The position numbers and the translations under genes are program-made. 37,645 nt of DNA from an uncultured SAR86 cluster bacterium (lineage in GTDB: Bacteria; Pseudomonadota; Gammaproteobacteria; Magnimaribacterales; D2472). The notes under the pieces are model-generated. The model did no database searches and was not told the DNA's origin. It was given only the letters and a program-made list of their open reading frames with translations. The DNA lies in the NCBI GenBank assembly GCA_902541175.1, contig CACBPP010000008.1, positions 1-37,645 of the forward strand, read 5' to 3'. Below are positions 1-37,645 of the stretch, in pieces (the first letter of the stretch is position 1; every line of letters starts with the position of its first letter).

Positions 1-21
1 TTACTACAAATAACTAGTAAT

Positions 22-1368
22 TTACATTTTTTTTGCTAGGCCAATATATTTAGCTGGAGTTAAAGAAAGAAGTTTTTCTTTGGATTTATCTGATATATCT
101 AGTGAATTTACAAAGTTCATATATGAACTTTTATCTAGCTTTTTACCTCTTGATAAATTTTTTAATTGCTCATATGCATCATCAATACCTTCATAACGCA
201 TTACTGTTTGTACAGCTTCAGTTAAAACTTCCCAATTATTATCAAGCTCATTAAAAATAAAATCTTTATTTGGTGAAATTTTCTTTAATCCATCTTGTAA
301 AGAAGTTATTCCAATTTTCGTATAACCAAATGACATTCCAATATTTCTTAAAACAGTGCTATCTGATAGATCTCTTTGAAGTCTGGATTTGGGAAGCTTA
401 TTAATGAAATAATCATTTAAGGAGTTAGATATTCCAAAATTACCTTCTGCGTTTTCAAAATCTATTGGATTTAACTTATGAGGCATAGTCGATGAACCTA
501 CTTCATTCTTATTAAGTTTAAGTTTGAAAATTTCGTTTGAAATATATATCCACATATCCTGCGACATATCAATGCAGATATTGTTTGCTCTCGTCATTGT
601 TTGTAATAACTCAGCAATCCAATCATGAGGTTCTATCTGAGTTGTTACAGGATTTTGAGCAACATTGAATGTTTTAATAAATTTTTTTGTAAATATAATC
701 CAATTAATTCGACCCTCAGCAATATCAAAAGCATGATAGTTACCTACAGCTCCACTAAATTTTGCTAGTGGGACTATTGATTTTAATTTTTTAATCTCTC
801 TGTCAATTCTCGTTTGAAATACTTTTATTTCTTTACCCATTGTTGTGGGTGAAGCTGCCTGACCATGAGTTCGAGAGAGAAGTGGAATATTTGACCATTT
901 TGATGAAAGTTTTTTTAAATTTGAATTAAGATTTTTTAAATCTTTTTCATAAACCTTTAAACCATCATTAATCATAATTGCATATGACAAAGAATTAATA
1001 TCTTCACTTGTTAAACCGAAATGAATTAAATGGATATATTTATTTAAAACTTTATCCTTTTTAAAGAAATTTTTTATGTAGTACTCAACTGCTTTAACAT
1101 CATGATTTGTTACTTTTTCAATTTTTTTTATTTCTAAAACACTTTTATCATCAAAAGAATCACGAAATTTAATAATTTTATTTTTTGATTGATTTGATAA
1201 ATTAGAAAAATAATTAGGATATTTTTGACATAAATATAACAACCAATTAATTTCTATGAGAAATCTTGTCTTTAATAAACTATATTCAGAAAAAATACTT
1301 CTTACGTCTTCAATTTTAGAAAGGTATCTATTATCAAGTGGAGAAATATTATTATGATCGAATTTCAT
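22..1368 (-). CDS. purB: Adenylosuccinate lyase
   Basis: Cytosolic enzyme of purine synthesis that cleaves SAICAR to AICAR and adenylosuccinate to AMP, releasing fumarate in both reactions. The 448-residue product is close to the usual gammaproteobacterial length of about 456. The fumarase/aspartase superfamily signature GSSTMPHKLNP lies at residues 291-301 and contains the mobile-loop serine. The RTHGQAASPTT segment around residue 167 carries the expected catalytic histidine (H168). The gene lies 26 bp downstream of mnmA on the same strand, so the two are probably co-transcribed. In Escherichia coli hflD sits between mnmA and purB; it is absent here. The gene is complete, with its stop near the left edge of the window. 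Assignment is secure. Confidence 0.97.
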   Translation of the reverse strand: MKFDHNNISPLDNRYLSKIEDVRSIFSEYSLLKTRFLIEINWLLYLCQKYPNYFSNLSNQSKNKIIKFRDSFDDKSVLEIKKIEKVTNHDVKAVEYYIKNFFKKDKVLNKYIHLIHFGLTSEDINSLSYAIMINDGLKVYEKDLKNLNSNLKKLSSKWSNIPLLSRTHGQAASPTTMGKEIKVFQTRIDREIKKLKSIVPLAKFSGAVGNYHAFDIAEGRINWIIFTKKFIKTFNVAQNPVTTQIEPHDWIAELLQTMTRANNICIDMSQDMWIYISNEIFKLKLNKNEVGSSTMPHKLNPIDFENAEGNFGISNSLNDYFINKLPKSRLQRDLSDSTVLRNIGMSFGYTKIGITSLQDGLKKISPNKDFIFNELDNNWEVLTEAVQTVMRYEGIDDAYEQLKNLSRGKKLDKSSYMNFVNSLDISDKSKEKLLSLTPAKYIGLAKKM

Positions 1369-1394
1369 AGATTAATCTTAATTTGCTATGGCTA

Positions 1395-2498
1395 TTATGC
1401 GCTTTTAGAAATAATTCCTCCACCCAAACATATATTCTTATCATAAAAAACAGCAGATTGACCTGAAGCAACTCCTCTAATTGGCTCAGAAAATTCAACA
1501 TCAAAAATTTTATCTTTTATGGATATTTTACAATCTATGGGTGTATGTTGATGTCTAACTTGAACACTACAATTTTTTGGAAAAGAATGATCGATATTAT
1601 TAATCCAGGAAATGTTCTCACATTCTAAACGTTTACTAAAAAGTAACTCATTATTAATACCTTGACATACGAAGACTTCATTTTTATCGATATCTTTGTC
1701 AAAAACATACCAAGGTAGATCTTCTCTACCTCTGACACCACCAATATTTAAACCTTGTCTCTGCCCTTTGGTGAATAGGGTAGCACCATTATGAGTTCCA
1801 ACCTCAGTTCCAAACTCATCATAGATTATTCCTTTTTCTAATTTTATGAATCTACCTAAAAAATCTTTTAGATTTCTTTCACCAACAAAGCATATACCTA
1901 CCGAATCTTTTTTTGAAGATACTGGTAAATTTATTTTTTTAGCAATTTTTCTTACTTCTGTTTTAAGAAGATTCTCTAGTGGAAAGATGCATTTTTCAAA
2001 TTCTTTTTCTTTCACCTCATGCAGAAAATATGTTTGATCCTTTTCCAAGTCTTTTGATCTTACGAGTAGCTTCATACCATCAACATCATTTAGTGATGCA
2101 TAATGCCCTGTAGCTATATAATCAGCACCAATATTAAATGCATAATCAAGAAAGGACTTAAATTTAATTTCACGATTACATAAAATATCTGGATTGGGTG
2201 TTCTGCCTTTCTTATGTTCATTTAAAAACTCTTCAAATACTCTATCCCAATATTCATCTGAAAAGTTAGCTTTGTGTAGTGGAATGCCTAACATATCACA
2301 GACCTTTGAAGCATCTTCAAAATCAATTTCTGAGGTACAAACTTCACCAGGCTCGCTTTGCCAGTTTTGCATAAATAATCCGACCACTTTATATCCTTGC
2401 TCTTTTAATAAATAAGCCGATACAGATGAATCAACGCCACCTGACATTCCAACTACAATTGTTTTTTTACTATTATTCATATCTCTAAATGAATTCAT
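1395..2498 (-). CDS. mnmA: tRNA-specific 2-thiouridylase MnmA
   Basis: Installs the 2-thio group on the wobble uridine of tRNA-Lys, -Glu and -Gln, using ATP and a sulfur relay. The PP-loop SGGVDSS is at residues 19-25. Two cysteines lie where the family's catalytic pair is expected: C107 in DILCNRE and C203 in GICFVGERN. The 367-residue length is normal for the family. A second in-frame methionine at residue 7 (MNNSKKT) would put the start closer to the PP-loop and is an equally good choice. It is transcribed divergently from icd across a 72-bp gap and followed by purB, probably as one operon. Assignment is secure; only the start is uncertain. Confidence 0.96.
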   Translation of the reverse strand: MNSFRDMNNSKKTIVVGMSGGVDSSVSAYLLKEQGYKVVGLFMQNWQSEPGEVCTSEIDFEDASKVCDMLGIPLHKANFSDEYWDRVFEEFLNEHKKGRTPNPDILCNREIKFKSFLDYAFNIGADYIATGHYASLNDVDGMKLLVRSKDLEKDQTYFLHEVKEKEFEKCIFPLENLLKTEVRKIAKKINLPVSSKKDSVGICFVGERNLKDFLGRFIKLEKGIIYDEFGTEVGTHNGATLFTKGQRQGLNIGGVRGREDLPWYVFDKDIDKNEVFVCQGINNELLFSKRLECENISWINNIDHSFPKNCSVQVRHQHTPIDCKISIKDKIFDVEFSEPIRGVASGQSAVFYDKNICLGGGIISKSA

Positions 2499-2516
2499 AA
2501 ATTAATATTTTAGGAG

Positions 2517-2522
2517 TATAAT
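2517..2522 (+). promoter_or_regulatory. Candidate -10 box for icd-clpS-clpA
   Basis: A perfect TATAAT lies 48 bp before the icd start, in the 72-bp gap between divergent mnmA and icd. No good -35 hexamer is seen at the expected distance, so this is a suggestion based on one motif in AT-rich DNA. Confidence 0.35.
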
Positions 2523-2570
2523 TATCACCGATTTTAACTGCAAATGACGAATTAAGAGAGCTATTATTCT

Positions 2571-3824
2571 ATGCCTTACAAGAAAATAAAAGTCCCCAAA
2601 AAAGGCTCCAAAATTACCTTCGAGAATGGGAAGATTAACATCCCAGATAATCCAATTATTCCTTTCATTGAGGGTGATGGAATTGGTGTTGATATAACGC
2701 CACCAATGATAAATGTTGTTAATGAAGCTGTGAAAATTGCTTATAAAGATAAAAAGAAAATCGAATGGATGGAGGTATATTGTGGAGAGAAGGCTACTCA
2801 AATTTATTCAAAAGATACATGGTTACCTGATGAGACTATAGATGCATTAAAGGAATTTGTCGTAAGTATCAAAGGACCTTTAACAACTCCAGTAGGTGGT
2901 GGAATTAGGTCATTAAACGTTTCATTAAGACAAATTCTAGATTTATATGTATGTCTAAGACCAATTAGATATTTTAATGGCGTTCCTTCGCCAGTAAAAA
3001 GACCGCAAGACGTCGATATGGTTATATTTAGAGAAAATTCAGAAGATATATATTGTGGTGTAGAGTTTGAGGGAAATTCAAAAGAAGCAAAGAGTTTGAT
3101 TAAAACACTTAAAACAAGATTTGATGTCTCAAAAATTAGATTTGATGAAAACGTGGGTATAGGTGTTAAACCTATATCAAAAGATGGAACCTCCAGACTT
3201 GTAAAAAAAGCAATAGACTATGCAATTGATAATAATCGCTCGTCAGTAACGTTAGTTCATAAAGGTAATATTATGAAATATACCGAGGGTGCATTTAGAG
3301 ATTGGGGATATGAATTAGCAAAAAATGAATATGGTGGTATAGAAATTGATGAAGGTCCATGGCAAGAAATTGTTAATCCAAATAATGGTAAAAAAATTGT
3401 AATTAAAGACGTAATTTGTGATGCATTTTTACAACAGATTCTATTAAGACCTACGGAATATGATGTCATTGCAACAATGAATCTCAATGGTGACTATATA
3501 TCTGATGCTTTGGCCGCAATGGTGGGTGGAATTGGTATAGCTCCTGGAGCAAATATATCAGATGAATATGCAGTTTTTGAAGCAACACATGGTACGGCAC
3601 CTAAATATGCTGGACAAAATAGAGTTAACCCAGGAAGTCTTATTCTGTCTGCAGAGATGATGTTAAGACATATGGGTTGGATAGAAGCAGCAGATTTAAT
3701 TATGTCATCTATGGACAGAGCAATTGGTGCAAAAAAGGTAACCTATGATTTTGCAAGAATGATGAGTGATGCCGATCTTGTTTCTTCATCAGGATTTGCA
3801 GATGAGATGATTAAAAGAATGTAA
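2571..3824 (+). CDS. icd: Isocitrate dehydrogenase, NADP-type
   Basis: TCA-cycle enzyme converting isocitrate to 2-oxoglutarate and CO2. The 417 residues match the E. coli enzyme (416) almost end to end. The substrate-binding and phosphorylatable serine lies in [12 protein letters not shown] (S114 here, S113 in E. coli). The cofactor site reads [10 protein letters not shown] and TYDFARMM, keeping the Lys-Tyr and Tyr/Arg residues that specify NADP over NAD. The presence of the serine makes AceK-type regulation possible, but no aceK is in this window. The stop codon overlaps the clpS start by one base (TAATG), so icd, clpS and clpA probably form one transcript. Confidence 0.97.
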
Positions 3825-4168
3825 TGTTTAAGTTATCTCAGGATAATGACAATGACTCAACATCATCAGATCTTGGCGCGGTTGTTCTTGAAAAAGAACC
3901 TGAAGTCAAAGAACCGCCATCATATCAAGTTGTACTAATTAACGATGACTATACTCCTATGGAGTTTGTCGTTTTTGTTCTTCAAACTGTATTTGGACAT
4001 ACTCATCAAAAATCTACAGAAATAATGATGACAGTTCATACAAAAGGTAAGGGTGTTTGTGGTATATTCTCTAAAGAGATCGCTGAAATGATGTCATATG
4101 AAGTCAACACTATGGCTAAAGATCATGGACATCCTCTTTTGAGTGAAATAGAACCTTTAACAGATTAA
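3824..4168 (+). CDS. clpS: ClpS adaptor for ClpAP
   Basis: Adaptor that recognises N-degron residues and delivers substrates to ClpAP. After an acidic, probably disordered N-terminus of about 30 residues, the core shows the binding-pocket segment LINDDYTPMEFV and the helix with TVHTKGKGVCGIFSKEIAE, ending in the typical HPLL strand. The length of 114 is near the E. coli 106. It begins in the TAATG overlap with icd and is followed three bases later by clpA, the universal clpS-clpA pairing. Assignment is secure. Confidence 0.96.
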   Translation: MFKLSQDNDNDSTSSDLGAVVLEKEPEVKEPPSYQVVLINDDYTPMEFVVFVLQTVFGHTHQKSTEIMMTVHTKGKGVCGIFSKEIAEMMSYEVNTMAKDHGHPLLSEIEPLTD

Positions 4169-4171
4169 TAA

Positions 4172-6409
4172 ATGTTTAGTAAAGAATTAGAACTATCTAT
4201 AGCTGCATTATTTGATAAAGCTCATGAGGCTAACATTCAATATATCACTGTTGAACATCTATTATTAATGATAATGAGTGACTTTGACGTTAAAGAATTT
4301 TTTAAATCTAAAGAAATTAGTATTGACTCACTAAAAGATGATTTAAATAATCATTTAAATAAAAACGTTGTATCAAAAATTGACCAACAAAAACCTGTAC
4401 AACCAACATTAGGTTTTCAAAGGGTTCTTCAAAGAGCTGTATTTCATATCCAATCATCGGGCAAAGGAGTTGTTAAACCAATTAATATTCTAGTTGCTAT
4501 TTTTTCTGAAAAAGAATCACATTCTGTCTTTTTGCTTAACAAATATAAATTGAGCAGACTTGATGTTGTTACTTATTTATCTCATGGTCCTAAAACGTCA
4601 TCAGTAGATGACAAGACTGTTGAAAACAACCCATCGGATGAGAAAGAATTATCTTCTGAAAATGAATTTTTAATTAACCTTAATAATTTAGTGTCGAATA
4701 ATAAAATTGATAAAATTATTGGCAGAAAAAAAGAGATTGAAAGATTAGTTCAAATATTATCTAGAAGAAATAAAAATAATCCGTTACTAGTTGGTGAATC
4801 TGGTGTCGGAAAAACAGCTATTGCAGAGGGCTTGGCATATTTAATTTCAAAAAAAGAAGTACCATCAATAATGGAAAATACTATTGTATATTCATTAGAT
4901 ATTGCAGCCTTGATAGCTGGAACTAAGTATAGAGGTGATTTTGAAAAACGCTTAAAACAAGTTTTATCGTTTTTATCTAAACAAGATAATCCAATATTAT
5001 TTATTGACGAAATACATACTATTATTGGAGCGGGATCTGCTTCAGGTGGATCATTAGATGTGTCAAATTTACTTAAACCTGCACTAGGAAAGGGTGAAAT
5101 TAGATGTATTGGCTCAACAACTTTTCAAGAATACAGAGGAATATTTAATCAAAATCAGGCTCTGTCTAGAAGATTTCAAAAAATTGATGTTGTTGAACCC
5201 AATTTTGATGAATGTGAAGAAATTTTAAATGGAATTAAGGATGTTTATGAGGAATATCATGACGTTAAATATACTGATGAAGCCATCCAATCATCTATTG
5301 AACTTTCCTCAAAATATATAAATGATAGGTTCTTACCAGACAAAGCTATAGATGTAATTGATGAAACAGGCGCATTATTAAATATCAATAGAAAAAATGA
5401 TAAAACAATTAAAGTCTCAAAAAATGATATTGAAATGACTATATCAAAAATTACTAAAATACCTGAACAAACAATCACAACCAGTGATAAAAAAGATCTT
5501 AAGAATTTAGAAGAGAATTTAAAAAGAGTTATTTTTGGTCAAGATAAGGCAGTTGAAACATTATCTAATGCTATCAAATTATCTAGGGTAGGTCTTAGAG
5601 ATGAAAATAAGACTATTGGATCTTTTTTGTTTACAGGACCAACCGGAGTAGGTAAAACAGAAATATCAAAACAACTATCAGAAATACTTGGTATTGATCT
5701 TGTTAGATTTGATATGAGTGAATATATGGAAAGACATACTGTATCACGATTAATAGGAGCTCCTCCAGGTTATGTTGGATTTGATCAAGGTGGTCTTTTA
5801 ACTGAAGCAATAGTTAAATCACCTTATTGTGTTCTATTATTAGATGAAATTGAAAAAGCTCATCCAGATATTTTCAATATACTTCTTCAAGTAATGGATG
5901 CAGGCCAATTAACTGATAATAATGGTCGTAAATCAGATTTTAGAAATGTGATACTAATAATGACGACAAATATTGGAGCTGAACTTTTAAGTAAAAGAAA
6001 TATTGGTTTTGCGGAATCATCAAATGAATCTGACGCTATGAACTCACTTAAAAGATTATTTTCGCCTGAATTTAGAAATAGACTAGATGAAACAATACAG
6101 TTTAATTACTTAGATAAGAGTGTTATTTTGTCAATTGTAGACAAGTTTCTTACAAAACTTCAAGCGCAACTTGACAAAAGAAATGTTGAAATACAAGTCT
6201 CTAAAAAGGTTATCGAATGGATAGCTGATAATGGATATGACAAAGAAATGGGCGCAAGACCCATGGAGAGGTTTATATCTCAAAACATTAAAAAGCCTCT
6301 TGTAGATAAATTATTATTTGGAAATCTAAAAAGTGGTGGATTAATCAAATTAGATATTGAAAAGGGTAAGCTAAAATTTACTGATACTAAGACAAAGGTA
6401 AAAGCTTAA
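4172..6409 (+). CDS. clpA: ATP-dependent Clp protease ATPase subunit ClpA
   Basis: Hexameric AAA+ unfoldase that feeds substrates into the ClpP chamber. The order is: N-terminal double Clp repeat (about residues 1-145) that docks ClpS; first AAA module with Walker A GESGVGKT at about 208 and Walker B LFIDEIHT; second AAA module with Walker A GPTGVGKT at about 489 and Walker B LLLDEIEKAHPD; and a C-terminal ClpB-D2-small domain. The ClpP-docking tripeptide appears as IGF in RNIGFAES, where E. coli has IGL. The length of 745 is close to the E. coli 758. It is convergent with infA, with one base between the stop codons. Confidence 0.97.
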   Translation: MFSKELELSIAALFDKAHEANIQYITVEHLLLMIMSDFDVKEFFKSKEISIDSLKDDLNNHLNKNVVSKIDQQKPVQPTLGFQRVLQRAVFHIQSSGKGVVKPINILVAIFSEKESHSVFLLNKYKLSRLDVVTYLSHGPKTSSVDDKTVENNPSDEKELSSENEFLINLNNLVSNNKIDKIIGRKKEIERLVQILSRRNKNNPLLVGESGVGKTAIAEGLAYLISKKEVPSIMENTIVYSLDIAALIAGTKYRGDFEKRLKQVLSFLSKQDNPILFIDEIHTIIGAGSASGGSLDVSNLLKPALGKGEIRCIGSTTFQEYRGIFNQNQALSRRFQKIDVVEPNFDECEEILNGIKDVYEEYHDVKYTDEAIQSSIELSSKYINDRFLPDKAIDVIDETGALLNINRKNDKTIKVSKNDIEMTISKITKIPEQTITTSDKKDLKNLEENLKRVIFGQDKAVETLSNAIKLSRVGLRDENKTIGSFLFTGPTGVGKTEISKQLSEILGIDLVRFDMSEYMERHTVSRLIGAPPGYVGFDQGGLLTEAIVKSPYCVLLLDEIEKAHPDIFNILLQVMDAGQLTDNNGRKSDFRNVILIMTTNIGAELLSKRNIGFAESSNESDAMNSLKRLFSPEFRNRLDETIQFNYLDKSVILSIVDKFLTKLQAQLDKRNVEIQVSKKVIEWIADNGYDKEMGARPMERFISQNIKKPLVDKLLFGNLKSGGLIKLDIEKGKLKFTDTKTKVKA

Positions 6410-6410
6410 A

Positions 6411-6629
6411 TTATCTACCTCTAAAAGTTATTCTTCCAACAGTTAAATCATATGGTGTCATTTCAACTTTTACTTTGTCACCAGTAAGAATTCTAATATA
6501 GTGTTTTCTCATTTTTCCAGAAATATGAGCAGTGATGATATGACCATTTTCTAATTTGACTTTAAATTTAGTATTAGGAAGGGTTTCAATAACTTCTCCT
6601 TCAAATTCTAACTGATCTTCTTTCGACAT
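6411..6629 (-). CDS. infA: Translation initiation factor IF-1
   Basis: An S1/OB-fold protein of 72 residues that binds the ribosomal A site during initiation. The conserved core [20 protein letters not shown] and the end [11 protein letters not shown] match the E. coli protein nearly residue for residue, and the length is identical. Its placement next to clpA is the standard gammaproteobacterial arrangement. Assignment is secure. Confidence 0.98.
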
Positions 6630-6736
6630 GGTCGTATTCTACACTATTAGATTATGATGTTCTTACTTATTTAATATGTTTATTGTTTTAATACTTAAAT
6701 TTATAAAAATCTTTCAATTATATTAAAATCTATAAA

Positions 6737-7312
6737 GTGGATATTACTAAAAATAAAAATGTTGAACAAAGGCTAATTGAAGCGACAAAACAGTTAGTTT
6801 GTTCAACAGGTCCAAAAAAACTTTCAACCAGAGAGATAGCTAATTATGCCGGTGTAAATCATGCTCAGATCCATCATTATTTTGGTGGAAAAGCTAAATT
6901 GTTAGAAGAAACATATAAACAGCTTGCTATAGAACATGTAGAACAATTCAAGAATAAGAATATAAGTATTAATAATCTTGGAAGCCAGCCATTATCCTCT
7001 GGACTTATAAATAATTATTATCAGGCAATTATTAGAGCAGTTCTTGATGGTGAGTTAGATCTCGCAAAACTTCAAATAGAATCAAATTTATCAATGTCTA
7101 AGGAACTATTGTCTCAATTAGCTGCTTCTAAAAATTTAGATAAACCAACACCTGAGATGAAATCTGCTATTGCATTAGGCTTAGTTATTGAATTCGGCTT
7201 AGCTGCAATGGAAGACTATATTGAAGATTTATTAGATATGAATAAAGATGATAAAAAAATGTTTATGAAACTTTTTATTGAAGCAAGGCAAATTGGATTA
7301 AATAAAATTTAA
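6737..7312 (+). CDS. TetR-family transcriptional regulator
   Basis: A 191-residue regulator. The N-terminal helix-turn-helix spans about residues 30-55 (STREIANYAGV and HHYFGGKAKLL), a typical TetR recognition segment. The C-terminal ligand-binding helical part matches no subfamily that I recognise. The start is GTG, the only in-frame candidate that keeps the whole DNA-binding domain; no clear Shine-Dalgarno precedes it. The gene is alone on its strand and convergent, with a 4-bp gap, to the GST/VOC pair. Its targets are unknown. Neighbouring detoxification genes are plausible, but no matched operator was found in its own upstream region. Confidence 0.88.
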   Translation: MDITKNKNVEQRLIEATKQLVCSTGPKKLSTREIANYAGVNHAQIHHYFGGKAKLLEETYKQLAIEHVEQFKNKNISINNLGSQPLSSGLINNYYQAIIRAVLDGELDLAKLQIESNLSMSKELLSQLAASKNLDKPTPEMKSAIALGLVIEFGLAAMEDYIEDLLDMNKDDKKMFMKLFIEARQIGLNKI

Positions 7313-7316
7313 AAAG

Positions 7317-8174
7317 TTAAATTTTCTTATCGATTTCATCAAGAATAATATTTAGATACTTTGATCCTGTTTTTCCATAAAATTCATCTATTACATTAAG
7401 TTCTTTTTCAAAATAATAATTTAATATCCCCTGAGTATAACTATGCCTGTTCTTTAAACTCATCCAGTATTTTTTTATCTTAGGAGTTTTATTTGTATTT
7501 ATACAGTCCTCTAATTGGAGGTCTTTAAGTCTATTAAATAAACACATCATATTTATATCAACATGCGAAAATGTAGAGTAAAAAAATTCATTATTAGTAG
7601 ATAATAAATTTTCAAATTTTAATAATTCATCTACAAATTTTTGAATGCCTACCTTAGGAAGATTTTTTGTAAAATTAAAAAAATACATTGATATAAAAAT
7701 AATCTTACGATCTTGTCTTGGGTGCTTCAACAAAATCTTTAAAATAGATTTAAAAGGTAGTTTTTTTATCATAAATTGAATTAATGGAGCCGAAAATACA
7801 GGCATTATTGTTCCTAAAGTTGATGCAAATTTTGCACCTTCTGTAATAGTTGTATTTTTAATAATTGAATTTGTAGTCGAATCAATCACAGGGTAAAGAT
7901 CTATATTATTTTTGCCTTCAATATGATTCAGTCTTTTAATTATTTTTACACTATCAAAAACAATTTCATTATCTATAGAAATTGCAGGAACTGTAGCTAA
8001 TGGATTAATTGAGAGATAATTTTTATTTAAGTTTTCACCTTCAGGATATTGATCACAAAGTTTTATATGAGTTTCTTTAAACGAAATACCTTTTTCATAT
8101 AAGGCTACTCTCACCATTTGACTGCACAGTGACCAATTTGCATGGTAAAGAGTAATTTTTTTATCTAGCATCAA
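7317..8174 (-). CDS. Glutathione S-transferase-like protein
   Basis: The N-terminal thioredoxin-fold GST domain begins KITLYHANWSLCSQMVRVAL. A segment PLATVPAISID holds the cis-proline, and DSVKIIKRL is the region that contacts the glutathione gamma-glutamyl group. The all-helical C-terminal part is long (285 residues in total, against about 200-230 for common GSTs) and I recognise no subclass in it. The gene starts 5 bp after the frameshifted VOC dioxygenase gene on the same strand, so the two form an operon. Glutathione-dependent isomerases and transferases are frequent partners of ring-cleavage dioxygenases. Substrate is unknown. Confidence 0.82.
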   Translation of the reverse strand: MMLDKKITLYHANWSLCSQMVRVALYEKGISFKETHIKLCDQYPEGENLNKNYLSINPLATVPAISIDNEIVFDSVKIIKRLNHIEGKNNIDLYPVIDSTTNSIIKNTTITEGAKFASTLGTIMPVFSAPLIQFMIKKLPFKSILKILLKHPRQDRKIIFISMYFFNFTKNLPKVGIQKFVDELLKFENLLSTNNEFFYSTFSHVDINMMCLFNRLKDLQLEDCINTNKTPKIKKYWMSLKNRHSYTQGILNYYFEKELNVIDEFYGKTGSKYLNIILDEIDKKI

Positions 8175-8179
8175 AGGAA

Positions 8180-8867
8180 TTAGTCATTAAACTTTTTATT
8201 CATATTTTTGACAGCATCTAAACCTGACACTGGTTTTTTACCTGAGGGCACTGTATTACCTTTTTTTATTAATTCATTGAAAGGGGTCCCAGATTTAAAC
8301 ATTTCATACAAGATTTCAATATCCATATTTGTTCCTATAGGTTCGTCTTCAAAGTCAGGTGAAATATTATCCTTAAATTCATTAGGACCATTAAAATGTT
8401 CAAAGAATATTTCAACTAAATTACCATCAGGGTCTTGATAATATATTCCACTTATCCACCCATGATTAATTGTCCATAGGGGTATTAATCCTCTATCTTT
8501 AGCATCAAAGTAAAATTTAAACCATCTATCTATTGGATTTATTCTGTATGAAATATGATCAAGTCCTTCAATTGATGGTATTTTTTCTGTTCAAAAAAAT
8601 CTTAAATCTCATGACAAATCTTTCTAAAATAGATAATTCTTTTAATATGTCAGATGTATTAGCTATAGCTATTCTGTGGTGCTCATTGTCATATGCAAGA
8701 AAAGATATTAAATCACTCTGATATAAAGGCTCACATCCAAATAAGTTTGTATAAAAATTAACCATTTTTTTATAGTTAGTTGTCTTAAATGCAATGTGAT
8801 GAATATCATCTGGTGAATATTCAGATTGATAGTTCATATATAAATTCTTATTTAGTATTTTCTTCAT
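8180..8867 (-). pseudogene. VOC-family extradiol-dioxygenase-like gene with a frameshift
   Basis: Two reading frames together make one vicinal-oxygen-chelate protein. The first (8568-8867) begins before DDIHHIAFKTTNYKKMV, continues through HHRIAIANTSD and stops soon after NRKNTIN. The second, in the next frame, resumes as PSIEGLDHISYRIN, carries INHGWISGIYYQDPDGN and LVEIFFE, and ends at 8180. The two halves supply the family's metal-binding His and Glu segments, and the C-terminal EPIGTNMDIEILYEMF is typical of marine proteins annotated as biphenyl-2,3-diol dioxygenase-like. Adding one base to either the seven-T run or the six-A run near 8581-8600 (read on the minus strand) would restore a single frame. 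It may be a true frameshift, a phase-variable tract or a sequencing error. The start could also be ten codons later at MNYQSEY. Confidence 0.8.
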
Positions 8868-8911
8868 TATTTTTATTATACTAATGATTATTTTTATTTA
8901 TACTCAGTTTT

Positions 8912-9820
8912 ATGAAACTCATAACATTTACACTAAAAGATGCTCCAAGCATATATAGAATAGGAGCTGTAAAAAATGACAAGATAATAGACTTTTATTC
9001 ATCTAATTTACCAAATGACATGATTAACTTCATTAAACTTGGTGATGAAGGATTAAAACAAGCTTCACAAATGATTAATTTAAATAATGACTTATATTCA
9101 TTTGATGAGATAAATATAAAAGCTCCTATATCAGTGCCAAATAAAATATTGGCTGTTGGACTAAATTACAAAAAACATATAGACGAAGCAAAAGAAGTAA
9201 CAGAACATCATTCTGAAAATGTGGAACTTCAAGAACAATTCCCAACCATTTTTAATAAACAGAACTCATCCGTTAATGATCCATATGGTGATGTTCATAG
9301 ACCTAATGCATCTGATTGGTTGGACTATGAGGGCGAATTAGGAATCATAATCGGTAAAGAATGTAGACACGTGACATATGAAAATGCAAATAAATGTATT
9401 TATGGTTTTACTATTGTGAATGATTTTTCAGTTAGAGACTGGCAATTTAGAGGACCGCCTCATACATTGACAATGGGTAAGTCATGGGACACGCATTGTC
9501 CGTTTGGTCCATATATTGTTACATCGGATGAGATTGAAGATCCACATAATTTAGTTTTAAAGACATATGTAAATGATGAAGAAAGACAAAATTCAAATAC
9601 AAGTTTAATGATATATGATTGTTTTACCTTAATTGAATACTTATCAACAGCATTTACATTAATGCCAGGAGATTTAATTGCAACTGGAACACCAGAGGGT
9701 GTCGCATTGACAACAAAAGATTGGTTGAAACCTGGCGATAATGTAAAAGTAGAAATCGATAAACTTGGATTTATTCAAAATAATATTATTCAAGAACCGA
9801 ATAATACCTCTAAATGTTAA
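8912..9820 (+). CDS. Fumarylacetoacetate hydrolase-family protein
   Basis: The 302-residue protein has the FAH fold, whose members hydrolyse or decarboxylate beta-keto acids from aromatic degradation using a divalent metal. The metal-binding acidic residues sit in DYEGELGIIIG (D138, E140, E142), followed by IVNDFSVRDWQ and the late loop TGTPEGVAL. The N-terminal small domain is the usual one for this subgroup. It is transcribed divergently from the VOC gene across only 44 bp, suggesting shared control with a ring-cleavage-like module. The exact reaction (fumarylpyruvate, 5-carboxymethyl-type or another) cannot be read from the sequence. It is convergent with the sulfatase, with a 2-bp gap. 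Confidence 0.9.
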   Translation: MKLITFTLKDAPSIYRIGAVKNDKIIDFYSSNLPNDMINFIKLGDEGLKQASQMINLNNDLYSFDEINIKAPISVPNKILAVGLNYKKHIDEAKEVTEHHSENVELQEQFPTIFNKQNSSVNDPYGDVHRPNASDWLDYEGELGIIIGKECRHVTYENANKCIYGFTIVNDFSVRDWQFRGPPHTLTMGKSWDTHCPFGPYIVTSDEIEDPHNLVLKTYVNDEERQNSNTSLMIYDCFTLIEYLSTAFTLMPGDLIATGTPEGVALTTKDWLKPGDNVKVEIDKLGFIQNNIIQEPNNTSKC

Positions 9821-9822
9821 AT

Positions 9823-11400
9823 TTAAAATTTTATATTTATTTTTTTAATTACAAATAAAATTATAAATATAAGTAATATTATTATCGGTATAAAAAATTG
9901 TTTGAATGTTAAAAAAATTATCCAAGCAAAAATAAGACTTTGAACAAGGGGATGGGGTAAATCTCTTTCTTGATAGTTTCTCTCAAGCCACGGGGAGTTA
10001 TTGATGCCTATATATCTATCTCCATAAAGATATGATTGGGCAGGATTAATATATGGAGTTTCTATTACAACCGGCATTTCAGTAAGTGTTTTTTTCATTG
10101 AATTAAAAATGTCAGGATGATCAGAGGATAGATCATTTAACTCAAACGGATCAGCTTGAATATTATAAAGTTCAAATGTTTTTTTAGCATTGTCATTGTA
10201 TACAAAATGGCTATAGTACAATTTCCATTCGTCATTAAAGAGGGCTCTTTCATCATTAACTATTACATTTCCAGTAACTACATTTTTTGGATCCTCAATA
10301 TTATTAGTAATTAGACTTTCCCATCTATCAACTCCCGTAAAAAAATTTATATCTATGTCATAACTTATAGCACTCAATAGGGTTGGTAATATATCGTCGG
10401 AAAAGAAAAATTGGTTACTAATTGATTTTTCTAATACACCTTTGTAGTAAATAATTCCAGGAACTCTTATTCCACCTTCATATGCTGACCCTTTACTTCC
10501 TTTAAGTCCAAGTGTGTTACCTTTTGAATCAAGTATATCTGGAGCTATTGTTGCAGCAATAGGATCTACATCGAATACTGGACCATTATCTGAAAAGAAT
10601 ATTATTATTGTTTCCTCTAAAATTCCTTCAGACTCTATTGTATTAATGATTTTTCCAATTTCTCGATCTAATGTAATAATATTTGCAGCATATTTTCTTT
10701 CTTTTTCGTCTTTAATATAAAGAAGTTCATTTATAACATTATTCTCTGCTTCAATTGGGGTATGCGGAGCATTAAAAGCTACATATAGAAATAGGGGATT
10801 AGAGCTATCTTTATTTTTAATAATTCTAATTGCTTCATCCGCTATTAAAGTTGTTGAATATCCATCTTCGTATAAAATTTCACCATTTCTATGCCAATCT
10901 AATCTGCCTGCAAGAGCATGATCAAAATAGCCTATACCGCCTCCCAAATGACCATATGTTGAATCAAAACCTCTATTTCTTGGCAGGTATTCATCTTTGT
11001 ACATTCCAAGATGCCATTTTCCTGATAATGCAGTTTTATAACCCATCTCTTTAAAATATTCAGGCATAATTTTGTGTTCCAAAGATAGGGCATATCTTTC
11101 TGCGGTTGGATTATTTAATGGTCTTATAATGCCATGAGTTAGGCTATTTAAACCAGTAAATAAAGCTGCTCTAGTAGGACTGCATGTAGGAGCGCTGTAA
11201 AATCTATTCATCCTAAGACCATCATTTGCTAATTTATCAATATTTGGAGTCGGTATCGGGCCACCATTATAAGAAACATCACCCCAACCAAGATCATCAG
11301 TCAAAATAATAACAACATTAGGTTTTTCTATTGAAAATATATTTATTGAAAATAAACAAATTAAAATAAATTTATTTATCAAAACATTACTATTGCTCAT
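9823..11400 (-). CDS. Formylglycine-type sulfatase with C-terminal membrane segment
   Basis: Type I sulfatase hydrolysing sulfate esters of unknown carbohydrates or other marine compounds. The CxPxR signature is CSPTR with C73 as the residue converted to formylglycine, and R77 follows. Metal-site aspartates lie in ILTDDLGWGD (residues 32-41), and GKWHLG and FFSDNGP are the other family motifs. An N-terminal hydrophobic segment (about residues 8-24) suggests export. Unusually, the last 40 residues are strongly hydrophobic and end in basic residues (VIKKINIKF), so the enzyme is probably tethered to a membrane. Activation needs a formylglycine-generating enzyme, which is not in this window. It stands alone on its strand and diverges from the DUF1330 gene. 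Confidence 0.92.
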   Translation of the reverse strand: MSNSNVLINKFILICLFSINIFSIEKPNVVIILTDDLGWGDVSYNGGPIPTPNIDKLANDGLRMNRFYSAPTCSPTRAALFTGLNSLTHGIIRPLNNPTAERYALSLEHKIMPEYFKEMGYKTALSGKWHLGMYKDEYLPRNRGFDSTYGHLGGGIGYFDHALAGRLDWHRNGEILYEDGYSTTLIADEAIRIIKNKDSSNPLFLYVAFNAPHTPIEAENNVINELLYIKDEKERKYAANIITLDREIGKIINTIESEGILEETIIIFFSDNGPVFDVDPIAATIAPDILDSKGNTLGLKGSKGSAYEGGIRVPGIIYYKGVLEKSISNQFFFSDDILPTLLSAISYDIDINFFTGVDRWESLITNNIEDPKNVVTGNVIVNDERALFNDEWKLYYSHFVYNDNAKKTFELYNIQADPFELNDLSSDHPDIFNSMKKTLTEMPVVIETPYINPAQSYLYGDRYIGINNSPWLERNYQERDLPHPLVQSLIFAWIIFLTFKQFFIPIIILLIFIILFVIKKINIKF

Positions 11401-11457
11401 TAATTGAAATAATAAATCATTGAGATAAAATTTAGTATATTTATTAATTTTAGATAA

Positions 11458-11766
11458 ATGAGTGATATAAAAGTTTACATGATTGCTAATCTACAAATTC
11501 ATGATCCTAAGAAGTATCGTGAATATGAAAAGGGCTTTTTTCCTATATTAAAAAAACATGGCGGTGAGTTTATTACTTTCGATGACAATATAGATCATTT
11601 TGAAGGTGACAATCCAATGACAGGAAGAGTAATATTATTTAGCTTCCCATCAGCAAAAAAAGCCAAAGAATGGTATTCAGACCCTGAATATCAATCTCTA
11701 AGTGAACATAGAAGAAAAAGTGTTTCAACAACTTTAACTATGATAAATGGGTTACCACCAAGATAA
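11458..11766 (+). CDS. DUF1330 family protein
   Basis: A small 102-residue protein of the DUF1330 type, a dimeric alpha+beta ferredoxin-like fold. Visible features are the opening strand VYMIANLQIHDPKKYREYEKG, then GRVILFSFPSAKKAKEWYSDPEYQ and the end MINGLPPR. No biochemical role is established for the family that I can rely on. It is followed 34 bp later by the SRPBCC-like gene on the same strand and diverges from the sulfatase. A second, more distant DUF1330 gene occurs at 24468. Confidence 0.88.
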   Translation: MSDIKVYMIANLQIHDPKKYREYEKGFFPILKKHGGEFITFDDNIDHFEGDNPMTGRVILFSFPSAKKAKEWYSDPEYQSLSEHRRKSVSTTLTMINGLPPR

Positions 11767-11800
11767 ATTAATACAAAATATTAATTAATTTAATTAAATA

Positions 11801-12277
11801 ATGATAGTATCCAGTCAGATTGAAATTAATAATTCTAAAGAATGGGTGTTAAATATTATTAGAAGTCCTAGTAATCTTGAAAAAATACATCCTTTTTGTA
11901 AAGAAAATAGAATTGAAACATGGAATGAAGAAAAATCTATTGATTATGTTCATTACTACAGTGGAAAAATATATAAACGTAAATTTATGAAATGGAATAA
12001 TGAAGGCTATGTATTAGAAATTTATGAAGATAGAAAACTTGCGACTATAAGTTGGAGAATAAATTCAAATGATAAAAATTCAATAATAGAGATTATTGCT
12101 AGACCATATATGCCATTTAAATATAAGTTAATTAATATAATTATATTTAACTTATATGTTAGATATTTACTTAAAAAATATTTAGATTCTGTTGTTAAAG
12201 GCCTTAAATACTACTCAGAAACAAATATCAGTGTTAGAAAAGATCAATTTGGTAAACATATATGGTATTCTGGATAA
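11801..12277 (+). CDS. SRPBCC (START-like) family protein, tentative
   Basis: A 158-residue protein whose first strand and helix (SSQIEINNSKEWVLNIIRSP, then NLEKIHPFCKEN) and last long helix (LKKYLDSVVKGLKYYSE) resemble the polyketide-cyclase/START-like ligand-binding fold. The final segment VRKDQFGKHIWYSG is polar and lies outside that fold. No signal peptide is seen. It probably shares a transcript with the upstream DUF1330 gene. The family call rests on the pattern of secondary structure rather than on a diagnostic motif. Function is unknown. Confidence 0.6.
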   Translation: MIVSSQIEINNSKEWVLNIIRSPSNLEKIHPFCKENRIETWNEEKSIDYVHYYSGKIYKRKFMKWNNEGYVLEIYEDRKLATISWRINSNDKNSIIEIIARPYMPFKYKLINIIIFNLYVRYLLKKYLDSVVKGLKYYSETNISVRKDQFGKHIWYSG

Positions 12278-12375
12278 TATAATTTAACATAATATATATT
12301 ATGCGAAGTAGTATATATTTTTATGACATATCCCCCATCTATAGAATTAGGAATATAAATTAAAAAAGTAGGCTT

Positions 12376-12816
12376 TTATCCTTTAGGTACAGGCTGGTCT
12401 GACCAATTCCAGTCACTATCAGAGCACTTATCAACAAGAAGCACTTGAAGTTCTTCTAGCAAAAGAAGACCGTCTTGAAACTCTACAACAGTTGGATCAA
12501 CTGCACTAGATTGAAAACCAATAAAATTTGAGCCTCTTTTGGGATTATTTGTAGTAACACCAGCTGTAAATGAAGCAGTACTTCTATCAGCTTGTTCTGT
12601 TACCCTACTCGCAATATCAGATAATTGATTTTGTACTCTAATAATCTGCTGAGATAACTGAACACAATTTAATGATTCAGGTTCATATGGAAAATGGATT
12701 CTTGCAGAAGACGTTTCTTGATAAAGAGGAACAGTTAAAGCACAGCTTGATGTAATAATTGCACAAGAAAATAACATTGTTACTTTGCTGTTTAAAATAG
12801 AACTAATTTTAATCAT
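12376..12816 (-). CDS. Small exported protein, possible lipoprotein
   Basis: A hypothetical protein of 146 residues. The N-terminus has a hydrophobic stretch ending in IITSSCAL, which could be a weak lipobox, although the residue three before the cysteine is not the usual leucine. The middle part (LSQQIIRVQNQLSDIASRV) looks helical and amphipathic, and the end is short and polar (CSDSDWNWSDQPVPKG). An AAGGGG Shine-Dalgarno precedes the start. I recognise no family. The 98-bp gap on its downstream side holds only AT-rich sequence with a 16-bp perfect palindrome of alternating A/T (12288-12303). Confidence 0.65.
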   Translation of the reverse strand: MIKISSILNSKVTMLFSCAIITSSCALTVPLYQETSSARIHFPYEPESLNCVQLSQQIIRVQNQLSDIASRVTEQADRSTASFTAGVTTNNPKRGSNFIGFQSSAVDPTVVEFQDGLLLLEELQVLLVDKCSDSDWNWSDQPVPKG

Positions 12817-12877
12817 AAATACCCCTTAAATTAAGTACATAATATCATATATTAATCCGTTAAAATCAACAACATAG

Positions 12878-13183
12878 CTAAATATCGTAATGCGGTTCAC
12901 CACAAATTGTTGCTTTTAGTCCTGATGCCCCTCCCTCCAATAAAGGCTCTAATACATCTAACAATCCAGTTTCTACTCTCCAATTTAAATATTTTGCTTG
13001 ATGTTCAAGAGTTTCCCAGTCTTCTATTAAATGAATAGTGTTAGTCGATTTTTCGATAAAAGTTACAACTGAAATACAACCATCAAATGTTCGAGTTTCA
13101 GGTAATGCTAATTTTAAAGTTTCTTTGAGATTATCTAACATTCCTTCTTTTGCAGGGAAAGAAACTATAACTAAATTTTTCAT
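12878..13183 (-). CDS. Antibiotic biosynthesis monooxygenase (ABM) domain protein
   Basis: The 101 residues fit the single-domain ABM fold, a dimeric ferredoxin-like barrel found in quinone- or heme-active enzymes. Signature features are the strand VIVSFPAKEG, the segment ALPETRTFDGCISV and the late strand TIHLIEDWETLEHQAKYL. A GGAG ribosome-binding site sits just before the start. It precedes the small exported protein gene on the same strand with a 61-bp gap, so co-transcription is possible. The substrate cannot be inferred. Confidence 0.85.
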   Translation of the reverse strand: MKNLVIVSFPAKEGMLDNLKETLKLALPETRTFDGCISVVTFIEKSTNTIHLIEDWETLEHQAKYLNWRVETGLLDVLEPLLEGGASGLKATICGEPHYDI

Positions 13184-13254
13184 ATTAACTCCATAAATTT
13201 ATATTTTTATTATATTATTCAATATAAACATATACATGTTATTGGGGTAATAAA

Positions 13255-16095
13255 ATGCACATAAAAATACTTTCTCTTTTATTAGTTTCATTAAATATTA
13301 ATGCTAATACATTAATGGAACCAACATCGAAATCAGAAGATTTATATGAGGGTGTTATTTTAGATGGGACATATTCTAGTGAAATTGATAGACCATCAGT
13401 ATATTTAGGGTTTGAAGTTGGAGAGCGTGTTGCTGCGCCCTATCAAATATCTAATGCAGTGTTGGCATGGGCAAAACAATCTGATCGAATGATTGTTAAG
13501 GAGTATGCAAAAAGTCATGAGGGTCGTCCGCTTTATGCAATCTTTATATCATCACCAGAAAACTTATCAAAATTAGACGAAATAAAAGAAAACATAAATT
13601 TATTATCTGATGGAGAAAATACAAATGGTAATAGAGCTAGAGCTTTAATTGATGAGTTACCAGCAATTGCATGGATGGCATATTCAATTCATGGAAATGA
13701 AACCTCTGGTGCAGATGCAGCATTAGCAGCAATATATCATTTTATAGCTAGCGAGGATTCTGAAACTATTGATATGCTAAATAAAATGCTGATCATTATT
13801 GATCCAATGATGAATCCTGACGGTAGAGCAAGATTTGCTAAATCATTGCAGGAGTACAGAGGAACATCACCAAATTATGACGATCAATCGCTTCTTCACA
13901 CAGGTGATTGGCCATATGGAAGAACAAATCATTATTTCTTTGATTTAAACAGAGATTGGATATATTTAACTCAACCAGAGACTCAAGGAAGAGTGAAACT
14001 TATTAATGAGTGGAGTCCACAAATATTAGTAGACGCTCATGAAATGGGACCACAAGATACCTTTATGACAGGACCACCAAGGGAACCAATTAATAAAAAT
14101 ATTGATAAAGATTTGCTCAAATGGGGAAATATATTTGCACAAGATCAAGGAAACGCTTTTGATGAGAGAGATTGGCGTTTCTATACAGGTGAATGGCATG
14201 AAGATTTATATCCTGGGTATTCTTTTTATGTTCAATTTAGAGGCACTCTGGGAATTTTATATGAACAATCAAGAATGGCGGAAGATGGCGTAAGAAGACC
14301 TGAGGGAACAATTCAATCATATAAGGAATCAGTTCATCATCAATATGTAAGTACTATGGTGAACCTTAAGACTCTTCTCAAAAACTCAAAATCGATGTAT
14401 CAAGACTTTTGGGAAGGGAGAAGATATAACGTTTCTAGAGATAGCATCTATGCCAATAGAACATTCGTAATATTACCAACAAAAAATAATACGAGAATTA
14501 ATACACTCGCTGAAAAACTAAAATTTCAAGATATTCAACTTTTTAAAAACGAAAAGCCTATTCTTGTAAAAAATATTTTAAAACAAACAGGCGATATTGA
14601 AGAAAATTTTACTATACCGCCAGGAAGTATGATTATTCCTAATAGACAAGCTGAGGCCCCTCTTATATCGGCAATAATGGAATTTGATGCCGATATAGAT
14701 GAAGAAGTATTGGTTGAGGAAAAACAAAGTGTACTAAGAGATGGTTCATCAATAATGTACGACACAACAGCATTTAATTTTTCTATGGTTTATGGTCTTG
14801 AGGCTATAACTGTTCCTGAGAATATAAGTACTAATATAGTTACCTGGGAATCTTCTAAACAAACGATTGATGTTAATAATCAAGCTGTTATGTGGGCAAC
14901 GGATGGAATTGATGATAATTCTGTAGCTTTTGCTGCCAGATTAATGGAACAGAATGTTCAGGTAAGGATAATAGATAAAGAGGCAAGCCTTTCGGGGTAT
15001 AACTTATCTAGAGGAAGCGTAGCTGTCATTCGCATGGACAATCCCAACATAACTAATTTAAGTGAAATTGTTAACAAAGTAGCATCAGAATTAAATATTT
15101 CAATTGTTTCCCTTGATTCAGGTTTTGGTCCTGAAGAACTACCAGATTGGGGCGGGAGACATTTTAGATTACTCAAAAAACCACAGATTGCTATATTAAG
15201 TCATGAAGGATTTAATTCTTATGACGTTGGTGTTAGCTGGTGGTCAATCGATCATCATTTAGGAATCAGACACAGCCAGCTCAATACGTCAATTTTAAGT
15301 TATGCTGACTTACGAAGATATAACACAATAGTTGTTCCTAGTGGATGGGCTCTAGATGATAATTCAAAAAAATCATTAAATGATTGGGTTAGACAAGGTG
15401 GTACTTTAATTGCTCACAATTATGCTACTAGATCACTTATTGGTGATAATGGGATTGGTAGTGTAAGACACTTAAAAGATACATTTGATAATAGTGAAGA
15501 TTACAATTTTGATTTACAGAGAGAGATTTATTCTCTTGAAGACAATATTAAGAAAGAAGATGCTTTAAATAACAAAGTTAACCTAGATATAAATTATCCC
15601 TGGGAAAGTGCAGATAAAATTTCTGAGGACTTAAAAAAACGTGATAAGTGGCAATCGATTTTTATGCCCTCTGGTGCAATGGTTGCAGGACGAATAGATC
15701 AGAAACATTGGTTAACATTTGGAGCTATAGACATATTACCTGTTTTATATGGTAACTACCCTATTCTTATGACTAGTGATAATGCTCAAGCAGCAGTAAG
15801 AATTGGTGAATTAATTAATGATCCATCAAAAGAAAATGCACGTGCTATAAATTGGTCAACGATTCCAGCTGGTAAAGATATTAATGTAAGAATGAGTGGT
15901 TTAGTCTGGCCTGAAGCATCACAAAGAATTGCAAATTCAGCTTATTTAACTCGAGAAAAAGTTGGCAAAGGTCAAGTTATATTATTTTCAGGTGAGCCAA
16001 ATTATAGAGGTTCTGCTCTGGGTACTAATAGACTATGGCTAAATGCCATCATCTATGGAGCTGGTCTCGGATCTAATACAGAAATTGATTTATAA
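13255..16095 (+). CDS. Exported M14-family zinc carboxypeptidase-like metallopeptidase
   Basis: A 946-residue protein with an N-terminal signal peptide (about residues 1-17, IKILSLLLVSLNINA), hence periplasmic or secreted. The catalytic domain occupies roughly residues 60-380. The zinc motif HxxE is in SIHGNETSGAD (H146, E149), substrate-binding residues are in FDLNRDW, the third zinc ligand is probably H262 in VDAHEMG, and the catalytic glutamate is probably E337 in LGILYEQSR. The C-terminal half, from about residue 640 (IAILSHEGFNSYDVGVSWW), resembles a class I glutamine-amidotransferase-like fold, as in other large bacterial M14 proteins. It is a lone transcription unit and probably serves peptide scavenging. 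Family call is firm, substrate unknown. Confidence 0.9.
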   Translation: MHIKILSLLLVSLNINANTLMEPTSKSEDLYEGVILDGTYSSEIDRPSVYLGFEVGERVAAPYQISNAVLAWAKQSDRMIVKEYAKSHEGRPLYAIFISSPENLSKLDEIKENINLLSDGENTNGNRARALIDELPAIAWMAYSIHGNETSGADAALAAIYHFIASEDSETIDMLNKMLIIIDPMMNPDGRARFAKSLQEYRGTSPNYDDQSLLHTGDWPYGRTNHYFFDLNRDWIYLTQPETQGRVKLINEWSPQILVDAHEMGPQDTFMTGPPREPINKNIDKDLLKWGNIFAQDQGNAFDERDWRFYTGEWHEDLYPGYSFYVQFRGTLGILYEQSRMAEDGVRRPEGTIQSYKESVHHQYVSTMVNLKTLLKNSKSMYQDFWEGRRYNVSRDSIYANRTFVILPTKNNTRINTLAEKLKFQDIQLFKNEKPILVKNILKQTGDIEENFTIPPGSMIIPNRQAEAPLISAIMEFDADIDEEVLVEEKQSVLRDGSSIMYDTTAFNFSMVYGLEAITVPENISTNIVTWESSKQTIDVNNQAVMWATDGIDDNSVAFAARLMEQNVQVRIIDKEASLSGYNLSRGSVAVIRMDNPNITNLSEIVNKVASELNISIVSLDSGFGPEELPDWGGRHFRLLKKPQIAILSHEGFNSYDVGVSWWSIDHHLGIRHSQLNTSILSYADLRRYNTIVVPSGWALDDNSKKSLNDWVRQGGTLIAHNYATRSLIGDNGIGSVRHLKDTFDNSEDYNFDLQREIYSLEDNIKKEDALNNKVNLDINYPWESADKISEDLKKRDKWQSIFMPSGAMVAGRIDQKHWLTFGAIDILPVLYGNYPILMTSDNAQAAVRIGELINDPSKENARAINWSTIPAGKDINVRMSGLVWPEASQRIANSAYLTREKVGKGQVILFSGEPNYRGSALGTNRLWLNAIIYGAGLGSNTEIDL

Positions 16096-16135
16096 ATTAC
16101 TCAACTGAAGATCTGATAATATTTAAATCTTTTTA

Positions 16136-16660
16136 TCAATCTACTCTTTTTATAAGTGAATATTGTTTTTCTAATTTTCCATCTAAGTTTAATGAAGCAT
16201 CAACTTTCACACTATCACTACCTGTAAAAGTCCACCCAATAGTTTCAACAAAATTATGATGTTTGGGATGATAACCAGGTGTAGGATCTGATTTGAGTTG
16301 TATTGAATTTTCACTAAGTGTATCAACAGTAAACATTGGTTCAGTACCAAGAGCACAATAATGTTTTATTACAAGCTCGCCATCTTTATCTGAATATGTT
16401 GTCATCATCTCAACTCCGTCTTCAACCAATTTTTCAACGATTGTATTTCCATTTGAAACAAGTTTAAATTCAGAATATGTATCAACTACGGCACCTGATT
16501 GTTGATATAGTTTTCCTTCCCATTTTCCTAACATTTTTTTAATTTGTTCAAATGCCTTACTGTTATTAACTTCACCCATATCAACATCGCCAATAGTAGT
16601 ATTTTGTGCAACTGAAGAAATAGACATTACAAATAGTCCTAGTATTAAATAAAATTTCAT
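16136..16660 (-). CDS. Exported protein of unknown function
   Basis: This 174-residue protein has a clear signal peptide (FYLILGLFVMSISSVAQ, cleavage probably after VAQ). The mature part starts helical and then consists of alternating beta strands around MLGKWEGKLYQQSG and KHYCALGTEPMF, which suggests a small beta-barrel of the calycin kind. That is a guess from the pattern, not a family match. A GGGAG ribosome-binding site precedes the start. It is convergent with the M14 peptidase and divergent from the cysteine synthase gene. Confidence 0.7.
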   Translation of the reverse strand: MKFYLILGLFVMSISSVAQNTTIGDVDMGEVNNSKAFEQIKKMLGKWEGKLYQQSGAVVDTYSEFKLVSNGNTIVEKLVEDGVEMMTTYSDKDGELVIKHYCALGTEPMFTVDTLSENSIQLKSDPTPGYHPKHHNFVETIGWTFTGSDSVKVDASLNLDGKLEKQYSLIKRVD

Positions 16661-16758
16661 AAAATCTCCCTATCAAATAAATTTATATTTAAAATATATC
16701 AACAAATATATCATTTTATACTACTAATAAGTGTCTTAAATCTATATATTAATAACAT

Positions 16759-17781
16759 ATGATCTATTCAAATATCCTTGAAACTATTGGAAATACTCCG
16801 TCTATAAAGGTTAAAAATATTTCTATAAATAACACAAATATATATGTGAAAGCTGAATTCTTTAATCCTGCTAGTTCAGTAAAAGACCGTTTAGCTATAA
16901 GCATTATTGAGAACGCAGAAATAAATGGATCTTTAGAAAAAGGTCAGACGGTTGTTGAAGCAACTAGTGGTAATACTGGTATTGGTCTAGCAATGGTTTG
17001 TGCGGCCAAGAATTATCCTCTAGTGGTAACTATGCCAGATAGCGCATCTATAGAAAGACGAAAATTAATGAGATTTCTTGGAGCAAGAGTAATTTTAACT
17101 CCTGCATCCGAGGGAGGAACAGGCGCATATGATATTGCAAAAAGATTAGTTCATAAAAATAATTGGTTTTTTGCAAGACAATTTGAAAATGAAGATAATG
17201 CCAATATTCATGAAGAAACAACAGGAATAGAAATTTATAATGACTTCAAGGATATTGGACTAGACTACTGGGTATCAGGATATGGTACTGGAGGTACTTT
17301 TACTGGAGTATCTAGAACATTAAGAAAAAAACTTCCCAATACTAAATTAATTTTAACCGAACCAGATGTAGCTCCATTAATAGGTAGTGATAAAAAACAA
17401 ATTAGAAATGACGATGGTTCAGCATCAGAATCACATCCTGCATGGAACCCTCATCCTATACAAGGTTGGACTACTGATTTCATCCCTCTTGTTTTACAAG
17501 AATCAATTGATAAAAAATATTATGATGAATTAATTCCAGTGTCTGGTGATGATGGTCTATTTTGGTCACATGAATTAGCAAAAAAAGAAGGTATTATTAC
17601 AGGAGTTTCAGGTGGATCAACATTCGCAATTGCTGTAGAAGTTGCCAAAAAAGCTAAGGAAGGTTCAAATATTTTATGCATGCTTCCTGATACAGCTGAA
17701 AGATATATGTCTAGTGTTTTATTTGACTCAATTGAACCAGAAATGAACGAGGAGGAGAAAAAGCTCCTTAATTCTGTGTAG
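16759..17781 (+). CDS. cysK: Cysteine synthase (O-acetylserine sulfhydrylase)
   Basis: PLP enzyme forming cysteine from O-acetylserine and sulfide. The PLP lysine is K42 in NPASSVKDR, the substrate loop EATSGNTGIGLA follows, and the phosphate-cradle glycines are in GTGGTFTGVS. The C-terminal DTAERYMSSVLFD is typical of CysK-type proteins, although CysM cannot be excluded. The length of 340 is slightly above the usual 310-325. Its stop is 4 bp from the stop of the convergent cysE gene, so the two consecutive steps of cysteine synthesis lie side by side but are transcribed separately. Confidence 0.9.
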   Translation: MIYSNILETIGNTPSIKVKNISINNTNIYVKAEFFNPASSVKDRLAISIIENAEINGSLEKGQTVVEATSGNTGIGLAMVCAAKNYPLVVTMPDSASIERRKLMRFLGARVILTPASEGGTGAYDIAKRLVHKNNWFFARQFENEDNANIHEETTGIEIYNDFKDIGLDYWVSGYGTGGTFTGVSRTLRKKLPNTKLILTEPDVAPLIGSDKKQIRNDDGSASESHPAWNPHPIQGWTTDFIPLVLQESIDKKYYDELIPVSGDDGLFWSHELAKKEGIITGVSGGSTFAIAVEVAKKAKEGSNILCMLPDTAERYMSSVLFDSIEPEMNEEEKKLLNSV

Positions 17782-17797
17782 AGCTTTAAAGCTTTTT
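17760..17797. terminator. Weak candidate terminator between cysK and cysE
   Basis: AAAGCTC (17760-17766) pairs with GAGCTTT (17781-17787), and the overlapping palindrome AGCTTTAAAGCT (17782-17793) is followed by TTTTT. The stems are short and the structure overlaps both stop codons. Placement between convergent genes fits a terminator, but stability is doubtful. Confidence 0.3.
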
Positions 17798-18502
17798 AGC
17801 AGGAATTCCAGCGACAGTTGTTTCAGCTTCAACATCCTTTAGAACAAGACTACCTGCAGCAACTTTTGCATTTTTACCAATAGTGATATTTCCTAATACA
17901 GTACTAGATGCAAAAATTGAAACACCAGATTCTATTTTTGGATGCCTATCACCTATTTCAAAACCTTTTCCACCAAGTGTAACTCCTTGATATATGGATA
18001 CATTTTCATCAATTTTAGAGGTTTCTCCTATAACAACTCCAGTAGCATGATCAATCATCACACCTCCCTTAATTTCAGCTGCAGGATGAATATCTACACC
18101 AAAGACCTCTGATGCTCTATTTTGAAAAAATAGCGCCATTGTATGTCTGTCGTTATTCCATAAGCAGTGTGCAGCTCTATAAGTGGCAAGACCTTGAAAA
18201 CCTTTGTAGAACAAAATTGGTGTTGAAAAGTACTTACATGCTGGATCATGGTCTTTAAAAAAAACAATATCATTTATTAAGTCTTCTTCAATGTGATCGC
18301 ACTTGTGATAAACATTTAAAATAAACTCTTTAATTTTATCTGACGATAAAGCATCACTATTTAGCTTGGATGCTAAAACTGCTGCAACTGAATTAATTAA
18401 ATTATCTTGAGATAGTATTAATTGATTTAAATATGGTTCAAGAGAAGGTTCAGCTTCAATTCTTAATTTCACTTCATTTTGAATTTCATTCCAAATATTC
18501 AT
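17786..18502 (-). CDS. cysE: Serine O-acetyltransferase, short form
   Basis: Transfers acetyl from acetyl-CoA to serine, giving O-acetylserine for cysteine synthase. The N-terminal helical domain is followed by a left-handed beta-helix with hexapeptide repeats. Catalytic residues are visible in MIDHATGVVIGET (the Asp-His pair) and in DRHPKIE. The protein has 238 residues, against 273 in E. coli, and ends VAGIPAKKL. The C-terminal tail with the terminal isoleucine that docks into the CysK active site is therefore missing, so the classic cysteine synthase complex may not form. Start chosen at MNIWNEI, which aligns with the family N-terminus. Confidence 0.93.
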   Translation of the reverse strand: MNIWNEIQNEVKLRIEAEPSLEPYLNQLILSQDNLINSVAAVLASKLNSDALSSDKIKEFILNVYHKCDHIEEDLINDIVFFKDHDPACKYFSTPILFYKGFQGLATYRAAHCLWNNDRHTMALFFQNRASEVFGVDIHPAAEIKGGVMIDHATGVVIGETSKIDENVSIYQGVTLGGKGFEIGDRHPKIESGVSIFASSTVLGNITIGKNAKVAAGSLVLKDVEAETTVAGIPAKKL

Positions 18503-18532
18503 ATGTACTTTTATTGAAAATAATAAAGTTAT

Positions 18533-19933
18533 TTATTCTATATATAAACCAAAGCCTTCTTGAAGACCTACAATGTCATTGTATGTATTTTTATTAGATG
18601 ATAAATAAAAATCTTTGGATTCTTTATTAAATAGTATGTAATTTAATAAATCGGTATCTTTTTTTGAAAAGTCTTTAATATTATTTGATTTACAAAAATT
18701 AGAAAAATCTTTTCTATACTCATTTATTGTCATATTTTCTGATTCATTATCTGGAATATTTTTATCAATTTTTTTAAGAAGTTTTGGATTTATTTTTCCA
18801 GGAATCTTTCCATACTTACCATTAACCAAATCAACAAATTCTTTATTCAAAGTCTTATATCTGTCACCGTCCAAAACATTCATTAATGCCTGTGCGCCAA
18901 CAATTTGTGAAGATGGTGTAACAAGAGGCACAAAACCAACGTCTTCTCTAATTCTTGGAATTTCATCAATTAGATCTTTTAATCTATGTTGTTTATTAAG
19001 ATCAACTAACTGTTTTTCTAAAATACTTAACATACCTCCAGGTACTTGATATAAAAGCATATTTATATCTACTCCCCTCATAGAACCTTCGTATTGAACA
19101 TATTTTGGTCTTACAGATTGAAAATGTTCAGCTATGTTTGTTAAAAGATTCATATCAAATGGATTTTCATCATCTTTATATATCATTGATATAAAGCTTT
19201 CAGTTGCTGTATGTGCATATAAATTACTGAATGATGATATTGAAGTATCAATATTATCAACTCCTGCCTCGTATGCTTTTAGATTTGTTGCATCTGCTAA
19301 ACCAGTAGTTGCATGTGTATGTAAATGAATTGGAATATTAAGATTTTTTTTAAGTTTTTTAATTAACTCATAACCAACATTAGGTCTTAAAAGTCCTGCC
19401 ATATCTTTTATAGCTAATGATTTTGCCCCTATATCTTCAATATCTTTTGCTAATTTTATCCAGTATTTTTCATTATGAACTGGGCTAGTTGTATAACAAA
19501 TTGTGCCTTGTGAGTTTTCTTTTTCATTATTTACAAACTCTATTGATGATTTAATATTGTCAATATCATTTAAAGCATCAAAAATTCTAAAAATATTTAT
19601 ACCCTCTTTTGCTGCATTTTTAATAAATAATTCAATGACCGAATCATCATATTCTTTGTAACCAACTAAATTTTTACCTCTAAGTAACATTTGAAGTTTG
19701 GTTTTTTTAAAATTCTTTTTAAAAACTTTTAATCTATCCCATGGGTTTTCATTCAAGAACCTTAAACAGCAATCATATGTGGCACCACCCCAGACCTCTA
19801 AGGATGAATAACCTACTTTATCAAGCTTTGATAAGACGGGTAACATGTCTTCAGTTTTCATTCTTGTCGCAATTAATGATTGCTGACCATCTCTTAGAAC
19901 AACCTCTGTTATATTTGGTTTTTTTGAAGGCAT
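18533..19933 (-). CDS. Carboxyltransferase subunit (OadA/PycB type) without biotinyl domain
   Basis: Carboxyltransferase domain of the oxaloacetate decarboxylase alpha / pyruvate carboxylase B family, moving CO2 between biotin and pyruvate or oxaloacetate. The TIM-barrel metal residues are visible: D15 in LRDGQQS, the probable carbamylated lysine K176 in AIKDMAG, and H205/H207 in HLHTHATTG. VPGGM and the C-terminal YGKIPGKINPKLLKK are the second conserved block. The 466 residues end in GLQEGFGLYIE with no biotin-lipoyl domain and no AMKM or MKM motif; family members are usually near 590-600 residues with one. No biotin carrier, carboxylase or membrane beta/gamma subunit is in the window, so its biotin partner must be encoded elsewhere. 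Confidence 0.87.
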   Translation of the reverse strand: MPSKKPNITEVVLRDGQQSLIATRMKTEDMLPVLSKLDKVGYSSLEVWGGATYDCCLRFLNENPWDRLKVFKKNFKKTKLQMLLRGKNLVGYKEYDDSVIELFIKNAAKEGINIFRIFDALNDIDNIKSSIEFVNNEKENSQGTICYTTSPVHNEKYWIKLAKDIEDIGAKSLAIKDMAGLLRPNVGYELIKKLKKNLNIPIHLHTHATTGLADATNLKAYEAGVDNIDTSISSFSNLYAHTATESFISMIYKDDENPFDMNLLTNIAEHFQSVRPKYVQYEGSMRGVDINMLLYQVPGGMLSILEKQLVDLNKQHRLKDLIDEIPRIREDVGFVPLVTPSSQIVGAQALMNVLDGDRYKTLNKEFVDLVNGKYGKIPGKINPKLLKKIDKNIPDNESENMTINEYRKDFSNFCKSNNIKDFSKKDTDLLNYILFNKESKDFYLSSNKNTYNDIVGLQEGFGLYIE

Positions 19934-19986
19934 AAATAAATAGATATATTAATTAAATCTATTTTAATTTATATTCCTATAAATAT

Positions 19987-20010
19987 AAAACTAGCCATGA
20001 GGCTAGTTTT
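19987..20010 (-). terminator. Rho-independent terminator of the cupin gene
   Basis: A perfect 10-bp inverted repeat, AAAACTAGCC and GGCTAGTTTT, separated by a 4-base loop. It lies 13 bp beyond the cupin stop codon and, read on the minus strand, ends in a T run. It is the best terminator hairpin in the window and separates the cupin gene from the downstream carboxyltransferase gene. Confidence 0.78.
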
Positions 20011-20023
20011 ATAATGATGATTT

Positions 20024-20428
20024 TTAATCTATAAAAATTGTATGTTCTTTGCCTGATTCAGAAACTCTAATTACAAGTAAATCTGAACATGAATCTTCTA
20101 ATTCAGGCGCATCTGACTCTCCGCCATGAACCCAATCAGATCTTTCAAACCAGTATTCATTGTCTCCATAGGTTTTCCATTCACCTGATGATTTAGATTG
20201 AGAGAGGCCCTCTAAAACATAGACTAATGTGCCTGCGGCAGGATGAAAATGTTTTGGTACAGTTCCTTGATCACATGTTTTTCTTCTTTCGATATGCATT
20301 TCCATTCCATTACCCATATTGAAAACTTCAGTAGAAACTAGTCCAGGAAAGGACTGTTCCGATGATTCATCACCAATAAGGTTAAATGACAATAGCATTG
20401 AAAGTACAATAAAATTTTTTATAAACAT
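20024..20428 (-). CDS. Exported cupin-domain protein
   Basis: A 134-residue protein with an N-terminal signal peptide (IKNFIVLSMLLSFNLIG) and a single cupin barrel. Cupin motif 1 appears in VPKHFHPAAGTLVYVLEG and gives two histidines and a glutamate; the second motif holds WFERSDWVHGG with a further histidine. Four cysteines (around KTCDQG and DSCSDL) could form a disulfide outside the cytoplasm. An AGGAG ribosome-binding site lies ahead of the start. It is monocistronic, with its own terminator. Ligand or reaction is unknown. Confidence 0.85.
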   Translation of the reverse strand: MFIKNFIVLSMLLSFNLIGDESSEQSFPGLVSTEVFNMGNGMEMHIERRKTCDQGTVPKHFHPAAGTLVYVLEGLSQSKSSGEWKTYGDNEYWFERSDWVHGGESDAPELEDSCSDLLVIRVSESGKEHTIFID

Positions 20429-20578
20429 TATATATATTCTCCTCTTTCAAATATCATAGAATTTTTTTTCAAATGCTGCCAGAAATATACTTCTAATTTA
20501 TATATATTTTTTTTTAAACAATATAACGAAACTTAAAATTTTATATTATTATAAGAATTCAATTAATTAGGGAGAAAT

Positions 20579-20962
20579 ATGATGGCTGAATATCAAATAC
20601 TAAATCTAATGCAAGTAGGATTTATACAAAATTCAATGTATTTTGTTGGAATGGTCTTGTTTACTTGGTTGGGTTTTAGAATGGCAAACAACATTTATAA
20701 CAGTCCTGATGCAAATATGCTTGGTAAGGTGTTTACATCGGTATTTTGTGTTTTTGTTGCTGCCTTTATGTTTGGTGTAAATCAAATAGGTGGATCTATT
20801 TTAGAATCTGCTGTGAGTCAACTTAATGAAGTTGGAGCACCTTCTGCTGAGAGAATGGCTGCTTATCTTGATTTTCCATTAGTGGTAGGTTCACCACTCC
20901 AAACAGCATTTGTATTATTTATTCTTGCATTTCAGTTAGCGATAACTTGGTCTAAGAAATAA
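20579..20962 (+). CDS. Small membrane protein of unknown function
   Basis: A protein of 127 residues with about three hydrophobic segments: around residues 20-36 (MYFVGMVLFTWLGFRM), 52-70 (FTSVFCVFVAAFMFGV) and 105-122 (LQTAFVLFILAFQLAI). A good GGGAG ribosome-binding site precedes two consecutive ATG codons. I recognise no family. A 150-bp AT-rich upstream region probably holds its promoter (TATTAT/TATAAG-like boxes), and a hairpin follows its stop, so it looks like a single, well-expressed unit. Confidence 0.8.
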   Translation: MMAEYQILNLMQVGFIQNSMYFVGMVLFTWLGFRMANNIYNSPDANMLGKVFTSVFCVFVAAFMFGVNQIGGSILESAVSQLNEVGAPSAERMAAYLDFPLVVGSPLQTAFVLFILAFQLAITWSKK

Positions 20963-20971
20963 TATAAATTA

Positions 20972-20996
20972 GGGGCCTGAAATGGCCCCATTTTCT
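20972..20996 (+). terminator. GC-rich hairpin after the small membrane protein gene
   Basis: GGGGCC and GGCCCC form a perfect 6-bp stem with a 6-base loop, followed by ATTTTCT, starting 10 bp after the stop codon. It looks like a terminator. It also covers the region just ahead of the DUF1295 gene, including an ATG at 20982 and an AGGGG that could act as a ribosome-binding site, so an effect on translation is possible. Confidence 0.6.
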
Positions 20997-21860
20997 ATGA
21001 TTAAAAATAAATTATTAAGTCAGATCTTATGTGTAGTGATATACATAATATCTTTTTATGTAGCTTTCATTCTTACACCAGAATCAATCGAGAGTATTTG
21101 GCTTAAAATTTTGATATGGCATCTTTATGCAACATTGTTTATTTATATTGGAAGTGTAATTCTCAATAATTCAAGTTTATACGATCCTTTTTGGTCAGTA
21201 GCACCAGTGCCAATAGTAATTTATTTAGCTGTTAAATCAGATAATTCAATAACACTAGATTTACTAGTCCTTTTTCCAATTATTTTTTGGGCTGCACGGC
21301 TTACTAGAAACTGGATTATTAGCTGGAGAGGTTTTGAACATGAAGATTTTAGATATATTGATTTAAAGAATACTAATAGACTAAATGCTGAATTTAGAAA
21401 TTTCTTTGGAATACATTTGTTTCCAACTTTAATCGTTAATTTTTGTCTCTATCCTCTAATATTTATATTTTCTAATAATGCAACTGTTACACCCTTTTTA
21501 TATTTAGCATCATTATTCACTTTTATGTCAGTTTTGCTTGAAACTGTTGCAGATGAGCAAATGTGGGATTTTAGGAAAGATCCTTTGAATAAAGGCAAAA
21601 CAATGAAGTACAAATTATGGAAATATTCTAGACATCCTAATTATCTTGGTGAAATTGGTTTTTGGTTTGGGATTTATTTTATGGGTATTAGTTCTGGTTT
21701 GGCTCCATTGTGGATTATATTATGTCCTCTTTCAATGTTAGCTCTTTTTGTCTTTGCATCATGTCCTATGATGGATAATAGAAGTTTAGAGAATAGATCA
21801 GACTATAAAGAATATATGGAAAAAACATCCCAACTTCTTTTGTTGCCACCAAAAAGTTAA
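20997..21860 (+). CDS. DUF1295 / steroid 5-alpha-reductase-like membrane protein
   Basis: Polytopic membrane protein of the DUF1295 family, related to the C-terminal domain of NADPH-dependent steroid and enoyl reductases. Diagnostic segments are LYDPFWSVAP, AARLTRNWIISWRGFEHEDFR and the C-terminal LWKYSRHPNYLGEIGFW, the reductase nucleotide-binding region. About six to seven hydrophobic segments are present. An upstream in-frame ATG at 20982 lies inside the hairpin, so I prefer the start at 20997 (MIKNKLL), giving 287 residues; with the earlier start it is 292. Substrate is unknown. Confidence 0.88.
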   Translation: MIKNKLLSQILCVVIYIISFYVAFILTPESIESIWLKILIWHLYATLFIYIGSVILNNSSLYDPFWSVAPVPIVIYLAVKSDNSITLDLLVLFPIIFWAARLTRNWIISWRGFEHEDFRYIDLKNTNRLNAEFRNFFGIHLFPTLIVNFCLYPLIFIFSNNATVTPFLYLASLFTFMSVLLETVADEQMWDFRKDPLNKGKTMKYKLWKYSRHPNYLGEIGFWFGIYFMGISSGLAPLWIILCPLSMLALFVFASCPMMDNRSLENRSDYKEYMEKTSQLLLLPPKS

Positions 21861-21898
21861 ATTTGAGATAACTTTAATATTATGTAAAATTAAAGAAT

Positions 21899-22321
21899 AT
21901 GAATGAATCTAATCTTGTCCAAAAATTTATATGGTTCTCAGAAAGAGCTATATTATCAACAATCGCACTAGCCACACTATTTGCATCTGCTTCAGAAATC
22001 ATTCGAATAATTTCTGTTCAAGAGGTAAATCTAAGTGATTTATTTCTATTATTTATTTATGCAGAGGTACTTGGAATGGTAGCTTCATTTTATGCCAATA
22101 ATAGAATACCAGTTACATTGCCATTAATTATTGCTATGACTGCACTTACAAGGATGATAATACAAGAGAGTAAAGATCTTAATGCTATTAATATTATTTA
22201 TGAAGCTACTGGAATTCTAATACTGGCAATATCAGCATATATAATGACTCTTAAGGATAAAATAAGTCTCAAAAAACTTTTATTAAGAGAAAAAATAGAT
22301 GAATCTGAAATTCCGGATTAA
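21899..22321 (+). CDS. PsiE-like phosphate-starvation-inducible membrane protein
   Basis: The 140-residue product matches the PsiE family in length (136 in E. coli) and in the conserved core FIYAEVLGMVASFYANNRIP followed by LPLIIAMTALTRMII. Four hydrophobic segments are seen. In E. coli psiE responds to phosphate starvation and cAMP-CRP, but its function is not known. No Pho box is evident in the 38-bp upstream gap. It is convergent with the nitronate-monooxygenase-like gene. Confidence 0.85.
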   Translation: MNESNLVQKFIWFSERAILSTIALATLFASASEIIRIISVQEVNLSDLFLLFIYAEVLGMVASFYANNRIPVTLPLIIAMTALTRMIIQESKDLNAINIIYEATGILILAISAYIMTLKDKISLKKLLLREKIDESEIPD

Positions 22322-22330
22322 TTAAATCAA

Positions 22331-23254
22331 CTAAATTTTTAATTCACTCATTGAATTACAGATTGAATTAAATTCTTTTACAATTTCATCGATTATTTGT
22401 TTTACAGGTTTTATTTCATCTATTAATCCAGATGATTGACCAGAAAGTGCAGGAGCTGCCTCCATATCTCCTCCAAAATATAAATCTTTAATATTCATCA
22501 AAGCAGTCATATCCATTTCACCTTTCTCATCAATGTCTTTGGTTAAGTCTGTTTTAAGAGCCCTAATCACAGGTTTTGATTTTTTATTTAAAATATATGT
22601 ACCATCAATTCCGGAGTTAATAATTTTATTTTTAAAATTATTATGAACCGGACTTTCTAGACTTGAAACAAATCTAGTTCCCATTTGGATTCCCTCTGCT
22701 CCTGCTGCAAATACAGCTGCCATTCCAGCACCATCAGCAATTCCTCCAGCAGCAATAATAGGTAAATCTAAATTTTGTCTTATTGATTGAATAAGAACTA
22801 AAAGGCCAACCTCAATTGGACTTTTAAATCCACCGCCTTCTGTACCTTCAACGACCAGGCCATCAACACCAGCATTTGCTGCTTTAATTGCGCCATCAAG
22901 ACTAGGGACAGCATGATATACAGTTATTCCTGCATCTTTTAATGTACCAATATATTTTGTAGGATCTCCAGCAGAGGTTGTTACAAATCTAACACCTGAC
23001 TCAACACAAAAATTAACCATTGAATCATCTTTAAGGAATAATAAAGGTAAATTAACTCCAAATGGTTTATCAGTTAGTTCTGACATCATTTGAATTTCTT
23101 TTTTACAGTTATCAATTTCTCCAGATGATGTTTCTATTATCCCCATTCCGCCGGCCTCACATACTGCTGATGCAAGTTGACTTCTTGCAATCCAACCCAT
23201 TGGAGCTTGAATAATTGGATACTTAGATCCTGTATGAGCAGCAACTCTATTCAT
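22331..23254 (-). CDS. Nitronate monooxygenase-like FMN protein
   Basis: A TIM-barrel flavoprotein of the nitronate monooxygenase / 2-nitropropane dioxygenase / FabK superfamily (307 residues). FMN-binding features are IIQAPMGWIAR near the N-terminus, IIAAGGIADGAGM, and GIQMGTRFVSS near the phosphate. The position that carries the catalytic histidine in classical enzymes (EAGGH) reads EGGGF (residues 139-143), so ordinary nitronate oxidation may not occur. It begins 21 bp after the membrane-anchored dehalogenase-like gene, and the pair is probably one leftward operon. Confidence 0.88.
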   Translation of the reverse strand: MNRVAAHTGSKYPIIQAPMGWIARSQLASAVCEAGGMGIIETSSGEIDNCKKEIQMMSELTDKPFGVNLPLLFLKDDSMVNFCVESGVRFVTTSAGDPTKYIGTLKDAGITVYHAVPSLDGAIKAANAGVDGLVVEGTEGGGFKSPIEVGLLVLIQSIRQNLDLPIIAAGGIADGAGMAAVFAAGAEGIQMGTRFVSSLESPVHNNFKNKIINSGIDGTYILNKKSKPVIRALKTDLTKDIDEKGEMDMTALMNIKDLYFGGDMEAAPALSGQSSGLIDEIKPVKQIIDEIVKEFNSICNSMSELKI

Positions 23255-23275
23255 TAAGTAATTGTATATATAAAT

Positions 23276-24400
23276 TTATAAAATAGAATTCATATCTAAA
23301 ACTTTCTTCTCAACAGTAAATCCTTCAGGATTTCCATTAATAAAATCTATTATTAATTGGGCATATTCAGGTCCTGCCTCTTCTTGTACAAAGTGTCCAG
23401 GACCACTTATGACAATTTCTTGTGCGGTAGGTATTCTCTTTAGCAGCTCAACTATTTCAGGATTATTCCCAGTTACAGGATCATTATCTGAATTTGCTAT
23501 TAAAAAAGGTTTATTCCATTCTTCTAGCACCTCTCTATATGCCATTTCATTTTTTCTTAATTCGCTAGGAATTAGATATGGAAAAATTTGTGCTCCTGCT
23601 TTGTAAGAAGCATTTGGATAAGGGGCTTCATAAGCAAGGCTTTCTTCATAAGTTACTGATCCAAGAGTCTGCATAATTCCACCAACATCAATATTATCTG
23701 TATAAGTTGAATATCGAATCCAATTTGTAAAACCATCGCCACCAATAAATTCTTCCCAAGTAGCAGGCCCTTGAAACCATATCGTAAATTTAAATATTGG
23801 CCATAACAAGTAACTTCTCAAGTCATTCATAAAACCTCTACCAGTTGCAGGCAAGCTTGTATTCGTTGCAATAACTCTATCAAATCTATTTGGTTCCTCT
23901 GCTAATACTCGAAATCCTACTGGTCCGCCCCAATCATGAAAATGTGCAGTTATATTTTTTAAATCAAGCTCTACTATTAATTGAGTCATTTTTTCAACGT
24001 GCATTTGATGTGAATAATCATCTGTTGATATGTATTTATCTGATTTACCAAATCCAATCATATCTGGTGCAATAACTCTAAATCCTTCGTTTACAAGAGT
24101 TGGTATCATCTTCCTAAATAAATAACTCCATGTAGGTTCTCCATGAAGTAAATAAATAATCTGTCCATCTTTAGGGCCTTCATCAATATAATGAATTCTT
24201 GTATCGCCAATTGTTAAATAATTTGGTGTGAACGGATAATCTTGTAAGTCTTCAAATCGTTCATCAGGTGTTCTTAATATTCCAGGAGAAACTAAATTGA
24301 ATCTCTCATAATTAATAGATGGTTCAGAGTTTCGAATATATTGAAATAGTCCTATAAATATAATCAGAATAAAAAATAAAATTGAAAAAACTTTATTCAT
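23276..24400 (-). CDS. Membrane-anchored haloalkane dehalogenase-like hydrolase
   Basis: Alpha/beta-hydrolase with the residue set of subfamily I haloalkane dehalogenases such as DhlA. The N-terminal half reads like DhlA: TPDERFEDLQDYPFTPNYL, then LLHGEPTWSYLFRKM. Candidate residues are nucleophile D156 and halide-binding W157 in HFHDWGG, a second halide tryptophan W227 in GFTNWIRY, the acid in NSDNDPVTG and H336 in GHFVQEE. Before this comes a hydrophobic anchor or signal (about residues 4-20). I chose the start at 24400 (MNKVFSIL) because a GGAG site precedes it; an upstream ATG at 24496 would run into the divergent gene. The glutamine that usually precedes the nucleophile is histidine. Dehalogenase activity is inferred. 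Confidence 0.85.
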   Translation of the reverse strand: MNKVFSILFFILIIFIGLFQYIRNSEPSINYERFNLVSPGILRTPDERFEDLQDYPFTPNYLTIGDTRIHYIDEGPKDGQIIYLLHGEPTWSYLFRKMIPTLVNEGFRVIAPDMIGFGKSDKYISTDDYSHQMHVEKMTQLIVELDLKNITAHFHDWGGPVGFRVLAEEPNRFDRVIATNTSLPATGRGFMNDLRSYLLWPIFKFTIWFQGPATWEEFIGGDGFTNWIRYSTYTDNIDVGGIMQTLGSVTYEESLAYEAPYPNASYKAGAQIFPYLIPSELRKNEMAYREVLEEWNKPFLIANSDNDPVTGNNPEIVELLKRIPTAQEIVISGPGHFVQEEAGPEYAQLIIDFINGNPEGFTVEKKVLDMNSIL

Positions 24401-24467
24401 CAGTATTCTCCAGTAATATACTTTAAGATAATATATTGACGTAATATATGTCAAAGGTGTATTAATT
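24401..24467. promoter_or_regulatory. Divergent control region with a 19-bp near-palindrome
   Basis: The whole 67-bp space between two divergent operons. TTGAC at 24436-24440 and GTCAA at 24450-24454 are the arms of a 19-bp near-palindrome with 7 of 9 base pairs matched. The right arm, read leftward, gives a perfect -35 hexamer TTGACA, with TATTAT 15 bp further on, a candidate promoter for the dehalogenase-like gene. For the rightward operon, GATAAT (24427-24432) could be a -10 and AAAGGTG (24453-24459) the ribosome-binding site. A repressor on the palindrome would block both directions. Alternatively the palindrome may simply be back-to-back promoter elements. Confidence 0.45.
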
Positions 24468-24869
24468 ATGAAAGTTGAAAACAAAGTTATGCCCAACGAA
24501 GATCAAATAAATGGTTTTTTGGAAAATTCTGAAATTGGACCTATATCAATGGTGAATTTGCTTAAATATAAAGATAAAGCCGAATATGATGATGGTCGTG
24601 ATACTAATCTAACTGGAGAAGAGGCATATAGTCTTTACGCTGCTGAAGTAATAAATTTCGTTGAAAAGTATGGTGGTGAATTTGTTTTTGCAGGTAAGGT
24701 TAATAGATTAATGTTAGGTGAGGTTGAGGATTTATGGGATGCTGTTGCAATTGCTAAATATCCTAGCAGAAAAGCAATGTTTGATATGACAATGGATCCG
24801 GGATATCAAAAGATTCATGTTCATAGAGATGCTGGATTAGAGGGGCAGCTAAATATAGAAACTATCTAA
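24468..24869 (+). CDS. DUF1330-like protein
   Basis: A 133-residue protein related to DUF1330 (alpha+beta ferredoxin-like). After a short N-terminal helix it has the strand ISMVNLLKYKDKAEY, then EKYGGEFVFAGKVNRLMLGE and AIAKYPSRKAMFDMTMDPGYQ. It is the first gene of the eight-gene rightward operon, with an AAGGTG ribosome-binding site eight bases before the start. The next gene follows after 9 bp. The role is unknown; members are often found beside hydrolases and oxygenases, as here. Confidence 0.82.
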   Translation: MKVENKVMPNEDQINGFLENSEIGPISMVNLLKYKDKAEYDDGRDTNLTGEEAYSLYAAEVINFVEKYGGEFVFAGKVNRLMLGEVEDLWDAVAIAKYPSRKAMFDMTMDPGYQKIHVHRDAGLEGQLNIETI

Positions 24870-24878
24870 TAAACTATT

Positions 24879-25931
24879 ATGAAAAAATTATTAATATTTT
24901 TAAGTTTAATTATTGCGATTTATCTTATCGGCCAATTAGCTTTAAATTCTCATACTGTACAAGACAGAATCTTAAATATTGGTTTAAAAAATATATTATC
25001 TAATTCAGAGCCTTTTTTAGATAAGGAAGATTCATTAAAAGTTGTTATTTGTGGTTCGAGGTCACCACTTCCATCTCCTGGGCGAGCAGAATCATGTGTT
25101 CTTGTAGAAGCTGGTGATGACATATATATTTTTGATATGGGTAATGGAAGTGTTAATAATCTTCAAGAATTTCAGGTCCCATGGACAAATGTTAAAGCAG
25201 TCTTAATTACTCATATGCACTCAGATCATATGGCAGATTTACCTGATGCCCATCTTCAGTCTTGGATTCAAGGAAGAAATTCACCATTAATGGTATACGG
25301 ACCAGTAGGAATAAATCTTGTTACTAAAGGATTTGAGTTAGCTTACTCAGCAGATTATCAGTATAGAAATGAACATCATGGTGAGGAAATTTTACCAATG
25401 AGTGTATCTGGATTTAATGCAGTCGAAATAATTGATAATGAATTAATTCCAAATGATACGCCAGGATTAGAAATATTGCCTTTTGTAGTTGATCATCATC
25501 CTGTTAATTCATCATTCGGTTTTAAAGTATCCTATAAAGGAAGAACAGTTGTTATAAGTGGAGACACTATTCATGATGGGAGTGTTCAAAAGTATTCGCA
25601 AGATATAGATTTATTAGTTCATTCTGCTATATCAATAGATATTGTTGAGAGGATGAGAAAAGTCGCCCCAACACCTCAATTTAACAAAATTCTATTCGAT
25701 ATACAGGATTATCACACCAAAATAGAGGAAGCAGGTGAAATTGCTAGAGATGCTAATGTAAAACATTTGCTCATATACCATTCCATACCAACACCTCGAA
25801 ATACTATAATGGAAAGAGTATTTTTTAGACCTTTAGAAGGTATATATGAAGACTATACACTTTCAGACGATGGAACTAGGGTTGTTATGCCTGTAGGTAA
25901 TAATGAAATTGTTATTGATAAAATAAATTAA
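24879..25931 (+). CDS. Membrane-anchored metallo-beta-lactamase-fold hydrolase
   Basis: The 350-residue protein starts with a hydrophobic anchor or signal (residues 4-20), followed by an MBL domain. The dinuclear metal motif is THMHSDH (H112, H114, D116, H117). Further ligands are likely in VVDHHPVN, in SGDTIHDG (the bridging aspartate) and in LIYHSIP. The layout resembles the RNase Z / arylsulfatase-like branch. It lies second in the rightward operon and overlaps the next gene by one base (TAATG). With its predicted anchor it probably works in the periplasm on ester-like substrates; the substrate is not predictable. Confidence 0.88.
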   Translation: MKKLLIFLSLIIAIYLIGQLALNSHTVQDRILNIGLKNILSNSEPFLDKEDSLKVVICGSRSPLPSPGRAESCVLVEAGDDIYIFDMGNGSVNNLQEFQVPWTNVKAVLITHMHSDHMADLPDAHLQSWIQGRNSPLMVYGPVGINLVTKGFELAYSADYQYRNEHHGEEILPMSVSGFNAVEIIDNELIPNDTPGLEILPFVVDHHPVNSSFGFKVSYKGRTVVISGDTIHDGSVQKYSQDIDLLVHSAISIDIVERMRKVAPTPQFNKILFDIQDYHTKIEEAGEIARDANVKHLLIYHSIPTPRNTIMERVFFRPLEGIYEDYTLSDDGTRVVMPVGNNEIVIDKIN

Positions 25932-26389
25932 TGACACTTTTTCCTAATAAATTAAATGATGATTACAAAGGTTCTAAAATCGCGATATATGGTCTTTATC
26001 CTGTTTTTGCTTTATATATATTTAGATCACTTGTACATTTCCTTTCAGAAAATGCAGGTCTTGTTGGAATTGCAACAATAAAAGAACTTCCAATTATAGA
26101 TACTATAGATCCTAATAACTTAGTTTATTTATTTGCATCGCTTTGGGGAGCAACACAAGTATCATTAACATTAGTTTTATTAATTTTATTTATTAAATAT
26201 AAAAGCTTAGTACCGTTAATATATATGATATGTCTCTTAGATCATTGTTTTAGATTAATTTCAGGCTTACTTCATCCTTTGACCGTCGATTACTATATAA
26301 ACACACCTCCTGGGGTAATTGGCAATATACCAATATTGATATACTTTATGATAATGTTTTATATATCATTAATAAAAGGAAGCTCATAA
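25931..26389 (+). CDS. Multi-pass membrane protein of unknown function
   Basis: A 152-residue protein with about four hydrophobic helices: YGLYPVFALYIFRSLVHFL, LVYLFASLWGATQVSL with LVLLILFIKY, LVPLIYMICLLDHCFRLI, and IPILIYFMIMFYISL. I recognise no family. It is translationally coupled to the MBL gene (TAATG) and lies one base before the DsbA-like gene, so it belongs to the same transcript. It might serve the exported enzymes or bind a hydrophobic substrate, but nothing in the sequence says so directly. Confidence 0.8.
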   Translation: MTLFPNKLNDDYKGSKIAIYGLYPVFALYIFRSLVHFLSENAGLVGIATIKELPIIDTIDPNNLVYLFASLWGATQVSLTLVLLILFIKYKSLVPLIYMICLLDHCFRLISGLLHPLTVDYYINTPPGVIGNIPILIYFMIMFYISLIKGSS

Positions 26390-26390
26390 T

Positions 26391-27035
26391 ATGATTGATT
26401 TTTATTTTTCATACAGAAGCCCTTATTCATACTTAATTCTTCCAAGAATGCTTAAACTTAAGAATGAATATAAATTGGATATAAATTTTAAAATCGTATA
26501 TCCCATAGCTATAAGAATGCCTGAATGGTTTGATAACAAAAATATATTCTTCTTTATTCCATTTGTAAGAGACTTTAAGAAGAAAGCAAAAAAATTAAAT
26601 ATGCCATTAAATATGCCGATAAAACCTGATCCAATTAGGCAAAATACATTAACTGGAAAAATAGCTGATCATCAACCTTATATATTTGATGTTTGTCATA
26701 TGGGTCAGTTAATGTGTAATAGAGGCAAAGGAATCGAGTTCGCATATGAATTATCTACCTTAATATGGAGCGTTAAGAATTGGAATTCAGATGATAAATT
26801 AAAAGATCTACTAGCTGATTTTGGAGAAGATTTAGATGAAGTAAGAGAATCAATAAAATCAAATGAAAAGAGTTTAATTGAAGAAATTGAAATGAATCAA
26901 TTAGATCAAAAAGAAGCTGGACATCATGGAGTTCCTTTAAATGTGTATAAAGGAAAATATTATTTTGGACAGGACGACCCATTTGAAGAATTGATCAAAG
27001 AATTGATAAACGATGGAGTAATTAAAAATTTTTAA
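26391..27035 (+). CDS. DsbA-fold HCCA-isomerase-like protein
   Basis: The 214 residues form a thioredoxin-like fold with a helical insertion, as in 2-hydroxychromene-2-carboxylate isomerase, a kappa-class GST relative in naphthalene degradation. The opening DFYFSYRSPYSYLIL has serine (S10) at the active-site position in place of a CxxC, as in those isomerases. The C-terminal HHGVPLNVYKGKYYFGQD is the conserved cis-proline region and closing strand. It overlaps the downstream dehalogenase-like gene by one base. A glutathione-dependent isomerase would fit the GST-rich operon; the real substrate is unknown. Confidence 0.85.
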   Translation: MIDFYFSYRSPYSYLILPRMLKLKNEYKLDINFKIVYPIAIRMPEWFDNKNIFFFIPFVRDFKKKAKKLNMPLNMPIKPDPIRQNTLTGKIADHQPYIFDVCHMGQLMCNRGKGIEFAYELSTLIWSVKNWNSDDKLKDLLADFGEDLDEVRESIKSNEKSLIEEIEMNQLDQKEAGHHGVPLNVYKGKYYFGQDDPFEELIKELINDGVIKNF

Positions 27036-28096
27036 TGAAGGTATTGAGAACTCCTGATAAGTATTTCAAAAATATTAAGGATTACCCATTTGATCCAATA
27101 TACACAAATATTTTTGCAGATGATGGAACAGAAATAAGAATTCATCATATTGATGAAGGTCCATCTGACGGTCCAATTTTGTTAGCGATGCACGGCCAAC
27201 CAGTTTGGAGTTATTTATACTCTAAAATGATACCTATCCTTAATGATTCTGGAATAAGAGTAATTGCACCCGATTTGGTTGGATATGGCAAGTCAGATAA
27301 ACCAGCCTCAAGAAATGATTATAGTTATCAGAATCAAGTTGATTGGATGAATCAATGGTTAGTAAAAAATAATTTAGATGATTTAATTTTTTTTGGTCAA
27401 GATTGGGGTGGATTAATCGGTCTAAGAATGATTGTTGATAACCCAGATAGATTTACAAAAATATCTATGGGTAATACAGGATTACCCTATATGCCAAATA
27501 CTCCAAAGGCTGTGATTGATGAAGTACATGAATTTAGGAAATCAAATATAAAACTTACTCCACTTAATATGTCAAAAGAGGTAAGGAAGATGGATTCTGG
27601 TAAAACACATCCCGCATTAAAATTTATGTATTGGCAAAAATTTTGTTGGGATACGAAAAATCTTCCTGTTGGTTTATTAAATTCAGCAATGATGGAAAAA
27701 AAATCAAATAATCAAATTAGAAATCATTATTTTTTTCATAAATTAGGATTATCTAAAATATCACCCTATATGAGCGATTTAATGAGAGCATATGAGGCCC
27801 CTTTCCCATCTCCTAAATATAAAATGGGGTGCAGGGCTATGCCAAGTCATGTACCAATAATTCCAGATAAATCTCTAGATGCCCAAAAAAAAGCAAGAGA
27901 ATTTTATAATAAAACTAATAAACCATTTTTATCTGTTTTTGCTGGCAATGATCCTGTAACTAATGATATGGAAAAGGATGTATTAAGAATGGTACCAAAT
28001 GCTATAAAAGCTAAAAATATTGGTGGCGGTCATTTTTTTCAATGGACTAAACCAAAAGAATTATCTAAAGTATTAATTGATTTTATAAAGGATTAA
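27035..28096 (+). CDS. Haloalkane dehalogenase-like alpha/beta-hydrolase (second paralogue)
   Basis: The 353-residue enzyme shares the DhlA-type start (RTPDKYFKNIKDYPFDP) and the segment RAYEAPFPSPKYKMG with the gene at 23276. Nucleophile and halide tryptophan are D123-W124 in GQDWGG, the acid is probably D306 in AGNDPVTN and the histidine H333 in GGHFFQW. The oxyanion loop reads HGQPVWSYLY, with Gln where DhlA has Glu. The cap region (about residues 150-250) is longer than in DhlA and contains W200 and W205 as candidates for the second halide contact. No signal peptide is seen, so it is cytoplasmic, unlike its paralogue. Epoxide or ester hydrolysis is the main alternative. Confidence 0.87.
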   Translation: MKVLRTPDKYFKNIKDYPFDPIYTNIFADDGTEIRIHHIDEGPSDGPILLAMHGQPVWSYLYSKMIPILNDSGIRVIAPDLVGYGKSDKPASRNDYSYQNQVDWMNQWLVKNNLDDLIFFGQDWGGLIGLRMIVDNPDRFTKISMGNTGLPYMPNTPKAVIDEVHEFRKSNIKLTPLNMSKEVRKMDSGKTHPALKFMYWQKFCWDTKNLPVGLLNSAMMEKKSNNQIRNHYFFHKLGLSKISPYMSDLMRAYEAPFPSPKYKMGCRAMPSHVPIIPDKSLDAQKKAREFYNKTNKPFLSVFAGNDPVTNDMEKDVLRMVPNAIKAKNIGGGHFFQWTKPKELSKVLIDFIKD

Positions 28097-28098
28097 TA

Positions 28099-28785
28099 AT
28101 GATTGAATTATATACAGCACCAACTCCGAACGGTCACAAAGTCTCGTGCACACTTGAGGCATTGGATATGGATTATGAAGCAATACTTGTCAATCTTTCT
28201 GAGGGTGAGCAAAAAAAACCTGATTTTTTAAAAATTAGTCCCAATGGAAGAATTCCTGCAATTATTGATACATCAAATAATCTATCTGTTTTTGAATCTG
28301 GAGCAATAATGATTTACTTGGCTGATAAAGCAAATAAATTGATTTCAACAAATCCTGAAAAAAGAGCAAAAGTTTTAGAATGGCTCATGTTTCAAATGGG
28401 TGGCGTTGGTCCAATGATGGGACAAGCAAATGTATTTTTTAGGTATTTCCCTGAAAAAATACAACCTGCTATTGACAGATATCAAAATGAATCAAGAAGA
28501 TTGTTTGAAGTACTTGATACACATTTAAAAGACAATGAATGGCTTGCACAAGAGTATTCAATTGCTGATATTGCAAATTGGTGTTGGGTAAGAACACATA
28601 AATGGTCAGGTGTTTCAACTGAAGGATTAGATCACTTGGAAAGATGGAAAGATGCTATGTATGAACAACCCGGGATGCTTGAAGGAATAAAAGTACCAAT
28701 TGAAATTAAAATAGATAAAAATCTTGATGACAAGGAAAAGACAAAAGAATTTATTAAAAATGCACAAAAAATGGTAAAAAAATAA
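28099..28785 (+). CDS. Glutathione S-transferase, Nu-class-like
   Basis: A 228-residue GST with the motif APTPNGHKVSCTLEAL, which resembles the YghU/YfcG Nu-class active site that uses a backbone Thr-x-Asn arrangement with two glutathiones. NGRIPAIID supplies the cis-proline and FESGAIMIYLAD the gamma-glutamyl-binding segment. The C-terminal helical domain includes YSIADIANWCWV, the usual capping box. It starts 2 bp after the dehalogenase-like gene. Disulfide-bond reductase or organohydroperoxide reductase activity is known for Nu-class members; here it may handle thiol adducts. It is the first of three adjacent GST-fold genes. Confidence 0.92.
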   Translation: MIELYTAPTPNGHKVSCTLEALDMDYEAILVNLSEGEQKKPDFLKISPNGRIPAIIDTSNNLSVFESGAIMIYLADKANKLISTNPEKRAKVLEWLMFQMGGVGPMMGQANVFFRYFPEKIQPAIDRYQNESRRLFEVLDTHLKDNEWLAQEYSIADIANWCWVRTHKWSGVSTEGLDHLERWKDAMYEQPGMLEGIKVPIEIKIDKNLDDKEKTKEFIKNAQKMVKK

Positions 28786-28794
28786 GGAGACACT

Positions 28795-29430
28795 ATGATA
28801 AAACTGTATTTAACACCAGGAACAAGAGCAGGTCGAGTTGCATGGCTTCTCGAAGAGCTTGAAATTGAATATGACTTAGAGGTGCTGCCCTTTACGAAAG
28901 AAGGCCTAAAATCTCCTGAACACAGATCCAGGCATGCTTTAGGTAGAGTTCCAGTCATAGAAGATGGAGATATTTCAATATTTGAATCTGGTGCAATTAT
29001 TCAATACATACTTGATAAATATGGTGACGGTAAACTCAAACCTGATATAAATTCTGATGAATATCCATATTATCTGCAATGGTTTCATTTCTGTGAGGGA
29101 ATGGTAATGCCTCCGATGAATCAAATCGTAGTTCAAACAGTATTGCTACCACCTGACAGAAGAGATGAAACTGTTTTAAATCAAGCCAAAAATTTACTTT
29201 CAAAATCATTATCTCCAGTAAATGATTTTTTAGATGGAAAAGATTACTTGATTGGTGAATTTTCAGCAGCTGATTGTATGTTAGGGCATTCTTGTTATAT
29301 GGCAAACAGATTGGGCTGTGTAAATGATGAAATGACTAATGTTAAAAAATATGTTTCTAATATTGAAACTAGAGAAGCATTTCAAAAAGCAATCAAACTT
29401 GGTGATGAGGCTGGAAATCCAATAGAATAA
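28795..29430 (+). CDS. Glutathione S-transferase
   Basis: A 211-residue GST preceded by a strong AAGGAG ribosome-binding site. The N-terminal domain reads LTPGTRAGRVAWLLEELEI, LGRVPVIEDGD and FESGAIIQYILDKYG, the standard thioredoxin-fold set. The C-terminal domain contains FSAADCMLGHSCYMANRLG, the capping box with Asp. The likely catalytic serine or threonine is in the TPGTR loop. It resembles beta/theta-like bacterial GSTs. It differs clearly from its two neighbours, so the three are not a recent tandem duplication. Confidence 0.92.
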   Translation: MIKLYLTPGTRAGRVAWLLEELEIEYDLEVLPFTKEGLKSPEHRSRHALGRVPVIEDGDISIFESGAIIQYILDKYGDGKLKPDINSDEYPYYLQWFHFCEGMVMPPMNQIVVQTVLLPPDRRDETVLNQAKNLLSKSLSPVNDFLDGKDYLIGEFSAADCMLGHSCYMANRLGCVNDEMTNVKKYVSNIETREAFQKAIKLGDEAGNPIE

Positions 29431-29436
29431 GATCTA

Positions 29437-30546
29437 ATGAAAGATCCTATAAAGGTATTCGGAAATGTTGGATCTCCGTATACACAAAAAATGCTATCTC
29501 TTCTGAGGTATAGAAATATTCCATACTCTGTTTCATGGGGAGATGTAGTTCAGAATTTATCATTTCTTAATATTGAACCCCCAAAGCCTGTTTTATTACC
29601 CACAATGGTATTTAAAGGTGATAAAGGTACTGATATTTGCAGGACTGATACAACACCAATAATAAGATATCTTGAAGAATTGTATAAAGAAAAATCTGTA
29701 ATACCTCCCTCACCTATTTTAAGTTTTCTCAATTACTTGCTAGAAGATTTTGCAGATGAGTGGACAACCAAATATATGTTTCATTACAGGTGGTATTTTA
29801 ATGAGGATGCAGATAATGCAAAAAAAATGTTAGTACTTCAACATAAAATAGATATAGATGACGAATCTATGAATCAATTTGGTGATGTTATTGCTGACAG
29901 GCAAATTAATAGGTTATGGGTTGTTGGTTCAAATGATGATACAGCAAAACTCATTGATCAAAGTTATAAAAGATACTTATCATTGATGGAAAATCATCTT
30001 AAATTTTTACCATTCATGTTTGGACAGCGACCTTCATCATCAGATTTTGGTTTATATGGTCAACTTACCCAACTAGTTGGATTTGACCCAACACCCAGAA
30101 ATATCGCATATAAACAATCACCAAGAACAGTTTCATGGGTAAATATAATGTCAGATTTGTCAGGTTTACATGATAGTGGAGGAATTGGTGAGTTTTTTGG
30201 AGTGAAATCTAACGAAGTAAAAAATAAAAATAAATTAAACTACTTTAAAGATCATAATTATGGATGGCTTGATATAGATAGCATTCCTATTTCACTAATT
30301 GAAATATTTAATGAGGTTGGAAAAGTTTATATTCCATGTCTAATTGCTAACGCAAATGCTTATGAAAACGGTGATGAGGTTTGGGAAACTTCGATAGATG
30401 GAGAAATTTGGAAACAAAAAACATTTCCATATCAAGTAAAGTGTCTAAATTGGATTAAAGATGAATTCAATAAATTATCATCCGATGATAAAAAAGCAAC
30501 ACTAAACTTAATCAATGGTAGTGGTTGTGAAAAAATTTTAAACTAA
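29437..30546 (+). CDS. Extended GST-fold protein
   Basis: At 369 residues this is much longer than a standard GST. The first 90 residues are a GST thioredoxin domain: VFGNVGSPYTQKMLSLLRYR with Ser-Pro-Tyr at the active-site position, LLPTMVFKG with the cis-proline, and DTTPIIRYLEE. A helical domain follows, with the capping-like segment FGQRPSSSDFGLYGQLTQL near residue 200. About 130 further residues (from roughly 240) are outside the usual fold and unrecognised. It is the last gene of the rightward operon, and its last 9 bases overlap the 3' end of the convergent ceramidase-like gene. Confidence 0.82.
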   Translation: MKDPIKVFGNVGSPYTQKMLSLLRYRNIPYSVSWGDVVQNLSFLNIEPPKPVLLPTMVFKGDKGTDICRTDTTPIIRYLEELYKEKSVIPPSPILSFLNYLLEDFADEWTTKYMFHYRWYFNEDADNAKKMLVLQHKIDIDDESMNQFGDVIADRQINRLWVVGSNDDTAKLIDQSYKRYLSLMENHLKFLPFMFGQRPSSSDFGLYGQLTQLVGFDPTPRNIAYKQSPRTVSWVNIMSDLSGLHDSGGIGEFFGVKSNEVKNKNKLNYFKDHNYGWLDIDSIPISLIEIFNEVGKVYIPCLIANANAYENGDEVWETSIDGEIWKQKTFPYQVKCLNWIKDEFNKLSSDDKKATLNLINGSGCEKILN

Positions 30547-31485
30547 TCTTTCTGATCTATAATGATAAAAAAATAATATTGTTGAGAGTGCTGTTAATAA
30601 ATGCCATATTCCATGAGCTTGAATAAATGCATCAGGATTACATGATTCACTATCAGGCACGCCCGTCAACCAAATAGCAAAAGCACTAAGGTACGCAATC
30701 ATACCTGCAAAAAACCATCTATAAGTTCTTTTACCATCTGGTTTTTTATAAGCTAGTACTCCAGGTAACCAAAATAAAATAACCCACCAATATTCATTTA
30801 TATTTATAAAAACTTCCATGGGGAAGATTCCAAATATCATTAAAACTAAAAAACCAACAAATCCTGATAAAAATCGTATCATTGGTGTCCAAAATCTATA
30901 TAGAAATTCACTTATTACCCATAATCCAATAGATACACCAAATAAATCTAAACCAATTCCCATTTCATAACCAAATAGACCTCTCATAACTGCATAAAAG
31001 ATAACTATGGATATGTATATTTTTAAAAAAGTATCCACTGACCAATTAGACATTTTATATATGTTATAGAGCCATGGAATAACTATATACATCACCATAC
31101 TAAGATTATCAGCCCATCCACCCCATTCTGTATTAGTACCATGCATCATCATTGACCCAGGACCCAAATAAACTACAGCCACTCCGTAGGTAACAGTAAT
31201 TTTATTAATACCTGAAAATTCATTAAATGATTTTTCATTAGTTAATTTATATAGAATGTATAAACCTACGAAAATAAAACCTAAATTACTAAGTGTGTTG
31301 ATAGGTTCTCTAAAAGGTCCATCACTTATTCTTTCACACCATCTAGATGCCTCACCTATGAAACTTAATGAATCTTGAGATTGTATTAATTGAAAGTAAC
31401 TTAAAAGATAGAATATTATTAAAAATAATAAACTTATTATTAAAGTTATGATGAAAGAGTTTTGAAGGTTAAAAATTTTAGACAC
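30538..31485 (-). CDS. Ceramidase-superfamily membrane hydrolase
   Basis: The 315-residue polytopic protein (about eight hydrophobic segments) matches the alkaline ceramidase family (CREST superfamily). The zinc-site set of human ACER3 (Ser, three His and Asp) is reproduced with the same local spacing: S111 and H115 in SMMMHG, D126 in WADNLSM, H291 and H295 in HGIWHLLTAL. The N-terminal WCERISD and INTLSNLGF match the family's WCE and NT-SN motifs. Members hydrolyse the amide bond of ceramide-like lipids in the membrane. Sphingolipids are rare in bacteria, so the substrate could be an amino-lipid of the cell itself or a host or algal sphingolipid. Downstream on this strand it overlaps the last GST gene. 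Confidence 0.88.
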   Translation of the reverse strand: MSKIFNLQNSFIITLIISLLFLIIFYLLSYFQLIQSQDSLSFIGEASRWCERISDGPFREPINTLSNLGFIFVGLYILYKLTNEKSFNEFSGINKITVTYGVAVVYLGPGSMMMHGTNTEWGGWADNLSMVMYIVIPWLYNIYKMSNWSVDTFLKIYISIVIFYAVMRGLFGYEMGIGLDLFGVSIGLWVISEFLYRFWTPMIRFLSGFVGFLVLMIFGIFPMEVFININEYWWVILFWLPGVLAYKKPDGKRTYRWFFAGMIAYLSAFAIWLTGVPDSESCNPDAFIQAHGIWHLLTALSTILFFYHYRSERLV

Positions 31486-31501
31486 AACTACTTTTAAAAG
31501 G

Positions 31502-31543
31502 ATTGAGTGTTAAAAATTATAAATTAAACTTTTAACACTCAAT
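31502..31543 (-). terminator. Long AT-rich hairpin after the giant exported protein gene
   Basis: A perfect 14-bp inverted repeat, ATTGAGTGTTAAAA and TTTTAACACTCAAT, with a 14-base AT loop. It lies 11 bp past the stop of the 1484-residue gene. It has few G:C pairs and no long T tail on the minus strand, so it is a probable but not classical terminator; the next leftward gene starts 16 bp further on. Confidence 0.45.
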
Positions 31544-31554
31544 TGAATTGTAAA

Positions 31555-34500
31555 TTATGGCGTTGGATCAAATACAATTTCACCATTAATTACTGATGGG
31601 TCACCGCCATTAATTAATGATGTTGGTATATTTCCGATAGTCTTACACTCTTCAATACGATCTAATAAATATTGCCAATTTTCAGGATTTTGTGCAATAT
31701 ATTCTTCCCAGGTTGTTGGTCCAGTGTAAGTCTGGCCATTAGCTGCAGCGGAAGCAATATCATCCTCAATCCATCCTCTAATTCTGTCTTTCTCCCATTC
31801 GATAGGGCCTCTGCAATCATCAAAGCTTCTATCAAGTGTCCATACAGAAGTATCATCGATATATTGCTCGGAATAACAAAGCTCCCAATCTGTTACTTCC
31901 GATTCATATGTATTGCCATCACCATCTGTAAAAGTTTCAGTAGTGGTTAAAGAACACTGCCACCATTGTTCCTCACGAACACTTACCTCAAATCTAAGAT
32001 CTTTATTGGTTAAGAGATCAGATTTTGTTTTTGAACTTAACAATGATGCAAGTGATCCAATCGCCTCATCTTTTTTACCAAGCCACTCTTCTCCACGGAG
32101 TTTTTTAACTTTATATTTTTTATCTGATGTGTTTTCAGTTAATAGAGTTCCATCTGGGATAGTGAATCTTGGTACCCATCTATATGTATCTTTCCATTGT
32201 GTTACATATTCACCATAATTCACTCCCGTTTCAATATCTATAACACTTCCGGGTATACCTCCTAAATGATCACCATGATAATCTAGGATAAACTTTTTAC
32301 CGGCATCATCTCCGAAAGTTGAAGTATCATTTGGTGCAGTGAAATAAAGTCTTTTTGGTGGATTGAATACCACATTTGCTCCAGTTGAATCAAAAATTTC
32401 GTAATTTGGATATGTCTGAAATTCAATACTATATCTTACTAAAATATCGTTACTCTCCCACCTTCGAGAAGCACAATATCTAGTTTCAAGTGCTTTACCA
32501 TTAGCAACTGTATACTGAGGATTAACATTTGCATATACTTTATCGCCATTTCCATCAATGGAATATGTACATTCCATTTTTGGAAGTGTAGCAGCGTCAA
32601 CTAAGTCCCAAGATCCAACACCCCATGATGTTTCATTTCTCCACCCTTCAAGAGCTGTATAGTATGAGCCGCCAGCAATTCTTATTTTTTCCTCAGGTCT
32701 TGCAACTCCCCAATCAACATTTAAAGACATTACATTTCCATCCATATCTTTTACTAAACCGTTTTCAACTGTATATTTATACATTTCAGAAGCAACAACA
32801 CTATCAACCCACTCACCTTTACGATAATCTCTTTCTTCAGTGTACTCATTTTCAGTTCCTTCGTTGTATACGGTTTTGACTGTCATATCTTCTTTAATAT
32901 AGGGTCCTGTTGATGCATTTGGTGAGGGTGATGCAGATGAAATAGAACCCGTATAAGTTGCATCACCTGCTGGATCAGCTTGATTTTTGACATCTGTATA
33001 GTGAGCATTTAACAATGTACTTGTTACACACCTATCAATGCAATATAGCTCCGCTGGAAGTTCACTTGCAGCAACAATAGAGTCTTCAATGGTGGAGACA
33101 CCATTCTCTTTTGTAGAAGAAGTAGGATTTTCAAATGCTTTTCTTCCAATCGTATAACTTGAATTTGTATCTGGAGACCACACATTCATTTCTCTATATT
33201 CAGTTCTTTCCCATTCTGTACCCGCATCATATGTTTTTTTCATGTGAGTAAGCCAGTCTGTCAATGTAAATGTAATAGGAGCTGGTAAGGTAGTCTTTGA
33301 ATAAGTTGGTGAAAATTTTAAACCCTCAGTTACGGTAAAAGTTTCATTATCAGCGCTATATGTACCTGAATAATCGTCATAAACAACTCTATTAGTGTCG
33401 TTATCAAAAATAAATACAGTTGCCGATGATCTACCTAGAACAGTTCCTGATGAGGGGTTGCTTAAATCAATAATTATAGTTTCATCAGTTAATCCTTCTG
33501 CAACAGTATCCGCTATTTGAGTAAACGAAATTGTTGCCGCAGTTTGACCTGCTGGAATAGTTACAGTGCCTGATGATAATCCTTCATAATCTGAATCCAA
33601 CGTGGCAGTACTTGATGATGAAACTGAATAATCAAATGTCACGTCTGATCCTTGAACTTTTGATAAACTAACTGTAAGAGTTTCTGCGGATGGTGAAGCT
33701 CCAGCATCAGATGGTTCAGTGGTTTTTAAATCATCAACAAAAATAGCCGGCAGTGGATCTGAAGTTGTTTCAAATGTTCCATAAATATTATTAAATGGAT
33801 TGCCTTGGTGGTCATAAACATCCTCATATCTAGAAACTAGATAAGTAAATGTATCTGAATAATTTAAAAATGATTTTAGTCCTCTGCTGATGTCACCTCC
33901 ATCGTTATCAAATTGAGATAAAGCACCAAACGCACTTAGCAAATTACTTAGTTTAATTTCCATAGCTGCTGGTCTTTCAATACCTGTTTTTTGAACAATA
34001 AAGTCATAAACACGCCCACTATTATTCCAATTACTGGAATCAAAATATAAGCGTGTGCCAGTTTCTCCATCTTTAAACATTGCACTATAGGAACCATTAT
34101 CAGCTCTTGTCTTTGTGCTTAATGTCAATGTAGTTCCATCTGATTCTTGCATTAGATGCCCTCCAACACTAAGGCATAATTGATCAGATTTAATGTTAAT
34201 TTGATTTGCGTCATATACAGTTCTTCTTGTGTAGTCTATTGATGATCCAGTACATAAAATAATTGCAACATATGTTTCTCTTTCTCCATTTGGGTAATTT
34301 GAATAATCAGGAAATTCTGAAAACTCCATTGTTAAACCCATAGGTTTACCAGGATCACTTGGGTCATTTTCAAGAATTTTAGTTAAATTATCTTTATCAA
34401 TTTTTGCTCCAACCAAATTCGCAATATAGGCATCAGCACCGTCGTGATAACCATATAGCCCATAAGTTAAAGGATCACTCGCAGAGCCATTGTTATAATC

Positions 34501-36009
34501 TGTAAACGTAGCTTTATTAGTTTTAAATTGTATTTTTCCCTCCCATGGATCAACTGCAGCAAATCCAAGTTTTTGATATTCTTCAGACCACCATGAATCA
34601 TTAGTCCAAAAATTTAATGACAAACCATCAAGCTCATTAAGTGCAACAAATTTCTTCTCACTTTTTCTAACTTGTAATTTCCTAGGTGTAACTTTATAGA
34701 CTTCAGTTGAATCTGAATCATTATCTTTAGTCCATTGAGTATTTTCATTAACTAAGTTTTGATACTCATCTTGCACATGAACCCCCCAATATGATGCATA
34801 TCCATGAACTTTCCTATCTACTTCGTTGACTGTAACAGTAGCTTTTATTGGAAATGATTGATTTTCATCAGACATGGCTGATCCATCTTCATTAAAGACT
34901 CCATAATCAAAAACGTTAGTTATAGCATCATCTTTATCAATGGAAAAACATTTCTCATTTACATCCCAGCCTTCATTACCCAATCTTTGTAGTGGCTCAC
35001 CAGTTAATGTATAAGGGGTAAGAGTTGGGCCATCAGTCTCTTCATCATAAATACTCCAATCAACTTTATAAAGTTCTGACATCTTTGTGCAATATGTTTT
35101 GTCATTATTTGAAATGCCGAATGCAAATATACCTAATATTGAAGTATTGGAATCTCTATATTCTTGTGGTTGACACTCCCACCAGTCCTCTGCCCCATCA
35201 CAATTTGGATCTCTTAGGGATTCATCCTGAAAACCAGTTTGTTTTGAGTATACACCTGCAATATCTCCATTCTCGGAATATTGCGCAACCATATTCTGTT
35301 GCTCTGAACCTTGTAATTCACTTTTGAACTTAATGAGACCATCATCTGCAAGCAATAGTCCTCTTCCTAAATCAGCACCATCTGAACACCAGCTGTGTTT
35401 ATAATCTCTAGAGTTTTCAGGTGGACACTGATACCACTCAGGCAAATCTTCTTGTTTATTTCCATATGTTGATGCTTGAAATCTTAATGTAAACTTTCCA
35501 AACTTTGAATTTTCATCAGCAGGTTTTGTTTGTTCGTTAAGCAAATAAACAATATTTTTGGGTTCTGGATTTGATTGATCATCCCATGGTTTGTCATTTA
35601 TAACCCAAGCTTTTGTCGTTTGAGTATCTGCTGAAATAAATCCAGTATTAACAAATACTGTTTCAAGTTCCTTTTGAAGATTAGATGACTCTTGCGAACC
35701 AGATGAACCTGTATTTGATCCGGCATTTTGTGAACTTGTTGGGGCCGTAGTTCCTTGAGAGGAGTCATTTGACCCCCCAGTTTCAGTACATTCATCAGCA
35801 AATATTGTAGCTTTATATGAACCATCACCGGCTAATTCTTTTGTACCCAATTTACTTAATTTACAAACAATTAATTGAGCTGTAGCTATAACGTCATTGA
35901 CGCCTTGTCCACTGACATAATTTTCAAATTCTGCATTATCATAATCAGTTGCATTTACTGTCAATGATAGTGTAAGTATTAGTGCTATTTTTTTATTTAT
36001 ATTTTTCAT
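31555..36009 (-). CDS. Giant exported protein with Calx-beta domain
   Basis: A 1484-residue protein with a signal peptide (KKIALILTLSLTVNA). A Ser/Thr/Gln/Asn-rich linker lies at about residues 75-112. A Calx-beta domain spans about residues 770-872: TLDSDYEGLSSGTVTIPAG is its middle strand and FIFDND its closing motif, commonly a calcium-binding cell-surface module. The parts on either side are rich in aromatic and acidic residues, have paired cysteines (for example in YQCPPENS and WWECQPQEY), and match nothing I recognise. No membrane anchor or sorting signal is seen at the C-terminus (INGEIVFDPTP). It starts 2 bp after the upstream surface-protein gene, so the two are co-translated and probably act together outside the cell. 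Confidence 0.85.
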   Translation of the reverse strand: MKNINKKIALILTLSLTVNATDYDNAEFENYVSGQGVNDVIATAQLIVCKLSKLGTKELAGDGSYKATIFADECTETGGSNDSSQGTTAPTSSQNAGSNTGSSGSQESSNLQKELETVFVNTGFISADTQTTKAWVINDKPWDDQSNPEPKNIVYLLNEQTKPADENSKFGKFTLRFQASTYGNKQEDLPEWYQCPPENSRDYKHSWCSDGADLGRGLLLADDGLIKFKSELQGSEQQNMVAQYSENGDIAGVYSKQTGFQDESLRDPNCDGAEDWWECQPQEYRDSNTSILGIFAFGISNNDKTYCTKMSELYKVDWSIYDEETDGPTLTPYTLTGEPLQRLGNEGWDVNEKCFSIDKDDAITNVFDYGVFNEDGSAMSDENQSFPIKATVTVNEVDRKVHGYASYWGVHVQDEYQNLVNENTQWTKDNDSDSTEVYKVTPRKLQVRKSEKKFVALNELDGLSLNFWTNDSWWSEEYQKLGFAAVDPWEGKIQFKTNKATFTDYNNGSASDPLTYGLYGYHDGADAYIANLVGAKIDKDNLTKILENDPSDPGKPMGLTMEFSEFPDYSNYPNGERETYVAIILCTGSSIDYTRRTVYDANQINIKSDQLCLSVGGHLMQESDGTTLTLSTKTRADNGSYSAMFKDGETGTRLYFDSSNWNNSGRVYDFIVQKTGIERPAAMEIKLSNLLSAFGALSQFDNDGGDISRGLKSFLNYSDTFTYLVSRYEDVYDHQGNPFNNIYGTFETTSDPLPAIFVDDLKTTEPSDAGASPSAETLTVSLSKVQGSDVTFDYSVSSSSTATLDSDYEGLSSGTVTIPAGQTAATISFTQIADTVAEGLTDETIIIDLSNPSSGTVLGRSSATVFIFDNDTNRVVYDDYSGTYSADNETFTVTEGLKFSPTYSKTTLPAPITFTLTDWLTHMKKTYDAGTEWERTEYREMNVWSPDTNSSYTIGRKAFENPTSSTKENGVSTIEDSIVAASELPAELYCIDRCVTSTLLNAHYTDVKNQADPAGDATYTGSISSASPSPNASTGPYIKEDMTVKTVYNEGTENEYTEERDYRKGEWVDSVVASEMYKYTVENGLVKDMDGNVMSLNVDWGVARPEEKIRIAGGSYYTALEGWRNETSWGVGSWDLVDAATLPKMECTYSIDGNGDKVYANVNPQYTVANGKALETRYCASRRWESNDILVRYSIEFQTYPNYEIFDSTGANVVFNPPKRLYFTAPNDTSTFGDDAGKKFILDYHGDHLGGIPGSVIDIETGVNYGEYVTQWKDTYRWVPRFTIPDGTLLTENTSDKKYKVKKLRGEEWLGKKDEAIGSLASLLSSKTKSDLLTNKDLRFEVSVREEQWWQCSLTTTETFTDGDGNTYESEVTDWELCYSEQYIDDTSVWTLDRSFDDCRGPIEWEKDRIRGWIEDDIASAAANGQTYTGPTTWEEYIAQNPENWQYLLDRIEECKTIGNIPTSLINGGDPSVINGEIVFDPTP

Positions 36010-36011
36010 AA

Positions 36012-37645
36012 TTAGTCTACTGTTTTAATAACTTCAATTTGTTTAAGAACTTGGAAACCAACCTGTTCATTTATATCAATGATTGTAAACGTTACATCTT
36101 CATTAACTTCAGTAGTGCCATCAGATAATGTAAATGTAACGGTATAGGTAGATTTAGTTTCAAAGTCTGGAGCTGTTTTAAATGTAAGAACATTAGATGA
36201 GGATAAATCAAAATCCTCTGCGTCAGTTCCTGACATTGTTAGTGATTGTGCCTCTCCATCTACGTCTGTTGCTAGAGCAACTGTAAAGCTTGGGGTTGTG
36301 TTTTCATCAACACTAATAGACGTACTTATATTTAAAGATGGAGGATCATCAACACCGCTAACATTTAAAGATACAGTTCCAGTTGCAGATTTAGAACCTT
36401 GAACAACTGTATAAGTAAATGAGTCATCACCGAAATAATTTAAGCTTGGTGAGTAAGTTATAACATTCTCACTTACTGAAACTGATCCATTGGATGCTGA
36501 TGAAATCGATGATATTGAAAATGATTGATTTGGATTAAATGAATCATTTTGAAGTACATTAAGTGTTAATGGTGTGTCCTCGACAGCGCTAAATGTGTCA
36601 TTTACCAATAAAATATTTGGTTCAATATCACTAGCTGATAATGATTGATCATTTGCAATGTAGTTTGAAAGATCATTAATATACGTATTTTTAAGTCCTG
36701 TTACTGCAGTGCCATTAGCAAATGACTTTATATCATTTTGAAATGTTGACAAACTAAATCTCACGATAGAAGTAGTCAAGTTATTATTAGATTTTACTTG
36801 TACATATGGAAGGACAGCTGATAAGGCAGTTGCTATTGATGACTTGCCATCTTGTGATATTGAAATAGATTTAGCAGCTACAACATTTTCAATTACATTT
36901 GCTAAGAACGTCTTATCTTCAAGATCAACTCTTTCTGAGGAGCTTGAGAATTCTTCTTCTATTTCTTCACTAATAGCTTTGAAATAATCTTTTGAGTTGT
37001 CTGAAGTTGAATTCATATTGTTGGATATATTTTGTAGTGCTAGTGCTAAAACAGTTAATTGATTACCTTTTTCGTAGTAATAATCATTCATACCACCATC
37101 ACCTTTATTAGCCACCGGATCAGTTACAGAAATGTCGATCGTTGCATCAATGCCTAATGCCGCGTTTATATTAGAAGGAGAGTCCATAAAAGATGCTATA
37201 GATGTTACCGGTGTTATAACTAATGGAGTCTTGAGACCTGATAAAGTATGCGTAAGTAAGAAGTTATCGAGTTGTATTTGGGTATCAAGGTCAGTCCCTC
37301 CAAGACTAATAATTGTTCCATTTGAATATTTTAAACTTCCAAAAGCACCTCCATTATTTGTAGAAGTTCTAGCTTCATCGTCATCTAGTGTGAAGTTTTC
37401 ATTTTTATCAACAAAAACTGAAGAGTTTGATATATATCCATCTGCAACAATACCTTGAACATTTCTGTATGCTTCAACAGTTACAGTCGATATGCCTGAT
37501 GATCCCCCAGAACCAGTACAGTTTAAATTAAACGACAGGCTCCCAACATTTTCAATAGTGACAGTTTCTGTTCCACTTGATGCTTTTGATCCACTCCAAG
37601 CTCCAGAAGCAGCACACGATGTTGAGTCAGTTGATGCCCAGGTAA
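36012..37645 (-). CDS. Large surface protein with Ig-like and cadherin-like repeats, 5' end outside window
   Basis: The frame is open from the stop at 36012 to the right edge of the window, so the 543 residues seen are only the C-terminal part. The first visible section is an Ig/PKD-like repeat (SCAASGAWSG, then LNCTGSGGSSG). A region with the acidic DKNENFTLDDDE and GGTDLDTQIQLDNFL leads into TPLVITPVTSIASFM and a helical stretch. Then comes a tandem-95/cadherin-like repeat (AVEDTPLTLNVLQNDSF to GDDSFTYTVV) and a final cadherin-like repeat (ISVDENTTPSFTVALATDVD). It ends IKQ-like in EVIKTVD with no anchor. Such proteins serve adhesion or surface-matrix roles. An ATG at 37187 is internal, not the start. 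Confidence 0.85.
   Translation of the reverse strand, partial: TWASTDSTSCAASGAWSGSKASSGTETVTIENVGSLSFNLNCTGSGGSSGISTVTVEAYRNVQGIVADGYISNSSVFVDKNENFTLDDDEARTSTNNGGAFGSLKYSNGTIISLGGTDLDTQIQLDNFLLTHTLSGLKTPLVITPVTSIASFMDSPSNINAALGIDATIDISVTDPVANKGDGGMNDYYYEKGNQLTVLALALQNISNNMNSTSDNSKDYFKAISEEIEEEFSSSSERVDLEDKTFLANVIENVVAAKSISISQDGKSSIATALSAVLPYVQVKSNNNLTTSIVRFSLSTFQNDIKSFANGTAVTGLKNTYINDLSNYIANDQSLSASDIEPNILLVNDTFSAVEDTPLTLNVLQNDSFNPNQSFSISSISSASNGSVSVSENVITYSPSLNYFGDDSFTYTVVQGSKSATGTVSLNVSGVDDPPSLNISTSISVDENTTPSFTVALATDVDGEAQSLTMSGTDAEDFDLSSSNVLTFKTAPDFETKSTYTVTFTLSDGTTEVNEDVTFTIIDINEQVGFQVLKQIEVIKTVD

Follow-up and report, generated by a model that had tools for sequence, protein, structure and literature searches.

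The enzymes with which the two dehalogenase homologues of this locus are compared, DpcA (6f9o), DccA (5esr), DmrA (4mj3) and DhlA (1b6g), are taken here to belong to subfamily I of the haloalkane dehalogenases (HLD-I). An HLD-like active site is also retained in Renilla luciferase, which has a different activity. In lindane degradation, the haloalkane dehalogenase LinB works along with a glutathione enzyme, LinD. The catalytic pentad of HLD-I is described as Asp-His-Asp together with Trp-Trp (PMC6920932). SAR86 is reported to rank among the most abundant bacteria of the surface ocean (PMC11582366). The food of SAR86 is poorly known, and the paper of 2024 on SAR86 isolates does not use the word 'dehalogenase' in its main text. 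The window analyzed here is a whole stretch of 37,645 nucleotides from a SAR86 genome. It contains a gene block built around two HLD homologues, HLDa and HLDb, and the retention of such a dehalogenase-centred module throughout the order is a pointer to one particular class of plankton molecule.

Organization of the gene block

The window possesses ten true ORFs over 22331-30546. The minus strand carries two of them (NMO-like and HLDa) and the plus strand the other eight (DUF1330 through GSTc); same-strand neighbours are at most 21 bp apart and at the closest overlap by 1 bp (Table 1). A tightly spaced, divergent ten-gene block around a 67-bp gap had been described in an earlier note, and its coordinates and spacing were reproduced (gap 24401-24467). 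The note named nine functions; the tenth gene, absent from its list, encodes a DUF1330 protein. The start of HLDa was taken as the ATG at 24400, as the mechanical ORF begins upstream at TTG 24496 and would overlap DUF1330. The families of all block genes except TM5 were confirmed by Pfam and NCBIfam, and each of the ten genes evolves under purifying selection, with median dN/dS values of 0.06-0.16. Only two HLD-I genes above the NF002043 cut-off were found in the genome of the window, both inside the block. Beyond these, the block genes imply no halogenated substrate.

Table 1. Coordinates of the block features in the window
Feature	Position	Strand	Evidence
NMO/FabK-superfamily flavoprotein	22331..23254	-	Pfam NMO 202.6 bits; Phe143 replaces FabK His
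HLDa, subfamily I haloalkane-dehalogenase homologue, N-terminal hydrophobic anchor, optional	23276..24400	-	NF002043 309 bits
Divergent intergenic region, 67 bp	24401..24467	.	Weak 5-bp inverted repeat TTGAC-N9-GTCAA at 24436-24454
DUF1330 protein, core member	24468..24869	+	Pfam PF07045 34.4 bits, cut-off 23
MBL, membrane-anchored metallo-beta-lactamase-fold hydrolase (RNase Z/PNGM-1/GntH-like), core	24879..25931	+	Invariant metal ligands
TM5, 152 aa, four predicted membrane helices, core member	25931..26389	+	Matches no family
DSBA, DSBA/HCCA-isomerase-like thioredoxin-fold protein	26391..27035	+	Pfam DSBA 41.1 bits
HLDb, cytosolic subfamily I haloalkane-dehalogenase homologue, core	27035..28096	+	NF002043 315.6 bits
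GSTa, YfcG-like GST, TPNGHK motif	28099..28785	+	N11 in 24/24 rows
GSTb, GST-fold protein	28795..29430	+	Pfam GST_N 50.5 bits
GSTc, divergent 369-aa GST, C-terminal extension	29437..30546	+	Pfam GST_N_3 33 bits

The intergenic gap had been called a control region. Its position and length stood, but promoter-like matches in 22000-31600 showed no excess over shuffled sequence (53 against 57.7 +/- 8.8), and conservation of the inverted repeat was looked for across relatives and found to be absent.

Sequence and structural features of HLDa and HLDb

Both homologues exceed the curated cut-off of NF002043 (haloalkane dehalogenase subfamily I, 265 bits) with 309.0 and 315.6 bits and possess a complete pentad, in agreement with the earlier assignment of two subfamily-I HLD-like enzymes. 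The pentad positions were assigned by alignment to DpcA and DccA. The HLDb residues D123, W124, W200, D306 and H333 are present in all 23 rows of the genus group and in 16/16 HLDb proteins outside the genus, and D156, W157, W227, D307 and H336 of HLDa in all eight rows of its close orthologues. The predicted model of HLDb (pLDDT 90.5) is composed of an alpha/beta-hydrolase core and a helical cap, the fold of HLD-I. Its best-matching enzymes are DmrA, DccA and DpcA, with a TM-score (target) of 0.82-0.89 in the first eight matches, and the 50 structure matches listed consist entirely of HLD entries and HaloTag-type derivatives. The nearest solved relatives, by sequence for both homologues and by fold for the HLDb model, are HLDs.

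An unlikely alternative is that the homologues are epoxide, ester or lactone hydrolases which keep the pentad, and that the substrate of the module is a lipid or terpenoid bearing no halogen. The invariance of the five HLD-I residues and the HLD identity of the closest solved relatives argue against it, while several deviations from HLD-I are consistent with it. HLDb has an invariant HGQP motif (Gln55, kept in 16/16 HLDb proteins outside the genus) in place of the HGEP present in HLDa and in the HLDs of loci L123 and L136, and its enlarged cap has about 45 residues more than that of solved HLD-I enzymes. The acid position is Glu in remote HLDa types (three loci of SAR86 family f3, along with L036 and L045). 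A related cluster, L115, sits in a genome (G426) in which no NF002043 match at all was found, and therefore dehalogenation is not required in every related cluster. Renilla luciferase provides a precedent for such a change of activity.

An HLDa-type ORF was found in only 9 of the 25 loci of the genus and sister genus. The earlier proposal of an anchored dehalogenation at the membrane followed by a second one inside the cell is, as a fixed scheme, not general, because HLDa is optional.

Other members of the block

The NMO-like flavoprotein passes the general Pfam NMO cut-off. Its identification as a FabK enoyl-ACP reductase was rejected at 258.6 bits to the FabK equivalog model (cut-off 453.1). 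The FabK His, which is catalytic in NMO/FabK, is also lacking, its column being occupied by Phe143 in 21/21 rows. The MBL hydrolase retains H112, H114, D116, H117, H206, D229 and H301 (HxHxDH and other ligands) in all 21 rows. It was not accepted as RNase Z (131.7 bits; NF000806 equivalog cut-off 363) or as GntH (141.4 bits; equivalog cut-off 333). Three copies of TM5 gave no Pfam match, and its predicted model gave no fold match in the PDB at E<=0.001. TM5 and DUF1330 belong to the core, yet the earlier reading gave neither of them any role.

The best stretch of the Pfam DSBA match is confined to residues 2-34 of the DSBA protein, whose gene is present as a single copy in the genome of the window. 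An HCCA-type isomerisation step as proposed earlier is not core, because the gene had no match in any of the 16 f2 and f3 genomes; a separate search gave one marginal match (G037). The gene is a local addition to the block. An aromatic, naphthalene-like pathway would come into consideration if the putative nahD reported as widespread in SAR86 (PMC11582366) means this gene. In its favour, the best PDB match of the DSBA profile A1 is the HCCA isomerase 2imd, a remote one (28.6 bits, E 9.5e-6). The pathway is nevertheless barely credible: a single-sequence phmmer search of DSBA against the PDB found no relative, the block families include no ring dioxygenase, aldolase or other naphthalene-pathway neighbour, and f2 and f3, which possess much of the module, lack the gene.

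GSTa scored 174 bits to YfcG (3gx0) and its closest relative is 6tum (270 bits). It was rejected as a YfcG equivalog (180.3 bits, cut-off 332). YfcG-type GSTs belong to the nu class. The best solved match of the GSTc profile has an E of 0.0076.

Conservation of the module in relatives

In the genus and sister genus, the order DSBA-HLDb-GSTa-GSTb-GSTc is the same in 23 of 25 loci, in one of which HLDb is split, and the other two loci end at contig ends. HLDb, TM5, anchored MBL and DUF1330 are grouped in all four SAR86 families sampled, joined by GSTc and the NMO-like flavoprotein in three of them. A set of 16 loci outside the genus was drawn from families f2, f3 and f4 and genus g3. Within 10 kb of HLDb these possess TM5 (13), GSTc (11), DUF1330 (11), MBL (10), an NMO orthologue (10), TetR (5) and sulfatase (4). 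Selection of 15 of the loci was made with GSTc positions visible, and L187 was included for its GSTc, whereas the remaining genes, except in L187, had not yet been seen at selection. GSTc lies within 2 kb of HLDb in 14/16 genomes of f2 and f3. In f4, GSTc was near HLDb in none of eight genomes and the NMO orthologue was likewise absent, and in the f2 genome G051 (L204) HLDb is present with no other member near it.

Gene order in related genomes had been put forward as a test. The order is kept in the genus and sister genus but scrambled outside the genus, and the retention of content despite this speaks in favour of linkage, not against it. An overlapping set is carried by Pelagibacteraceae-labelled genomes, whose 16S is 79-80% identical to that of SAR86; at least three core families are present in 5 of 34 DSBA group C loci. 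Among 14 distant DSBA loci, two core families were found in only one and three in none. As SAR86 genomes are small and GST-rich, some proximity arises cheaply, and as the sampled loci are akin to one another, these counts are not independent. Co-location P values from 6 of 13 genomes are biased, as the genomes were selected after the related clusters had been seen, and carry no weight here. Since much of the gene set recurs in different orders in other SAR86 families, the block genes very probably form one working unit, and the module itself is well supported. The 'compact pathway' of the earlier note survives as a functional unit with much of its content kept across the order; HLDa is optional and DSBA is not core.

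Neighbouring genes and possible function

A long-chain acyl-CoA synthetase (NF006134, cut-off 625) is situated inside the sister-genus block (687.8 bits), and one that scores 743.4 bits adjoins GSTc in a gammaproteobacterium from a different order. An acyl-CoA dehydrogenase immediately precedes HLDb in all four f4 loci, and acyl-CoA dehydrogenase and thiolase occur in 3/5 f2 loci, as assigned by Pfam from one member per protein cluster. Genes for enoyl-CoA hydratase and sulfatase also neighbour the whole module or some part of it in relatives, and a TetR gene or sulfatase accompanies it in some. The same genes bear on a somewhat unlikely reading as a protection block, in which HLDs, GSTs and the DsbA-like protein would clear electrophiles (halomethanes, epoxides, oxidised lipids) in sunlit seawater and support no growth. 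Three GST-fold proteins, one of them YfcG-like, a DJ-1/PfpI gene in several related clusters and the lack of any ring-cleavage family among the block genes are in line with protection. However, with acyl-CoA genes and a sulfatase beside the module in relatives, catabolism fits better.

The genes, their linkage, the intact catalytic residues, the predicted HLD-I fold and the recurrent neighbours suggest a catabolic module of SAR86 with membrane trimming of a lipophilic substrate, internal dehalogenation and thiol processing, and acyl-CoA oxidation, a scheme to which we give about an even chance. The target is most likely a fat-like, possibly halogen-bearing plankton compound. From these observations we infer regulation, topology, substrate, step order and halide release as follows. 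A TetR-type repressor, encoded beside the module in some relatives, probably controls it. Anchored hydrolases facing the periplasm (MBL, HLDa here, and an anchored sulfatase in relatives) would trim the substrate at the inner membrane, perhaps assisted by TM5. Inside the cell, HLDb would cleave a carbon-halogen bond by the HLD-I mechanism, with Asp123 as nucleophile, Trp124 and Trp200 binding the halide, and His333 and Asp306 activating water. Reactive intermediates may be handled in glutathione-dependent steps by GSTs and the DsbA/HCCA-like protein. The resulting acyl chain or its thioester may be processed by the FabK-like flavoprotein and DUF1330, and the product would enter acyl-CoA oxidation.

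A more specific and very improbable proposal is that the module degrades the chlorosulfolipids that phytoplankton release. These are polychlorinated long-chain alkyl compounds bearing sulfate esters, and they have been reported from C12 to C27 in coastal seawater during blooms (PMC13413282). Here an anchored sulfatase or the MBL hydrolase would strip sulfate and HLDa and HLDb chlorides, GSTs and the DsbA-like protein would handle epoxides formed from halohydrins as well as chlorides in vicinal or allylic position, and the chain would be consumed through the acyl-CoA synthetase and the oxidation genes. CxPxR sulfatases near HLD-I enzymes in some relatives, a formylglycine-generating enzyme (FGE) beside TetR-like, HLD, MBL and sulfatase genes in a Hyphomonadaceae MAG, and the acyl-CoA synthetase of the sister-genus block are consistent with it. 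Against it, the block of the window has no adjacent sulfatase (only a distant one, of about 30% identity, lies 11 kb before the block), no more than 4/16 loci outside the genus have a sulfatase in the vicinity of HLDb, and FGE was found in 0/12 SAR86 and Pelagibacteraceae-related genomes.

The catabolic module would bear on the question of who recycles marine natural organohalogens, and HLDb, TM5, MBL and GSTc are usable as a marker set to trace the molecule class in metagenomes and metatranscriptomes.

Comparison with known systems

HLDa and HLDb share NF002043-level sequence and the pentad with DpcA, DccA, DmrA and DhlA, and the HLDb model shares their fold. HLDb differs from them in its HGQP motif, its extra cap residues and its recurrent gene partners, and HLDa in its N-terminal anchor. 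The NMO-like protein belongs to the same flavin-binding superfamily as FabK (226.9 bits to a solved FabK), but unlike FabK and nitronate monooxygenase it falls under the FabK cut-off and has Phe instead of the FabK His. GSTa resembles YfcG-type GSTs in the TPNGHK motif and differs by its score below the equivalog cut-off. DSBA has the N-terminal thioredoxin-like motif in common with NahD/HCCA isomerase, to which its profile is remotely matched, whereas the block lacks naphthalene-type families and DSBA is not core. With the lindane pathway, the block shares the theme of a haloalkane dehalogenase beside glutathione enzymes. It lacks ring-cleavage and maleylacetate-reductase types and adds an MBL hydrolase, TM5, DUF1330 and a FabK-like flavoprotein, to which relatives add acyl-CoA genes.

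Organization of the ten-gene block

Ten ORFs fill the block, with neighbours on the same strand spaced from a 1-bp overlap to a 21-bp gap and the two divergent halves lying 67 bp apart. The observation of the earlier note is thus confirmed, and the gene which it left without a name encodes a DUF1330 protein. The minus strand carries NMO, a NMO/FabK-like flavoprotein, and HLDa, an anchored haloalkane dehalogenase (HLD) homologue. The plus strand carries DUF1330, an anchored MBL hydrolase, the unclassified membrane protein TM5, a DSBA/HCCA-like protein (DSBA), a second, cytosolic HLD homologue (HLDb) and three GST-fold proteins (GSTa, GSTb and GSTc). In the source genome (1.16 Mb, 13 contigs, with the window at 1-37645 of contig C8), only the two block HLDs passed the curated HLD-I cut-off (NF002043, 265 bits), and DSBA is present in single copy. 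The block also holds two of the seven PF02798 GSTs of this genome, one of its three DUF1330 genes and one of its four NMO-family matches. Median dN/dS of the ten genes against relatives ranged from 0.06 to 0.16. Promoter scan of the control region gave matches not above those of shuffles, and the inverted repeat found there was not conserved among relatives.

Features of the encoded proteins

The pentads of the HLDs are intact, the composition of the HLD-I pentad being as given in PMC6920932. By alignment, the second Trp was present in all 16 HLDb sequences outside the genus, the four of family f4 included. Gln55 of HLDb, in the HGQP motif, was found in 23/23 genus rows and 16/16 rows outside. 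The model of HLDb has a pLDDT of 90.5 with DmrA, DccA and DpcA as the closest solved folds, and its cap contains about 45 extra residues. In three f3 loci, and likewise in loci L036 and L045, the acid position of the HLDa type is taken by Glu. HLDa and MBL start with a short basic segment followed by a hydrophobic stretch, and both are predicted to be periplasmic. The metal ligands of MBL are invariant, and the flavoprotein has Phe at the FabK His position. DSBA showed only a remote relationship with HCCA isomerase. GSTa is YfcG-like, while no close relative of GSTc was found among solved structures (best E 0.0076). Four helices are predicted for TM5, whose fold search against solved structures gave nothing below E 0.9. 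Every SAR86 family sampled (f1 to f4) has members of this protein family near HLDb, and the copies tested have no Pfam match.

Coordinates and composition of features in the window and in related loci
Feature	Location	Description
Ten-gene block	window 22331-30546	
TM5	window 25931-26389	orthologues in L187, L200, L201, L203, L205-L209, L211-L214
1484-aa protein	window 31555-36009	about 50% identity to copies in L037, L047, L086 and L142; neighbours far less variable
Second cluster of similar families	window 6737-11778	TetR, GST, FAA hydrolase, sulfatase (CSPTR signature), another DUF1330
Phage-type integrase	L136 16334-17716	about 6 kb past DSBA
HLDb locus, f2	L200	MBL-, TetR- / GSTc, HLDb, DUF1330, TM5, DUF2855, sulfatase, NMO
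HLDb locus, f3	L209	TetR- / HLDa, GSTc, NMO, HLDb, TM5
HLDb locus, f3	L187	MBL- / HLDb, DUF1330, GSTc, TM5
HLDb locus, f4	L211	acyl-CoA dehydrogenase, HLDb, DUF1330, TM5, MBL
Aminotransferase and Sulfotransfer_5 pair upstream of NMO	L035, L036, L038, L042, L043, L044, L046, L049, L051, L056	

Gene order in the genus and its sister genus

DSBA was detected in 34 of the 60 genomes searched, source genome included. These comprise 24 of 33 other genomes of the same genus (many incomplete), one of two other genomes of the family and 8/8 of f4; none was detected in the 16 genomes of f2 and f3. From the genus 24 loci were fetched, and from the sister genus one. The order DSBA-HLDb-GSTa-GSTb-GSTc is kept in 23 of these 25 loci, in one of which HLDb is split into two ORFs, and the remaining two are cut by contig ends. 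Similarly, NMO on the minus strand followed by DUF1330-MBL-TM5 is kept in 22/25, some with insertions; two are cut and one, L056, is disrupted by a foreign insertion which truncates MBL and removes TM5. This insertion, lying between DUF1330 and DSBA, carries housekeeping-type genes named by eye as galU-, pyrD-, rhomboid- and SPFH-like, and the start of DSBA is truncated too. Either rearrangement or misassembly would account for it.

The interval between NMO and DUF1330 is variable, holding an HLDa-type ORF in 9/25 loci (identity at least 88% in seven, 46-49% in two), TetR in 5/25 and an unrelated ORF in 1/25. Some loci also carry insertions, in the same orientation, of genes for sulfatase, DJ-1 and acyl-CoA synthetase. 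An alternative arrangement, DSBA-HLDb-GSTa-GSTb-DUF1330-DUF2855-GSTc, was found in L079, L084, L086 and L087, where DSBA identity is 78-82%; HLDb of L084 is broken up. In two genus members, L054 and G028:C12, HLDb is disrupted by a stop or frameshift, reflecting decay or assembly error. Ten genus loci possess a class IV aminotransferase and Sulfotransfer_5 pair between the DUF1295/PsiE genes and NMO.

Strict gene order was rejected as a test of conservation. The flanking cysE, DUF1295, PsiE and ceramidase-like genes are also syntenic within the genus, so that order within the genus alone is weak evidence. Because these unrelated flanks keep their order, reshuffled content in other families was used as the test.

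Distribution in other SAR86 families

Counting weaker HLDs as well, HLDb was detected at E <= 1e-20 in 51/60 relatives and in 23/23 of those at least 90% complete. GSTc was detected in 46/60. The distance between GSTc and HLDb, on the same strand, is at most 2 kb in 7/8 genomes of f2, 7/8 of f3 and 0/8 of f4. Sixteen HLDb loci outside the genus were inspected, 15 of them newly fetched along with L187. Within 10 kb of HLDb they contain TM5 (13 loci), GSTc (11), DUF1330 (11), MBL (10), an NMO orthologue (10), TetR (5), sulfatase (4), DUF2855 (3) and an HLDa type (3), counts which are not independent as loci within one family are related. All four families, f1 to f4, have HLDb, TM5, MBL and DUF1330 together; GSTc and the NMO orthologue join this set only in f1, f2 and f3. 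L204 (genome G051) is a counter-example with HLDb and no other member.

Shared content in differing order fits a functional module. Co-location statistics gave small P values, but these came from 6 of 13 genomes picked after the clusters had been seen, and they were replaced by tallies over 80 DSBA loci and the 16 HLDb loci. The module is real and SAR86 order-wide. The earlier reading of the block is partly supported, its functional unit being upheld; dehalogenation by the module is plausible.

Loci beyond SAR86

A DSBA-alignment scan of genome contigs gave 92 confirmed candidates, the best 80 of which were kept as loci and are counted here. All 26 loci with DSBA identity of at least 76% have at least three core families, as do five of six at 60-75% and five of 34 at 46-59% (group C). 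Among the 14 loci below 46% (group D), none has three and one has two. Group C loci contain HLD (1), GSTa (10), GSTc (5), DUF1330 (4), MBL (4) and NMO (8), and group D loci HLD (1), MBL (1), GSTa (2) and DUF1330 (2), with no GSTb, GSTc or NMO. CxPxR sulfatases of the sulfA type occur at 10/34 group C and 3/14 group D loci.

Among the five group C loci with at least three core families, L118, L121, L122 and L123 are titled Pelagibacteraceae and L115 Gammaproteobacteria. MAG titles cannot be relied on: L127 carries the title Rickettsiales, yet its sulfatase shares 94% identity with that of the SAR86 genome L126. The 16S of the four Pelagibacteraceae-titled genomes is about 45 bases shorter than that of SAR86 and 79-80% identical to it, which is consistent with their belonging to another class. 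AG-422-B15, named in related titles, is placed in Alphaproteobacteria by NCBI.

The GC-rich loci L136, L133 and L175 were interpreted from ORF lists. L136, from a Hyphomonadaceae MAG, carries FGE, TetR-like (20.4 bits, below the Pfam cut-off) and HLD (473 bits) genes, then MBL, sulfatase, ORFs without Pfam match and DSBA. With an integrase nearby, this form of the cluster might be mobile. Across 369 genomes of the class, GSTc was found in 16, four from SAR86 and 12 others with mostly weak matches, and its neighbourhoods outside SAR86 were mostly unrelated among those inspected. In L175, from a gammaproteobacterium placed in a different order, two GmrSD-type restriction genes adjoin GSTc and a long-chain acyl-CoA synthetase.

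Sulfatases

Of 38 sulfatase rows, 37 show the CxPxR signature, the exception being L079. Neither the sulfatase nor the second DUF1330 of the window is orthologous to its counterpart in the module. Among the 13 genomes tested for formylglycine-generating enzyme (PF03781), none of the 12 from SAR86 and Pelagibacteraceae-related organisms gave a match, some of these 12 being incomplete. Several of those 12 possess Cys-type CxPxR sulfatases, raising the question of sulfatase maturation.

Possible function and substrate

The substrate of the module is inferred, as are its topology, its regulation and the order of its steps. A long-chain acyl-CoA synthetase above its cut-off is present in the sister-genus block, and also beside GSTc in the gammaproteobacterium of another order. 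Acyl-CoA dehydrogenase precedes HLDb in 4/4 f4 loci and occurs with thiolase in 3/5 f2 loci, and in L133 enoyl-CoA hydratase adjoins DSBA. These variable neighbours, along with the sulfatases, suggest a lipophilic and in some cases sulfated substrate, the carbon of which would be channelled into acyl-CoA oxidation. For SAR86 at least, the HLDs suggest a halogenated form of this substrate. Chlorosulfolipids are the boldest idea for the substrate, testable and in our view very improbable.

In the parts of the open-licence literature on SAR86, HLD and chlorosulfolipids which were consulted, no description of this gene set was found, which is no proof of absence from print. The word "dehalogenase" is absent from the main text of the SAR86 isolate paper (PMC11582366). 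The same paper, which names the cultured isolate HIMB1674, infers use of lipids, sterols and sulfolipids and proposes a role for GSTs in making hydrophobic compounds accessible (PMC11582366).
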